Assembly: GCA_036559195.1 (NCBI GenBank)
Contig: DATBTN010000066.1
Location: forward strand, 1 to 49,360
Reading direction: 5' to 3'
Source of the DNA: Candidatus Baltobacteraceae bacterium
GTDB taxonomy: Bacteria; Vulcanimicrobiota; Vulcanimicrobiia; Vulcanimicrobiales; Vulcanimicrobiaceae
Length of the DNA stretch: 49,360 nucleotides
Both the position numbers and the translations under genes were made by a program. Under the pieces are notes generated by a model. The model did no database searches. It was given only the letters and a program-made list of their open reading frames with translations, and had not been told where the DNA came from. This document shows, in pieces, positions 1 to 49,360 of the stretch. Positions within the stretch are counted from its first letter, which is position 1, and every line of letters begins with the position of its first letter.

Positions 1-774
1 GCCTTCGTGCTGTTGCCGAATTTCCACGCCGCGACCGCACCCTTCTTACGCGAGCGCGCCGTACGCCAAGCCATGCTCTACGCGATCAATCGGCCGTTCA
101 TCATCAAGGGCATCATGAGTGGCGAAGCGGATCAGTTGAACGGGCCGATTCCCACCTTCTCGCCGTACTACAACTCACGCGAACCGATGTATCCCTTCGA
201 TCCTGCCCGCGCGCGCGCCGTCCTCGACGCAGCGGGTTGGAAGCTGCATAACGGCGTGCGCATGAAGAACGGCGTCGCGTTGCGCTTTGCGTTGAAGACC
301 GGCGGCGCCACCGATGCGGTGGCCAGCAACATCGCCGAACTCGTGCAGGCCGACCTGCGCGCCGTCGGCATCGACTGCCAGCTGGATAACGAGGAACTGC
401 AAACGTTCTTCGCCGACATCCACGCCAGCAAATTCGATGTTGCCCTGCGCGGCGTTATCTTGCCGCCGTATCCCGACGATTACAAGGACTACGACTCGGC
501 GCAGACGGTCGCGCACGGCGGTTACAATTTGGGCTTTTACAGCAACCCGCAGATCGATCGCGCGATCGATGCCGCGCGCACCGCGCCGAACCCGCAGCAA
601 GCGCGAGCCGATCTCAACCGCTACCAACAACTCGCCGCAACCGACTTGCCGGCACTCTACCTCTACTCCAACCGCCTGGGCGCGATCGTCCCAAGCCGAA
701 TGACCGGCCTCGAACTCACCCCGGTCGCCCCCGCGGCCCTCCCCATGGGCCTGCAATTCTGGCGCTTCCGCTAG
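1..774 (+). CDS. ABC transporter substrate-binding protein, family 5 (C-terminal part)
   Basis: The reading frame is open from the first base, so the N-terminus, with its signal sequence or lipobox, lies outside the window. The visible 257 residues match the C-terminal lobe of SBP_bac_5 (peptide/nickel-type) binding proteins. They include the hinge segment RERAVRQAMLYAINR, then the usual 'fDPARARAVLDAAGW' block, a substrate-lobe beta-alpha region, and a C-terminal 'LPALYLYSNRLGAIVP' strand. Such proteins capture oligopeptides or metal chelates outside the membrane for an ABC permease; no permease is visible here. It is the same superfamily as the lipoprotein at 8947-10392 but not an obvious close paralogue. 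Ligand unknown. Confidence 0.85.
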   Translation, partial: AFVLLPNFHAATAPFLRERAVRQAMLYAINRPFIIKGIMSGEADQLNGPIPTFSPYYNSREPMYPFDPARARAVLDAAGWKLHNGVRMKNGVALRFALKTGGATDAVASNIAELVQADLRAVGIDCQLDNEELQTFFADIHASKFDVALRGVILPPYPDDYKDYDSAQTVAHGGYNLGFYSNPQIDRAIDAARTAPNPQQARADLNRYQQLAATDLPALYLYSNRLGAIVPSRMTGLELTPVAPAALPMGLQFWRFR

Positions 775-781
775 CGCGTAG

Positions 782-799
782 TGTAGCACCCGTGCTACA
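782..799. promoter_or_regulatory. Palindromic operator candidate upstream of toxin-antitoxin pair
   Basis: The sequence TGTAGCACCCGTGCTACA is an inverted repeat with two 8-base arms and a 2-base centre. It ends 8 bases before the antitoxin ATG at 808 and begins just after the stop of the upstream gene. Phd/YefM-type antitoxins bind such palindromes to repress their own operon, so this is the natural autoregulatory site. That role is inferred from position and symmetry. Confidence 0.55.
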
Positions 800-807
800 G
801 TGCGCGC

Positions 808-1062
808 ATGGACCGGGAAATATCACAGCGCGAACTCCGAAACGACAGCGGTAGCGTCATGAGGGCGCTCGACGCCGGTGAATCGTTCGTCATCACGCGT
901 AACGGTGTCGCGGTTGGCGAACTGACGCCGGTCCGGCGGCGCGCTTTCGTATCGAAAGCCCGAGTATTAGCGACGTTCGCCGGAGCCACGCCCATCGATT
1001 CGGAGCGATTCCGGGCCGATCTCGATTCATTCGTAGACCAAGATCCAACGCCTCGTGGCTGA
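808..1062 (+). CDS. Antitoxin, Phd/YefM family
   Basis: This 84-residue protein has the Phd/YefM fold at its N-terminus: ISQRELRNDSGSVMRALDAG, then ESFVITRNGVAVGELTPV, the standard DNA-binding and dimerisation half. The C-terminal half (SERFRADLDSFVDQD) would be the toxin-wrapping tail. It overlaps the VapC-type toxin by 8 bases, the usual antitoxin-first arrangement. It should neutralise the PIN toxin and, with it, repress the operon through the palindrome at 782-799. Confidence 0.85.
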   Translation: MDREISQRELRNDSGSVMRALDAGESFVITRNGVAVGELTPVRRRAFVSKARVLATFAGATPIDSERFRADLDSFVDQDPTPRG

Positions 1063-1462
1063 AAAAACCAAGGGGCTCATCGACACCTCGGTTCTCATCG
1101 ACCTCGATCGACGTGGCGCCGACGAATTGCCCGATGAAATGACTATTGCGGCCATAAGCTTGGCCGAACTCACGGCAGGTCCGCATGCCACCAGCGACCC
1201 GATCGAACGGGCTCGTCGCCAAGCACGCCTTCAGCAACTTGAGGCTACGTTCGATCCGTTGCCGTTCGATGCAAGCACGGCCAGAGCGTATGGGCAAGTG
1301 TATGCCGCCGTGAGTGCTGCGGGCCGGAAAGCTCGCGGTGGAGGTGCGGTCGATTTGCTCATTGCAGCAACTGCTCTCGCAGCGCGATTACCGCTTTATA
1401 CGCGCAACCCGTCCGACTTCGACGGTCTTCGCGAGCTAATCGAGATCGTCGCCGTCCGCTAG
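1055..1462 (+). CDS. PIN-domain toxin, VapC-like ribonuclease
   Basis: This is a 135-residue PIN domain starting at a GTG inside the antitoxin's last codons. The acidic metal-binding residues are present: D10 in LIDTSVLID, E38 in SLAELTAG, D100 in GGAVDLLIA, and D121 in the TRNPSDF motif. PIN toxins of this type are Mg-dependent endoribonucleases that cut tRNA or rRNA when the labile antitoxin is lost. The order and overlap with the Phd-like gene support a functional type II module. The RNA target cannot be predicted. Confidence 0.88.
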   Translation: MAEKTKGLIDTSVLIDLDRRGADELPDEMTIAAISLAELTAGPHATSDPIERARRQARLQQLEATFDPLPFDASTARAYGQVYAAVSAAGRKARGGGAVDLLIAATALAARLPLYTRNPSDFDGLRELIEIVAVR

Positions 1463-1502
1463 CATGAATCCGTAACCGGTCGCTGGAGCGTTCTATAGGT
1501 GT

Positions 1503-1976
1503 ATGACTCAACCCGCGATTGCCGCGTTTGCCGCCGGTTGCTTCTGGGGAATCGAAGCGGCCTTCAATCAGATCCCCGGCGTGCTCGGCGCCGTCTCCGG
1601 ATATACGGGCGGCCAAGCCGCCAACCCGACCTACCGTCAGGTTTGTAGCGGACGGACCGGCCATGCCGAGGCGGTCGAAGTAACGTTCGATCCCAGCGTC
1701 GTTACGTACGAACAGCTGCTCGCCACGTTTTGGAACCTGCACGATCCAACGACTCGCGACCGCCAAGGCCCCGATGTCGGCTCGCAGTATCGCTCGGCGA
1801 TCTTCACGCACGGGCCGGAACAGGCGGCCGCCGCGCAAGCATCGCTCGAACGCGAACGCGCGAAATACGAGCGGCCGATCGTGACGCAGATCGTCGAAGC
1901 GCCGACGTTCTATCCGGCGGAAGACTACCATCAGCGCTACTTCGAAAAGAACGGTGTTGCGTGCCACATCAACTAA
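1503..1976 (+). CDS. msrA: Peptide-methionine (S)-S-oxide reductase MsrA
   Basis: This 157-residue protein has the MsrA signature AAGCFWGIE, with catalytic Cys13 in GCFWG, followed by the family blocks [16 protein letters not shown] and [11 protein letters not shown]. The C-terminal [14 protein letters not shown] matches the family. It reduces the S-diastereomer of methionine sulfoxide in proteins. There is no signal peptide, so it is cytoplasmic. No recycling cysteine is obvious apart from the C-terminal one in VACHIN. The last 16 bases overlap the start of msrB, so the two are probably translationally coupled. Confidence 0.95.
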
Positions 1977-2473
1977 CGCGCCGCGGACTGCTCATCGGCG
2001 GCGCGGCGGCCGTAAGCGCGCTCGCCTATCGCGCGCTCGTTCCGCCGGCACTGGCCGCGATGCCGGGCGGCGGATACGCCGTGACGCACACCGATGCGCA
2101 GTGGCGTAAATTGCTCGGTCCGGATCGTTACGCAATACTGCGCGAGAACGGCACCGAGCCCGCCAACTCGAGCGCGCTCAACGCGGAGCATCGCGCCGGC
2201 ACGTATGCATGTGCGGGCTGCAATCTGGCGGCATTCTCGTCGGCAACGAAGTTCGATGCAGGCGAAGGCTGGCCGAGTTTTTACAAACCGCTCCCCAATG
2301 CCGTACGCACGCGCGCCGACTACGAAATCGGCATCCCCCGCACCGAGATTCATTGCCGCCGGTGCGGCTCGCACCTCGGCCACGTCTTCAACGACGGGCC
2401 GCCGCCAACCGGCCTACGCTACTGCATCGACGGACTCGCGCTGCATTTCACGCCGGATCGCGCACCCGGCTAG
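1961..2473 (+). CDS. msrB: Peptide-methionine (R)-S-oxide reductase MsrB with Tat signal
   Basis: I place the start at GTG 1961, which gives 170 residues; a much longer reading of the same frame would only translate the msrA shadow. The chosen N-terminus is a twin-arginine signal: [16 protein letters not shown], then a hydrophobic stretch ending at [10 protein letters not shown]. The mature domain has both zinc CxxC pairs (CAGC and CRRC), the WPSFY block and the catalytic Cys in [11 protein letters not shown]. It should reduce methionine-R-sulfoxide outside the cytoplasm, while MsrA works inside. The start overlaps msrA by 16 bases. Confidence 0.93.
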
Positions 2474-5148
2474 CGCTCGAGTAACCAGCGAACTAACTGC
2501 GCGCGAGACGACACGTGCACTTTTGCGAAAATGTTGCTGACGTGCACCTCGACCGTTCGCTCGCTGAGTACCAAACTCTCCGCGATTTGGCGATTCGCGA
2601 GCCCCTCGCCAACCTTACGGGCGATTTCAACTTCGCGGCGCGTCAAACCCGACGAATCTTTCGTGTTTACCACAGCCGCGCCGGCGCGAGTCGATCCCGG
2701 AATCACCCCGGCAGCTTCAAGTAAATGACACTGCTCCGATGACGGTGTGCCGGTGAGGTGCGCCGCGAGTGCGGCAAACATTGGCGCGTCGAGATGCTGC
2801 AGTTCCGCATCGATCGCTCGAGCGCGAGCGGGATCGCGCCTCGAACCTCCCGCCACGCGCGCGTGCTCGCGCATCAAGTTCCAATGCGCCACCGCCCAAC
2901 GCGATCGATCGACCGATTCGGTCGGTCCCGCGAGAAACGCGAGTACTTCACTATGGCGGCGCCGTGCGGCCCACACCGACAGCCCAAGTGGGAAATACGC
3001 GACGTCCACGATCCACGGCGGATGCTCTGCGACCTCAGAAACCAGGTCGCGCAGCCAGCGCTCCAGTCCCGGCTGGTGCAATCGCGCGAGTACCCAGGGC
3101 AAGAATTGCTTCGCAGATCGTGCGTAGCGGCCCGCCAGCAGGAGCTGACCTACCTGCACCATCTCCGCGTCCCAGGCAGTCGATGCGCCGGTGAGCGCTC
3201 CCACGATCGCTGGAACCACGAGCAGTTGCGCGCGACGCGGAACTGCCATGTCGCTGCGATAGAATGACTCAAACCGTTCCAGTGCAATCGTCCACGATCC
3301 GGTTGCGATAAGGAACGCCGCGTCCAACATTCGCACCGCGAAAAGATCGTCGGATTCGAAGCGATACCGCGCGGATATATCGGGTAGAAACCGCTCGATG
3401 GCAGAGCAGCCCTTGTGGTGAAAGGTCGCGTAGAGCTTGTTAAATTCGAGAGCCATCTTTTGGCGAACTCGGCGCTCGTCGGCGACCGAGAAGGCCTCCG
3501 CGAGCGCCCGCATCGCGCCATCGTAGTCACCCTTGCCGGTCGAAAAGGTCGCGAGTGCTCCAAGGCTCGTCGCGCGGGCATAGTCGCTCTGGCCCGACAA
3601 CGAGAGAAATTCGTTCCGGGAAGACGCAAATCTCTCCGCATCAAAAACGATCGCGGCCACGGCCATCGCCATTGCGGCGATCGGCGCGCGATCGGCTTCC
3701 GCCAAGGCTTTTCGCCGGTAACGTTCGTAGACCAAAAAGACCTCGTTGGGATTTTCTATCGCGATAAGAAACGCCTGATAGAGCGCCACAAGTGGGCCTA
3801 TGCCGTCAACAATATCGGCCGCATCTGCTAGCCGAAGGGCGTTATCGAGCATTGTTGGTGCTTCGAGTGCGCGATCGAGGCTTCGGAGCGCGACACCGTA
3901 TCGCATGTAGAAATCCACGAACCGATCCCTGGGCACGTTCTTCATCGACAGGGCTCGTTCGCACGCGCCGACCACGGCCGTCCAAGCGTTCTGATTAAAG
4001 GCGGTATCGGCAAGGAGGTAGAGAGCCTCAAACGCCCCATCGCGATCCCCGCAGGCAATCGTCTGTTGAACCAGGCGTTCGATCTCATCGAGTTGGAGTT
4101 CGTGAATCGAACGCAACGCCTCGATGATCCGCGTCCGGAGCGGAACTTCAAATTCGATCGTCGCCGACACGGCATCGGCGATTAGGTGGTGGCTAAAACG
4201 CAGATCGGGGCCATCCGGCGCGAGAAACGAACGTGCGGCGCCTTCCAGTAACCGGGCAACTTGTCGCGCATCGGGATAGAGCTTAAAGATAAGCCGGAAC
4301 TCGATCGGTTCGCCGATGAGGGCGCAGAGCTGAAGAAATTCACGCTCCTCCGGTACCATTCGTTCGATACGTTTGGCGATGAGCGAGAGCGTGCTTTGGT
4401 CGCTCCAGGATTCGGCCGCGCCGTTGCGGGCCACGTCCTCGCAGAGCGTTAGCAGCGTCAGCGGGTTGCCGCGACCTTGGTACACGATCGTGTCAACCGC
4501 GACTTCCGGCAACTGCGGAAGCTGGATCCGAACGAGCCGTTGGGCGTCTACTTGACTCAGCGGGCCGAGGTCGATCGCGGTTTGACTCTGCGGCATTGCC
4601 GGATTGTGTTCGCCGCTACGCTCCGCGCCGATCAATGCGAGCGTGCCCATGGAGAAATGTTCCGCCAGGGCGCGCAACACCGACGCGCTTTGCCGGTCTA
4701 TCCACTGCGCGTCGTCGCAAGCAATCAAAACGCGGTAATCGGCGGCGACTCCCTCTAAGAGTCGAGAAACGATCTCGACGCAGTTTTCTTGGTTGAGCCC
4801 GCTTGGCTGCGTCGGCATTCCGAAGAGGGCCGCGAAGCCTGGATCGAGCGCGGCTAACTCGTCCCTCAACCCGCTGGCGTATCGCCCGATATCGGTGCCC
4901 AGCCGGCGCAGCACCGCAGCGGTAATTCGGATCGCTACAACATACGGGCTATCGCTCTGAACCTCGTGGCATGCAACGCTTACGGCAAACCATCCGCTCT
5001 GCGAGCACGACGTCACCAACTCGGCGAGAAAGCACGACTTGCCCACACCGGGAGGGCCCGAAACGCGGAGAAGTATCGGTTCGGCGTAGCCGCCGCCCCG
5101 ATCGAGCATACTCTTCGCGCGTGCAAATTCGCGATCTCTTCCAATCAT
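2470..5148 (-). CDS. LuxR-family LAL-type regulator with AAA/STAND ATPase (paralogue 1)
   Basis: This 892-residue protein has the large ATP-binding LuxR (LAL, MalT-like) architecture. An N-terminal P-loop ATPase carries Walker A GPPGVGKS at residues 31-38 and a Walker B-like LIACDDAQWID near residue 140. A long helical, TPR-like middle follows. A C-terminal LuxR helix-turn-helix starts at about residue 830 (LTRREVEIARKVGEGLANRQIAESL, SERTVEVHVSNIF). Its ATG overlaps the stop of the upstream methyltransferase by 4 bases, so they share an mRNA. It resembles the protein at 6220-8889 along its full length. It is probably a ligand-gated activator; the effector is unknown. Confidence 0.9.
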   Translation of the reverse strand: MIGRDREFARAKSMLDRGGGYAEPILLRVSGPPGVGKSCFLAELVTSCSQSGWFAVSVACHEVQSDSPYVVAIRITAAVLRRLGTDIGRYASGLRDELAALDPGFAALFGMPTQPSGLNQENCVEIVSRLLEGVAADYRVLIACDDAQWIDRQSASVLRALAEHFSMGTLALIGAERSGEHNPAMPQSQTAIDLGPLSQVDAQRLVRIQLPQLPEVAVDTIVYQGRGNPLTLLTLCEDVARNGAAESWSDQSTLSLIAKRIERMVPEEREFLQLCALIGEPIEFRLIFKLYPDARQVARLLEGAARSFLAPDGPDLRFSHHLIADAVSATIEFEVPLRTRIIEALRSIHELQLDEIERLVQQTIACGDRDGAFEALYLLADTAFNQNAWTAVVGACERALSMKNVPRDRFVDFYMRYGVALRSLDRALEAPTMLDNALRLADAADIVDGIGPLVALYQAFLIAIENPNEVFLVYERYRRKALAEADRAPIAAMAMAVAAIVFDAERFASSRNEFLSLSGQSDYARATSLGALATFSTGKGDYDGAMRALAEAFSVADERRVRQKMALEFNKLYATFHHKGCSAIERFLPDISARYRFESDDLFAVRMLDAAFLIATGSWTIALERFESFYRSDMAVPRRAQLLVVPAIVGALTGASTAWDAEMVQVGQLLLAGRYARSAKQFLPWVLARLHQPGLERWLRDLVSEVAEHPPWIVDVAYFPLGLSVWAARRRHSEVLAFLAGPTESVDRSRWAVAHWNLMREHARVAGGSRRDPARARAIDAELQHLDAPMFAALAAHLTGTPSSEQCHLLEAAGVIPGSTRAGAAVVNTKDSSGLTRREVEIARKVGEGLANRQIAESLVLSERTVEVHVSNIFAKVHVSSRAQLVRWLLER

Positions 5149-5879
5149 TGAATCGACAAATGGCGACTCGTGCCGGCAGTTCCCGTCACGATCGAGTAGC
5201 GGAAGGTTCCTCGATCGATTGCCTCAAGCACCGCGCACGCTTCGTAGCGCAACGATCCGGCAATCTCGGGATGCCACTCTTTCGTCAGGACGATCTCGCC
5301 ATAGTAGCCTCGCGCGAATGCAGACGCCCGCTGTGTATAGTCGATGACTGCGGCGTTGGCGAATCCCCGGGGTTCGGGAACCTCCATAGCGCGTAACGAT
5401 GCGGCCGTCACAACGAATCGACCACCGGGCCGAAGCGCACGAGCGACTGTATCGGCAAGTTCGCAATCGACGATGCCGTTTGTCGTCACCTCGATCGCAA
5501 GAACCGCATCGTATGCGTGCACCCAATCGCGATCTCGAAAGTCTGCTTGAATAAAACAGCCATCGGGCACGTGCTTGCGCGCGGCCTCCAGGGCCTCGAC
5601 GGCGCGATCGCAGCCGGTGTAGTCAACCCCGCTGGCAACGCGTTGAAGGAACCGTCCGGCGAAGCCGCGCCCGCATCCGATATCCAGGAGCGCGGCGCCG
5701 CGTTCGACGCCCAACATTTCCATAACATCGGTCATCATCGCGTCGTCGACCGCGGACATTCGACCCATGCCGCTCGGCTGGCCGGCGCGGGCAGCGCACG
5801 CGTCGAGGAGCGCGTCGTTTAGACGCGTGTGAAGGCGACGGTATGCCACCTGTCTCACGAGCGTGTCGAAAAATCTCAC
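5145..5879 (-). CDS. SAM-dependent class I methyltransferase (paralogue 1)
   Basis: The Rossmann-fold methyltransferase has motif I ALLDIGCGRGFAGRFL, an acidic motif II region (YTGCDRAVEAL), and the post-motif LRPGGRFVVTAASL. I chose GTG 5879 as the start because a TTG further upstream would end exactly on the ATG of the divergent gene at 5951; that TTG start at 5951 remains possible. The C-terminus (AIDRGTFRYSIVTGT) and the SGMGRMSAVDD block are shared with the methyltransferase at 11605-12336, so the two are paralogues in one neighbourhood. It is the first gene of an operon with the LAL regulator. The substrate is unknown; given the YcaO gene nearby, a peptide or small metabolite is possible. 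Confidence 0.85.
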   Translation of the reverse strand: MRFFDTLVRQVAYRRLHTRLNDALLDACAARAGQPSGMGRMSAVDDAMMTDVMEMLGVERGAALLDIGCGRGFAGRFLQRVASGVDYTGCDRAVEALEAARKHVPDGCFIQADFRDRDWVHAYDAVLAIEVTTNGIVDCELADTVARALRPGGRFVVTAASLRAMEVPEPRGFANAAVIDYTQRASAFARGYYGEIVLTKEWHPEIAGSLRYEACAVLEAIDRGTFRYSIVTGTAGTSRHLSIQ

Positions 5880-5950
5880 GTGCAGGGGGATTGTTCGCTC
5901 GCGAGCACCGAAACCCAGCCTAGCTACTTGCCTTTCCAAAGGAGCTTCCA

Positions 5951-6223
5951 ATGCCGCTGAGCCCGGATCAAGAAAAAGCCGCCGCCACCAAATATCTGGA
6001 TATCGTCGCCAAAGATCCAGCTGCGCGCGAGCGTTTCATCGATCTCAAACAGGGCGACGAAAAGCTGGTCGCCGCCGAGATCAGCAAAACGGTCGGAATG
6101 GAAGTCCATCCGGAGAATCTACGCGGGATGGCGACTCATCTTTATGCGCATCACAGCGAAGCGGTCGAGAAACTCCATCACGAATTCCCAGCTATGGCGT
6201 CGTTTGTCCTCGAAGATATCTAG
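5951..6223 (+). CDS. Small Nif11-leader-like protein, possible RiPP precursor
   Basis: This 90-residue protein starts with a good ribosome site (AAAGGAG, 7 bases before the ATG). The stretch TKYLDIVAKDPAARERF, then LVAAEISKTVGMEV, then HPENLRGM resembles Nif11/NHLP leader peptides: an aromatic-hydrophobic helix, DP..R, a small-residue helix ending in G, then 'xENL'. It lies between two LAL regulators and is divergent from methyltransferase 1. Its last 4 bases overlap the 3' end of the second LAL gene. Against a precursor role, there is no GG or GA cleavage site and the C-terminal 25 residues contain no Cys and few Ser. It could instead be a leader-fold regulator or carrier. The gene is real; the function is a hypothesis. 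Confidence 0.6.
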   Translation: MPLSPDQEKAAATKYLDIVAKDPAARERFIDLKQGDEKLVAAEISKTVGMEVHPENLRGMATHLYAHHSEAVEKLHHEFPAMASFVLEDI

Positions 6224-8889
6224 ACAATTTCAAGCATGCGTCGAATGAGTTGCGTGCGCGATGCAATCCGCAGTTTCCCAAAGATATTCGTAAGGTGAAC
6301 TTCAACCGTTCTTTCGCTCAAGAACAGCGATTCGGCGACCTGACGATTCGTCAGACCGTCGCTTACTAGTCTAGCAACCTCGTTCTCGCGGCGGGTAAGC
6401 CCACCCCGCTCCGGGAATTTTGCCGCACCTAAAGCGACCGGGACCCGCTTCAACCCGAGTTTCGTCAGAAGGCTGACCTGATTTTCAGAGGCGATACCCG
6501 CCTCTTCAGCCGCGTATGAGGCGAAAAAACTAGCGCCTAAAGCCTCGAACTCTTGAGCCGCTACGCTAAGTAGTGATTTTGCATCTTGGCAACACAGGGA
6601 CTTGCTCGCGATACCACGAGCAAGGGTCCACTGTGCGAGCGCCCACCGCGAAAGGTCCTTAGTTGCCGGAGTTTCGGCGAGCACTTTAAGACTTTCCGGG
6701 GACTTCTGGCGAGCCGCCGCTAGTGCCATGCCCAGTGGAATAAAACCGACATCTGGTGGTCTTGGAGGAGCCATCGGTGCGCCAAGCGTGAGAGATTTAA
6801 GGTGCCCTTCCAGGTCTTTAGAGGCTCCGCGCACCACCGCCCACGGGACAAGCTGCATCGCACTCAGGCGGTAGTCGTCGCGAATCGCGGCAATGCTAAC
6901 TTTCTGAATATCAGCATCCCAGGGGGTTGAGACTCCCGTCATGGCACCAATAAGAGCCGGAATTGCAAGAAACGCGGCCGCTCGCGTAACGGGAATGTCA
7001 GGCCGGTAGGCAGCTTCAACGGTTGAAAGCGCAGTCTCCCAATCACCTCGGGCCACTGCATCCCAACCGAAGAGCACACGCGTAAAGTACTGATCCTGCC
7101 CATCAAATCGCACTTTAGCAGTCAGATCAGTCAAGCGCCTGTGAATTGCCACGCAGCCAAATTCCCGAAATTCGATGATCGTTCTATTGAATTCAATCAG
7201 TTCCATTTGGTGATTGAGCTTACTGTCGGCGCGAACAGAAGCGGCATCGAGCGCTCGTTGACTAGCGGCGTAATCACCCATTCCCGACGCCAAAAAGGCA
7301 GTTGCGATCAGGCGAGTGGTGGTCGTGTAATCATCTGTGCCTCCCAGCAAATCCATCTCTTCCGTTAACTTGACAAAGCCGTCTTGGTCAAGGGCTAATC
7401 CTGCAATGCCGACAGCCATGCTCAAGGCCGGAGCTCGCTCCTCACCTGCTAGTCTCGACGAATATCGCTCGTAAAGAACGAGACCCTGTTCCGACCGTTC
7501 AAGCGTCATTAATACCGCCATCTGCATGGCGACTAGACGCCCGATACCGACCGTGACATTCAGGGCTTCAGCCAGGCCAAGAGCGTCGCTCAGCACTATG
7601 GTCGCCTTCGCTTCCTGGTCAGTTACGATTAGAGCTTTACAATATTTAGCGAAAAAGCCGGTAAATTTCGCGCTCGACGGATTCTGTAGCGCCAGGGCAC
7701 GTTCTGAAGCATTGACGACCGCGGCCCAGGATCGTTTTGCTAGAGCAGCGTCGATAAGGTCGAGGTACGTGTCATACGCGAGATCGCTGTTTCCGCAAGC
7801 TAGTGAGTGCGCGATGATGCGCTCGAAATCGTCAGGTTCGGGCTGGGGAATGGATTGCAGCGCTGCGATGATCTTGGTGCGCAGCGGGAAATCAAACTCC
7901 ATGCCCGAGACGATCGCGTCCTCGATGAGCCGGTGCCGGAAGCGCAAATGGGGGCCGTCGGAAATGAGATACGATCGAACGGATCCCTCGAGCAGGTCCG
8001 CGATCTGTTGCGCCTGGGGGTAGAGCTTAAAGAGCAGTCTGAACTCGATCGGCTCGCCGATCAACGCGCAAAGCTGCAAAAACTCGCGTTCGGAAGCCGT
8101 CATCGCCAGTACGTGATTTGCAACCAGATCGCGCGTGCTTTGCTCGTTCCAATGGGTCGTGCCGTTGCGACGGACATCGTCGCAGATCGTCAAGAGATCG
8201 AGCGGATTCCCATGCCCTTGCTGCGCGATCGTATCGACGGCCACTTCGGGAATGTCGGGCAGTTTTGCGCGAACGAGTTCGCGCGCTTCTTCACGGCCGA
8301 ACGGTAGGAGATCGATCGAAATCGGGCTCGCCGGCAAAAGCTCGTTGTGAGCGCCGGGGCGCTCGGCGGTCAGCAGGGCGACCGTTCCGATTGAAATGCG
8401 CTCGGCGAGAGCACGGAGCACGGAGGCGCTCTGGTCGTCGATCCATTGGGCGTCGTCGCAAACGAGCAGGACCGAGTAATCAGCCGCGATGCCTTCAAAT
8501 AAGCGCGTGAATACGGATTCGTACCTATCGCGGTCCGGCGCGGCCGCTTGCGGCTCGATTCCGAGCAGCGCCGCGGAACTGGGATCCAAGGCCGCAATAG
8601 CCTCTTCCAAGCCGCTTACGTATCGCGCCGCATCGGCGCCGAGCCGCCGCAAAGCGCCGGCTACGATGCGATTGGCGGCGACCCGCGGCGTATTCTGCTG
8701 AATTTCGTGACAGGCGGTATAGACAACGAACCAGCCCGCATCGCGCGATTCGGCGGCAACGCGTTCGACGAAGAGCGATTTTCCGACGCCCGGCTCGCCG
8801 CTCACGCGCAACAAGACCGGCCCCGCCGCCGGGCCGGCTTTGACGAGTATCGAGCGCGCGACACTCAGTTCGCGCGTCCGGCCGATCAT
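6220..8889 (-). CDS. LuxR-family LAL-type regulator with AAA/STAND ATPase (paralogue 2)
   Basis: This 889-residue paralogue of the protein at 2470-5148 has the same opening (MIGR.RE), with Walker A GEPGVGKS again at residues 31-38. Walker B-like LLVCDDAQWIDDQSASVLRALAER is almost identical between the two. The C-terminus is a LuxR helix-turn-helix (LTRRENEVARLVSDGLTNRQVAESLFLSERTVEVHL). The 3' two thirds of the gene look visibly less GC-rich than the 5' third and the surroundings. It is divergent from the lipoprotein-YcaO operon across only 57 bases, the typical position for a regulator of that operon. Confidence 0.9.
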   Translation of the reverse strand: MIGRTRELSVARSILVKAGPAAGPVLLRVSGEPGVGKSLFVERVAAESRDAGWFVVYTACHEIQQNTPRVAANRIVAGALRRLGADAARYVSGLEEAIAALDPSSAALLGIEPQAAAPDRDRYESVFTRLFEGIAADYSVLLVCDDAQWIDDQSASVLRALAERISIGTVALLTAERPGAHNELLPASPISIDLLPFGREEARELVRAKLPDIPEVAVDTIAQQGHGNPLDLLTICDDVRRNGTTHWNEQSTRDLVANHVLAMTASEREFLQLCALIGEPIEFRLLFKLYPQAQQIADLLEGSVRSYLISDGPHLRFRHRLIEDAIVSGMEFDFPLRTKIIAALQSIPQPEPDDFERIIAHSLACGNSDLAYDTYLDLIDAALAKRSWAAVVNASERALALQNPSSAKFTGFFAKYCKALIVTDQEAKATIVLSDALGLAEALNVTVGIGRLVAMQMAVLMTLERSEQGLVLYERYSSRLAGEERAPALSMAVGIAGLALDQDGFVKLTEEMDLLGGTDDYTTTTRLIATAFLASGMGDYAASQRALDAASVRADSKLNHQMELIEFNRTIIEFREFGCVAIHRRLTDLTAKVRFDGQDQYFTRVLFGWDAVARGDWETALSTVEAAYRPDIPVTRAAAFLAIPALIGAMTGVSTPWDADIQKVSIAAIRDDYRLSAMQLVPWAVVRGASKDLEGHLKSLTLGAPMAPPRPPDVGFIPLGMALAAARQKSPESLKVLAETPATKDLSRWALAQWTLARGIASKSLCCQDAKSLLSVAAQEFEALGASFFASYAAEEAGIASENQVSLLTKLGLKRVPVALGAAKFPERGGLTRRENEVARLVSDGLTNRQVAESLFLSERTVEVHLTNIFGKLRIASRTQLIRRMLEIV

Positions 8890-8946
8890 GACCGAGTTTT
8901 CGGAATCGCTCAGGAACGTATCCTCATTGTATCGAAGGGGGCGCGC
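8890..8946. promoter_or_regulatory. Divergent intergenic region, LAL2 / lipoprotein-YcaO operon
   Basis: Only 57 bases separate the start of the second LAL regulator on the minus strand from the start of the solute-binding lipoprotein on the plus strand. Both promoters, or one bidirectional control region, must lie here or run into the coding sequences. The plus-strand gene has a purine-rich ribosome site, AAGGGGG, about 6 bases before its ATG. I see no clear palindrome. Confidence 0.4.
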
Positions 8947-10392
8947 ATGGATCGTCGCGCATTTCTTGTCGGGACTTCATTGCTATTTGCGTCGGGTTGC
9001 GCGCAAAACAAGACCCCCGATCGACTTAGACTCTCGACCGTTGCATTGAGTACCGCTCTCGATCCATATACCAACATGTCCCTCGATACCGCCGAACTGA
9101 GCTGGCTCTTCGCCGATGGCCTCATCGGCGCCGATCCAAAGGATCTCGCCCGGGGGTCGCTCAGCGCGATCGCTCCGTCGGCGGATCTTCGCTCATCCAC
9201 CCCGGCGCACCGCTCTTTTAGGTATCGGCTACGCCCGGGCATTCGTTGGCACGACGGAAAACCGTTCGTCGCCGAGGACGTCGTGGCGTGCCTGACCCGT
9301 CTCAAGGGCGGCATTGTCGGCAAACTCCGGCCTTACCGCCTCGTGGAACGCATCGAGGTGATCGGGCCGCACGAATTCGTCGTCCATCTCATCGAGGCCG
9401 ACCCGGCATTCCCGCTGGCCTTTTTTGGACCCCTTGGATCCCCCGGGGTGCCGCTCATTCGCCCCGGCGCGCTGCCCATCGGCACCGGCCCATTCCGGCT
9501 CGAAAGCCACCGCCCCGACGGCACGAGTTACGTCGCGTGGAGCGGCTCCCCGCGTGGCGACGCAGCCAGCCGGCGACTTTCGCTGCAATATCTGGCGAGC
9601 GCACAGACGCAAGACGTTATGTTACAAACGCGAGAGATCGATATCGCGCTCGGCGCCGACAATATTTTCGTACGCGATCACCACATGCACTACATCAAGC
9701 AAAACGCCGGAATCGGCTACGCGCTGCTCAACGTCAGTGGCACCCTCGCGAATCCGAACCTGCGCGAAGGCATCGCGCGGGCGGTCGATCGCAACGAGCT
9801 GGTGGTGAAGGCCTACCGCAACTGGGCGGACCCTCTGACATCGATCCTTCCCGAGCGCGCCCCCGGCGGCGACGTGCACTCTCCACTGCACTTCGATCTA
9901 GCGGCGGCCAAACGGAGCTTCGCTGCGAGTCCGAACGTCAAGCTCACGATTGTTACAACCGCAGGTAACCCGGAACGCATCGCGTTGCTCCTGCAAGAGC
10001 AACTTCGACGCGCCGGCGCGCAGACCGAGCTTCGCCGCTACAGCGATCTCGAATATGCCGCGCCGAATGGACCGCTGCAAACCGGCAGATTCGATATCGC
10101 GTTGTGGGGCGACGTCTACGCGCTGGACCCCGATCTGCTGGCCATTTGGGGATGCGACGCACGGCCGCCGCGCGGCAACAATTTCTCGCGTCTGTGCGAT
10201 CCGCGCTTCGACGCCGACGTTCGCGCTGGGCGATCGGAGTCCGCGCTGCACGCTTTCTGGCGCGATGTTGCCGTCGTGCCATTGGCCGGTTTCGCGCGCT
10301 GCACGGCCGCAACGACACGAGTCCGCGGTCTCACCTCGCCCAACGACCTCGCGCCCTCGGTATATAACTGCACGCAGTGGTCGCTCACCTAA
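8947..10392 (+). CDS. Family 5 extracellular solute-binding lipoprotein
   Basis: I chose ATG 8947 over longer readings because it gives a lipoprotein signal: MDRRAFLVGTSLLFASGC, with a lipobox (FASGC) at residue 18. The 481-residue protein then has the SBP_bac_5 signature RLRPGIRWHDGKPFVAEDVV and the hinge block NPNLREGIARAVDRNELV. Its length is typical for peptide or nickel binding proteins. No permease or ATPase gene follows. Instead a YcaO enzyme gene begins inside its last codons (16-base overlap), so this binding protein is probably made together with YcaO. I infer that it senses or captures a peptide-like ligand at the cell surface. Confidence 0.88.
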   Translation: MDRRAFLVGTSLLFASGCAQNKTPDRLRLSTVALSTALDPYTNMSLDTAELSWLFADGLIGADPKDLARGSLSAIAPSADLRSSTPAHRSFRYRLRPGIRWHDGKPFVAEDVVACLTRLKGGIVGKLRPYRLVERIEVIGPHEFVVHLIEADPAFPLAFFGPLGSPGVPLIRPGALPIGTGPFRLESHRPDGTSYVAWSGSPRGDAASRRLSLQYLASAQTQDVMLQTREIDIALGADNIFVRDHHMHYIKQNAGIGYALLNVSGTLANPNLREGIARAVDRNELVVKAYRNWADPLTSILPERAPGGDVHSPLHFDLAAAKRSFAASPNVKLTIVTTAGNPERIALLLQEQLRRAGAQTELRRYSDLEYAAPNGPLQTGRFDIALWGDVYALDPDLLAIWGCDARPPRGNNFSRLCDPRFDADVRAGRSESALHAFWRDVAVVPLAGFARCTAATTRVRGLTSPNDLAPSVYNCTQWSLT

Positions 10393-11648
10393 AAAAACTC
10401 GCCGGTTCGCACGATCGGTCCGTGCCGGTCCACGAAACTCTGGCGATTGCCCGATCGCTGCGCGAGCGATACGGAATCACGCGCATCGCCGATACGACAC
10501 GCCTGGATCGCATCGGAATTCCCACGATCAGCGTCGTCGTACCAAACTCGGTCGATAAAATCGGCGTGTACAACGGCAAGGGGCTCACGCGCGAACACGC
10601 GATCGCGAGCGGCCTCATGGAGGCACTCGAACGTCAAATCTGCGCGCGCTGCGAAGTCCCTCGCTTCGATGCGCCGGTCGCGCAGATCGACGCGCTCCTC
10701 GATCTGCGCGCGCTCGGCTGGCTCGGCGAACTCGAAGGGTCGGTAGAGTGCGTGGCCGGTACGAACCTGCTCACCGGCGAGCCGGTCGCCGTACCGATCG
10801 GCGTCGCCCAGTGCCCGCGACTCACGCCGCGGCGCTTCGAGCGAACGTCAACAAATGGGCTAGCTTCGGGAAACAACCCGACCGAGGCAATCTATCATGC
10901 GCTTTTCGAACTCGTGGAACGCCATCTGCTCTCAACCGTCCACGTGCGCTCGCACATTCTCCCGCGGGCGTTACGCTCGCTAGCGGGTTTGCCGACAGAA
11001 GCTCACGATGACGTGGTCGCGAGCGAAGTGATCGATGCGGCGGAGCACCCGATTCTCGGCGATTTGATCGCTCGCATAAAGGCGGCCGGCCTCGAATTTC
11101 GCCTGCTCGCCTATGCGCCGCCCGGATGGCCGACGGCGATGCTCGCGTGCATTACGGAACGCGCGGGCCGCGAACTCTTCTATCACATCGGAATGGGCTG
11201 TTCGCTCTCGCCGGGACATGCCGCCATTCGCGCGGTCACCGAAGCCGCACAATCGCGCGCAGCCGATATCCAAGGTGCGCGCGAGGATCTCGAACGCGCC
11301 GACGGCGCCGCACCCAACGATGTTAAACACGGCCGGCGCCCTGCAGGTTTTCCGACCGACGGACGCTGGTATTTTGACGGTCCCGCCAAGCGCATCGGCC
11401 TCGCGGATTTGCCGGACACGTCGTGCGCCGATCTCGGCGACGAAGTCGAACTCGTACTCGAAACGCTGCGTGCCTACGGCGAAACGTGCGTTGCCTACGT
11501 AGACCTAACGCCGCCGGGCGTGCCCATTTCGGTCGCTCGCGTCGTGGCACCGCATCTCGAGCGAACGCTCGTCGACGGGTCGATCTCGAGCCGCCTGCGA
11601 CGGGTTATGCGGCCTCTTGGCGCGTTCCGGTTAGCATCGTGTAGTTGA
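10377..11648 (+). CDS. YcaO-domain protein (ATP-dependent peptide-backbone modifying family)
   Basis: This 423-residue YcaO protein starts at a GTG overlapping the lipoprotein gene. The YcaO ATP-binding motifs are intact: SGLMEALER (SxxxExxER), then NGLASGN followed by EAIYHALFELVER, and the late block TEAAQSRAADIQGAREDL. YcaO enzymes activate backbone amides with ATP to make azolines, thioamides or amidines in RiPPs, or act on ribosomal proteins and methyl-CoM reductase. The C-terminus (MRPLGAFRLASCS) lacks the PxPxP tail of azoline-forming cyclodehydratases, and no E1-like/ThiF partner or TfuA gene is visible. A non-azoline or partner-independent reaction is therefore more likely. The last 44 bases overlap the convergent methyltransferase. 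Confidence 0.9.
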   Translation: MVAHLKKLAGSHDRSVPVHETLAIARSLRERYGITRIADTTRLDRIGIPTISVVVPNSVDKIGVYNGKGLTREHAIASGLMEALERQICARCEVPRFDAPVAQIDALLDLRALGWLGELEGSVECVAGTNLLTGEPVAVPIGVAQCPRLTPRRFERTSTNGLASGNNPTEAIYHALFELVERHLLSTVHVRSHILPRALRSLAGLPTEAHDDVVASEVIDAAEHPILGDLIARIKAAGLEFRLLAYAPPGWPTAMLACITERAGRELFYHIGMGCSLSPGHAAIRAVTEAAQSRAADIQGAREDLERADGAAPNDVKHGRRPAGFPTDGRWYFDGPAKRIGLADLPDTSCADLGDEVELVLETLRAYGETCVAYVDLTPPGVPISVARVVAPHLERTLVDGSISSRLRRVMRPLGAFRLASCS

Positions 11649-12336
11649 ACGTGCCGCCTTCGATTGCGTGCAGCACGTAGGCCGCCTTTACGCACATCTG
11701 GCTCTTGATCGCGTCGTCCCAAGCACCCAGCAGAAACGCCGAATACATCGTCGAGGCGAACTCTTTGACTTGCAGCGAAAGATCGCAGACCTGCTCTACA
11801 TCGGCGTGGCGTTGCAGGAGATCGATCGAGCGCAGGATCTTCTCTTCGTGAGCGCCGTCGAGCGAGATCAGCGTCACGACAAAACGGCCCCCCGGCTCGA
11901 GGTGCCGCCCGATCGCCGCGGCTACTTCCGCGGAGAGGGCACCGCCCGACGGCGGCTCCAGCGCAAAGACGCGATCGAAGGACTCGTTGATTCCAAGCGA
12001 ATCGAGTTGCGCGTAGACGAACTCGCTCTGTGGTGCATTCCGGCGCGCGGCTGCGACTGCCTCGGGTACGGTATCGACCCCAACGTACCGGGTATCGACC
12101 TTGTACCATCGCAGCCAGCGCGCCAAGAACCCACGCCCACACCCGATATCGAGCACCCGCGCTCGTGACGACAGGTCGGCCGCACGCACGATCTCTGCCA
12201 ACACTCGATCGTCGAGTAGACAGAGTCGCCCAATCCCCGATTGCGACCCGCTATGACGTGCGTAGAGATCCAAAGTGCCGTCATCGACGTAGCGGTGGAA
12301 CTCTCGGTTGCGCGTCCATTGACCCAGATCGAGCAT
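11605..12336 (-). CDS. SAM-dependent class I methyltransferase (paralogue 2)
   Basis: This 243-residue methyltransferase has motif I VLDIGCGRGFLARWL, a VGVDTVPEAV acidic loop and LEPGGRFVVTLISLDG. It shares the SGIGRL..LDD block before motif I and the terminal AIEGGTFNYTMLTGT with the methyltransferase at 5145-5879, so the two are paralogues. It is convergent with the YcaO gene and their 3' ends overlap by 44 bases. Being within a few genes of YcaO, it is a candidate tailoring enzyme for the same pathway, but no substrate can be read from the sequence. Confidence 0.87.
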   Translation of the reverse strand: MLDLGQWTRNREFHRYVDDGTLDLYARHSGSQSGIGRLCLLDDRVLAEIVRAADLSSRARVLDIGCGRGFLARWLRWYKVDTRYVGVDTVPEAVAAARRNAPQSEFVYAQLDSLGINESFDRVFALEPPSGGALSAEVAAAIGRHLEPGGRFVVTLISLDGAHEEKILRSIDLLQRHADVEQVCDLSLQVKEFASTMYSAFLLGAWDDAIKSQMCVKAAYVLHAIEGGTFNYTMLTGTRQEAA

Positions 12337-12475
12337 GCGGTTACCTCACCCTAACGGCCCGGGATTGTCCCGCCGCCGTCCATGGTTCTATCCTAGCCGC
12401 CCGGAGCGGCGGCCACATCGGGGATACCACGTAGTTTTTACAGGATGCCGCGACCTTCGGGCGTGATAGAGCAGC

Positions 12476-14299
12476 GTGCAAGAGACGGTTGGCCTCGACG
12501 ATGCCCTGAAGCACTACTTTGGGTTTGAAAGCTTCCGGCCGCTGCAGCGGGAGATCGCGGAGGCGACCCTGCACGGGGCCGACGTGCTGGCGCTGCTGCC
12601 CACCGGCGGCGGCAAGTCGCTCTGCTACCAGCTCCCGGCCCTGCTCGGCGAAGGCCTCACCCTGGTCGTCTCGCCGCTGATCGCCCTGATGAAAGATCAG
12701 GTCGATGCCCTGGCGGCCAACGGCATAGCCGCAACCTTCCTCAATAGCTCGATCGACTGGCAGGCGGCGACCCAGCGGCTCGACGCGCTGGACCGAGGCG
12801 AGTACAAACTGCTCTACGTGGCGCCCGAGCGGCTGGTGCTCGAGAGCTTCCTGGGCCGGCTCGATCGCTGGAAGCTCGAACGCATCGCGGTCGACGAGGC
12901 GCACTGCGTGAGCGAGTGGGGACACGATTTCCGGCCCGAGTACCGGCGCATCGCGCTGTTGCGCGAGCGGTATCCCGACGTTCCCGTGCTCGCCCTCACC
13001 GCAACGGCGACCGACCGCGTGGGCGACGACATCGTGCGCTATCTCAAACTGCGCTCGCCGCAGCGTTTCGTTGCGAGCTTCAATCGACCGAACTTGCGCT
13101 ACAGCGTCTTTCAGAAACGCGACGCGTTCAAACAGCTGCTGGGTTGGGCGAGCGACCGCGCCGCCGAGAGCGGCATCGTCTACGTGCAGAGCCGCGCGAA
13201 CGCCGAAGAGCTGGCCGCGCGTCTCGCGGCCGCCGGCATCAGCGCGCGTCCCTATCATGCCGCGCTCAGTGCGAAAGAGCGCTCGCGCAATCAAGAGCTG
13301 TTCATTCGCGACGAGATCCGCGTGATCTGCGCGACGATCGCGTTCGGTATGGGCATCGATAAGCCGAACGTGCGGTACGTCGTGCACTACGACGTTCCCA
13401 AGAATCTTGAAGGCTACTATCAAGAGACCGGCCGCGCCGGGCGCGACGGTTTGCCGAGCGAGTGCGCGCTCTTCTTCACCGGCGGCGATGCCGCCAAGCA
13501 GCGCCATTTCAATCGTCAGATCGAGAACGAGCGCGAACGCGAGCAGGCCGAGGTGCGTTTGCGCCAGATGCTCGAGTTCGCCGCGACCACGCGCTGCCGG
13601 CGCGCGCACCTGCTGCGCTACTTCGGCGAACGCGTGCAGTTCGAAAGCTGTGGCAACTGCGATAACTGCTTAGAGCCGCCCGAGCGCACCGACGTTACGA
13701 TCCCGGCGCAGAAACTGCTCTCGTGCATGTACCGAATTCGCGAGGCGAGCGGCTTCTCGACCGGCGCGCACCACATCGTCGACGTGCTGCTCGGCAATCG
13801 CACCGAGAAAGTCGAGTCCTTCGGCCACGACCGGCTCTCCACGTTCGGCGTCGGCAGCGATCAGAGCAAGGACACGTGGCTGGCGGTCGTCTCCGAACTG
13901 CTGCGCCTCGGACATATCGAGCAAGAGCCCGCGCACAAAACGCTCGTGCTCACGACCGACGGGTTACAGGCGCTCAAAGAGCGCCGCAGCTTCGAACTCG
14001 CACAATCGAAGATCGTGCGTTCGACAACGGGCCGGCGCAAGAGCAAAGGCGGCGCCGTCGCGAAACTTTCCTACGAAGAAGGGCTGTTCGAAGCGCTGCG
14101 CCGGCTGCGCAAAGAACTCGCCGACGAGCGCGGCGTTCCGCCCTACGTCGTTTTCTCCGACGCCACCCTGCGCGAGATGGCCGCGCACAAACCACAAACC
14201 GAGACCGCCTTCCGCGCCATCAGCGGCGTCGGCGACGTAAAACTCGAACAATACGCCCGCCCATTCATAACCGCCATCGAAGAATACGAAAGCCCCTAA
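12476..14299 (+). CDS. recQ: ATP-dependent DNA helicase RecQ
   Basis: This 607-residue RecQ helicase has the RecQ zero motif (FGFESFRPLQREI), Walker A LLPTGGGKSLCYQ, the DEAH box (VDEAHCVSEWGHDFRPEY), motif III LTATAT and motif VI QETGRAGRDG. The RecQ zinc cysteines CGNCDNC follow, then a winged helix and a C-terminal HRDC domain (about residues 525-605). The GTG start gives a normal RecQ N-terminus. It unwinds DNA 3'-5' in recombinational repair. It stands alone between the YcaO region and the pilus operon, and a repeat cluster follows its stop. Confidence 0.96.
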   Translation: MQETVGLDDALKHYFGFESFRPLQREIAEATLHGADVLALLPTGGGKSLCYQLPALLGEGLTLVVSPLIALMKDQVDALAANGIAATFLNSSIDWQAATQRLDALDRGEYKLLYVAPERLVLESFLGRLDRWKLERIAVDEAHCVSEWGHDFRPEYRRIALLRERYPDVPVLALTATATDRVGDDIVRYLKLRSPQRFVASFNRPNLRYSVFQKRDAFKQLLGWASDRAAESGIVYVQSRANAEELAARLAAAGISARPYHAALSAKERSRNQELFIRDEIRVICATIAFGMGIDKPNVRYVVHYDVPKNLEGYYQETGRAGRDGLPSECALFFTGGDAAKQRHFNRQIENEREREQAEVRLRQMLEFAATTRCRRAHLLRYFGERVQFESCGNCDNCLEPPERTDVTIPAQKLLSCMYRIREASGFSTGAHHIVDVLLGNRTEKVESFGHDRLSTFGVGSDQSKDTWLAVVSELLRLGHIEQEPAHKTLVLTTDGLQALKERRSFELAQSKIVRSTTGRRKSKGGAVAKLSYEEGLFEALRRLRKELADERGVPPYVVFSDATLREMAAHKPQTETAFRAISGVGDVKLEQYARPFITAIEEYESP

Positions 14300-14316
14300 C
14301 CAGCCTCACCACCACG

Positions 14317-14424
14317 CTTGTCATGGTGTGCTTGTCGAACCACGGTGCGCGTCCTTCGACAGGCTCAGGATGACAAGTGGGGGCTATTGTGTTTGTCATG
14401 GTGAGCTTGTCGAACCATGCGCGC
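14317..14424. repeat. Dispersed CTTCGACAAGCTCAGGATGACA-type repeat cluster, copy 1
   Basis: Three imperfect units are arranged around the recQ 3' end: CTTGTCATGGTGTGCTTGTC, then CCTTCGACAGGCTCAGGATG on the opposite strand, then TTTGTCATGGTGAGCTTGTC. Opposed units can form a hairpin. The same family occurs at 19238-19436 and 28126-28275. It lies between the convergent recQ and csuE-like genes, so a role at transcript ends is plausible. Confidence 0.8.
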
Positions 14425-14438
14425 GCGGGGGCTTTTGG

Positions 14439-14942
14439 CTAGTCTTCGGTGTCGATGCTTACTTGGAGTTTGTCGGTGTAGTTGCCGACGCCGACGTTTT
14501 GCAGCGGTGCGATGACTCCGTAGAGCGTGATCGACCCGTGAGCGCCGTCCTCGCGGTCAAAAGACTCGCGCTCCGCCCCGGCGCCCAGCTTCATGCCCTG
14601 CGGTCCTACGGGTGCCTGGCATGTGGGATCTAAGCAGATTTGATAGTAGAGACGATCGCCGCTCGCGTCGACCATGTATCGCTGTGTCGCAGCGCTCCCA
14701 TTGGAAAGAAACCGCACGACGCGTTCCGGTTCGCGCTCCGAACCGCCCGTGCAGCTATACTCGAGCGTTACCGGAGTCACCGTCGCCGTGTGGCGGAACG
14801 TATTGTACGCGCCGATTTGCAACGGCGAGACCGAGACGATACACGTCGGAATCGAGAATGCGGCCTCGGCTGGACGCGCCAGCACGATGTTCCAACCGAG
14901 CGTCGCGACGAGCGCAATTGCTACGGCGTAAGCTTTGTGCAT
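14439..14942 (-). CDS. Spore coat U (SCPU) domain protein, CsuE-like pilus tip candidate
   Basis: This 167-residue secreted protein starts at ATG 14942 with the signal peptide MHKAYAVAIALVATLG...ARPAEA. The SCPU fold is shown by 'CIVSVSPLQIGAYNTF' near the N-terminus, the central EYSCTGG, RRYM-like 'QRYMVDASGDRLYYQI', and the closing 'GVIAPLQNVGVGNYTDKLQVSI'. It is the last gene of the chaperone-usher operon, the position held by the tip adhesin CsuE in csu clusters, but it is shorter than classical CsuE with its two domains. Its start overlaps the usher gene by 22 bases. Confidence 0.85.
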   Translation of the reverse strand: MHKAYAVAIALVATLGWNIVLARPAEAAFSIPTCIVSVSPLQIGAYNTFRHTATVTPVTLEYSCTGGSEREPERVVRFLSNGSAATQRYMVDASGDRLYYQICLDPTCQAPVGPQGMKLGAGAERESFDREDGAHGSITLYGVIAPLQNVGVGNYTDKLQVSIDTED

Positions 14943-17203
14943 GTTTGTACTCCGAGCTTGACGTACGTCAGTGATGTTTCCGGGATGACGAGTGTGAAGC
15001 CGCACGCACCGCCGGCGTATTTTACCGTTGCCGGATGCGGTCCGGGAGCTAGGTTCTCCAAATAAAATTCGCCCGCTTCACCGATATTCGATGTAGCTTG
15101 CTGCCCGCTGCCAAGATCGACCGTTAGCATCCCGTATTGAGGAGCCTTGTTCGTCGACGCCAAATTGACCGTTCCGAGAAACGACTGCGTGCGGTGCGCG
15201 TCGAACGTTGCAAGTGCCGCCGCGAAATGCGCCGCCTCAACGTTTCGTTCGGTGGTCGAATACTGCTCGCCGATCGGCGCCCTCCCCGTATCGAGCGCGA
15301 TGTGATTCGGGTAGTACTCCTGGACCTCTGGAACGACCAGGAGGCCGCCCCGATTGGTCTTTCCTACATACCGCCCGTTCACATCAACCGGCAGACCCGT
15401 CGGCCCCGCTGCCGAAACGACGACGTATCCGCCTTGAAGTGGGCGCGATAGGAGTATGTGGTGATCTGCGAACACGATGGCTCCGGCTGCGTTGAAGTAG
15501 GTCGACGCATTGCCGGCAAAATCGGTTCGGTTGAGGGTATAGATGCCAACCGGGCCGTCGTACTGAGCCACCGCTTGCAATTGCGGATTGTTGCCGCGCG
15601 TGATGCTGAGATTATAGCCGAGTGGCTGATCCGGAAAAGCCGGACGGCTCGCCTGCACGTTTACACTTCCTCCGGCGGCCGACGCGTCGTTCGTGATCGA
15701 TCCGTACGACTGCTGGCCGATCGGGAAATTGAGCGCCGTGTAAACGTCGGTCCGATTAAATCCCGCTGCCGCTTGGGTTCGCTGATAGTCGATGCTTAGC
15801 GACAAGGCTTTCGCCAGCGGAATCGTCGTCAGCGCGCCGTAACCGGTTTCTTCGCCCAGGTCGCGATCGTGTGCGTGTGTGAGGTTAAAGGCCAGAACGC
15901 GCCGGCCGATCGGAAGACCGAGGCTGACCGTTTCGCTTGAGAGCGCGTGGTCTTGCGCGGCCGGCTGGAACAGATTTGCATACGACGCCGATTCGAGCTG
16001 CACGCCGATGTTGAAATAGACGCGCGGCGTTGAGTAGTTGTACAGAAACTCGGCGGCCGAACCAGATTGACCGTTCGCCGAACTTGCGAACCCGAGCAAA
16101 TCGAACTCCCCGGCGCGCGTCGATATCGCTACCGTTGGTCCGGCGTTGACCAATCGCGCCGCGCTTTGGATTCGGCCGCCAACCGTCACGTGATCGTTCA
16201 CGCCCAAACTGTAGCTGCCGGCAAGACCGGCCGCTCCAAGTGAGTGTCCTAAGCCGTCCTGCGGATCGCCGGCCGTGTAGGTGTAGTCGGTCTGGCCTTT
16301 GTTGAGCAGTTGGAGGCCCTGGTAGAACGACTGCGAGAGCGTCTGAACGTTCCCGAAGGCGTCGCGAATGACGACCTGCGCGTTGTTCGCGCCGGCTACC
16401 AGCGGCAGGTTCTGGATATTAAACGATCCGGGCGGCAACTGTAATTGTTGCACGAGCGAGCCGTTAACGTAGACGTCGGCGGTCGACGGCGTTGCGACGT
16501 ATCCCGTAAGGGCATGCGTAACGAAGCGGTTGACGAATGGATCGAGGCCGAAGTTGCGTTCGATCGTGACGCCGCGCACGATACCGCCTCCGGTCAGATC
16601 CCCAAAATTAACGAAGCTGTCACCAATGACCGATCGCCGCAGCGTATGCTCGTTATCTATGGTCCAATTGAGGTTGGTTGCGCGATAGATCCCGGCGACG
16701 TCGTTGAAGGTCGCGCTCGCAACGCCAGCTCCAAGCGTGGATCCAAATTGTGTCGAGAGTCTCCCTGATTGCCCTTGCGTGAGCAGTGCGCCATAATTAA
16801 TGAACGCGCTTTTCGTTCGGGTTACCGGTACCTGTTGACCGCTGCGAATATCGAACGACGACGCGGCCAGCAATTTTGGGTCGACGGTGATGCTTAGCGT
16901 GAGCGTTTTCGTGTCGATCCGCCACGTTACGTCGGGCTTGAGCGCGTTGAGCGAAACGTAGATTCCGGATGCAACCGCGTGGGCCGCAACGGCTTTGCTC
17001 AAGCCGAGATCCTTAAGATCTGCTTGTGCGATCTCCACGTCGCTCGAGTCGACGAACACCGTGTATAGGCCGTCGTCGACCGAGTTCACCTTCACCGTTA
17101 GAATCGCCCGGATACCCTGCTGCGCTTGCGTCGGGATGGCCGTTGCACCGACGAGAGCCAGTGTTATCGCCAAGGCAGCGCAAAACGCGCGAACGCCGCG
17201 CAT
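14921..17203 (-). CDS. Fimbrial outer-membrane usher (FimD/PapC family, CsuD-like)
   Basis: This is a 760-residue usher. I prefer ATG 17203, one base after the chaperone stop, because it begins the signal peptide MRGVRAFCAALAITLALVGA...PTQAQ; another in-frame start lies 33 bases upstream. The body has typical usher motifs: RATNLNWTIDNEHTLRRSVIGD, then GLDPFVNRFVTHALTGYVATPSTADVYVNGSLVQ with PPGSFNIQNLPLVAGANNAQVVIRDAFGN (plug region), beta-barrel repeats, and a C-terminal 'VDVNGRYVGKTNRGGLLVVPEV'. It forms the outer-membrane pore that assembles pilin subunits handed over by the chaperone, so the organism should have an outer membrane. Confidence 0.92.
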   Translation of the reverse strand: MRGVRAFCAALAITLALVGATAIPTQAQQGIRAILTVKVNSVDDGLYTVFVDSSDVEIAQADLKDLGLSKAVAAHAVASGIYVSLNALKPDVTWRIDTKTLTLSITVDPKLLAASSFDIRSGQQVPVTRTKSAFINYGALLTQGQSGRLSTQFGSTLGAGVASATFNDVAGIYRATNLNWTIDNEHTLRRSVIGDSFVNFGDLTGGGIVRGVTIERNFGLDPFVNRFVTHALTGYVATPSTADVYVNGSLVQQLQLPPGSFNIQNLPLVAGANNAQVVIRDAFGNVQTLSQSFYQGLQLLNKGQTDYTYTAGDPQDGLGHSLGAAGLAGSYSLGVNDHVTVGGRIQSAARLVNAGPTVAISTRAGEFDLLGFASSANGQSGSAAEFLYNYSTPRVYFNIGVQLESASYANLFQPAAQDHALSSETVSLGLPIGRRVLAFNLTHAHDRDLGEETGYGALTTIPLAKALSLSIDYQRTQAAAGFNRTDVYTALNFPIGQQSYGSITNDASAAGGSVNVQASRPAFPDQPLGYNLSITRGNNPQLQAVAQYDGPVGIYTLNRTDFAGNASTYFNAAGAIVFADHHILLSRPLQGGYVVVSAAGPTGLPVDVNGRYVGKTNRGGLLVVPEVQEYYPNHIALDTGRAPIGEQYSTTERNVEAAHFAAALATFDAHRTQSFLGTVNLASTNKAPQYGMLTVDLGSGQQATSNIGEAGEFYLENLAPGPHPATVKYAGGACGFTLVIPETSLTYVKLGVQTCTKLTP

Positions 17204-17204
17204 G

Positions 17205-17966
17205 CTATTTACAGCTCTTGTTTGCGAGCGGAACATCCCGCAGTACGACCGGCCCGAGGTTGGTTTGGGCCGTAATGTTGATGCTGCTCACCGAGCGGCA
17301 CGCGGCTTTCGAGAACGGCAGCGAGAAGTCGCGGCGACCTCCAGCAAGAACATACCACGCATCCGCAGATGCGCCGGCAACCGTTTTTCCACCGGCATCG
17401 AGGCCGGCGACCTCAATTTTATCGATCATTTCGCGGACGGTTCCGTTGTTGCGCAACGAGAAGTCGATTTTACCGGAAGCGAGCGTTGCGCTCGGAATCG
17501 CGAGCGCGCGCACCTGGCGCGACGGCTCCACGAATACGGGAACGCCGACTTTCAGGCGAACCGCGATGGAATGCCCGGTCAACGCCTCATTGATTGAAGG
17601 CAGTTCGTTGATGAAGACGCGAAATGTTCGCTCGGTCGAGGCCGCGCCGCCTTCGACACCGATCCGAATCTGTTGCGTTTCGAGCGGAGCGACCGTTACG
17701 AGTGTGGGGAAAAAAATCAAATCTTCGGACGGCGTGAGCTTCATAACGCCGTTCGGCTGCTGATCCCAAGCGGAGCCCGTGATCTGCAGTCGCACCGGAT
17801 AGGTGGACTTGTTCTGGATGTTCATGACGGCGGCGCCGTCGCCGCTCGGGATCGAGAGCTGGATCGGCGCAACGGCGATATCGGATGCGACGGCCGGGCC
17901 GGCCAGAGCTAGCGCGATCGCCAGCGTAATCGAAGCAGTTATGAGGCGTTTCAATGAGGGGTCCAC
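17205..17966 (-). CDS. Periplasmic pilus chaperone (PapD/CsuC-like)
   Basis: This 253-residue protein has a signal peptide (LITASITLAIALALAGPAVASD) and the two immunoglobulin-like domains of pilus chaperones. The first has 'VAPIQLSIPSGDGAAVMNIQNKS' and the second 'RNNGTVREMIDKIEV'. It starts with a GTG. It donates a beta strand to unfolded SCPU pilins and brings them to the usher. It is encoded between the small 92-residue protein and the usher, the csuC position. Confidence 0.88.
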   Translation of the reverse strand: MDPSLKRLITASITLAIALALAGPAVASDIAVAPIQLSIPSGDGAAVMNIQNKSTYPVRLQITGSAWDQQPNGVMKLTPSEDLIFFPTLVTVAPLETQQIRIGVEGGAASTERTFRVFINELPSINEALTGHSIAVRLKVGVPVFVEPSRQVRALAIPSATLASGKIDFSLRNNGTVREMIDKIEVAGLDAGGKTVAGASADAWYVLAGGRRDFSLPFSKAACRSVSSINITAQTNLGPVVLRDVPLANKSCK

Positions 17967-18014
17967 CTTGAGCGTTGAGGATATCGACGCTCGGGCGAAC
18001 CTGCGAACCTCGGC

Positions 18015-18293
18015 TTAGAAGTTTACTGTTCGCACCAACGTCTTCGGATCCGTGGTGACAATGGGTTTGTTATAGAGGCTCGCCGCGCGCATACCACGCA
18101 GCTGATTTCCGTCGGCCGCCTGCGCGCACGATGACTGAACGCGATTTTGCGATGCTTCGATGACCGCGTCGCACGAGGCTACAACGGTGGCCGAGACGCG
18201 AACGGTCGTCGAGAGACTGTGGCCGCCACTCGCGCTAGCGACGGAGGGAAGAAGACACGCGCCCGCGAGCGCCATACCAAGAACGATCCGCAC
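18015..18293 (-). CDS. Small secreted protein of the pilus operon
   Basis: This 92-residue protein has the signal peptide MRIVLGMALAGACLLPSVASA and a mature part of about 70 residues. The segment TVRVSATVVASC recalls the start of SCPU pilins (compare VAVSANVVPFC in the gene at 18411), but the rest of the SCPU domain is missing. It occupies the position of csuA or csuB, so it may be a reduced minor subunit or an adaptor. I cannot assign it to a family with certainty. Confidence 0.65.
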   Translation of the reverse strand: MRIVLGMALAGACLLPSVASASGGHSLSTTVRVSATVVASCDAVIEASQNRVQSSCAQAADGNQLRGMRAASLYNKPIVTTDPKTLVRTVNF

Positions 18294-18321
18294 GATCCAC
18301 CTACCTTTCGATGGGAGCCGC

Positions 18322-18370
18322 CCGAGCCGCCCTGTCCCCCCGCTAGCGGGGGTTGACAGAGGAGGCTCGG
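18322..18370. repeat. Long nested hairpin inside the pilus operon
   Basis: The core CCCCCGCTAGCGGGGG (18337-18352) is a perfect palindrome, flanked by the arms CCGAGCC (18322-18328) and GGCTCGG (18364-18370), with CTGTC/GACAG between them. It lies between the first SCPU gene and the 92-residue gene. There is no clear run of T on either side, so it is more likely an mRNA processing or stability element that keeps the major pilin transcript abundant than a full terminator. Confidence 0.6.
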
Positions 18371-18410
18371 ATAGCTCTTACCCTTGAGTTAGGTGTATCG
18401 GTCGAAACCT

Positions 18411-18902
18411 CTAGTAGTTGAGGGTAATGGTTACCGTGTCCGAGTAGTTGCCCGTGGTGACGTTCTGCTGCTGCGGAAGCACGCCGTTGAAGGGAAACTG
18501 GTTGTAGCCCGAGTTGTTGTTGAGGGCAATCGTTTGACCCGACGTCCAGGCGACGCTGTCGCCGGCATCTTTATAGAGGTTGTAGTTTAGGAAGCTGGTG
18601 CCGTTGGACATGCGGCGCTGGCTGCCGTTACCATAGGTGCCGCCGTCGACGGACAGGGTGGCGTTTGTGCCCTTGGTGCACTCGAACTCAAGAATGCCCG
18701 TCGTTTTCACGTCAAAATTATTGAAGACGTTGTACGCGCCGAATGCGACCTTGTCGGCACTCGCGCCGAGATCCAAGTTCACGCAGAAGGGAACGACGTT
18801 GGCCGACACCGCGACCGGGGTGACCTGGTTGGCCGATGCCGCCATCGGGCTGAGCAGTAGCGCGACTGCAGCAACGAGCCCGGCTTTTGAAACGAAATTC
18901 AT
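18411..18902 (-). CDS. Spore coat U (SCPU) domain protein, CsuA/B-like major pilin
   Basis: This 163-residue secreted protein starts at ATG 18902 with the signal peptide MNFVSKAGLVAAVALLLSPMAASA. SCPU landmarks are VSANVVPFC, 'VAFGAYNVFNNFDVKTTGILEFECTKG', 'SQRRMSNG..FLNYNLYKD', and the C-terminal donor-strand-like 'NYSDTVTITLNY'. The even, Asn/Gly-rich composition and first place in the operon match the major pilin CsuA/B. A hairpin at 18322-18370 follows and could raise its expression relative to chaperone and usher. Confidence 0.87.
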   Translation of the reverse strand: MNFVSKAGLVAAVALLLSPMAASANQVTPVAVSANVVPFCVNLDLGASADKVAFGAYNVFNNFDVKTTGILEFECTKGTNATLSVDGGTYGNGSQRRMSNGTSFLNYNLYKDAGDSVAWTSGQTIALNNNSGYNQFPFNGVLPQQQNVTTGNYSDTVTITLNY

Positions 18903-19237
18903 GGGAAAATAAGCCTTTCGACAATACACGAGAAAGGGAGGTTCCAGAAAAGTGAAGCGGCCCAGCGGGGAATCGAGCAAACCGCGGCTTGGGGATCGTG
19001 CGGGAGCCAAGCCACAATTCCGCATCTCTATAAGATACCGGTCGACTTCACGTTTCAAGCGACGCTAGAAGCGTTCTCGATACTTATAGCACCGAGCGAC
19101 TAGGCATCACTATCCCCGCCAATGGGGGTTTTTATCGCGGCCAATGAATCGAAAAGACCAAGGGACTAAAGGCCTGCGAATTGCGGCGCTCGCAAGACAG
19201 TCCGAGTGCTTCGTGATTGGTAGGCTTTATCGAACCA
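18903..19237. other. Upstream region of pilus operon, no gene seen
   Basis: About 335 bases hold no convincing coding sequence. The part next to 18902 carries the ribosome site (GAAAGG on the minus strand) of the major pilin gene. On the plus strand a GC hairpin followed by five T lies at 19114-19134. The remainder shows several short A/T-rich blocks where the pilus promoter could lie, but no box is clear enough to name. Confidence 0.5.
19114..19134 (+). terminator. Terminator-like hairpin with T-run, orphan
   Basis: CCCC-GCCAAT-GGGGG followed by TTTTT on the plus strand looks like a short intrinsic terminator. No plus-strand gene precedes it, since the pilus operon is on the minus strand. 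It could end an antisense or small RNA arising upstream of the pilin gene, or simply be chance. Confidence 0.3.
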
Positions 19238-19436
19238 CGCTTGTCATGGTGAGCTCGTCCTACGACAAGCTCCGTCCTTCGACAAGCTCAGGATGACAAG
19301 GGGGGGTTATTGTGTTTGTCATGGTGAGCTTGTCGAACCACGCGCTTGTCATGGTGAGCTTGTCGAACCACGCGCTTGTCATGGTGAGCTTGTCGAACCA
19401 CGCGCTTGTCCTTCGACAAGCTCAGGATGACAAGTG
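19238..19436. repeat. Dispersed repeat cluster, copy 2, with exact 30-base tandem triplication
   Basis: The family found at 14317 and 28126 is expanded here. Positions 19321-19410 are three exact tandem copies of a 30-base unit that begins ATGGTGAGCTTGTCGAACCA and ends CGCGCTTGTC. Opposed CTTCGACAAGCTCAGGATGA units flank them at about 19278 and 19411. One frame through the triplication spells a 10-residue peptide three times, which is incidental. It lies just downstream of the tRNA-Thr gene and upstream of the pilus operon. Confidence 0.85.
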
Positions 19437-19441
19437 GGGGC

Positions 19442-19517
19442 TGGAGCCGACGGCCGGACTCGAACCGGCGACCTGCTATTTACGAAACAGCTGCTCTACC
19501 AACTGAGCTACGTCGGC
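19442..19517 (-). tRNA. tRNA-Thr, anticodon CGU
   Basis: On the minus strand the cloverleaf is complete in 76 bases. The acceptor stem is GCCGACG pairing with CGTCGGC, the D arm contains AGCTCAGTTGGTAGAGC, and the anticodon stem GCTGT/ATAGC has loop TTCGTAA, giving CGU. The T arm is GCCGGTTCGAGTCCGGC. Discriminator T and a genome-encoded CCA complete the 3' end. It reads ACG codons. Confidence 0.95.
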
Positions 19518-19568
19518 ACACTGCGATAGGGCCGCCGAGCCAGGTTCTCCGCGCCCTTCGCCGACCCT

Positions 19569-21716
19569 TCAGCCGTGCACGATGCTTGCGATGGGCATGT
19601 GGGCGACGCGTTCGACGTACGGCTCGACGGTTTGGAAGAAGCGGGTCAACGCGTTGCGGCGGGTCTTGGGGCCGAGCATCGGCCAGAAGCGGCCGACGCG
19701 TGCCTGTGCTAGGTGTTCGAAGCTTGCTTGCAATGCGTCGCGGCGCGCCGCGGGATCGATCAACAGGCGAGCCAGGTCATCCTCCAGGCGCTCGATCGAC
19801 GCGCCTTTGCAGCGGATCATCGAGGGCAGCGTGCGTACCGAATCGAGCGACGCGCTGCCTACGAGCAATGTCGCAAGATACTGGTTGAGGGCGCTGCCGA
19901 AAAATGTGACGATTGCGGCTTCTTCGGTCTCCAACTCGATCCGAATCGTACCCGGCTCCCAGCCGCGTGCGAGCGCATCGGCCCGTTCGTCTTCCATCTT
20001 GAGCGTGAGCGCCGGGCTTTCGAGCACGCCTTTGCGGCCGCAGAGAATCGCGTACGTGCGCTGCATCACCTCGAACGAAGGCCCCGGGCCGAGCCCGTGC
20101 CATTTCGGCACCGCGACTCGCCGCGACGGTTCCACTAAGAGCACGAGCCGCACTTCGTCGATGCTCTTCACGCGCCACGAGCGGCCGCCGAGCACGAGAT
20201 AATTCTCGCGGTTGCGCGAGATCGGATACCGCCGGTCGATGGTGCCGATGACGTCGTGTTCGGTTCGTACCGTCCACTCCGTGTCGGTTTCGAAGACGGC
20301 GTAGAACTCGCGATAGTTCATGCGTCCGAACTGCTTCTCGGTCATCGGTCCGAGTGCGAGCCAATCGCGTTCGGGCTGCAGGTAACCCATTTCGAGCATC
20401 TCGTCGAGCAGTTCGTTGAACTCCGCTTCCGAGGTCTCGCGAAACGAACCCGCGCACAGCAGCACGCCCGCAATCTCCGAGCGATCCGCGCGGATGCGTT
20501 CGCGCAAGAGTTGCAACACTTGCTGGAAGAGCACGTGGATCGCGGCGCCGTTGGGCGTCAGTTCTTCAACCGTGCCCTCGAGCGCGAGTTCGCCTACCGC
20601 GAGCGCCAGCGGAATCTCATCCAAGGTTTTTGCGTACATGATGCACTTCGATTCGGCATCGCCGCGCCGGCCCGAACGCCCCAAACGCTGCAGCAGCGAT
20701 GACGCCGTGTGGGGCGCGCCGAGCTGCACCACGAGATCGAGATCGCCGATGTCGATGCCGAGTTCGAGCGTGCTGGTCGCAACGATCACCTTCGGGCCCT
20801 CGAGGCGGAACGATTCTTCGACGCGCTGACGCTCCTCCTTATGAATGGAGCCGTGATGTACCATCGCTTCGAGGCCCGCTTCGCGCAACTCGAACGAGAG
20901 GCGCTCCGCGTCGCTGCGCGAGTTCACGAAGACGATCGCGCGCTTGCCCTCAACGTGCCGCCGCAGTGCGACGACGAGTTTTCGCCGCTCCTCGCTATCG
21001 GCAATTTCGTTGCGATCGTCGCTCTGATGCAAGTAGCCCACGCCGATGCGCCGCACGCGCGCGTGATCGTCGACGATGACGGGAATGGCCGGCGAGTCCG
21101 CGCGCGACGACCGCATCCACTCGACTACCGCATCGGGGGCGGCGACCGTCGCGCTGAGCGCGATGCGGGTCATCGGCGTCTGCTTATCGGCCTCGACGCG
21201 CGCCAGCAGCGACATGAGCTGCGCTCCGCGATCGTCGCCGGCGAACGCGTGAATCTCGTCGATCAGCACGAACCGCACGTCGCCGAGCAGCGCGCCGTGC
21301 CCGTACGCATCGGAGCTGAGCATCACTTCGATCGATTCGGGCGTGGTAAGCAGCGCGTGCGGCGGCGAAGCCAGGATCTTCTTGCGGGCCGGAGCGCTCA
21401 GATCGCCGTGCCACCAAGCGACGCGCAGTCCGTTCTCTTCGAGGAGGTTTTGCGCACGGCGTGTCTGATCGTTGATAAGCGCGCGCAGCGGCGAAATGTA
21501 GAGCAGCGCGATCGGTTCGAGTTTGAGCCGCGTGATCTCCGAAACGATCGGCAGAAGCGCCGCCTCCGTCTTGCCGCTCGCCGTGGGAGCCACGATGAGC
21601 GCGCCGCTGCCGCCGAGGATCGTCGGCATGGTCTGCGACTGAATCGGCGTCCATTCCGACCAGCCGTGCGCCTCGATCCAGCGTTGCACGCCCGGCGCGA
21701 GCCGGTCGAAGCTCAA
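19569..21716 (-). CDS. DEAD/DEAH helicase, Lhr/BrxHI-like
   Basis: This 715-residue protein starts at a TTG whose last two bases overlap the stop of the upstream BrxD-like gene (TTGA); longer readings only translate that gene's shadow. Superfamily 2 motifs are clear: TPIQSQ, Walker A APTASGKT (43-50), DEIHAF, ALSAT, 'IVFVNSRSDAE', 'TSTLELGIDIGDLDLVVQLGAP' and 'LQRLGRSGRRG'. The remaining C-terminal half is of Lhr type. BREX type 2 loci carry such a helicase (BrxHI) next to BrxD. Here the partners are BrxD-like and TerB_N proteins without PglX or PglZ, so this is a compact module probably acting on DNA. Confidence 0.88.
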   Translation of the reverse strand: MSFDRLAPGVQRWIEAHGWSEWTPIQSQTMPTILGGSGALIVAPTASGKTEAALLPIVSEITRLKLEPIALLYISPLRALINDQTRRAQNLLEENGLRVAWWHGDLSAPARKKILASPPHALLTTPESIEVMLSSDAYGHGALLGDVRFVLIDEIHAFAGDDRGAQLMSLLARVEADKQTPMTRIALSATVAAPDAVVEWMRSSRADSPAIPVIVDDHARVRRIGVGYLHQSDDRNEIADSEERRKLVVALRRHVEGKRAIVFVNSRSDAERLSFELREAGLEAMVHHGSIHKEERQRVEESFRLEGPKVIVATSTLELGIDIGDLDLVVQLGAPHTASSLLQRLGRSGRRGDAESKCIMYAKTLDEIPLALAVGELALEGTVEELTPNGAAIHVLFQQVLQLLRERIRADRSEIAGVLLCAGSFRETSEAEFNELLDEMLEMGYLQPERDWLALGPMTEKQFGRMNYREFYAVFETDTEWTVRTEHDVIGTIDRRYPISRNRENYLVLGGRSWRVKSIDEVRLVLLVEPSRRVAVPKWHGLGPGPSFEVMQRTYAILCGRKGVLESPALTLKMEDERADALARGWEPGTIRIELETEEAAIVTFFGSALNQYLATLLVGSASLDSVRTLPSMIRCKGASIERLEDDLARLLIDPAARRDALQASFEHLAQARVGRFWPMLGPKTRRNALTRFFQTVEPYVERVAHMPIASIVHG

Positions 21717-22942
21717 GCAACCGCCTCGACGAAATCGTCGTCGTCGAGATTCGCATCGCGCTTCTCCACCAGCGACGCCGCCTCGATCACCGCATCGCTG
21801 CGCACGTTGAGCCGCTGGTTGCGCGCGTCGAGCATATCGACCAGCGCCTTCAGATACGCGCGCGGCTTTTGGCGAATCTCGCCGAATTTTGCGCCCGCCG
21901 TCGCGATGAACTGTTCCATCTCCGCATCGGGAAACTCGGCTTTTGCCGCCCATTCGTAGGCCGAGCCGTGGATCGTCCGCACGCGTTCGGAGACGTCGTG
22001 CAGGGCGCGCCCGTCGAATTCCTCGAGCCGAATGATCGGCTGGCGCAAATCGCGCCCGCTCGAAACCTGCTGAGAGCGCACGCGCTGGTAGAGCGCTTGA
22101 TACGATGCGACGCCCTTGAACTCGTCCTCGAAGAACGGCTGCGTTCCGGCGAAAAGAAACATGCAGTACGGAAACTCGTCGCTGCCGATGTCGATCAGCT
22201 CGCGCATCGACGTGTAGGCGGCGTCGCGCTGCGGTTTTGCCAGGCGCATGATCGATTCGACTTCGTCTATGAGCACCACCAAGCCGGGATAGCCCGCATC
22301 GCGCATCAGCGCGCAAACTCCGCGCAGCCGGCGAAAGGCCGACTCCGCGTTCAGCTTGCCGACTACTTTCAACTGCCCGCGCACCTCGCTCGCGATGCTC
22401 TCGCCGCGCAGCCAATCCGTCGCCGCTTGCATCAGCGCATCGTTCGCATCGCAGTACGCGCGATAGTACGCGCGCAGACCCATCGCGAAACCGGGATCGC
22501 CGGCGGAGACCTTCTTGATCGCCGCTTCGAGCGCGGCATTCTCTTCGAGCGGCGTGCCGGCATCGTAGTTGCCGAACCACGTTTGAAAGATCTCATCGAG
22601 CGCGCAGGCGCTGCCCGAGTCCGGACTGCGCAGTCCGCGCAGAATCTCGCTCACCACCAAATCGCGTTTGCCGAACGGAACCTCGCGGCTCAGATTGACG
22701 ATCGAAACGAGCATGCGGTGGCCGAACGCCAGCTCGCGCAGCACGCTGCACATGAACGTCTTCCCCGAACCGTAATCGCCGCGCAGAAAGCGCGTCTCGG
22801 AACCGCCCGCGCTCACGAAACCGAGGATGCGCTCGAACTCCGCGATCTCGAGATCGCGACCGACGCAGATGCGCTTCGTGCCCTTGTTCGGTACTTTCCC
22901 GATCTTGAGCGCCTTAACGATTTGTAAATCCGTAATGTCCAT
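21713..22942 (-). CDS. BrxD/DUF2791-type P-loop ATPase
   Basis: This 409-residue ATP-binding protein matches the BrxD (DUF2791) family: 'VPNKGTKRICVGRDLEIAEFERIL', Walker A LRGDYGSGKTFM, the block 'SREVPFGKRDLVVSEI', the Walker B stretch 'GLVVLIDEVESIMRL', and 'YCMFLFAGTQPFFEDEFKGV'. Its ATG follows the stop of the TerB_N gene with no gap, and it shares 4 bases with the helicase gene. In BREX type 2 the same ATPase/helicase pair occurs beside the phage-exclusion genes. Anantharaman and colleagues described DUF2791-helicase-TerB groupings as DNA-processing systems (from memory). Confidence 0.88.
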   Translation of the reverse strand: MDITDLQIVKALKIGKVPNKGTKRICVGRDLEIAEFERILGFVSAGGSETRFLRGDYGSGKTFMCSVLRELAFGHRMLVSIVNLSREVPFGKRDLVVSEILRGLRSPDSGSACALDEIFQTWFGNYDAGTPLEENAALEAAIKKVSAGDPGFAMGLRAYYRAYCDANDALMQAATDWLRGESIASEVRGQLKVVGKLNAESAFRRLRGVCALMRDAGYPGLVVLIDEVESIMRLAKPQRDAAYTSMRELIDIGSDEFPYCMFLFAGTQPFFEDEFKGVASYQALYQRVRSQQVSSGRDLRQPIIRLEEFDGRALHDVSERVRTIHGSAYEWAAKAEFPDAEMEQFIATAGAKFGEIRQKPRAYLKALVDMLDARNQRLNVRSDAVIEAASLVEKRDANLDDDDFVEAVA

Positions 22943-24220
22943 TTAGATCCTCGTAGTGGGCGCGGTGCCGGTCGTTTCGGTCAGCAGGTCGATAACGTGC
23001 GCTCTTGACGTGCGGGTGCGGCGCGCCAACTGCGCGACGATCTCGTTCATCGCCTCGGCACGAGCGACGGAACCGACGAAGAGATGCTGCAGCGCGCGCG
23101 TAAAGCGGGCGCCGGAGACGCTGGTTTTGATCTGGGATGCATCGGTAACGGGGGGGTCCAATCGCCACACCGCACGCGACCCATGACTGAGCGACCAATA
23201 GGCCTTGCGCATCGTTCCGACCGTTGCGTAAAGGCCCAGACGATCGCCGATCGTTCCGTAGTGGCCGCGGAGTTCGGCTGAGAAGGCGATGCGCCCCTCG
23301 ACGTACGGTTTGACATCGCTCAGCCACAGCACCAGCAGCAGCACGAGCAGCGCATCCGGCTCCCACACCGCGTGCGCGCTCCAGGCAATACCAGCGAGCG
23401 AATCGGCTGCCGGCAACCCGGCGAGTGCGGCATGCACGATGGCTTCGCGCTCCGAAGCCGGCTGCTTGCGATCCCGCGGAGTCGCCTGCCCGATCAGATG
23501 CAGCATCGCCTCGACGATCGTGTCGATCGCGGTCTGAACCGCCGTCGAGCGCTTGTAGGAGAACACCAGCTTGTTGAGCGCCCCGAACCGCGCCAGATAG
23601 ACGCGCGCGTCGCCGACGTTTGCAAAGAGCTGGCGCTGTATGGCCGTTGCGGTAACGCCGACGGAAGCGGCCACTACGGGGTGCGTGTCGACCTCGCTCG
23701 CAAGCGCCTCGTAATGCCGAAGGGCGTCGACGCCCGCGATCGCGGTGAGCCGTTTGCTATAGAGCGGAATCAGCGCGCGCGCGTGCGGCGCCGTTTTTGC
23801 GGCGATCGCGAGGTCGAGGACGAGTTGCGCATCCGCGAGCGACTCCGTGATCGCGTCGTAGACGGGCTTCGATTGCATCAGACGCAGATCGACGATCCAC
23901 GTCGAAAGGTTCTGCGTAAACGCGTCGTTCTTTCGATACTCCCGGCGAAGTGCGATCCATGCCGCTTCGAGATCTTCTGCCGACTTCGCGTGGGTCGCGA
24001 GTTCGTAAACGTATAAAAAGCGATAGGTTGCATCCGCCGGCAGCGCCGTGCCCGCTTCGTATTGCTGGCGCCAGTAAATGTAGAACGCCTTCTGCGCCAT
24101 GTTCAGATCGTGATAGTGCGGATAGTAAATGCGGCATGGCGGCATCGCCGCGGCGGCGACGGGAGCCTCCGGGCGCGCCGGAAAGCCGGCGCGTGCGTGC
24201 GCGCTAAAGACCGGAGTCAT
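22943..24220 (-). CDS. TerB_N-domain protein of the BrxD/helicase operon
   Basis: This 425-residue protein is first in the operon. After about 25 low-complexity residues comes a stretch typical of TerB_N: 'YYPHYHDLNMAQKAFYIYWRQQYEAG', then 'YRFLYVYELA' and 'WIALRREYRKNDAF'. The rest is mostly helical and ends in a basic region (about residues 370-425, ARRTRTSRAHVIDLL). I see no nuclease or metal site. TerB_N proteins accompany DUF2791 ATPases and helicases and are thought to be structural or sensing partners. The domain call rests on pattern recall. Confidence 0.72.
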   Translation of the reverse strand: MTPVFSAHARAGFPARPEAPVAAAAMPPCRIYYPHYHDLNMAQKAFYIYWRQQYEAGTALPADATYRFLYVYELATHAKSAEDLEAAWIALRREYRKNDAFTQNLSTWIVDLRLMQSKPVYDAITESLADAQLVLDLAIAAKTAPHARALIPLYSKRLTAIAGVDALRHYEALASEVDTHPVVAASVGVTATAIQRQLFANVGDARVYLARFGALNKLVFSYKRSTAVQTAIDTIVEAMLHLIGQATPRDRKQPASEREAIVHAALAGLPAADSLAGIAWSAHAVWEPDALLVLLLVLWLSDVKPYVEGRIAFSAELRGHYGTIGDRLGLYATVGTMRKAYWSLSHGSRAVWRLDPPVTDASQIKTSVSGARFTRALQHLFVGSVARAEAMNEIVAQLARRTRTSRAHVIDLLTETTGTAPTTRI

Positions 24221-24282
24221 CCGCAGTAAAGGCCAGACATAGACCGGTTAAACTTCGCTAGCGAAGAGCCGAATCCTCAGTA

Positions 24283-24322
24283 CTGAAAAAAGGACCGGCA
24301 GCGGCCGGTCCTTTTTTTTCAG
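24283..24322. terminator. Bidirectional intrinsic terminator
   Basis: A hairpin with stem GGACCGGC / GCCGGTCC and loop AGCG is bordered by A6 on the left and T8 on the right, so it has a U-tail on either strand. It lies 15 bases past the stop of the YVTN propeller gene (minus strand), which it should terminate, and it insulates the TerB_N operon that starts at 24220. Confidence 0.85.
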
Positions 24323-24337
24323 CGAACGCCGCGCTCC

Positions 24338-25240
24338 TTAGGGCGTGAAGGTGTACTTCTGCACGAAGGCGCCGCTCTTATCGCCGGAGACCACGAAGAC
24401 GCTGCCGGTCTTCGAGTCGATCGCCGTCGTGTGCACGTGGTCCGACACGGCGGTCTGCCCCACGATCGTCAGCGCCGCCCCGTCGGTTTTAAGCATCGTT
24501 AGCTTACCACCGCCGGCACATGCCATAACGTCGGTCGCTTGGTCGAGATCGCACTGATCCACGCGCGTCGGAAAGTCGATCGTCTGCACTTTAGTGCCGT
24601 CGGTTTTATAGACGGAGAACTTCATGTTCTCGCCGCCGGCGAGCAGTTCGCCGTGCGCCACGTCCAACTGCAGCGGATGGTTGTTGGTAAGTTCCGGCGT
24701 CGCGATCGTGCGCGTAACCTTGAGCGTGGTTGGATCGATCACCGCGATCTCGCTCATGTTCGCGATGTTCTGATAGATTACGTGCGTCTTTGGATCGATC
24801 TGAAGATACTCGGGCTTGTGACCCGGAAGCGCGACCGACCCAATCTGTTTGAACGTCTGCGAATCGATCACGAAGATCTGCGTGCCGTCGTCCTCATCAC
24901 CGTAAATTCGGTGCAGAGTTGGGTCGTAGGCGATCGCGTCGACGTGTCCGGAGACCGCTACCCGATTGATCTCTTTCATCGTCACGGGGTCGACTTCCGA
25001 GATCGCGTTATCGCCACCGTCGCCGGTAAAAACGTGGCCGTTGGCAGGGTCCACGGCGACGCCGGCCATCGGGCCCACTTTTACGGAGCCGAGCACCTTA
25101 CCGGTATCGGCGTCAACGATAAGCAGGTCCGAGGCGCCGCCATGTGCGGCATAGACCCGGCGGCGCACGGCGTCGACCGTGACGTAATCGAATCCGCCGG
25201 GCGCGGCGATTTGTTGCGGTGGGGCGGCAACGATAGGCAT
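24338..25240 (-). CDS. YVTN-type beta-propeller repeat protein
   Basis: I chose ATG 25240 because GGAGG lies 7 bases before it. The 300-residue protein consists of about seven repeats of the pattern 'v.vD..tgkvigsv.vg...v.vDp..g.vf', for example 'LLIVDADTGKVLGSVKVG', 'VAVDPANGHVF' and 'AIDSKTGSVFVVSGD'. This is the YncE/YVTN seven-bladed propeller. There is no signal peptide at this start, so it may be cytoplasmic or carry a non-classical leader. It is divergent from the TonB-dependent receptor, and a terminator follows. The ligand is unknown. Confidence 0.82.
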   Translation of the reverse strand: MPIVAAPPQQIAAPGGFDYVTVDAVRRRVYAAHGGASDLLIVDADTGKVLGSVKVGPMAGVAVDPANGHVFTGDGGDNAISEVDPVTMKEINRVAVSGHVDAIAYDPTLHRIYGDEDDGTQIFVIDSQTFKQIGSVALPGHKPEYLQIDPKTHVIYQNIANMSEIAVIDPTTLKVTRTIATPELTNNHPLQLDVAHGELLAGGENMKFSVYKTDGTKVQTIDFPTRVDQCDLDQATDVMACAGGGKLTMLKTDGAALTIVGQTAVSDHVHTTAIDSKTGSVFVVSGDKSGAFVQKYTFTP

Positions 25241-25416
25241 GAACGATCCTCCGAAAAGCAACGTGTCCTGAAGCTATCTTGCACGGTAACCCAAAAACCT
25301 TTCGATACCCTTAAGGCGCGAATAACGCAGCCTTAATTTGGGCCTTCTACGGTGACTACGGAGGCGTGCGTGGTGTCGCACTCCGACCTTGCTATTGTTT
25401 CGTAGGAGATGAAAGA

Positions 25417-28107
25417 ATGTCGACCTCTCGCATGCCGCGCCACCTGACGGCGCTGCTATGCCTGATTCTGACGGCCGTTCTGATCGTTCCGCAGGCTGCC
25501 GTTGCACAAGGGCAGGCATCCGTCGCAACGATCTCGGGAACGCTCGTCGATCAGCAGAGCGGCTTACCAGTCGCAAACGCGAAGATCGTCCTCTACCAGG
25601 GTACCAAACGTACCGCCGACACGACCAGCAACCCGAACGGCGAGTTCCAATTTACAAACGCCGACCCCGGCGTCTATACCCTCGAAATCAGCGCGGTCGG
25701 GTATCAGACCGGCCAATCCGCCGACCTCTATGCTTTCGCCGGTCAATCGACGGCGATCCGCACGGTACTCGTGCGCGCGACGACCCAGACCGGCGGCCTG
25801 CGCGAGATCGCCTCGGTTACCTCGTCGAGTCACGGGCTGCAAACCAGTTCGGTCATCACCCAGCAAATTTCGTCGCAAACGATTCAGCGCGAAGGCGTGC
25901 TGCGCGTCGCCGACGCCCTGACCGCGCTCCCCGGCGTGAGCGCGAACGATCTCGACTCCGCGCCGGGCGACGATCTGCACATCAATCTGCGCGGTCTGCC
26001 GGGCTCCGAGACTTCGGCGCTCATCGACGGGCTTCCGACCGGCCCTGTGGGCGTGGGTTCCGGCCAACGCGGCGGCTACAACTTTCAGCTATCGCCGTCG
26101 TTTGCGCTGAGCAACGTACAAGTTGCGTACGGAACCGGCGGCACCGCGCTCTACGGAACCGACACGGTCGGCGGCGCGATCGACTTTCAAACGATCGACC
26201 CCACCGTTACGCCCGCATCGAGCGTCGAACTCGGATTCGGCACGCAGGGCCGCCAGCAGTCGGTGGTCACCGCGACGGGGACCTCGGGACGCCTCGGCTA
26301 TGCGCTCGAGGGCAGCGTTCAAGGCACGTGGGGGAATTTCAAACCCGGCGCCTTCACACAAAACGGCCTGCTGCTTTCCGGCGGCAACGGTTACGTGGCC
26401 GACGCTTCGCCCTCCAACGTCGCTCTCAATACGTATCCCGTTTCGGGGAACTACCTGCTGCGTACGAATCTGCTCAAACTGCGCTATCACCTCACGCCGC
26501 AGACGAGCCTCACGGCGCTCGGTTACGTGGCAACGTCGTGGGACGATAAGTCCGGCGAAGGCGACAACGACGCGCTCTCCCGGGAGTACGTCGGCGCGTA
26601 CTTCGATGCGACCGTGGCGCCCGGCGCGAACTGCGTTCCGGTGAAGGTTACCGATGCCGGCGCCACACAGTGCTTCACGCGCAATCAACTCGTCAACAAC
26701 TTCAACGGCGCCCTCGGCGGCGGCGGAACCGCGTGGCAGGCGCTGCGCAACCAGCACTACAGCCTGCGCTTGGACACCGAGCACGGGCACAATCAGATCT
26801 CGGCAAGCACCTTCTTCGATACGTTCAATACGCTCTACGATCGCTACCCGATCGGCGCGTCGAACAACGGCCACGTGAACAACTATCAAACGGTCGGCGA
26901 GCGCATCAGCGACGATATCGTGAGCGAGAAAAACGATCTCGGATTCGGCGTCTATGCCTTCAATCAACGCGAGATCGACCAGTTCTTCGACGCGACCGGC
27001 ATCACCACGACGCCGACGCTGAACTCGTCGTTCACGAACTTCTTCGTGCGCGACTCCTTCACGCCGAACCCGCATTTCTCGGCGTTCGCCAGCGGCTGGT
27101 TCAAAAACAACTCGATCACGAATCGCTCGGAGTTTAGCCCGCGACTAACGCTCGTCTTCCGTCCGACCTACCGCGACGTCGTGCGCTTTAGTGCCGGTCA
27201 TTCCGAGGGCGTTCCGCAAGTCGGCCTGCTCCACTCCGCGGTCGCATATAATACGAGCCCGACGAACATCACTAACCCCAACTGCCAACTGCAGACGGTC
27301 GCGCAATCGTCGAATCCCACGCTCCAGTCGGAGAAGGCGACCGATCTCGAGGCGAGCATCGGGCATCGCTTCGGCAACGATACGAACCTGCAGCTCACGG
27401 GCTACTCGATGAACGAAACCGGCGTGCTCTTTAGCAACGTGGTTCCGCTCGGCACGTTCGGTCTTGCGCCGCCTGCGAACTTGCTCTCGCAGTATCTGCA
27501 GCAACTCGACAATAACTGCAGTGCGAAGATTCCCGGCTATACCGCGTCGATCGCGAATCTCGGCACGACGACGGTCTTCAACGCCGGAGCGGGCCGTTTC
27601 CAAGGGCTCACGTTCCAGGGTCGCGTGCGCTTCACTCCGCACGCCTATTTCGACTTCAATTACAGCACGATTTCGGCGCGCTACTTCAACATGCCGCAAC
27701 TCTCGCTGCAGAATAACGTCACGCTCATCGACGGCGGGCAGATCGGCCGGGTTCCGTTCCAGCAGGGGAGTCTCGGCGTCGATTTCTCCAGTAACAAGGG
27801 GTTCGAAGCGCGGTTAGACGGCTACTACGTGGGCAACAATAACGGTCTTCAGCGCAAGCCGTACACGTTCTTCAACGGCGCCATCAGCGAGCAAGTACGC
27901 AACCTCACGTTTAGCCTTGGTGCGTACAATCTCTTCAATAGTCAGTACGACAGCTTCGGTCGCATCGGTGAGGGCGTGTTCGTCCCGGAGAACCCGTACG
28001 GCACCGACACCACCGCGCTGCAGCAAGCCTTCAACAGCGGCATCGGCGAACAATTCGGCCTCCCCCAACGCTCCATACTCTTCACCGTAACCTCCCGCAT
28101 CAAGTAA
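25417..28107 (+). CDS. TonB-dependent receptor with carboxypeptidase-regulatory-like domain
   Basis: This 896-residue outer-membrane receptor starts at ATG 25417 (AGGAG 8 bases upstream) with the signal peptide HLTALLCLILTAVLIVPQAAVAQ. Residues about 35-110 form a CarboxypepD_reg-like beta-sandwich (GTLVDQQSGLPVANAKIVLYQG). The plug domain follows with 'VADALTALPGVSANDL', then 'INLRGLPGSETSALIDGLPTGPVG' and 'GTALYGTDTVGGAIDF'. A long beta-barrel ends in 'RSILFTVTSRIK', lacking the usual terminal aromatic. It imports a large or scarce ligand at the expense of TonB energy. No neighbouring gene hints at the ligand. Confidence 0.9.
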   Translation: MSTSRMPRHLTALLCLILTAVLIVPQAAVAQGQASVATISGTLVDQQSGLPVANAKIVLYQGTKRTADTTSNPNGEFQFTNADPGVYTLEISAVGYQTGQSADLYAFAGQSTAIRTVLVRATTQTGGLREIASVTSSSHGLQTSSVITQQISSQTIQREGVLRVADALTALPGVSANDLDSAPGDDLHINLRGLPGSETSALIDGLPTGPVGVGSGQRGGYNFQLSPSFALSNVQVAYGTGGTALYGTDTVGGAIDFQTIDPTVTPASSVELGFGTQGRQQSVVTATGTSGRLGYALEGSVQGTWGNFKPGAFTQNGLLLSGGNGYVADASPSNVALNTYPVSGNYLLRTNLLKLRYHLTPQTSLTALGYVATSWDDKSGEGDNDALSREYVGAYFDATVAPGANCVPVKVTDAGATQCFTRNQLVNNFNGALGGGGTAWQALRNQHYSLRLDTEHGHNQISASTFFDTFNTLYDRYPIGASNNGHVNNYQTVGERISDDIVSEKNDLGFGVYAFNQREIDQFFDATGITTTPTLNSSFTNFFVRDSFTPNPHFSAFASGWFKNNSITNRSEFSPRLTLVFRPTYRDVVRFSAGHSEGVPQVGLLHSAVAYNTSPTNITNPNCQLQTVAQSSNPTLQSEKATDLEASIGHRFGNDTNLQLTGYSMNETGVLFSNVVPLGTFGLAPPANLLSQYLQQLDNNCSAKIPGYTASIANLGTTTVFNAGAGRFQGLTFQGRVRFTPHAYFDFNYSTISARYFNMPQLSLQNNVTLIDGGQIGRVPFQQGSLGVDFSSNKGFEARLDGYYVGNNNGLQRKPYTFFNGAISEQVRNLTFSLGAYNLFNSQYDSFGRIGEGVFVPENPYGTDTTALQQAFNSGIGEQFGLPQRSILFTVTSRIK

Positions 28108-28125
28108 CCCCCGCGACTTCAACGA

Positions 28126-28275
28126 AGCTCCGTCCTTCGACAAGCTCAGGATGACAAGGAGAGGGCGCGCCTCTTGTCATCCTGAGCCTGTCGAAGGACG
28201 AGCTTGTCTACACACCCCCGCACCAAATAACGCTCTCCCCCCTTTGTCATCCTGAGCTTGTCGAAGGACGGAGCT
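28126..28275. repeat. Dispersed repeat cluster, copy 3, with perfect 32-base inverted arms
   Basis: Positions 28126-28157 and 28244-28275 are exact inverted copies of a 32-base segment containing CCTTCGACAAGCTCAGGATG. A third, slightly different copy lies between them (about 28174-28200). The element fills the gap between the convergent TonB receptor and the 91-residue gene, and it supplies part of the stop codon of that gene. A long hairpin could end transcription from both sides. Confidence 0.88.
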
Positions 28276-28549
28276 ACGGTTGCGGGTCGGTGTCGTGGAA
28301 GGTGCCACGTTTGGCGGTGTCGTCTAGGTCGAGGTCTTCGAGCAAATAGTAGACGATTTTGCGATCGTCGAAGCCGACTTTGACCAGCTCGCGGCCGCCG
28401 ATGGTAACCACCTCGTGGACGTGACCGGTTTGGCCCGCATACGTGTAGTTGACGGCGGTGTAGTTCGGATCGCCGGCTTTTGGATGCGGCGTCGCTTTTA
28501 CGCCTCGCAGCGGCGTGTTGTGCCGGTGCGGGGTCTTCTTCTCGGGCAT
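28274..28549 (-). CDS. Small hypothetical protein
   Basis: The 91-residue product starts at ATG 28549; longer readings enter the shadow of the next gene. It is a basic-to-acidic soluble protein with a beta-rich centre (YTYAGQTGHVHEVVTIGGRELVKVGF) and an acidic tail (YYLLEDLDLDDTAK). No signal peptide, membrane segment or recognised domain was seen. It is divergent from the carbonic-anhydrase-like gene with 27 bases between starts. Function not recognised. Confidence 0.55.
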   Translation of the reverse strand: MPEKKTPHRHNTPLRGVKATPHPKAGDPNYTAVNYTYAGQTGHVHEVVTIGGRELVKVGFDDRKIVYYLLEDLDLDDTAKRGTFHDTDPQP

Positions 28550-28576
28550 GCGAAAGAGATTCGCCGGAGGTAGCAC

Positions 28577-29101
28577 ATGCTCATCGAGTACCGTGGGAAG
28601 ACGCCGAAAGTAGACCCGAGCGCCTTTATCGCGCCGACCGCCGTGCTGATCGGCGACGTCGAAGTCGGGCCGGAATCGAGCATCTGGTTCGGCACGGTCA
28701 TCCGGGCCGACAACGGGCCGATTCGCATCGGCGCGCGCACGTCCATTCAGGACAACGCCGTCGTGCACGTGAGCGAACACGGTCAAACGATCGTCGGCGA
28801 CGACGTGACCGTCGGCCACTGCGCGGTCATGGAAGACTGCCACATCAAGAATCGCGCGCTGATCGGCAGCAATGCGGTGATCCTCAACGGTGCCACGGTC
28901 GGCGAGCGCTCGCTTATCGCGGCCGGAAGCGTCGTTGGGGAACGCACCGAGATTCCCGACGGCGTGCTCGCGGCCGGAGCGCCCGCCAAAGTCAAGAAAA
29001 CGATCGAAGGCGAGGCGGCGACGTGGATCGAGATCAGCGCGAACGAGTACGTGAAACTCTCGCGTTCCTATCTCGCCGAGGGCATCGGCAAAACCGTATA
29101 A
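28577..29101 (+). CDS. Gamma-carbonic-anhydrase-like hexapeptide-repeat protein, altered metal site
   Basis: This 174-residue left-handed beta-helix protein has the CamH/YrdA/PaaY layout: 'PTAVLIGDVEVGPESSIWFGTVIRAD', then 'IGARTSIQDNAVVHV', then 'VGHCAVMEDC', closing with 'VLAAGAPAKVKK'. Gamma carbonic anhydrases bind zinc through three His. Here His64 and His81 are present, but the position of the third (residue 86, where most read GHxAxLHGC) is Glu. It may bind metal differently, use His89, or be a non-catalytic or acyl-CoA-related member. Good confidence in family, low in activity. Confidence 0.88.
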   Translation: MLIEYRGKTPKVDPSAFIAPTAVLIGDVEVGPESSIWFGTVIRADNGPIRIGARTSIQDNAVVHVSEHGQTIVGDDVTVGHCAVMEDCHIKNRALIGSNAVILNGATVGERSLIAAGSVVGERTEIPDGVLAAGAPAKVKKTIEGEAATWIEISANEYVKLSRSYLAEGIGKTV

Positions 29102-29198
29102 GCAACCGGTGGGCCATTCGGGGCAGTATCAAAAGGGAGAGGTCCGGACATATAACCGTAGGGAGCGCTACGGTACGCAATATTTGGAGATTCCGTGC

Positions 29199-29858
29199 GT
29201 GAAGCATCCATCGACCCATCGCCGCATTAGGAACGCGTTGCTCGCCATCGCGCTTGGAATCGCTAGCGTTGGCTCCGCGACTGCAGCGACGAATGATGCC
29301 GTCTCTAAACATGTTTCGATTTCGGGCAGGGCGTTACAGCACTTTAGTGCGTCGCATTCGCTTGAGGACCTGAATACTGCGATCGACACCATGCAATCGG
29401 CGCTGGACATCAATGCGTTCACCCCTCAAAACTTCATCGCTGATCGGCGCACACTTGTACGAGGCTGGGCGCAAGTCCTGAGAGTAGTCGCAAGTGTCTA
29501 CGATCCAACATTCAATCCGCATGCGTTGCTGGCGTGCCCGACCCCGCCCGGAGGGATGCTTGTGCCGTGTGCAGACCCGAATGGGATTAAGGACCCGGCG
29601 CAAAGGGCCAGCTACGCGGCCGCGCTCGCGACATTTCATCATTACCTCAAGCAGCGACTCCGTTATCAGCAGATTCACAATCTCGATCAGGGGGCAATGA
29701 GTAACCTCAGCTTGGCTTTGGACTCGCTTCGCAAACTTGCGCCCGACGGAACGCCTGCTGACTTTGTTGCACTCGATGGCATACTTCAGCAAGCCGGACT
29801 CAGCGATGCGAGGCGAACGAAGATCGACGCCATGCTCTGCGCTCGACCCGGGATTTAG
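29199..29858 (+). CDS. Hypothetical secreted protein
   Basis: I chose GTG 29199 because GGAGA lies about 10 bases upstream and it begins a plausible signal peptide (RRIRNALLAIALGIASVGSATAA). The in-frame alternative at 29109 would add 30 residues before it. The mature part (about 190 residues) is helical, with 'LEDLNTAIDTMQSALDI', a central Cys-Pro segment (LLACPTPPGGMLVPCADPNG) and a helical C-terminus. The two central Cys could form a disulfide. No family recognised. Confidence 0.6.
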   Translation: MKHPSTHRRIRNALLAIALGIASVGSATAATNDAVSKHVSISGRALQHFSASHSLEDLNTAIDTMQSALDINAFTPQNFIADRRTLVRGWAQVLRVVASVYDPTFNPHALLACPTPPGGMLVPCADPNGIKDPAQRASYAAALATFHHYLKQRLRYQQIHNLDQGAMSNLSLALDSLRKLAPDGTPADFVALDGILQQAGLSDARRTKIDAMLCARPGI

Positions 29859-29929
29859 ATTCTATTTGCCGTCATCAAGCCGAAATGCCGCCGCATGCCG
29901 TGGCCAGCTCGTTGTAATGCTACTGCTAG

Positions 29930-31297
29930 CTACTGGGCGGTCGGAAAGTGCGATTCGTCGGCGTAGGGGACGAACAGCGTGAACTCGCTGCGGAAGCGCA
30001 GTTTCACGCTGCCGGTCGGGCCGTTGCGGTGTTTGGCGATGATGAACTCGGTGAGATCGGGTTCGGGCATCTCCTTGTTGTAGTAGCCTTCGCGGAAGAG
30101 AAACGCGACCATGTCGGCTTCTTGTTCGAGCGAGCCTGAGTCGCGCAGGTCGGAGAGCATCGGACGCTTGTCCGTACGCGATTCGACACCGCGGTTGAGC
30201 TGCGCGAGCGCAAAAATCGGCACGCCGAGATCTTTCGCGGTCGTCTTGAGCGTGCGGCAGATATCGGAGAGTTCTTCGTTGCGATTGCTGCTCTTGGTGA
30301 GCACGCTCGGATGCAAGAGCTGCAGGTAGTCGATAAAAACGGCCGAGAGACCCTGCGACGATTTTAACCGCCGGCAGCGGCTGCGAATATCGGAGATCGA
30401 GAGGCCGCCCGAATCGTCGAGATAGATCGGCAACTCATTGAGCGCACCCATCGCGTCGGAGATCTTCTCCCAATGGTGCGGCTTGATGTTTCCGCGACGC
30501 ATGTCGTGCATGCTGATCTCGGCCTCGGCGCAGATCAAACGCTGGATGAGTTCGTCATTCGACATTTCCAGCGAGAAGAACGCGATGGGGTCGCTCTCTT
30601 CACGTGCGGCCGCCACCGCCATGTTCAGGGCGAACGACGTCTTGCCCATGCCGGGGCGAGCGGCCAAGATGATGAAGTTGCCCGGCTGGAAGCCCGTCGT
30701 CATCTCGTCGATGTCGCGAAAGCCCGAAGTCAGGCCGGTCCGGCCGCCCCGGCTGTGAAAGAGCTTGTCGATCTGCTCGAAGGCCGGCTTGAGCAGGCGA
30801 TTGACCGGCACGAACTCGCCGTGCAGTTGCCGGCGGCCCACATCGTAAACGATCTGCTCGGAGCGATCGAGCGCGCCGACCACATCTTCTTCGTTTTCGA
30901 AGCCGATCTGCGAGATCTGCGTTCCGGCGTGAATCAGCCCGCGCAGCACGGCTTTTTCGCGCACGATCTTTGCATAGTACGCCGCCGATGCCGCCGTTTG
31001 CACGGTGTCCATGAGCGAGGTGACGTATGCGAGGCCGCCCACGCGCTCGAGCAAATCGCGCTGTTTGAGTTCCTCCGCCAGCGTGATCTTATCGAGCGGT
31101 TCGCCGCGATCGAACAAATGCTGCAGCGCGGAGTAGATCGTCTCGTGTACGTGCGCGTAGAAATCTTCGGGCTGCACGATCTCGGCGACGATACCCATGA
31201 TATCGCGATCGACGAGGATCGATCCGAGCAGGGCCATCTCCGCCTCGAGATTTTGAGGCGGAATTCGGTCCATGACCGGAAGATGCGAAACGCTCAT
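29930..31297 (-). CDS. dnaB: Replicative DNA helicase DnaB
   Basis: This 455-residue DnaB has the N-terminal helical domain (PPQNLEAEMALLGSILVD), linker, and RecA-like domain with Walker A AARPGMGKTSFALN (about residues 211-224). Further motifs are SLEMSNDELIQRL, Walker B 'VFIDYLQLL', 'LAQLNRGVE', and the closing 'AKHRNGPTGSVKLRF'. It is the hexameric 5'-3' helicase at the replication fork. Its ATG overlaps the stop of lonC by 4 bases, so it is the last gene of the rpsR-rplI-lonC-dnaB operon. Confidence 0.97.
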   Translation of the reverse strand: MSVSHLPVMDRIPPQNLEAEMALLGSILVDRDIMGIVAEIVQPEDFYAHVHETIYSALQHLFDRGEPLDKITLAEELKQRDLLERVGGLAYVTSLMDTVQTAASAAYYAKIVREKAVLRGLIHAGTQISQIGFENEEDVVGALDRSEQIVYDVGRRQLHGEFVPVNRLLKPAFEQIDKLFHSRGGRTGLTSGFRDIDEMTTGFQPGNFIILAARPGMGKTSFALNMAVAAAREESDPIAFFSLEMSNDELIQRLICAEAEISMHDMRRGNIKPHHWEKISDAMGALNELPIYLDDSGGLSISDIRSRCRRLKSSQGLSAVFIDYLQLLHPSVLTKSSNRNEELSDICRTLKTTAKDLGVPIFALAQLNRGVESRTDKRPMLSDLRDSGSLEQEADMVAFLFREGYYNKEMPEPDLTEFIIAKHRNGPTGSVKLRFRSEFTLFVPYADESHFPTAQ

Positions 31298-33249
31298 GCT
31301 CGCAACGAGTTGCGCCGCGCACGCGACGGGAGCCTTGTGGATTTCTTGTGGAGATCCAGGGCACGGAACGCTTGCTCTACCGATGTGACCGCGATCACCT
31401 CGATTCCGGCGAGTGCCGCGTCGATTTCGCGCACGTTTTCCTTCGGAACCACGATGGCGCGCATCCCCGCTTGACGCGCCGCGTAGAGTTTTTCGATGAT
31501 GCCCCCGACCGGGCGCACTTTGCCTTGAATCGAGAGTTCGCCGGTAATCGCGATATCTTGCGGCAGCGGCGTCTTGGTCAGCGCGGAGTACAGTCCCAGA
31601 AAGATCGCGAGGCCGGCCGACGGACCGTCGATGTTGCCGCCGCCGATCACGTTGATGTGCAAGTCGTAGTTGGCGGTGTCGAGTCCGGCTTCGGCGCGCA
31701 AAACCGCTGCGGCATTGAAGACGCTGTCTTTGGCCATCGTGCCTGCGGCGTCGTTAAAGCGCACGGTGCCTTTGCCGTTTTGGGCGGCCGGGAACGCGAC
31801 GGCCTCGATCTCGATGATGCTGCCGAGATAGTGCAGTACGCCCAGGCCGAACGTCTTGCCGATCTCCCGCACGCTGCGGGCTTTCACGATCGTGTGCTGC
31901 ACTAAACGGCTGGACTGCACGACCGCTCGCACGTCGTCTTCCGTGAGCGTAACCGCACCTTTTTCGTTGGCCCGATACAGTGCTTGCCCGTATGCGTCGG
32001 CCACGATCTGCACGGCTTTGCGGCCCTCGATGGTATAGGATGCGATGAGCGCCGGAACGCCGCGGGCCGCCTTCGCGCTCAAACGTTTGACCGCGCCCGT
32101 CACGATCGAAACGATCTGCGCTTGCGTGAGCGGCTCGAAGTAGACGGCCGCGCAGCGCGAGCGAATGGCGGCATCGATATCTTCGGGCTCGCGCGTCGTC
32201 GCGCCGATCAAAATGAAATCGGCCGGCGCGCCGTCGGCAAACAGTTTTTTAATGTACGCGGGAATGTTCGGCGAGGACTCGTCGTAGTACGACGATTCGA
32301 ACGCGACGCGCTTATCTTCGAGCACTTTGAGCAGCCGCGTCTGCAGCGGGGCGTCCATCTCGCCGATCTCGTCGATGAAAAGTACGCCGCCGTGCGCCCG
32401 CGTCACCAGGCCGAGCTTGGGCTCGGGAATGCCGGAGTCGGCGAACTCGCGCCGGCTGCCCTGGTAGATCGGATCGTGAACGCTGCCGAGCAGCGGATTG
32501 GTCGTCTCGCGCGGATCCCAGCGCAACGTGGTGCCGCTGGCTTCCACGAACGGCGCCTCTTTCGCAAACGGCGTGTAGGCACGCCCCTTGGCGACTTCGA
32601 GCGCCAGCCGCGCGACGGTCGTTTTGCCGACGCCGGGCGGTCCGTACAAAATAACGTGCTGCGGATAGGGCGAGGAAATTTTTGCGAGCAGCGAGCGGAT
32701 CGCCGCCTCCTGTCCCACGATCTCTTTGAGCGATTGCGGGCGCAGCAACTGCAGCGCCGATGCGGTGAGGCCGCGGCGTTCGAGCGCTTCGAGATCCTCG
32801 AGCTTGCGCTGCGTCGAGGGCGTCTCGGGGCCCGTATCTTCACGCAGCGCTTCCATCTTGAGATCCTTGAGGTACTCTTGATGGCGCTCGATCATCTTGG
32901 AATTGATCTTGCGCTCGATCGCATCTTCCACGTTGCGTTGGGCGATCAGATCGGCCAGCTGTTCTTCGATCTCGCCGATCACGCGCCGAAAATGAGCGCG
33001 GCCAGTGACGCGCTCGAGCGTGGGATCTTCGAAGACCAGGCGCTGCAGCGCGCAGATGCGGTCGGGCAGGGTCTGCGACCGCATCATTTTGAGCGCGTTC
33101 ATTTTGCCGGCTCGCAGCACGAGCTTATCGGCGCCGATCGCACCGGCAAAGACGTCGTAAAGGGCCGCCACATAGCGGCTCATCTCGTCTTCGCTGCTGA
33201 ATTTGCGGCGAAAGCGATTGACGTACGGATTCTCGCCTACAGAAGCCAA
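31294..33249 (-). CDS. Lon-family ATP-dependent protease (LonC-like)
   Basis: I place the start at TTG 33249, which gives 651 residues beginning ASVGENPYVNRFRRKF; longer readings translate the shadow of rplI. The protein has an AAA module (Walker A YGPPGVGKTT near residue 205, 'GGVLFIDEIGEMD') and a C-terminal Lon protease domain. The catalytic dyad is Ser544 in DGPSAG and Lys587 in GGIIEKLYAA, 43 residues apart as in Lon. The classical Lon substrate-binding N-domain is replaced by a shorter helical region, as in TIGR02903/LonC proteins. It sits between rplI and dnaB. Confidence 0.9.
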   Translation of the reverse strand: MASVGENPYVNRFRRKFSSEDEMSRYVAALYDVFAGAIGADKLVLRAGKMNALKMMRSQTLPDRICALQRLVFEDPTLERVTGRAHFRRVIGEIEEQLADLIAQRNVEDAIERKINSKMIERHQEYLKDLKMEALREDTGPETPSTQRKLEDLEALERRGLTASALQLLRPQSLKEIVGQEAAIRSLLAKISSPYPQHVILYGPPGVGKTTVARLALEVAKGRAYTPFAKEAPFVEASGTTLRWDPRETTNPLLGSVHDPIYQGSRREFADSGIPEPKLGLVTRAHGGVLFIDEIGEMDAPLQTRLLKVLEDKRVAFESSYYDESSPNIPAYIKKLFADGAPADFILIGATTREPEDIDAAIRSRCAAVYFEPLTQAQIVSIVTGAVKRLSAKAARGVPALIASYTIEGRKAVQIVADAYGQALYRANEKGAVTLTEDDVRAVVQSSRLVQHTIVKARSVREIGKTFGLGVLHYLGSIIEIEAVAFPAAQNGKGTVRFNDAAGTMAKDSVFNAAAVLRAEAGLDTANYDLHINVIGGGNIDGPSAGLAIFLGLYSALTKTPLPQDIAITGELSIQGKVRPVGGIIEKLYAARQAGMRAIVVPKENVREIDAALAGIEVIAVTSVEQAFRALDLHKKSTRLPSRARRNSLRA

Positions 33250-33283
33250 TGTTTCAACCCGCCTGCATGGCCGCAGGGCCTCT

Positions 33284-33739
33284 TTACTGTGACTGTGCCG
33301 AGACGACGGTGACGGAGGTCTTAGCGACGATATTCTTGCCGAGACGAATCTCGACCGGATAGGTGCCGAGCGCTTTGATCGAACTCTTGATCTCGATCTT
33401 GTGTTTGTCGACCGAGACGGAGAACGCGTGTGCGATCGCATCGGCAACGTCGGCGTTGGTCACCGCGCCGAACAGCTTGCCGTTACCGCCGGCTTTGGCG
33501 CTGACCGAGACCGGCTTGCTCTCTAACAATGTCGCAAGCTCTTTCGTTTCGGCGAGAGCCTGCGCGTCGCGTCTATTCTGCGCTTTTTTCTGGTCGTTGA
33601 GAATGGCAAGTGCGCCCTTGCTCGCCTCGGTCGCGAGGTTGCGCGGCAACAAAAAGTTGCGCGCGTATCCCTCGGCGACGTCGACGACCGCACCTTGCTT
33701 GCCGAGCGGTTTGATATCGTCTAGGAGAATGACTTTCAA
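33284..33739 (-). CDS. rplI: Large-subunit ribosomal protein bL9
   Basis: This 151-residue protein has the bL9 signature MKVILLDDIKPLGKQGAVVDVAEGYARNFLLP, the long connecting helix (NDQKKAQNRRDAQALAETKEL) and the C-terminal domain with 'GNGKLFGAVTNADVADAI'. It lies 6 bases downstream of rpsR in the operon. Confidence 0.97.
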   Translation of the reverse strand: MKVILLDDIKPLGKQGAVVDVAEGYARNFLLPRNLATEASKGALAILNDQKKAQNRRDAQALAETKELATLLESKPVSVSAKAGGNGKLFGAVTNADVADAIAHAFSVSVDKHKIEIKSSIKALGTYPVEIRLGKNIVAKTSVTVVSAQSQ

Positions 33740-33745
33740 GGAAGT

Positions 33746-33997
33746 TTACTCCGTTACGAACGGAAGAAATGCGATGACGCGCGCTCGCTTGACGGCAACG
33801 GTGAGCAGACGCTGGTGCTTCGCGCAGTTTCCGGAGATACGACGGGGCAGAATCTTTCCGCGCTCCGAGACGTATTTCTTGAGCCGGCCAACATCTTTAT
33901 AGTTGATGTCGATCGCCTTATCGGCGCAGAACGTACACGGCTTCTTCTTGGTGCGGCGCTCTTTGGGCGCACGCTTGGTCTTAGGTTTGGTCGCCAT
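33746..33997 (-). CDS. rpsR: Small-subunit ribosomal protein bS18
   Basis: This 83-residue protein has the bS18 core [34 protein letters not shown]. The N-terminal CTFC pair plus Cys and His in GNCAKH make it a zinc-binding (C+) type. It is the first gene of the operon; the frequent upstream neighbours rpsF and ssb are absent here. A structured leader lies upstream. Confidence 0.97.
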
Positions 33998-34426
33998 AGT
34001 GGTCCTTTCACTAGGTGGTTGACGGTCGTGTCGCGCCTGTTAGGCCGCGCAAGACCCTAGCGAAGTGCCCTCGCTGCCCGAGGCCACTACCAGGCAAAAG
34101 CGCCTGGATTTTGACAGAAACAAAGCTCCCCGAGCCCAGCGGCCTCGGAGAACCGCGCTCATAATAGCACGACTGGGGCAGCTATTCTACCCCAAGGGTG
34201 GCACCCACGAGTGCCAGCTGTCCGGCACTCTCACGGCCCCCGGGTAAGCGAGCGTGGGTAAGGGGCGACTCGTCTGCTTCTTTTCGCTGCGGAACTTCGC
34301 GCGAATTCATTTCGTTTTCAAACACGTTGCGTTCGATGTTTCGATTCGCATTCTAAGCGAATTCACAGTATACGAACTGCTCGATATTCGCATGACTGCA
34401 AGTTTTTTTGGGTAGGTACGTTCTCT
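33998..34426. promoter_or_regulatory. Hairpin-rich leader of the rpsR operon and divergent spacer
   Basis: This gap of more than 400 bases has no convincing gene. For the minus-strand operon, two strong hairpins precede rpsR: CCAGGC/GCCTGG at 34090-34107, and CTCC(C)CGAG/CTCGGAG at 34126-34150. A nested inverted repeat lies further out, with ACCCACG (34203-34209) and CGTGGGT (34253-34259) around GAGTGCC/GGCACTC (34209-34230). The inner hairpins could be an autoregulatory S18-type leader, a known arrangement upstream of rpsF/rpsR in other bacteria, but I could not match the consensus. The A/T-rich part from about 34290 probably holds the plus-strand promoter. Confidence 0.5.
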
Positions 34427-35239
34427 GTGAATGTGAAGATGTTAAACAAGGTACCGGAAGTCACGATCTATTTCTGGATCATCAAAGTTTTGGCTACGAC
34501 CGTCGGCGAGACGGCGGCAGACTACTTATCGACGACGCTGCATCTCGGATTGGTGAATACGTCGTACGTGATGAGCGGTCTATTCTTGATCGGCCTGTTC
34601 GTTCAACTGAAATTCAAGAGCTACGTACCGGCAATCTATTGGACCGTCGTGGTACTCATCAGCATCGTCGGTACGCTCATTTCAGATAATCTCGTCGACA
34701 ATCTCGGCGTAACGCTGGCGACCAGTTCCACCATTTTCGGTTCGATTTTGATCGTCGTTTTCGCCCTCTGGTGGTTCAGCGAAAGAACGCTCTCGGTTCA
34801 TACCATCTACACGACCAAACGAGAACTGTTCTACTGGGCCGCGATTCTCTTTACGTTCGCACTCGGTACGTCGGCCGGCGACCTGATCTCGGAGGCTTCG
34901 AAGCTCGGCTATCCGCTCTCCGCGTTGCTCTTCGCCGGAATGATCGCGCTGACGGCGCTGGCCTACTACGCCTTCAAGATCAACGGCGTGCTGGCGTTTT
35001 GGATCGCCTACATCCTGACCCGCCCGCTCGGCGCGTCGCTCGGCGACCTGCTCTCGCAACCCGTGAAGGACGGCGGCCTTGGAGTCGGCACCACGATCAC
35101 GAGCGCCGTCTTTCTGATCACCATCGTCGCCTTGGTCATCTACCTGACCGTGACCAAGCACGACCGGATCATCGCCGCGAACCAGGCGGAAAGAGCCCGC
35201 ATCAAACTCGAGGAAAAACCGCTCCCGAATCCAACCTAG
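34427..35239 (+). CDS. COG4705-family integral membrane protein
   Basis: The protein has 270 residues from GTG 34427 (ATG 34439 is a possible shorter start). It has about eight hydrophobic segments and the repeated motif GETAADYLST / GTSAGDLISE / GASLGDLLSQ, with acidic residues at membrane positions. This internal repetition is typical of COG4705 'uncharacterised membrane-anchored' proteins, as is the opening 'KVPEVTIYFWIIKVLATTVGE'. The conserved Asp/Glu pairs suggest ion or small-solute transport. Function unknown. Confidence 0.82.
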   Translation: MNVKMLNKVPEVTIYFWIIKVLATTVGETAADYLSTTLHLGLVNTSYVMSGLFLIGLFVQLKFKSYVPAIYWTVVVLISIVGTLISDNLVDNLGVTLATSSTIFGSILIVVFALWWFSERTLSVHTIYTTKRELFYWAAILFTFALGTSAGDLISEASKLGYPLSALLFAGMIALTALAYYAFKINGVLAFWIAYILTRPLGASLGDLLSQPVKDGGLGVGTTITSAVFLITIVALVIYLTVTKHDRIIAANQAERARIKLEEKPLPNPT

Positions 35240-35272
35240 CCAACCTGCAACGGGGCTCGGGAGGAATGCGCG

Positions 35273-36388
35273 ATGAGCGGAGTACGGCTTTTGGTGGGCA
35301 CGCGCAAGGGTGCGTTCGTGCTGGAATCCGACGGGAAGCGCGACCGCTGGAGCGTCAACGGTCCCCACTTTGCGGGCTGGGAGATCTACCACGTTAAGGG
35401 GTCGCCCGTCGAGCCGAATCGGCTCTACGCATCGCAGACCAGCGGCTGGTTCGGCCAGGTCATCCAACGCTCCGAGGACGGCGGCAAGTCGTGGAACCCC
35501 GTCGGCAATCGCTTCGCGTACGACGGCGTTCCCGGCACGCACCAATGGTACGACGGAACGCCGCACCCCTGGGAATTCGCACGTGTTTGGCACCTCGAAC
35601 CGTCGCTGACCGATCCCGATACCGTCTACGCCGGCGTCGAAGACGCGGCGCTCTTTCGCAGCACCGACGGCGGCGAAAGCTGGAACGAACTTTCGGGTCT
35701 GCGCGAACACGGCACGGGATCGTCGTGGCAGCCGGGGGCCGGCGGGATGTGCCTGCACACGATTCTTCTCGATCCGAGTAATCCCGAACGCATCTTCGTT
35801 GCCATCTCGGCGGCCGGCGCGTTTCGCAGCGACGACGCCGGCAAGACCTGGCGCGCCATCAATCGCGGATTGAAGTCCGAAGGCATCCCCGATCCGGATG
35901 CGGAGGTGGGTCACTGCGTCCACCGCATCGCGATGCACAAATCGCGCCCCAACGTATTATTCATGCAGAAGCATTGGGACGTGATGCGCAGCGATAACGC
36001 CGGCGATACGTGGCAAGACGTGAGCGGCAACTTGCCGACCGATTTCGGATTCCCCATCGACGTGCACGCGCACGAACCGAACACCGTGTACGTGGTGCCG
36101 ATCAAGAGCGATTCGGAGCACTTTCCGCTCGACGGCAAACTGCGCGTCTATCGCAGCCGCAGCGGCGGAAACGAGTGGGAAGCGCTCACGAACGGCTTGC
36201 CGCAAAGCGATTGTTACGTTAACGTGCTGCGCGACGCGATGGCGGTCGACTCGCTCGATTCGTGCGGAATCTATTTCGGCACCACGGGCGGACAAGTCTA
36301 CGGATCGGCCGATGCCGGCGACCATTGGGCGCCCATCGTGCGCGATCTCCCGCCCGTACTCTCGGTCGAAGCGCAAACGCTGCCGTGA
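35273..36388 (+). CDS. Asp-box (BNR/sialidase-like) beta-propeller protein
   Basis: This 371-residue protein starts at ATG 35273 after GGGAGG. It contains at least five Asp-box motifs of the SxDxGxxW type: [36 protein letters not shown] and SADAGDHW. Such proteins are often labelled exo-alpha-sialidase or VPS10-like, but the sialidase catalytic Arg triad is not evident and there is no signal peptide, so a cytoplasmic non-enzymatic propeller is as likely. Its stop overlaps the start of a MoaD/ThiS-like gene by 4 bases, implying a joint role. Confidence 0.82.
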
Positions 36389-36681
36389 TCCGCGTCATCC
36401 TTCCCGCCCACCTGCGCGCGCTCGCGCGCGTCGCCGGCGAGATGCAGATCGACGTTGAAGGCGACGTGACGCAGCGCGCGATCCTCGACGCGCTCGAAAC
36501 CCGCTTTCCGGTGCTCTGCGGAACGATCCGCGATCACACGACGCTAAAGCGCCGTCCGTACGTGCGCTTCTTCGCCTGCGAGCGCGATCTCTCGCACGAG
36601 CCACCCGACGCGCCGTTGCCGGAGGCGATCGTAACCGGCAGCGAGCCGTTTCTCATCGTCGGCGCGATGGCGGGCGGCTAA
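36385..36681 (+). CDS. MoaD/ThiS-family ubiquitin-like protein
   Basis: This 98-residue protein starts at a GTG inside the propeller's stop codon (GTGA). It has the ubiquitin-like pattern '[17 protein letters not shown]', '[16 protein letters not shown]', '[14 protein letters not shown]' and the diglycine C-terminus VGAMAGG, needed for activation by an E1-like enzyme and use as a sulfur carrier. No E1 (MoeB/ThiF) or molybdopterin gene is in the window. The tight overlap with the Asp-box propeller suggests the carrier works with, or modifies, that protein. Confidence 0.8.
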
Positions 36682-36683
36682 GC

Positions 36684-37583
36684 ATGCGCTGTTTCCTAAC
36701 GCTCTTGCTGCTGATTGCCTCGGCAGCGCCGGCGCTCGCACAAAACGATGCGGCGCTAAGCGCGCAGTTGCGCGCGCTGGCGAGCACTCATCAGGGCAAG
36801 ATCGCGCTCTACGCGATCGATCTGCGCAGCGGGAAGACGGCCGCGATCGACGCCGATACGCCCGTTCCGACCGCCTCGGTCATCAAACTGACGGTGCTCT
36901 TCGAAGCGCTCAAAGCGATTCAAGCCGGTACGGCCCATTTCGACGACAAGCTCGCGCTGACGAAGGCCGATCAAGTTCCCGGCTCGGGCGTACTGGGATT
37001 GTTCGATACGCCCGAAACGCTCACGCTGCGCGATGCGCTGACCATGATGGTCGTCGTAAGCGACAACACCGGAACCAATCTCGCGATCGATCACCTGGGC
37101 CTGGCGAATATCGATCGCCGCATCGCGTGGATGGGGCTGCAGAACACGTGGCTCTATAAGAAAGTGTTCAAACCGCCGACCGGGCCCGTGCCTGCCGATC
37201 AAAAGCAGTTTGGACTGGGGAAGACGACCGCGCGCGAGATGGCCGAGGTCATGGAGCGCTTCGCGACCTGCGATCTCAACGCACCCGGAGTCGCCGCCAA
37301 GCCGACCGCGCGCGACCGCGGGCTGTGCGCCGCCGCCGTGGGGATGCTCAAGAACCAAACGGACCGAGACGGCATTCCGCGCTATCTCTCCGCCGATGTC
37401 GCCAACAAAACGGGCGCGCTCGACGACGTTCGTAACGATGTTGGCATCGTCTACGCCCGCAACGGGCCGGTGATCGTTTCCGAGTTCACGTACGATAACA
37501 AAGACCAGAGCTGGACCCCCGATAACGCGGCCCAAGTGCTGATGGCTCGACTGGCCAAAACGATCGTCGACCGCTGGCAGTAA
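36684..37583 (+). CDS. Class A beta-lactamase-like serine hydrolase
   Basis: This 299-residue secreted protein has the signal peptide MRCFLTLLLLIASAAPALA. It carries three active-site motifs of penicillin-interacting serine enzymes: SVIK (65-68), SDN (126-128) and KTG (242-244). The omega-loop Glu of true class A beta-lactamases (ExxLN, before the 'TTAREMAEVM' helix) is not visible between residues 155 and 182. It may therefore acylate beta-lactams or peptidoglycan without efficient deacylation, or hydrolyse another ester or amide. Resistance should not be assumed. Confidence 0.85.
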   Translation: MRCFLTLLLLIASAAPALAQNDAALSAQLRALASTHQGKIALYAIDLRSGKTAAIDADTPVPTASVIKLTVLFEALKAIQAGTAHFDDKLALTKADQVPGSGVLGLFDTPETLTLRDALTMMVVVSDNTGTNLAIDHLGLANIDRRIAWMGLQNTWLYKKVFKPPTGPVPADQKQFGLGKTTAREMAEVMERFATCDLNAPGVAAKPTARDRGLCAAAVGMLKNQTDRDGIPRYLSADVANKTGALDDVRNDVGIVYARNGPVIVSEFTYDNKDQSWTPDNAAQVLMARLAKTIVDRWQ

Positions 37584-37664
37584 AAACTTTTCCGGTCGAT
37601 GTCGATTTCGGGTCTCCCCGTTCGACGTAGGGGTAAGAACTACAAATCCAGAGGAGACAGCACG

Positions 37665-38078
37665 ATGCGATTCATGGTCATAGTCAAGGCAAACAAGGAT
37701 TCAGAAGCGGGCGTCCTGCCGACCACCGAAGAGTTCGCCGAAATGGGGAAATTCAACGAGCAATTGGTGAAGGCGGGGGTGATGCTCGCGGGCGAGGGCC
37801 TGCAGGCGAGCGTTAAGGGCGCGCGGCTAACGTGGTCGGGCGGCAAGCCGAGCGTCACCGACGGGCCTTTCACCGAAACGAAGGAGCTGGTGGCCGGCTT
37901 CTGGCTGATCCAAGTGAAATCGAAGGAAGAGGCGATCGAGTGGATGCAGCGCGCGCCATTCGGAGACGGGGCGCAACTCGAGATTCGGCAAGTCTTTGAA
38001 GCCGAGGATTTCGGGGGCCCGCCGGAGCTGGCCGAGCAAGAGCGGCGTCTGCGCGATCGGATCGCGGCCAAACAATAG
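37665..38078 (+). CDS. DGPF/YCII-related protein of an ECF42 pair
   Basis: This 137-residue protein starts at ATG 37665 with GAGGAG 8 bases upstream. It has the YCII-like ferredoxin fold and the hallmark DGPF motif (SVTDGPFTETKELVAGFW), followed by 'SKEEAIEWMQRAP'. DGPF proteins are encoded beside ECF42 sigma factors and are thought to be their targets or partners; biochemical activity is unknown. The next gene is such a sigma factor. Confidence 0.9.
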   Translation: MRFMVIVKANKDSEAGVLPTTEEFAEMGKFNEQLVKAGVMLAGEGLQASVKGARLTWSGGKPSVTDGPFTETKELVAGFWLIQVKSKEEAIEWMQRAPFGDGAQLEIRQVFEAEDFGGPPELAEQERRLRDRIAAKQ

Positions 38079-38149
38079 ACGCGCGCCGCGCGGTAGAGGC
38101 CGTTTGGCGAATCGAATCGGCGAAGCTGATCGCGTCGCTCACACGAATC

Positions 38150-39328
38150 GTGCGCGACGTCGGCCTCGCCGAGGAGCTCGCGCAAGACGCGCTGGTCGCC
38201 GCACTCGAACGTTGGCCGCAGTCGGGCGTCCCGGATAATCCGGGCGCCTGGCTGATGGCCACCGCGAAACTTCGCGCGATCGATCTCTTTCGGCGGAGCA
38301 AAACCCTTAAACGCAAGCACGAAGATTTCGCTCGCGAACTCGATACGCTGCAAGCCATGCCCGAACGCGATCTCGCCGCCGCGATCGACGACGACGTCGG
38401 CGACGATCTCCTGCGCTTGGTCTTCATCGCCTGCCACCCGGTGCTCTCTACCGAAGCACGCGTTGCCTTAACGCTGCGTTTGCTCGGCGGTCTCACGACC
38501 GAGGAGATCGCGCGCGCGTTCCTCGTTCCCGCCTCAACCGTCGCGCAGCGCATCGTCCGCGCGAAACGAACGCTCTCCGAAGCGCGCGTGCCGTTCGAGG
38601 TGCCGCACGGCGCGGAACGCGACGCGCGAGTATCGTCGGTGCTGGAGGTCATTTATCTGATCTTCAACGAGGGCTACTCCGCAACGGCCGGCGACGATTG
38701 GACGCGCCCCGCATTGTGCGAGGATGCGCTGCGCCTCGGACGCGTGTTAGCCGAACTCACTCCCGCCGAGCCGGAGGTCCACGGCCTGGTCGCGCTCCTT
38801 GAAATTCAGGCCTCGCGCTTGCGCGCGCGAACCGGCGCGAACGGCGAGCCGATTCTTCTCCTCGATCAGAATCGCGCCCGCTGGGATCACCTCTTGATCC
38901 GGCGCGGTCTCGCCGCACTCGACCGCGCGCAGCGCTTGGGCGGTGCGCTCGGTCCGTACGCGCTCCAAGCCGCGATCGCCGCGTGTCACGCGCGCGCGCG
39001 AACGCCGGAGGAGACCGATTGGCGGCGCATCGTCGCGCTCTACGACGCGCTCGCGCAGCTCGTTCCTTCGCCCATCGTGGAACTCAATCGCGCGGTTGCA
39101 ATCTCGATGGCGTTCGGTCCCGCAGCGGGGCTCGACATCATCGACGGCCTCGCTTCGGAGCCCTCGCTACGCGCGTACCATCTCTTTCCGAGCGTGCGCG
39201 GCGATCTTCTCGCAAAGCTCGAACGCTTCGATGAAGCGCGCGCGGAGTTCGAACGGGCGGCATCGCTCACGCAGAACGCGCGCGAGCGCGAACTCCTCCT
39301 CGCGCGCGCGGCCGGCGTCACGAAATAG
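38150..39328 (+). CDS. ECF42-type RNA polymerase sigma factor with C-terminal extension
   Basis: The protein has 392 residues from GTG 38150. Sigma region 2 reads 'RDVGLAEELAQDALVAALERWP' and 'GAWLMATAKLRAIDLFRR'; region 4 reads 'ALTLRLLGGLTTEEIARAFLVPASTVAQRIVRAK'. A TPR-like extension of about 200 residues follows ('LIFNEGYSAT', 'PSPIVELNRAVAISM', 'HLFPSVRGDLL'), typical of ECF42 factors, which work without anti-sigma factors. The frame stays open upstream of 38150 and encodes family-like residues (AVEAVWRIESAKLIASLTRI) with no ATG, GTG or TTG. The true start may be a rare codon near 38075, overlapping the DGPF gene stop. Confidence 0.88.
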   Translation: MRDVGLAEELAQDALVAALERWPQSGVPDNPGAWLMATAKLRAIDLFRRSKTLKRKHEDFARELDTLQAMPERDLAAAIDDDVGDDLLRLVFIACHPVLSTEARVALTLRLLGGLTTEEIARAFLVPASTVAQRIVRAKRTLSEARVPFEVPHGAERDARVSSVLEVIYLIFNEGYSATAGDDWTRPALCEDALRLGRVLAELTPAEPEVHGLVALLEIQASRLRARTGANGEPILLLDQNRARWDHLLIRRGLAALDRAQRLGGALGPYALQAAIAACHARARTPEETDWRRIVALYDALAQLVPSPIVELNRAVAISMAFGPAAGLDIIDGLASEPSLRAYHLFPSVRGDLLAKLERFDEARAEFERAASLTQNARERELLLARAAGVTK

Positions 39329-39375
39329 CGCGACGACTCGTTTTGAGAAGCAACGCTCTCTTTTAGAGGTATTTC

Positions 39376-40797
39376 ATGAGCCGCATGCTTTCGCTACTCT
39401 TTGCAGTCGTTGCGCTCATCGTTCCGGTCGTGACCGTTGCCGATACTCCCGAACGAACGAGCACCGTTGCCGATCGTCATCTGGTGAACGTCACGGTGTA
39501 TAACGGCGGAACGGCCCTCGTTCACGATCGCCGGCGCGTGTTTTTGAACGCCGGTGTGAATCGCATCGCGTGGCGCGACGTGAGTGCGAACATGGACCCC
39601 TCGTCGGCGCTGCTGGAGGACGTGGACGCTCCAGGGAACGTTAACGTCCTCGAGCAGAACTTCGATTTCGATTTACTCGACCCGTCGGCACTGCTGCAGC
39701 GATACGTCGGTCGCGACGTGACGGTCGTTCACGATCCGCGCTTCGCCGGCGAGCGCGCCACGCGAGAGACGGCGCGCGTCTTGAGTACCAACGGCGGCAT
39801 CGTCCTGCAGTATCGCGATCGCATCGAGACCGAAGTCCGCGGGCATATCGCATTCCCGGTCTCGTCAAAGAACTTTCGAGACAAACCCACACTCGTATTG
39901 GACCTGGCAAGCACGCACGGCGGAGCGCAAACACTCGATCTCAGCTATCTGACCGGCGGAATGAGCTGGCATGCCGATTACGTCGGCGTACTGGATCCCG
40001 ACGAGAAGCATCTGGCCTTAACCGGGCTCGTGACGCTCTCAAACACGAGCGGCGCGAGCTACGACAACGCTCACCTCCAGCTCGTCGCCGGCAACGTCAA
40101 CGTCGTGCAGCCCGGGGTCGTGGCGGACACCTTCAAAACGATCGCTCGGGTCACATCGAGAAATGTTTTTTCGCAGGAGAACTATTTCGAGTATCACTTG
40201 TATACGCTGGATCGGCCGACCACGATTCTAAACGCGCAAACCAAGCAGCTCTCGCTGCTCGCGGCTCACGACGTGCCGGTCCGCAAGACGCTCGAACTAC
40301 GCGGTTCTCCCAGCTACTATCAATCGGCCGAGGCGGATCTGGGCGATCGTCTGCCGGTCGGCGTGTACGTATCGTTCGAAAATCGCGGCGGCGACCTTGG
40401 CATCCCGTTGCCGGCCGGCGTCGTTCGCCTCTACAAGAACGATTCACGGAATCTATCCGAATTCTTGGGCTCGGATCGAATCGAGCATACGCCCAAAAAC
40501 GAATCCGTCAGACTGCACCTCGGCGACTCCTTCGATGTGACCGCGCGCAAGCGCCAGACCGATTTTCAATTCATGGGCGGCTGTTCGGCCGATAGCTCCT
40601 ACGAAATCACCGTTGCGAACGCAAAATCGATCGCGCAAAACGTTCTCGTGGTCGAATCCATTCCGGGTTCCTGGAGGATCCTCGACGAAAGCGCGAAGCA
40701 CACGAAGACGTCGGCGTCCACCGCGACCTGGACGCTGCCCGTTGCGCCCGGGGGACATACGACCCTGACCTACACCGCTCGCGTCTCGTGGTGCTAG
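39376..40797 (+). CDS. DUF4139-domain secreted protein
   Basis: This 473-residue protein has a signal peptide (MLSLLFAVVALIVPVVTVA). The N-terminal part contains 'LVNVTVYNGGTALVHDRRRVFLNAGVNRI' and 'MDPSSALL'. The DUF4139-type body includes 'LDLSYLTGGMSWHADYVGVLD' and 'LTGLVTLSNTSGASYDNAHLQLVAG', and it ends 'TWTLPVAPGGHTTLTYTARVSW'. It is an all-beta exported protein of unknown function found in many bacteria. It stands alone between two sigma-factor genes. Confidence 0.82.
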   Translation: MSRMLSLLFAVVALIVPVVTVADTPERTSTVADRHLVNVTVYNGGTALVHDRRRVFLNAGVNRIAWRDVSANMDPSSALLEDVDAPGNVNVLEQNFDFDLLDPSALLQRYVGRDVTVVHDPRFAGERATRETARVLSTNGGIVLQYRDRIETEVRGHIAFPVSSKNFRDKPTLVLDLASTHGGAQTLDLSYLTGGMSWHADYVGVLDPDEKHLALTGLVTLSNTSGASYDNAHLQLVAGNVNVVQPGVVADTFKTIARVTSRNVFSQENYFEYHLYTLDRPTTILNAQTKQLSLLAAHDVPVRKTLELRGSPSYYQSAEADLGDRLPVGVYVSFENRGGDLGIPLPAGVVRLYKNDSRNLSEFLGSDRIEHTPKNESVRLHLGDSFDVTARKRQTDFQFMGGCSADSSYEITVANAKSIAQNVLVVESIPGSWRILDESAKHTKTSASTATWTLPVAPGGHTTLTYTARVSWC

Positions 40798-40865
40798 CGC
40801 AGCCAACAGTTTAGCGCATAGCGGCGTCTATTCGGCAGATAGCCCATCACCCAGGAGCCGCGAAC

Positions 40866-41420
40866 GTGCCACTAACCCTCGATAGCGACCTCATTGAGAA
40901 CGCCAGATCCGGCGGGGCGGGTCTCGAGCGTCTCATCATAGCCGTGTGGCCCGAAGCCTACCGAATCGCCTTGAGCATTCTCCGCGATGTCGGCCTCGCC
41001 GAAGATTCGGCTCAGGAAGCATGCGCCTCCATAGCGCGCTCGTTATCGACGCTGCAGAATACGAGCGCCTTTGCTGCATGGAGCTATAAGATCATCGTTA
41101 ATCGCGCGATCGCGCTAGCTCGCCGCCATCCCCGCACGCAAACGCTCGACGCCGCCGGCGATCGCGGCATTCACCTCGATCCAAGCGATGCCTTAGATCT
41201 TCACGACGCGCTGGCAAGTTTGCCCTTCGTGCAGCGCGGTGCCATTATTTTACACTACTATGCCGGCCTCAATAGCGGCGACATAGCCGCTGCGACCGGG
41301 TTGCCCGCTTCTACCGTTCGTTTTCACCTGATGCTCGCGCGCCGCGCCCTGCGCAAAGCGCTTTCGAGAACGGACCCACTCGCAACAACTTCCGAAGAGG
41401 TACTTTCGAATGTTCGCTGA
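40866..41420 (+). CDS. ECF RNA polymerase sigma factor
   Basis: This 184-residue sigma-70 family protein starts at GTG 40866 (AGGAG about 8 bases upstream). Region 2 includes 'LERLIIAVWPEAYRIALSILRDVGLAEDSAQEA' and 'AFAAWSYKIIVNRAIALARR'. Region 4 includes 'ASLPFVQRGAIILHYYAGLNSGDIAAATGLPASTVRFHLMLARRAL'. It overlaps the following membrane-protein gene by 11 bases, the usual arrangement for a sigma factor and its membrane anti-sigma. Its N-terminus resembles that of the fused gene at 44448. Confidence 0.92.
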   Translation: MPLTLDSDLIENARSGGAGLERLIIAVWPEAYRIALSILRDVGLAEDSAQEACASIARSLSTLQNTSAFAAWSYKIIVNRAIALARRHPRTQTLDAAGDRGIHLDPSDALDLHDALASLPFVQRGAIILHYYAGLNSGDIAAATGLPASTVRFHLMLARRALRKALSRTDPLATTSEEVLSNVR

Positions 41421-42198
41421 CGCCCGAATCAAGTCGGCTCTGGAAACGCTGATCGACGACATCGCGGCGCCTCCGGCTCCGCTAGCCAAGATACAACGGT
41501 TGATTTCGCTGCCGCAACCGCGTGAATCGCGCAGGCCGCGCTACGCTCGCCTTGCGATGGCTTTCGCCGCGGCGATCGTCCTCGCGATCGTCGCTCTGCC
41601 CGCGATTTCGCCGGCCCTCGTGCAAACGATCGAAGCGCGCTATCGTGCCGCGTTACAAGCGCTGGGAGGATCGGCGCCGCCGCCCGCGCCGAAATCGCTA
41701 GTATCGAGTCTGACGTCGCAGCGTGCGACCCTCGAAACCGCGCAATCGCGCGTATCGTTCACGATCGTTCCGCCGGCGGGTCTTCCGGCGGGCATCGAAT
41801 CCGCGAAGATCCTGACGACTCCGACCGGCGTCTACTCAAAAGCGACTCACTCTTGGCGCGTTGGATCTCCGGCCGTAACGTTTTCGTACCACCGTTCGGG
41901 CGGCCGATCGTTCATCCTCATGGCCGACCGTTTCGACCCAAAGAACGGGCCGCCGCCGAAGTACCTGTTCGAAGCTCTGGACCCAACCCCCGACGGCCGC
42001 CCCGTTATCGTGAAGCACGAGAACTTCGCGTGGCGCAACGGCGATCAGATCATGACCGCCGTCGAAGGCGAGGGCGTCAGCGCGGCGGAGATCGAGGCGA
42101 TCCGCGGAGCGATGCACGGCATCGCGCTGCCCGGACGCAACCTGCACGCGCCCTCCGTTGGAACGCAATCCAAACTGTATCGAATCACCCGGCCCTAG
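41410..42198 (+). CDS. Membrane protein, probable anti-sigma partner
   Basis: This 262-residue protein has one clear transmembrane helix (AMAFAAAIVLAIVALPAIS, about residues 48-66), a short basic cytoplasmic N-terminus (about 47 residues) and a C-terminal extracytoplasmic domain of about 190 residues with 'RVSFTIVPPAGLPAG' and 'WRNGDQIMTAVEGEGVSAAEIEAIRGAM'. Its position and topology suggest an anti-sigma factor for the ECF sigma factor at 40866, but no zinc (HxxxCxxC) motif is seen. The C-terminal part resembles that of the fused gene at 44448. Confidence 0.7.
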   Translation: MFADARIKSALETLIDDIAAPPAPLAKIQRLISLPQPRESRRPRYARLAMAFAAAIVLAIVALPAISPALVQTIEARYRAALQALGGSAPPPAPKSLVSSLTSQRATLETAQSRVSFTIVPPAGLPAGIESAKILTTPTGVYSKATHSWRVGSPAVTFSYHRSGGRSFILMADRFDPKNGPPPKYLFEALDPTPDGRPVIVKHENFAWRNGDQIMTAVEGEGVSAAEIEAIRGAMHGIALPGRNLHAPSVGTQSKLYRITRP

Positions 42199-42201
42199 TA
42201 G

Positions 42202-43977
42202 CTAGGGCTCTAAGCGATCCGTATAGGCGGCCATGACGAAATAGGTGCCGGGGATGTGCGAGCAGTGCTCGACCCTCGGCGCATACGTGCTCTCTCGAGC
42301 CGCAGCCAAGGTTGCCTCGTCGAAGGCCTTCCGGCCACTCGATTTACCCACCATCGCATTTTGTACGGCGCCGGAAGCATCGAGCTGGACGTTTACGGTA
42401 TTTAGGTAGGTCCGCTGGGTGGCGAGAACCAGCTTTTTCATCGAGTCGGTAAACTCGGGCCGCACTAAGTGCACGATCGCCGGATCGTGGTGTGGCACGG
42501 CGCAAGCGCCGGTGCGCGTTTTGGGTTTCGTGCCGTAGATTACCGGTGTCGCCGGCCGAGTAATCAGAAAGACGGTCGGCGCGGGCAACTGCGTCGATGC
42601 CGATCTAAACGTTGACGCAACTGCAGCGCAATTGTGAAATGCCGGTTCGAACGTGCTGCTCAGCGCCGCGGCAGCTACCGCTCGATCTTCGGCGAGGTCA
42701 TTGCTCGGATGCAAGATAACAACGTCGTGCGGTTTACCCGCGGCGCTCACGCTCACCGCATAGGTCGTGGTGAATGCCGGGTAGCGGGCGACGATCCTCT
42801 GCATCGACCCGGCATCGAGTGATGGGGAAATCATTCTGGGGCCGCCTGCGCCTAACCGATGCTCGCGCAAAGGCGTGCGATCTCGCGTGCAACCCGCTAC
42901 GGTCGTCGTGGCCGTATGATACGACGACGGGCCGGCGAGCGGCGCAATTGCTAAAGCGGGCGAAACGGATTGCACCGTGAATGCGATGAGTGCGAGCAAC
43001 ATAAGCGTGCCTCCAAGTGCGGATAGTGAAAGACGGAGATGGCGCGGGCGCGAGTCCAGGAGTCGCTCGATGCGCACGACGATTGAATGTCGGGAGCCGA
43101 TCGCTCCGGCTGCGGCGATCGGTACGCGAACCGCGGCGCCGCCCGCGAGCGTTGCCAGGGCTTGCGCGAAGGCGCCGCCATCGCCGGTTCGAGCGATCAC
43201 CCAATCGTCACATGCGATCTCGCGCTCCGCCGCGAGTCTACGCATGATAAACCACGCAGCGGGGTTGAGAGCCGCTAGCGCTTCACCGACGCGCGCAAAC
43301 GCGTTCGTCCACACGTCGTTGCGACGGAGATGCGCGATCTCGTGAATGAGAATTGCTTGCACGGCGTCGTCGCGCATTCGTTCGATCAGCGACGCGGGTA
43401 GAATGATGGCAGGCCGCCGGAAACCGATTGCGAGCGGGACGGACACGCGACTCGACAGGAAGACGGGATATTCGTGCGCTTCCGACCACAGGCGAGCATG
43501 GCGCCGGATCGCCCCGAGTCTGCAAACGTCGAGCACGAGGAGCAGGCCGCGCGCCCCGGCCGCCAGCAGCCAAATGAGTGCCGCCGCCACCGCAAGGTTC
43601 GGCTGTACCGTGATTCGCGATTTGCGGGTAGCAGCCGGGACCGGTTCGCTTGGCCGCCCGGCCGGGCCAAAACTCGTCTGCGCAAACTCGATTCGCGAAT
43701 CCCGGATCGACGGTACCTGCGCCGCGCTTTGATTGCCCTTCGCGACTGCGGCGTTTTCGTTCGCGGAAGAGTGTCCGGAGAGTACCACCGTTAGGACCGG
43801 GATAAGCACGAGCGCCGCGAGGGCGCACAGCCACATTGCGTACCGCGTCGCCGCTCCCAGTTTCGGCAGGCACCGCAGAACGAGCCACACGGCGCCCACG
43901 ATGAACGCACCTTCCCAAAGGCCATCGAACCCATCGCCGGCAATCGCGAGCGCGGCGGGTGCGAGCTTATCGATCAT
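42202..43977 (-). CDS. M56-family (BlaR1-like) membrane protease with TonB-like C-terminal repeats
   Basis: The 591 residues include several membrane helices in the N-terminal half and the zinc protease motif HEIAH (near residue 212) in 'ILIHEIAHLRRNDVW', plus the 'AEREIACDDWVI' segment. After a final helix (about 325-345), two TonB-C-like domains follow: one ending 'AVAAAALSSTFEPAFHNC', the other 'YLNTVNVQLDASGAVQNAMVGKSSGRKAFDEATLAAARESTYAP'. No penicillin-binding sensor domain is present. Its start overlaps the BlaI repressor stop by 4 bases. It probably cleaves BlaI on sensing an extracellular signal. Confidence 0.87.
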   Translation of the reverse strand: MIDKLAPAALAIAGDGFDGLWEGAFIVGAVWLVLRCLPKLGAATRYAMWLCALAALVLIPVLTVVLSGHSSANENAAVAKGNQSAAQVPSIRDSRIEFAQTSFGPAGRPSEPVPAATRKSRITVQPNLAVAAALIWLLAAGARGLLLVLDVCRLGAIRRHARLWSEAHEYPVFLSSRVSVPLAIGFRRPAIILPASLIERMRDDAVQAILIHEIAHLRRNDVWTNAFARVGEALAALNPAAWFIMRRLAAEREIACDDWVIARTGDGGAFAQALATLAGGAAVRVPIAAAGAIGSRHSIVVRIERLLDSRPRHLRLSLSALGGTLMLLALIAFTVQSVSPALAIAPLAGPSSYHTATTTVAGCTRDRTPLREHRLGAGGPRMISPSLDAGSMQRIVARYPAFTTTYAVSVSAAGKPHDVVILHPSNDLAEDRAVAAAALSSTFEPAFHNCAAVASTFRSASTQLPAPTVFLITRPATPVIYGTKPKTRTGACAVPHHDPAIVHLVRPEFTDSMKKLVLATQRTYLNTVNVQLDASGAVQNAMVGKSSGRKAFDEATLAAARESTYAPRVEHCSHIPGTYFVMAAYTDRLEP

Positions 43978-44360
43978 TTTTTCCGGCCTTCCCGGCGCCC
44001 GAGCAACTCGCGAATCTGTTTGCGATCTTCCTCGCGCAGCGGAACCTCGTCGAGCAGGCTCATCGCTAATGCGTTCGGCGAGCCCTTAAAAAAACGCGCC
44101 ATCACGTGTTTGACGGCAGATTTTGCCGCATCGTCTCGTTCGACGAGCGGACAGTACGAATAAGCGCGGCCGATTTCATCGTGCGCGACATAGCCTTTTT
44201 GTTCGAGCGTCCGCATCGTAGAGAGGACGGTGTTGTAGGCAAGAGCCGGCGGCGGGAGCGCCGCCGTAACGTCGGCTACGGTCGCGCGCCCTTTCATCCA
44301 AAGGATTTCCATCAACCGCAGCTCGTGGTCGGTCAGCACGAGCGATTTCTTACGCGACAT
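43974..44360 (-). CDS. BlaI/MecI/CopY-family repressor
   Basis: This 128-residue winged-helix protein has 'LTDHELRLMEILWMKGRATVADVTAALPP', 'LAYNTVLSTMRTLEQKGYVAHDEIGRAYSYCPLV', and a C-terminal dimerisation region with 'DEVPLREEDRKQIRELL'. I chose ATG 44360 (GTAGGAG upstream) over a longer reading. It is the first gene of an operon with the M56 protease, which should inactivate it by cleavage. A dyad matching BlaI operators overlaps its upstream region. Confidence 0.93.
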   Translation of the reverse strand: MSRKKSLVLTDHELRLMEILWMKGRATVADVTAALPPPALAYNTVLSTMRTLEQKGYVAHDEIGRAYSYCPLVERDDAAKSAVKHVMARFFKGSPNALAMSLLDEVPLREEDRKQIRELLGRREGRKK

Positions 44361-44368
44361 CACATCTC

Positions 44369-44386
44369 CTACATTCGTAGTTGTAG
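44369..44386. promoter_or_regulatory. BlaI-type operator dyad
   Basis: CTACATTCGTAGTTGTAG has inverted arms CTACA and TGTAG with an 8-base centre, resembling TACA..TGTA operators of BlaI/MecI/CopY repressors. It begins 9 bases upstream of the blaI-like ATG and probably mediates autorepression. It also lies about 60 bases before the divergent fused sigma gene. Confidence 0.6.
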
Positions 44387-44447
44387 AATACCGCCCGCCC
44401 GCGAATTTGTCAAATGTGCAAACACCTCGGCACCCCTGGAGGACTTG

Positions 44448-44861
44448 ATGGCAGCCCCAGTTCCGATAGCACTTGTCGAGGCGGATCGCGACGGCGGCCC
44501 GGCCGAGATAGAACGACTCGTCGAAGCGATCTGGCCGGATGCGCATCGTCTAGCCCGCGCGATCTCGGGCGAGCGGCAGTGCGCCGAAGACGATCTGCTT
44601 CAATACGATCTTCCCGGCGCGTGGCGCCGTTCCGACCACGTGCTAACGCTCGTCATCGCGAATCCAAAAACACTTACGACTTCACGGAACATCGCGCGCG
44701 GCGACTACGAGCTCAGCATGGGGGGCGGAACGACGCACGGCCGCTCGCAATGGATGATCGGCGGCGAGGAGGTCATCGTGATGAGCAGCACGATAACGCC
44801 GGCGGAGCGAACGGGAATCAAGAATGCGATGGTCGCGCGGTCTCGTCATCCGGCCCGCTAA
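44448..44861 (+). pseudogene. Fused remnant of an ECF sigma factor and its anti-sigma partner
   Basis: The product is 137 residues from ATG 44448 (GGAGG about 5 bases upstream). Residues about 10-50 align with sigma region 2 of the factor at 40866: 'GGPAEIERLVEAIWPDAHRLARAI....CAED' against 'GGAGLERLIIAVWPEAYRIALSI....AED'. The remaining residues align with the C-terminus of the partner at 41410: 'WMIGGEEVIVMSSTITPAERTGIKNAM' against 'WRNGDQIMTAVEGEGVSAAEIEAIRGAM'. An internal deletion in a second copy of such a pair would give this. Sigma region 4 and the transmembrane helix are gone, so it cannot act as a sigma factor. The frame is intact, so it may still be translated. Confidence 0.65.
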
Positions 44862-44971
44862 CCGCGGCGGCTCGACAGCGGTTCAAGCGCGAAGCGCTTC
44901 CCGATAGGGTATTTTGGACTAGGCATTACGTCAGCGAGGGGATACTTCTAGCTGGAGGAACCTAGTTCCGC

Positions 44972-47872
44972 ATGAGTTCGGCCGGTGCGAGTGGTCGTTT
45001 CCGCGCGTACGCTTACGGTCTAGTTACCACCGTGGTGGTGCTGCTCTTTGCTCTCGGTGAGTGGTGGGCTGAGAAGTACGTATCGGATCGCTCGCGATTG
45101 GCGAGCACGACGATCGAAATCGCGATCGTGCTGATTGCGACGCTCGCGTTCCGGCCAATCCATCAGCGCGTGGAAGCCGCAGTCGAAGCCGCGTTCACCA
45201 AGCGCCGCCGTGAGGCGCGTGACGCGCTCGCGCGGCTGCGCAAAGAGCTGACGTCGTTCAACGATCCGCAGCAGATACTTCGCCGCGTCATCGAAGCCGT
45301 CGACCAGCATATGGACGCGGCGGGGTGCGCGATCTATCTGCGCCGCGATAGTTTTGCCGCGGAAGCCTCGTCGTACGACGTTCCGCTCCAAGGCGTGGAA
45401 CACGACGACCCGCTCGCAATTCGGCTGCGCTCGACGGCAGCTCCGGCGGATCCGCACGCGCTCGGCTCGCCGGCTCCCGGAACGATGGCGTTCCCCATGA
45501 TGGTCGGCGGCGACTTGGTCGGCTTCCTCGCGCTCACGCCGAAGCGAGACGAGTACGAACCCGACGACCGGTACGCGCTCTCGGCATTGACGGAATCGGC
45601 CGGCTTGGCACTCGTCGCTTTGGATCCGCGGTTGCGCTCGCACGCCGTCAAGGTTCATCGCAACAACCTGCCGCGTACGCTAACATCTTTCGTCGGCCGC
45701 GAGATCGAGATTGCCGAGATCACCGAACTGATCGGCGCGCATCGGCTCGTGACGCTCGTCGGTGCGGGCGGAGTCGGCAAGACGCGTGCCGTACTGCAAG
45801 TCGCGGCCAACGTCTTGGCCGGATTCGTCGATGGAATTTGGTTCGTCGGACTCGCATCGATTTCCAGCGGCGATCACATTCCCTCGACCATCGCGCAGGC
45901 CGTGGGAGTGAAGCTACCCGCCGCCGGCGATCCACTCGAAAATCTCGTGCAGGCGCTCAAAAACAAAGATGCGATGCTCGTCTTCGATAACTGCGAGCAC
46001 GTGGTCGAAGCGTGCGCGCGCGTCATCGCCGCGATTCTGGGTGGTTGCCGGGAAGTAAAAGTCCTAGCTTCGAGTCGTCAAGCGCTCGACGTCGCGGGCG
46101 AACGGGCGTACCGGTTGCCGTCGCTGGGAGTTCCAGAGCAAAACGAGCTGGATGGTTTGAGCGCGCGCGAGGCCGCGCAGAGTGCCGCGATCGCGCTTTT
46201 CGTGGAACGGGCCGTCTCCGCCGACAATCGGTTCGTGCTGACCGATGAGAACGCTCGTACCGTCGCCGATATCTGCCGAAGGCTGGACGGTATTCCGCTC
46301 GCGATCGAACTCGCCGCATCCAAGACCGCCGTCCTAAGCCCGCGGCAGCTCTCCGCAAAACTGAACGAGCGCTTTCGGCTGCTCTCTGCATCGGGCGGCG
46401 ATCGTTTGCCGCGTCAACAAACGCTGCACGCGCTCATTCATTGGAGCTTCGATCTTCTCGATGAAGCCGAGCGCGCGGCGTTTAGGCGTCTGTCGATCTT
46501 TGCCGGCGGATGGACGCTGCCGGCCGCCGAGGCCGCGTGCATCGACGCGGGCGTCGACGAATGGCGGGTTTTCGAATTGCTCTCCGCACTGATTTCCAAA
46601 TCGCTCGTCATCGCCGATCCTAGCGACGAAGATCCGCGCTACCGGATGCTGCACTCAATCCGCGAGTTCAGCCGCGAACGCCTGGAGGAGGCAAACGAAG
46701 CCCACGTCATCGCCGCCAAACACGCCCGCTACTACGCGGATCTCGTGCACGATCTCGTTCCGTTGGCGGAGTCGCTGGAGGACGTGCAGTGGCGCCAGCG
46801 GCTCGCACCCGAGATCGACAATCTCCGAGCTGCCTTAGATTGGTCGATCTTTCGCGGCAACGATAGCGCTACGGGACTGCGTTTACTCGCCGGCATCGAG
46901 TTACCCGAACTCTTGACCACCCCGCAGGAAGCGATCCATTGGTTCGAGGCCGCAAAAGAGCTGCTCGATGCGCCGGGTGACGATTTGATGAAAGCGCGAG
47001 TTCTGCGGCACGGCATCCGATTGGAATGGATGGTGGGCCGTCCGATCGCGCGGCGCGAGGTAACGGCGACTCAAGGGCTAGCCGTCGCACGAGCGTCGGG
47101 AGATCGCGATGAGATCGCGCGAGCGCTTTCGAACGTGGGGGCCGTTTATCGCGACGCAATGCGCTTCGACGACGCCGATGCGATGTTTTCGCAGGCTTAT
47201 CAGGCCCCGCAAGAACTCTCCGCGCTCACTACGAATGCCGTATTGCGCAACTGGGCGGTGACCGATCTTCAGCGCGGCGATCTCGACATGGCGCGGCAGC
47301 GCTTTACCGAAGTTGCGGCACGGGAACGCAACGGCAGCGAGTCGCACGGAAGCGCCCTACTGAATTTGGGCGAGCTTGAATTTGCCGTTGGGAACTACGA
47401 TACCGCGCGAGCGGTGGCGCGACAGGCCCGCGAGACGTTCGCACACCTCAATACGGCGCCGCTCGCGCTCGCCTTGTGTAACCTCGCTGCCTACGCGATG
47501 GCCGTCGACGATTTCGACGAAGCTCGCGATTGCCTTGGAGAGGCACTCCGGCTCCTCAAGCAGTCGGGGGCGCGTTGGATGATAACCGCGCTCGAACATC
47601 ACGCCGTGCTCGGCGGCCTCGCCGGCGACCACGAACGCGCGAGCGCTATCGTAGGCTTCACGAACGCCCACTATGCGGATAGTTCGACGCGTCAGCGAAC
47701 CGAGCAATACGGATACGACCGCCTGATGCTCGCGCTCTCGCACGTGTATGATGAGAACGCACTCGCACAGCGATTGAGCGCCGGAGCTACGCTCACGGAG
47801 GGGCAGGTTCTAGAGCTGGCTGCGGCGATAAGCCAACATATCGCACAGAGCCGGGCGGTCGGTGCCGCCTAG
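44972..47872 (+). CDS. Membrane-anchored GAF-STAND ATPase-TPR protein
   Basis: This 966-residue protein has two N-terminal transmembrane helices (about 16-34 and 46-61) and a coiled helix. A GAF domain spans about 85-215 (AAGCAIYLRRD, MAFPMMVGGDLVGFLAL). The NB-ARC/STAND ATPase follows, with 'NNLPRTLTSFVGRE', Walker A GAGGVGKTR near 265 and 'AMLVFDNCEHV', 'LASSRQALDVAGE', 'LDGIPLAIELAAS'. Winged-helix and TPR repeats run to the end. Regulators of this AfsR-like type normally carry a DNA-binding or cyclase domain; none is seen. It probably senses a signal at the membrane and passes it on through protein contacts. Confidence 0.87.
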   Translation: MSSAGASGRFRAYAYGLVTTVVVLLFALGEWWAEKYVSDRSRLASTTIEIAIVLIATLAFRPIHQRVEAAVEAAFTKRRREARDALARLRKELTSFNDPQQILRRVIEAVDQHMDAAGCAIYLRRDSFAAEASSYDVPLQGVEHDDPLAIRLRSTAAPADPHALGSPAPGTMAFPMMVGGDLVGFLALTPKRDEYEPDDRYALSALTESAGLALVALDPRLRSHAVKVHRNNLPRTLTSFVGREIEIAEITELIGAHRLVTLVGAGGVGKTRAVLQVAANVLAGFVDGIWFVGLASISSGDHIPSTIAQAVGVKLPAAGDPLENLVQALKNKDAMLVFDNCEHVVEACARVIAAILGGCREVKVLASSRQALDVAGERAYRLPSLGVPEQNELDGLSAREAAQSAAIALFVERAVSADNRFVLTDENARTVADICRRLDGIPLAIELAASKTAVLSPRQLSAKLNERFRLLSASGGDRLPRQQTLHALIHWSFDLLDEAERAAFRRLSIFAGGWTLPAAEAACIDAGVDEWRVFELLSALISKSLVIADPSDEDPRYRMLHSIREFSRERLEEANEAHVIAAKHARYYADLVHDLVPLAESLEDVQWRQRLAPEIDNLRAALDWSIFRGNDSATGLRLLAGIELPELLTTPQEAIHWFEAAKELLDAPGDDLMKARVLRHGIRLEWMVGRPIARREVTATQGLAVARASGDRDEIARALSNVGAVYRDAMRFDDADAMFSQAYQAPQELSALTTNAVLRNWAVTDLQRGDLDMARQRFTEVAARERNGSESHGSALLNLGELEFAVGNYDTARAVARQARETFAHLNTAPLALALCNLAAYAMAVDDFDEARDCLGEALRLLKQSGARWMITALEHHAVLGGLAGDHERASAIVGFTNAHYADSSTRQRTEQYGYDRLMLALSHVYDENALAQRLSAGATLTEGQVLELAAAISQHIAQSRAVGAA

Positions 47873-47885
47873 GAGGAACGACCCC

Positions 47886-48071
47886 ATGGACAGTTCTTCG
47901 CACGATCAGGCCGCCGGTCACATCGACGCTCACGCGCGTTCCATCGACGACCTGCACGCGAAACTAGCCGCACTACCGGGCGCTTCGAAGGATCGGCTTC
48001 AAACGGCCGTCGACAAATACAAGTCGGCCCATAAGCAGTTCCGCGATGACGCGCTCGGCTGCATGAACTAA
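47886..48071 (+). CDS. Small helical protein downstream of the STAND gene
   Basis: This 61-residue soluble protein has a very strong ribosome site (AGGAGG, 9 bases before the ATG) that overlaps the stop of the STAND gene. It consists of two amphipathic helices (IDAHARSIDDLHAKLAALPG and SKDRLQTAVDKYKSAHKQF) with His-rich residues and a single Cys near the C-terminus. Its tight coupling suggests it is a partner or output of the STAND protein. It ends 4 bases into the convergent protease gene. No family recognised. Confidence 0.75.
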   Translation: MDSSSHDQAAGHIDAHARSIDDLHAKLAALPGASKDRLQTAVDKYKSAHKQFRDDALGCMN

Positions 48072-49360
48072 GGACCGGGCGGCGACGGCTCGCGCAGCGC
48101 GCTTTCGATCGCGATGCCATTCGGAACGCCGAGGCCCGTGCACGGATTCCAATCCGCACCGGCCTCGAACCGTCCGTTGCCCCCGGACACGATCTCGCCG
48201 AAGAGTCGTTCGCCCCGCTTCTCGTAGAGGATCGGCAAGAAACATCCGGCGGCGACGCCGAGCTGTTGATTGATACGCGCGGTCAGCGCGGCCCACATCG
48301 GTGCGACCGCGCTCGTGCCGCCCATCGCGAGTTCGACTCCGTCCATAACGACGTAATAGCCCGGCCCTTGCTGCGCCGCAACGTCGGGGACGCCGCGCCC
48401 CGCGGAGACGCCGAACAGCGATGCGCTCGTCCCCGCGACATCTTGCCACTCGGGCACATCGAATCGCGCGCTGAAACCGCCGCCGGTCTTTTCCCACGCC
48501 TGCTCGCCGCAATCGCCCGGCTGTGCGATGATCGTTGCGCCGCACGCAATCGCAAATGGCGTCGAAGCCGGCGCCACGACGTGAGGCTTGCCGTCGTAAT
48601 CGAGTTCGGCCCCGTTATCTCCGGACGAACAGAACACGCTCACACCGACGAGCGCCGCAACCGTAAACAGGTCTTCGAGAATGTTCAGCGCGACCGGCGT
48701 CCACAGCGGTTCGGGCCACCCGTAGCTTATCGAGAGGATCGAGGGCCGGTGTTCCTCGCCGAAGAGCGCCTCGCGAATTGCATCGAGAAGACCGCGTTCC
48801 GAGTTGGGCGCTTCATAGGCGACGATCGTCGCGCCCGGTGCCAACGAACCGATGATCTGCACGTCGAGCGCCGCTTCGAGATCTTTTGCGGTTGCGGCTT
48901 CGTGTGAAACGACGGTGCGGTCGACGCGCTTTACGATCGGATGCGCGACCGCAAGTCCCTGCGCGCTCATGCATCGATCGAAATCGTCGGGCTTGCAGAC
49001 GCCGTCTAGTTGCACCACACCGATCGTCTGCCCACGACCGTCGCACTCGGGAAAACGATACCGAGCCACGACGTCGCGCGCCAACAGCGGTGTCGCATGG
49101 CGCTGCAGCGCCTCAAGCTTGCGCGATCGCGGCCACTGATGCAGCCCGAAGACTCCGCGGACAACGGCGGCTAGCTCCGCCGGCAGATGCAACGCATCGG
49201 AGCGATGGCGGAAGCGACGGCCGCCGCCGTCCTCGAAGACGGCGACCGTCGCACCGAATGCGCTCACGAGCCGCTCGATCGGGCCGCGGACTACGACCGA
49301 TCTCCAACGCGTATCGACGATGCTCAAACCGAAGCGCTCGCAATAGCGCCGCAGCAATTC
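48068..49360 (-). CDS. Sedolisin (peptidase S53) family protease, N-terminus off the window
   Basis: The visible 430 residues lack the very start, since the frame runs off the right edge. The first 85 residues are the end of an S53 pro-domain. The catalytic domain has Glu and Asp of the triad in 'KDLEAALDVQIIGSLAPGA', the oxyanion Asp in 'VFCSSGDNGA', and the catalytic Ser in 'MGGTSAVAPMWAAL'. The Ca-binding end 'DWNPCTGLGVPNG' is present. Sedolisins are acid-active serine-carboxyl peptidases, usually secreted and self-processed. All key residues are intact, so it should be active. Confidence 0.92.
   Translation of the reverse strand, partial: ELLRRYCERFGLSIVDTRWRSVVVRGPIERLVSAFGATVAVFEDGGGRRFRHRSDALHLPAELAAVVRGVFGLHQWPRSRKLEALQRHATPLLARDVVARYRFPECDGRGQTIGVVQLDGVCKPDDFDRCMSAQGLAVAHPIVKRVDRTVVSHEAATAKDLEAALDVQIIGSLAPGATIVAYEAPNSERGLLDAIREALFGEEHRPSILSISYGWPEPLWTPVALNILEDLFTVAALVGVSVFCSSGDNGAELDYDGKPHVVAPASTPFAIACGATIIAQPGDCGEQAWEKTGGGFSARFDVPEWQDVAGTSASLFGVSAGRGVPDVAAQQGPGYYVVMDGVELAMGGTSAVAPMWAALTARINQQLGVAAGCFLPILYEKRGERLFGEIVSGGNGRFEAGADWNPCTGLGVPNGIAIESALREPSPPGP

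Follow-up and report, generated by a model that had tools for sequence, protein, structure and literature searches.

The YcaO half of a probable split TfuA-YcaO thioamide-RiPP system in a Candidatus Baltobacteraceae bacterium

Introduction

On which substrate, and with which partner, does a YcaO enzyme work when its gene is surrounded by regulators, methyltransferases, a peptide-binding lipoprotein and a small protein, and no TfuA gene stands beside it? This question is raised by the window, by which we mean the whole stretch of 49,360 nucleotides analysed here (contig DATBTN010000066.1), where such a block spans positions 2470 to 12336. An initial annotation had described it as a YcaO-centred RiPP-like unit of a composition matching no described RiPP class. 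The comparison with related genomes, profile libraries and predicted structures reported below leads us to a different classification: the cluster reads best as one half of a conserved gene set of the TfuA-YcaO type, which probably alters the backbone of a small peptide that the cell makes itself.

Organisation of the locus

All the genes originally proposed for the block were recovered, with domains in agreement with Pfam and, in an ORF check, with intact frames for all seven named genes. The features are as follows.

2470-5148, minus strand: LAL1, AAA_16 ATPase/LuxR-type regulator, paralogue of LAL2 (Pfam AAA_16 and HTH, GerE)
5145-5951, minus strand: MT1, SAM-dependent methyltransferase (Pfam Methyltransf_25/31); start uncertain, TTG at 5951 or later
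5940-5944, plus strand: AGGAG, the Shine-Dalgarno sequence for the precursor, 6 nt 5' of its ATG, read from the sequence
5951-6223, plus strand: putative RiPP precursor, 90 aa (family conservation and AF2 model)
6191-6220, plus strand: residues 81-90 of the precursor, its C-terminal tail and probable core (low pLDDT; in alignments it falls where relatives have variable C-termini and repeated cores)
6220-8889, minus strand: LAL2, AAA_16 ATPase/LuxR-type regulator, tail-to-tail with the precursor (Pfam AAA_16 and HTH, GerE)
8947-10392, plus strand: SBP_bac_5 (SBP5) lipoprotein, family 5 peptide-binding, accessory (Pfam SBP_bac_5, 134 bits)
10377-11648, plus strand: YcaO, predicted ATP-dependent backbone-modifying (thioamidating) enzyme (PF02624, 181 bits)
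11605-12336, minus strand: MT2, SAM-dependent methyltransferase (Pfam Methyltransf_25/31)

The start/stop overlaps that had been noticed in the block can be read from these coordinates: LAL1 and MT1 share 4 bp and SBP5 and YcaO 16 bp, while the tail-to-tail pairs overlap by 4 bp (small gene and LAL2) and by 44 bp (YcaO and MT2). The two LAL regulators (46% identity) and the two methyltransferases (33% identity) are indeed paralogous pairs.

Conservation of the gene cluster

Of the 117 genomes of the class, 29 contain YcaO, 27 contain TfuA and 28 have a member of the small-protein family. These sets nearly coincide, and all 28 carriers of the small protein also bear YcaO. The exceptions are G080 and G087, two drafts in which TfuA was not found, and G114, which has a distant YcaO-TfuA pair and lacks the small protein. 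The co-occurrence gave Fisher p values of 4e-26 and 2e-24, which ignore relatedness; counted by genus, YcaO is present in 13 of 48. The named relatives belong to Ca. Eremiobacterota (Vulcanimicrobiota).

Gene order was compared in a table of 22 loci, composed of the window, 12 loci of relatives and nine further named loci, with genes called by our own codon-usage script instead of a standard gene finder. The second YcaO locus of the same genome (L030, on contig C57) was listed apart, and G078, G079, G080, G083, G086 and G092, represented by short loci only, stand outside the table together with the distant G114. The homologues of the window YcaO keep the small gene in 22/22 loci, a LAL in 20/22, TfuA within the cluster in 19/22 and a methyltransferase in 16/22, and the small-protein gene always adjoins YcaO or LAL. 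In the LAL-bearing loci the small gene and the LAL lie tail-to-tail without exception (20/20); the two loci devoid of LAL belong to genus g36. The grouping of these genes is therefore real and far beyond chance, and the proposed unit of YcaO, leader-like small protein, methyltransferases and LAL regulators is conserved across genomes, with the reservation that the second LAL and SBP5 (5/22 loci) are not part of its core.

The neighbours were scanned with Pfam in a set of 30 proteins of relatives plus ten genes flanking the block in the window. No conserved protease or exporter was seen among the relatives' neighbour proteins; candidates do occur in single loci: L020 has Lon, of which L028 and L029 contain clustered homologues, L024 has a BlaR1-type M56 peptidase, and L026 has an MFS carrier. 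A link with copper, considered on account of P-type ATPases in some loci, was dropped, as it had no control.

Proposed pathway

We favour, with a probability of about 0.7, the view that the block supplies the YcaO component of a TfuA-YcaO thioamide-RiPP system whose genes are split between contigs. The 90-aa precursor would carry, on a folded helical leader, a short C-terminal core, whose backbone amides would be activated with ATP by YcaO together with a TfuA encoded on another contig; one or more of them would most likely be converted into thioamides, with oxygen replaced by sulphur. MT1 and MT2 would probably act on the product as methyltransferases; control of the cluster would fall to the LAL ATPase-regulators, and core release and export could be left to peptidases and transporters not dedicated to it. 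Several points detailed below weigh against this reading: TfuA lies outside the cluster here and in G013, the TIGR03266 score is under its cut-off, the window tail departs from the HVGxxxLMQ type and is not repeated, other tails do contain Cys, Ser or Thr, the core does not evolve faster than the leader, no protease or exporter is conserved among the scanned neighbours, and two loci lack LAL.

Regulators, methyltransferases and peptide-uptake genes

In a set of 60 relatives, the LAL subfamily of the cluster occurs in 13/13 genomes with YcaO and in 2/47 of the others, a soft absence, since no more than 15 first-look candidates were scored in each genome. Two methyltransferases are present also in G028 and G013, and MT2 is closest to the one beside YcaO in G028 (48% identity); in the PDB it matches SAM methyltransferases of various kinds, none better than E 3e-6. 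A peptide-uptake gene accompanies 11/22 loci, being SBP5 in five and OPT in six others. Behind SBP5 in L028 lie two genes, one for a cyclodeaminase-type protein and one for an unassigned protein.

These neighbours invite an extension of the split-system reading, not exclusive of it, in which the modified peptide is exported, re-imported through SBP5 or OPT and made to activate the LAL, switching the cluster on. The near confinement of the LAL subfamily to cluster genomes and the uptake genes in half of the table are in favour of such a peptide-pheromone circuit; against it, a conserved exporter was not seen, permeases for SBP5 were absent from the scanned neighbours, and the vicinity of OPT may be plain synteny. 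We regard the circuit as tentative and rather unlikely. The same reserve applies to its more specific form, a self-sensing thioamide pheromone in which the tail peptide would be the ligand of the tail-to-tail LAL, taken up by SBP5 or OPT, and in which one TfuA in trans would be common to the YcaO-precursor pairs of C66 and C57.

The small protein as a candidate precursor

The AF2 model of the 90-aa protein consists of helices up to residue 84, whereas residues 86-90 have pLDDT below 50 and residues 81-90 average 57. Its tail, FPAMASFVLEDI, is unlike the HVGxxxLMQ type and contains no repeat. Relatives show several kinds of multiplication: the G033 protein carries its C-terminal motif as five tandem HVGxxFVVQ units, that of G079 has two core-like segments, and G006 has three small genes in tandem. 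On the basis of the model and of these alignments, the protein is most likely a RiPP precursor with a leader of about residues 1-80 and a probable core in the last ten or so; it qualifies as such through its architecture and conservation rather than its chemistry. In the window tail, the final ten residues contain a single Ser and neither Cys nor Thr. Several tails are free of Cys, Ser and Thr over the conserved stretch, a composition better suited to backbone thioamidation than to azoline formation; others do contain Cys, Ser or Thr.

In genus g25, seven orthologues of the precursor show purifying selection. Faster evolution of the core was not seen among them, with pN/pS of 0.18 in the tail and 0.12 in the leader; these values are uncorrected proportions from one genus, the window gene being too distant from its nearest relatives for inclusion.

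The small protein had also been called Nif11-leader-like, a designation that profile searches did not bear out. The window protein had no match in Pfam at E<=0.1 or in NCBIfam at E<=1; Nif11 (PF07862) appeared weakly in 2 of 14 family members (best E 0.0089), and when the whole class was searched for Nif11 at E<=1 the window protein was not picked, the small genes of two relatives (G028 and G036) overlapping, among the matches listed, at E 0.3-0.37 only. The NCBIfam library includes a model of the nitrile-hydratase-type leader, and no such model was among the matches of the 14 family members, so that this leader type was set aside as well. Compared with solved structures, the leader fold gave no Foldseek match at E<=0.001 (highest probability 0.08) and, with VIA-align, a best Z of 3.2 among 97 chains. 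A sequence profile found only helical look-alikes among PDB chains (protein A, E 7e-5), which we took as convergent helices. Beyond Eremiobacteria, an Acidobacteriia ORF directly upstream of a YcaO gene (L063:9636-9908) matched at E 0.11 and E 2 and was not counted. A precedent for folded leaders that serve as a protein surface in binding YcaO is given in the available text of PMC12455567.

A protein predicted to be well folded over more than 80 residues could also be a finished product whose tail is modified, as in McrA, and which acts in the cell, for instance on the LAL. The lack of a conserved protease or exporter in the scanned neighbourhoods, the closeness of the YcaO to the McrA-modifying type (see below) and the invariable tail-to-tail arrangement with LAL agree with this. 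Nevertheless, the repeats of G033, the two segments of G079 and the three copies of G006 are typical of peptide precursors (cf. thiovarsolin, in the accessible part of PMC6511847), and Lon, M56 or MFS genes are found near single loci; we consider a finished protein clearly unlikely.

The YcaO enzyme and its TfuA partner

Turning to the enzyme of the split system, the best NCBIfam model for the window YcaO is TIGR03266, at 185.5 bits, below the curated cut-off of 365. The nearest solved YcaO by sequence is MjYcaO (6pe3, E 1.9e-27; next 4e-7), and in the predicted fold the 11 best-ranked chains are all Mj and Mk YcaO, with 6pe3 and 6peu nearest, while the 4q84-4q86 chains rank lower. M81, H183 and A301 are kept in 15/15 aligned YcaO and correspond, by motif position and not by shared numbering, to preferred residues of TfuA-associated YcaO in the portion of PMC8120280 available to us. 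The window YcaO is of the TfuA-associated type, and sequence and predicted fold together place it closest to the archaeal McrA-thioamidating enzymes.

TfuA had been reported missing, which holds for the window and not for the genome: a TfuA gene lies on another contig (G000:C13:10937-11287; 102.8 bits versus a cut-off of 30), with an intact frame, and falls within the eremiobacterial TfuA clade. Because the genome encodes it, the block represents a divided version of the TfuA-YcaO type and not an undescribed class; the window YcaO would pair with TfuA in trans. In the 19 loci with TfuA in the cluster, it is fused to or directly adjoins YcaO in 12 and is separated by one to few genes in 7; Pfam identified a TfuA-YcaO fusion in L022, and open frames of the same length bear both domains in 11 of the 27 TfuA genomes. 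A TfuA homologue accompanied 77 of the 80 YcaO loci kept among the matches listed, a proportion favoured by the scan itself, as its patterns were drawn from the motifs of the window YcaO's own family and hence select TfuA-type YcaO.

The window and G013, which also has no TfuA in its cluster, could instead mean that YcaO has switched to an azoline or amidine reaction, or that the cluster is decaying; the C57 YcaO of the same genome likewise has no TfuA beside it. Against this stand the retained, intact TfuA of eremiobacterial type, the intact frames of YcaO, small gene, LAL and MT, the low score of the SagD-type TOMM model TIGR03604 (70.6 bits versus a cut-off of 219.25) and the near absence of Cys, Ser and Thr from the window tail, so that we judge a switch or decay very improbable. 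Finally, that YcaO is a ribosomal-protein modification factor of the uS12/uL16 type with accidental neighbours, for which the available text of PMC13063428 offers a precedent in a YcaO-dependent uL16 thioamide of Pseudomonadota, has next to no likelihood, given a score of 18 bits, where the cut-off is 700, for the uS12 accessory model NF040716 (the clade whose membership would have spoken against a RiPP unit), neighbours conserved in 22 loci and the lower fold rank of the 4q84-4q86 chains.

Comparison with known systems

With Nif11- and nitrile-hydratase-type precursors, the small protein shares a predicted long leader and a short C-terminal core, and for the nitrile-hydratase type the accessible text of PMC12455567 describes structured leaders that engage YcaO; the small protein differs from Nif11 leaders in the profile results given above.

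The methanogen YcaO-TfuA pair that thioamidates a glycine of McrA (TIGR03266; 6pe3, 6peu) includes the closest solved YcaO, both in sequence and in predicted fold. The window enzyme differs in scoring under the TIGR03266 cut-off and in being linked to a small precursor-like family. Some archaea, according to the part of PMC5589413 available, have two YcaO and one TfuA, as this genome does.

The main text of the TfuA-YcaO survey has no occurrence of 'eremiobacter', 'wps-2' or 'luxr', and searches of the open-licence literature gave no report of YcaO or TfuA in Eremiobacterota, nor of biosynthetic gene clusters in Vulcanimicrobiota, which does not establish their absence in print.

The TfuA-YcaO clusters of thioamidated RiPPs (thioviridamide-like and thiovarsolin; PMC6511847 and PMC8120280, in their available parts) resemble the present system in that YcaO and TfuA share a genome, with an adjoining small precursor gene; in the relatives the two usually belong to a single cluster and are at times fused. 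The tandem cores are similar to those of thiovarsolin, whose cluster, as far as the accessible text of PMC6511847 goes, is likewise without a protease. On the other hand, in our case TfuA is on another contig, the precursor has a predicted long helical leader without Pfam or NCBIfam match, and a LAL regulator lies tail-to-tail with it. The TfuA-YcaO peptide chemistry would extend to a phylum unnamed in the main text of the survey. The compact precursor family, in which the leader is predicted to fold and versions with one, two and five cores exist in nature, should be useful to test substrate recognition by YcaO and TfuA; one TfuA in trans and two YcaO-precursor pairs make the need for TfuA beside YcaO testable, and the tight pairing of precursor and LAL subfamily offers a route to what such regulators sense.

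TfuA is encoded away from the window cluster

The initial annotation had described a YcaO cluster without TfuA, and the genes that it named were all confirmed as intact frames with the assigned domains present (Pfam):

2470-5148, minus strand, regulator LAL1
5145-5951, minus strand, methyltransferase MT1
5951-6223, plus strand, small protein (putative precursor)
6220-8889, minus strand, regulator LAL2
8947-10392, plus strand, SBP5 lipoprotein
10377-11648, plus strand, YcaO
11605-12336, minus strand, methyltransferase MT2

The lack of TfuA holds for the cluster but not for the genome, a 2.48 Mb draft of 80 contigs (96.9% complete; the window is contig C66), in which a TfuA gene was found on contig C13, presumably with a HAD-type phosphatase on one side and on the other a lytic-transglycosylase-like gene (named from translations, not by profile). 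Among 60 related genomes, this one included, the same 13 carry both YcaO and TfuA. In the class set (n = 117) YcaO was detected in 29 genomes (E ≤ 1e-20) and TfuA in 27, the YcaO genomes in which no TfuA was found being the drafts G080 (73% complete) and G087 (88% complete; its locus, L061, starts within YcaO, at the contig end).

Genome G013 is likewise split, with TfuA away from the YcaO cluster. Its lone TfuA adjoins AhpC- and TlpA-like genes (both names read from sequence, not profile), which also adjoin TfuA in loci L022, L023, L052, L053, L054, L059 and L060; in L025 a distance of about 4 kb separates them from TfuA. Thus at least the G013 TfuA occupies an apparent old cluster site, and the most fitting view of the window locus is that of one half of a formerly linked TfuA-YcaO unit.

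The YcaO enzyme and its relatives

The best NCBIfam model for the window YcaO was TIGR03266 (185.5 bits, below the cut-off of 365); the protein passed the general YcaO kinase-domain model TIGR00702 (139 bits, cut-off 75.65) and failed the SagD and uS12-type models. The nearest PDB sequence was M. jannaschii YcaO (E 1.9e-27) and, when the predicted structure (mean pLDDT 86.8) was ranked by fold, places 1-11 were all taken by M. jannaschii and M. kandleri YcaO, followed by the substrate-bound heterocyclase 4v1t-4v1v, which we take to be LynD, and then by others. The nearest named relatives are MAGs labelled Ca. Eremiobacteria/Eremiobacterota or plain 'bacterium', records that are Vulcanimicrobiota in tree taxonomy. 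A TfuA homologue was present in 77 of the 80 relative YcaO loci listed of 450 confirmed (exceptions L047, L061 and L099), a set biased by search patterns drawn from the family's own motifs and containing 16 eremiobacterial-family members.

In the trees, the 20 rows of eremiobacterial YcaO formed one clade, as did the 18 rows of eremiobacterial TfuA, each with 100/100 support against six outside rows. The YcaO of the window, G028 and G013 also grouped in one clade (100/100); the TfuA tree, poorly resolved inside, did not bring this trio together.

The genome encodes another YcaO:

L030 (G000:C57:75001-95000), 9320-10839, second own YcaO, 39% identical

Immediately before it lies the gene of a small protein (105 aa) that belongs to the same leader family (E 8e-7), with a BTAD/AAA-type regulator about 0.4 kb upstream of the small gene and no adjoining TfuA or subfamily LAL. 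As it groups with the YcaO of G038 and G040 (support 97/86), apart from the window YcaO, it is not a recent copy.

A small-protein family associated with YcaO

The small gene of the window is preceded by a ribosome-binding site of good quality, and its 90-aa product gave no match in Pfam (E ≤ 0.1) or NCBIfam (E ≤ 1). Searched with a 14-member profile, the family occurred in 28 of the 117 class genomes, all YcaO-bearing, and in none of the 88 genomes without YcaO; in G114, which has a distant YcaO-TfuA pair, no small protein was found. An AlphaFold2 model from 30 family members (mean pLDDT 86.7, pTM 0.77) showed six helices up to residue 84 and then a floppy end (pLDDT < 50 for residues 86-90), with no confident match among solved folds.

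The C-terminus is HVGxxxLMQ-like in many genomes and YPxMNxxxxTT-like in G028 and G013; that of the window, FPAMASFVLEDI, is a type of its own. One G079 precursor has two core-like segments, G006 has three consecutive small genes, and one precursor, whose locus also encodes another YcaO and another precursor, has five cores:

L024:7096-7563, five-core precursor (G033), five HVGxxFVVQ units, one every 14 residues, encoded by a 42-bp tandem repeat

Seven orthologues from genus g25 are under purifying selection (pN/pS 0.12 in the leader, 0.18 in the tail), thus the small gene is real; no signal of core diversification appeared in these seven. A faint likeness to the family (E 0.11 and E 2) was seen in L063:9636-9908, a small ORF from Acidobacteriia that shortly precedes a YcaO gene linked to TfuA.

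Conservation of the locus and its neighbours

In a table of 22 loci, including the window, the small gene adjoins YcaO or LAL in every one. LAL is present in 20, always tail-to-tail with a small gene, the exceptions (L057, L058) belonging to two genomes of genus g36. TfuA lies within the cluster in 19, fused to or directly adjoining YcaO in 12; a single gene intervenes in three (L024, L059, L060), and the distance is greater in four (L018, L020, L028, L029). Methyltransferases occur in 16, all but L020, L025, L026, L027, L057 and L058.

The LAL subfamily (E ≤ 1e-15) was found in 13/13 YcaO genomes versus 2/47 others among the 60 relatives, the scoring being limited to 15 candidates in each genome. 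LAL1 and LAL2 of the window are 46% identical, and LAL2 is at best 39% identical to any other LAL found. Like the window, G028 and G013 each carry two methyltransferases. In the tree, MT2 pairs with the G028 methyltransferase on the YcaO side (support 85/78), and MT1 takes no firm position. Five of the 22 loci have SBP5 and six others have an OPT carrier, a hint that peptide uptake may matter to these clusters. No conserved protease or exporter was seen among the cluster neighbours examined; single loci do have candidates nearby, namely Lon in L020 (L028 and L029 have homologues that cluster with it), an M56 peptidase in L024 and, in L026, an MFS carrier.

Further genes were observed around the clusters. 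A conserved protein of about 100-127 aa (L023:5698-6069 and homologues; no Pfam family in two members scanned) occurs in 14 of the 22 loci, mostly near the LAL start, and was not found in the window. P-type ATPase genes lie no more than about 10 kb from the cluster in L018 (heavy-metal domain), L022, L024, L052, L053, L054 and L059. The window itself carries a probable toxin-antitoxin pair (808-1462; PIN-domain protein and Phd/YefM-like antitoxin, 24 bits, below the Pfam cut-off), MsrA and MsrB methionine sulfoxide reductases adjoining LAL1 (1503-2473), chaperone-usher pilus genes (14921-19058; usher, PapD-like chaperone, spore-coat-U-like subunit) and a BREX-like pair, a BrxC/D-type ATPase adjoining a DEAD/Lhr-type helicase (19569-22942).

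Proposed mechanism and comparison with known systems

In the proposed mechanism the precursor is made by the ribosome and its folded leader may dock on YcaO, for which the structured leaders described in PMC12455567 offer a precedent. YcaO, with ATP, would activate an amide of the tail, and TfuA, acting in trans, may participate in the sulphur step; TfuA is not obligatory in some archaea (PMC5589413). Methyltransferases could then tailor the product and peptidases release the core, with LAL probably regulating the cluster.

No publication on the eremiobacterial small-protein/YcaO family was found in the open-licence literature searched. Repeated cores, as in the five-core G033 precursor, are known from thiovarsolin, whose production is lost on deleting the precursor, YcaO or TfuA gene (PMC6511847). 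TfuA-YcaO RiPP clusters, fused genes and an extra YcaO included, are already described (PMC8120280). The general kind is known, and the precursor family, its close pairing with LAL and TfuA in trans are new; thus the window cluster extends the known TfuA-YcaO kind.

Follow-up and report, generated by a model that had tools for sequence, protein, structure and literature searches.

A divergent Shango-like candidate defense operon at an optional genomic site in Vulcanimicrobiaceae

Three closely packed genes in a 49,360-nucleotide stretch of DNA from a Candidatus Baltobacteraceae bacterium (hereafter, the window) encode a TerB_N-domain protein, a BrxD-like ATPase, and a Lhr/BrxHI-like helicase. 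Do these genes constitute an anti-invader system that acts on its own, and if so, how is that system related to Shango and to BREX type 2, in which similar ATPases and helicases are found?

Gene organization and encoded proteins

All three genes, which a preliminary description of this DNA had placed at 19569–24220, were confirmed there on the minus strand (Table 1), and both of the tight junctions that it had reported were verified. The genes for the SngA-like protein and the ATPase are separated by no gap (the stop codon TAA is at 22945–22943 and the next ATG is at 22942), and the ATPase and helicase genes have TTGA at 21716–21713 in common. An open reading frame at 19569–22580 (nominally 1003 amino acids) consists of the helicase frame plus an extension that crosses the ATPase gene out of frame, and alignment with relatives identifies TTG 21716 as the true start of the helicase. 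Three other genomes also keep the trio together, and it is therefore not a chance arrangement; judged by the gene order common to four genomes of four genera, it is one conserved unit. Each window-type SngA that was found accompanies ATPase and helicase genes. The GC and GC3 of the operon are in line with those of the neighboring genes, and its composition therefore gives no sign of recent import.

Table 1. Features of the operon and its flanks in the window.
Feature	Coordinates	Strand	Remarks
tRNA-Thr(CGT)	19442..19517	-	Left landmark of the optional site; ARAGORN and Rfam; adjoins the beta-propeller gene in relatives
SngC/BrxHI-like SF2 helicase, Lhr-type core	19569..21716	-	715 aa; start TTG overlaps the ATPase stop
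SngB/BrxD-like AAA+ ATPase	21713..22942	-	409 aa; BrxC_BrxD domain, Walker motifs
SngA-like protein	22943..24220	-	425 aa; TerB_N (about residues 27–127) and about 280 residues without any match
Terminator-like inverted repeat with T-run	24285..24320	.	Right edge; between the operon and the beta-propeller gene
Beta-propeller gene	24338..25240	-	Right landmark; family core (90/99 family genomes); outside the system

Pfam and PADLOC matches agree with the earlier naming of the ATPase and the helicase. The ATPase matches the BrxC_BrxD domain (Pfam; E = 1.1e-84), and its Walker A (GDYGSGKT) and Walker B motifs are intact. Among PADLOC profiles, BrxD (1.7e-64) scores higher than SngB (1.7e-50), and the score against the NCBIfam BrxD model, 216.7 bits, is under the equivalog cut-off of 350. 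The ATPase profile also weakly matches the helicase loader DnaI (E = 0.0023). The helicase matches the Pfam domains DEAD (E = 1.1e-33) and Helicase_C (E = 2.6e-28), retains the motifs APTASGKT, DEIH, SAT, and QRLGRSGRR, all intact, and likewise scores higher with the BREX profile (PADLOC BrxHI, 1.6e-162; SngC, 4.5e-133). Its predicted structure (pLDDT 82.7) resembles the ssDNA-bound Lhr of M. smegmatis from end to end (PDB 5v9x; TM 0.73/0.68), at only about 22 per cent identity; unlike that protein, the window helicase is linked to a TerB_N protein as well as to an AAA+ ATPase. The genome encodes another Lhr-like helicase besides that of the operon. No nuclease was recognized in the three proteins.

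The SngA-like protein is conserved with known proteins over its N-terminal part. It matches TerB_N (Pfam; E = 3.8e-10) and PADLOC SngA (1.6e-13), the latter at residues 28–115 only, and the profile of window-type SngA matches an alignment of eight canonical SngA proteins only over residues 9–142. In the window protein and four relatives, Pfam detected at most TerB_N, and neither the TerB core nor TerB_C. The last approximately 280 residues have no match in Pfam, PADLOC, or PDB sequences, and the protein's profile likewise matched no PDB sequence. An AlphaFold model built from three sequences was too poor for use (pLDDT 53), and a PDB fold search with this poor model returned nothing at E ≤ 0.001. 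Window-type SngA proteins are 33–53 per cent identical among relatives and were not found in plasmids. In one relative (G076), a second SngA-like gene (L008:6017-7300), in whose product Pfam no longer recognizes TerB_N, lies behind the helicase gene, giving the order SngA-SngB-SngC-SngA2.

Relationship to Shango and BREX type 2

Shango (SngABC) is a published system of three genes, encoding a TerB protein, an ATPase, and a helicase, that has been shown to act against phages in P. aeruginosa and E. coli, and it cuts the plating of several Pseudomonas phages 10- to 100-fold (PMC10250203). The novelty that the preliminary description had implied for such a trio is thus not supported. Its author had missed Shango; in the PADLOC search that it had recommended, Shango profiles match all three proteins. 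The likeness extends to gene order, which in the reference Shango loci on Klebsiella, Salmonella, Hymenobacter, and Polymorphobacter plasmids is that of the window: a TerB-domain protein, a BrxD-type ATPase, and a Lhr/BrxHI-type helicase in one stand-alone operon. Shango, known from P. aeruginosa PA14, E. coli, and Klebsiella/Salmonella plasmids, sits in defense islands or hotspots.

The operon differs from Shango in the domains of its first protein and in the ancestry of the other two. Domain scans of three reference SngA proteins showed TerB_N, TerB, and TerB_C in two and TerB_C only in the one from Hymenobacter, whereas only TerB_N was detected in the window SngA. The earlier claim that the three-gene system is complete is therefore uncertain, the first protein being without a detectable TerB core and TerB_C. 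The window-type proteins make up a single clade, apart from those of Shango and BREX, in the ATPase phylogeny as well as in that of the helicase. Rooting the helicase tree on two outgroup sequences, E. coli Lhr and the other Lhr-like helicase of this genome, places the window type outside Shango plus BREX with moderate support (88/86); neither a grouping with Shango (p-AU = 0.108) nor one with BREX (p-AU = 0.118) is rejected. By these phylogenies, the window-type ATPase and helicase are firmly a separate lineage. Because the SngA domain and clade features that define canonical Shango are both lacking, we do not file the operon as Shango, although it probably works in a similar way. A 2012 paper on Ter-dependent stress systems may describe TerB_N-ATPase-helicase operons, and this exact architecture may have been described there earlier.

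Like BREX type 2 (Pgl), the operon has a BrxD–BrxHI dyad whose genes overlap and follow the same order, at about 30–35 per cent identity. It differs in having a TerB_N protein in place of PglZ and BrxC/PglY: the genome (96.9 per cent complete) has no match to PF08665 (PglZ), and the operon ATPase is its sole PF10923 match, leaving no second ATPase of the BrxC/PglY type. At the locus itself, neither PglX nor PglW adjoins the operon.

Distribution, insertion site, and neighborhoods

The window-type ATPase occurs in four of 99 family genomes, the window's own counted, each from a different genus; a fifth match (E = 7e-6) belongs to a different and distant protein. When a profile was run against 149 genomes of the phylum, the window-type ATPase turned up in those four alone, and window-type SngA is present only in the same genomes, two of which are Candidatus Eremiobacterota in public records. 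SngA of the canonical type is found in five genomes from other families of the phylum. A single-sequence scan of genome contigs gave no match, an alignment scan of genome contigs gave two loci of the window type together with numerous BREX and archaeal ATPases, and the patterns scanned against viral contigs gave no match to the operon.

BrxD-type genes have other partners elsewhere. At L131:6002-7348, L095, L097, and L099, in other families of the phylum, BrxD–BrxHI-type genes are directly behind a gene whose product, a right-handed beta-helix protein ending in a winged-helix-like part (Beta_helix E = 1.2e-33 in Pfam for L131; seen by eye in L095), stands there in place of PglZ or TerB; the ATPases of these loci form one clade. 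In many methanogen genomes (L012–L057, L063, L067, L084, and L089, mostly Methanomicrobiales), a BrxD-like ATPase is behind a TPR protein of about 600 amino acids, with no helicase within the sequence examined. Two SngA loci are arranged unusually: SngA is about 5.5 kb from SngB in L132 (G099) and lacks SngB on a 7.1-kb contig in L142 (G100).

The four copies of the trio are in four different contexts. In a further relative (G023), the tRNA-Thr(CGT) is 219 bases from the beta-propeller gene with no gene between them, and this interval is an empty site; loss of the operon in G023 is formally possible. The window has a terminator-like stem at 24293–24306, and a comparable stem is found at the corresponding position in G023; such stems are no commoner than in shuffled sequences. 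On the other side of the tRNA-Thr, G023 encodes a tyrosine integrase and a serine recombinase (resolvase), and near the same tRNA/propeller pair three other genomes (G069, G071, and G073) encode a D12-class adenine methyltransferase and a PD-(D/E)XK protein. The window operon is on the 5′ side of the tRNA-Thr and was therefore not placed there by integration at the 3′ end of the tRNA. A 21-base repeat, with six copies at 19242–19432, is also unsupported as an explanation, being found at three places in the window; in all, the repeat (TGTCATGGTGAGCTTGTCGAA and variants) has twelve copies on both strands at 14.3, 19.2–19.4, and 28.1–28.3 kb, and none are expected by chance. Of the elements said earlier to isolate the operon, the tRNA and the terminator-like stem are present at its flanks, and the repeats are not specific to it.

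To the left of the tRNA-Thr, the window carries several other gene sets. Genes of a chaperone-usher type pilus (14439–18902; usher PF00577, matched in 23 of 99 family genomes) lie just beside it. A YcaO cyclodehydratase gene (10377–11648) beside methyltransferase-like and peptide-binding-protein genes makes 8548–12336 a possible modified-peptide cluster. The genes for two paralogous large AAA_16-LuxR regulators (2470–5109 and 6220–8889) share a strand and enclose a methyltransferase-like gene.

No other defense genes were recognized beside the operon in the window, and no other Ter genes were seen beside it at the four loci. The survey of relatives for the trio in defense islands that had been suggested earlier gave one positive, G076. 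About 1.3 kb past its operon, on the opposite strand, are HerA-like, Mre11/SbcD-like, and Rad50/SbcC-like genes, followed further on by a DarT/macro-domain pair and then a CBASS set composed of a SAVED-PD-(D/E)XK effector (2.4e-118), a nucleotide cyclase (1.1e-121), a ThiF/E1-like protein, and a JAB protease. From its gene content, this neighborhood is a defense island. In another trio-bearing genome (G087), a baseplate-like phage protein is encoded near the trio, as is a PD-(D/E)XK/RNase H-like protein.

Proposed function and its alternatives

Sequence comparisons indicate that the operon is real, conserved, and patchy, and that it very probably acts against invaders. We think it likely that it is a divergent Shango-like anti-invader system, in which a separate deep BrxD–BrxHI (SngB–SngC) lineage is joined to a TerB_N partner. 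The preliminary description's candidate stand-alone anti-phage system finds support in the absence of PglZ and BrxC, in this patchiness, and in the defense island of one relative; the housekeeping pattern that it had set against its own proposal, near-universal presence at a fixed place, was sought and is contradicted by four of 99 genomes, four contexts, and the empty site.

How such a system would work can be outlined. The TerB_N protein may be a sensor of invasion or a recruiter/adaptor, acting through its C-terminal region. The AAA+ ATPase would assemble on DNA and load or switch on the Lhr-type helicase, a role suggested by the Lhr-like helicase fold, the weak DnaI match, and the loading or activation of BrxHI that has been proposed for BrxD (PMC12839542). 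The helicase would then translocate on invading DNA and either block its replication or expose it to nucleases. Destruction of DNA, if any, would come from the uncharacterized SngA region or from partner nucleases, because no nuclease was recognized in the operon's own proteins. For canonical Shango, we found no description of the mechanism in the literature searched.

The operon could instead be canonical Shango that has simply diverged, the C-terminal part of SngA being a TerB/TerB_C region changed past recognition. The common gene order, the PADLOC matches to all three proteins, the fast evolution of SngA, and ATPase and helicase trees in which a grouping with Shango as sister is not rejected all fit this explanation. 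We nevertheless consider it rather doubtful, given that none of five window-type proteins shows TerB/TerB_C, that the profile–profile alignment stops after TerB_N, and that the ATPase and helicase are outside the Shango clade. Derivation from BREX type 2, as a remnant or variant after the loss of PglX, PglZ, and the rest, would account for the higher scores of the BrxD and BrxHI profiles, but not for a TerB_N gene that is part of the operon in four of four copies; we set it aside, as extremely improbable, on the absence of PglZ (to which that of a second BrxC/D ATPase can be added) and on the tree position outside the BREX clade.

Two further explanations dispense with a role in defense. An Lhr-type helicase with its loader could form a housekeeping or accessory DNA-repair operon retained in some lineages only; the predicted helicase fold is the one seen in Lhr, a family of repair helicases, the composition is native, and Mre11/Rad50-like and HerA-like genes are beside the G076 copy. 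The distribution and the empty site described above, the defense-island neighbors of that same copy, and the presence of another Lhr-like helicase in the genome make this unlikely. The TerB_N domain also brings to mind a Ter-type stress or metal/xenobiotic response module with no role against phages, as Ter systems have been linked to xenobiotic response (PMC7824862). Such a module is highly improbable here, as no other Ter gene accompanies the operon, the partners are DNA-acting enzymes, and one copy is inside a defense island.

If the operon is a divergent Shango-like system, a natural variant with TerB_N, ATPase, and helicase but without detectable TerB/TerB_C suggests which parts of Shango are a common core and which are exchangeable, and the BrxD–BrxHI pair stands out as a module common to separate defense systems. 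A bolder interpretation, which we advance tentatively and regard as possible, is that the window-type operon is a distinct defense system and not a Shango subtype, its TerB_N partner carrying a new sensor/effector region of about 280 residues, and that BrxD–BrxHI is a general helicase-loader module with varied partners. If this is true, those partners would be PglZ in BREX type 2, TerB_N/TerB/TerB_C in Shango, here TerB_N with a new region, and elsewhere in the phylum a beta-helix protein. For this little-studied phylum, the tRNA-Thr(CGT)/beta-propeller site is a place to seek further defense genes.
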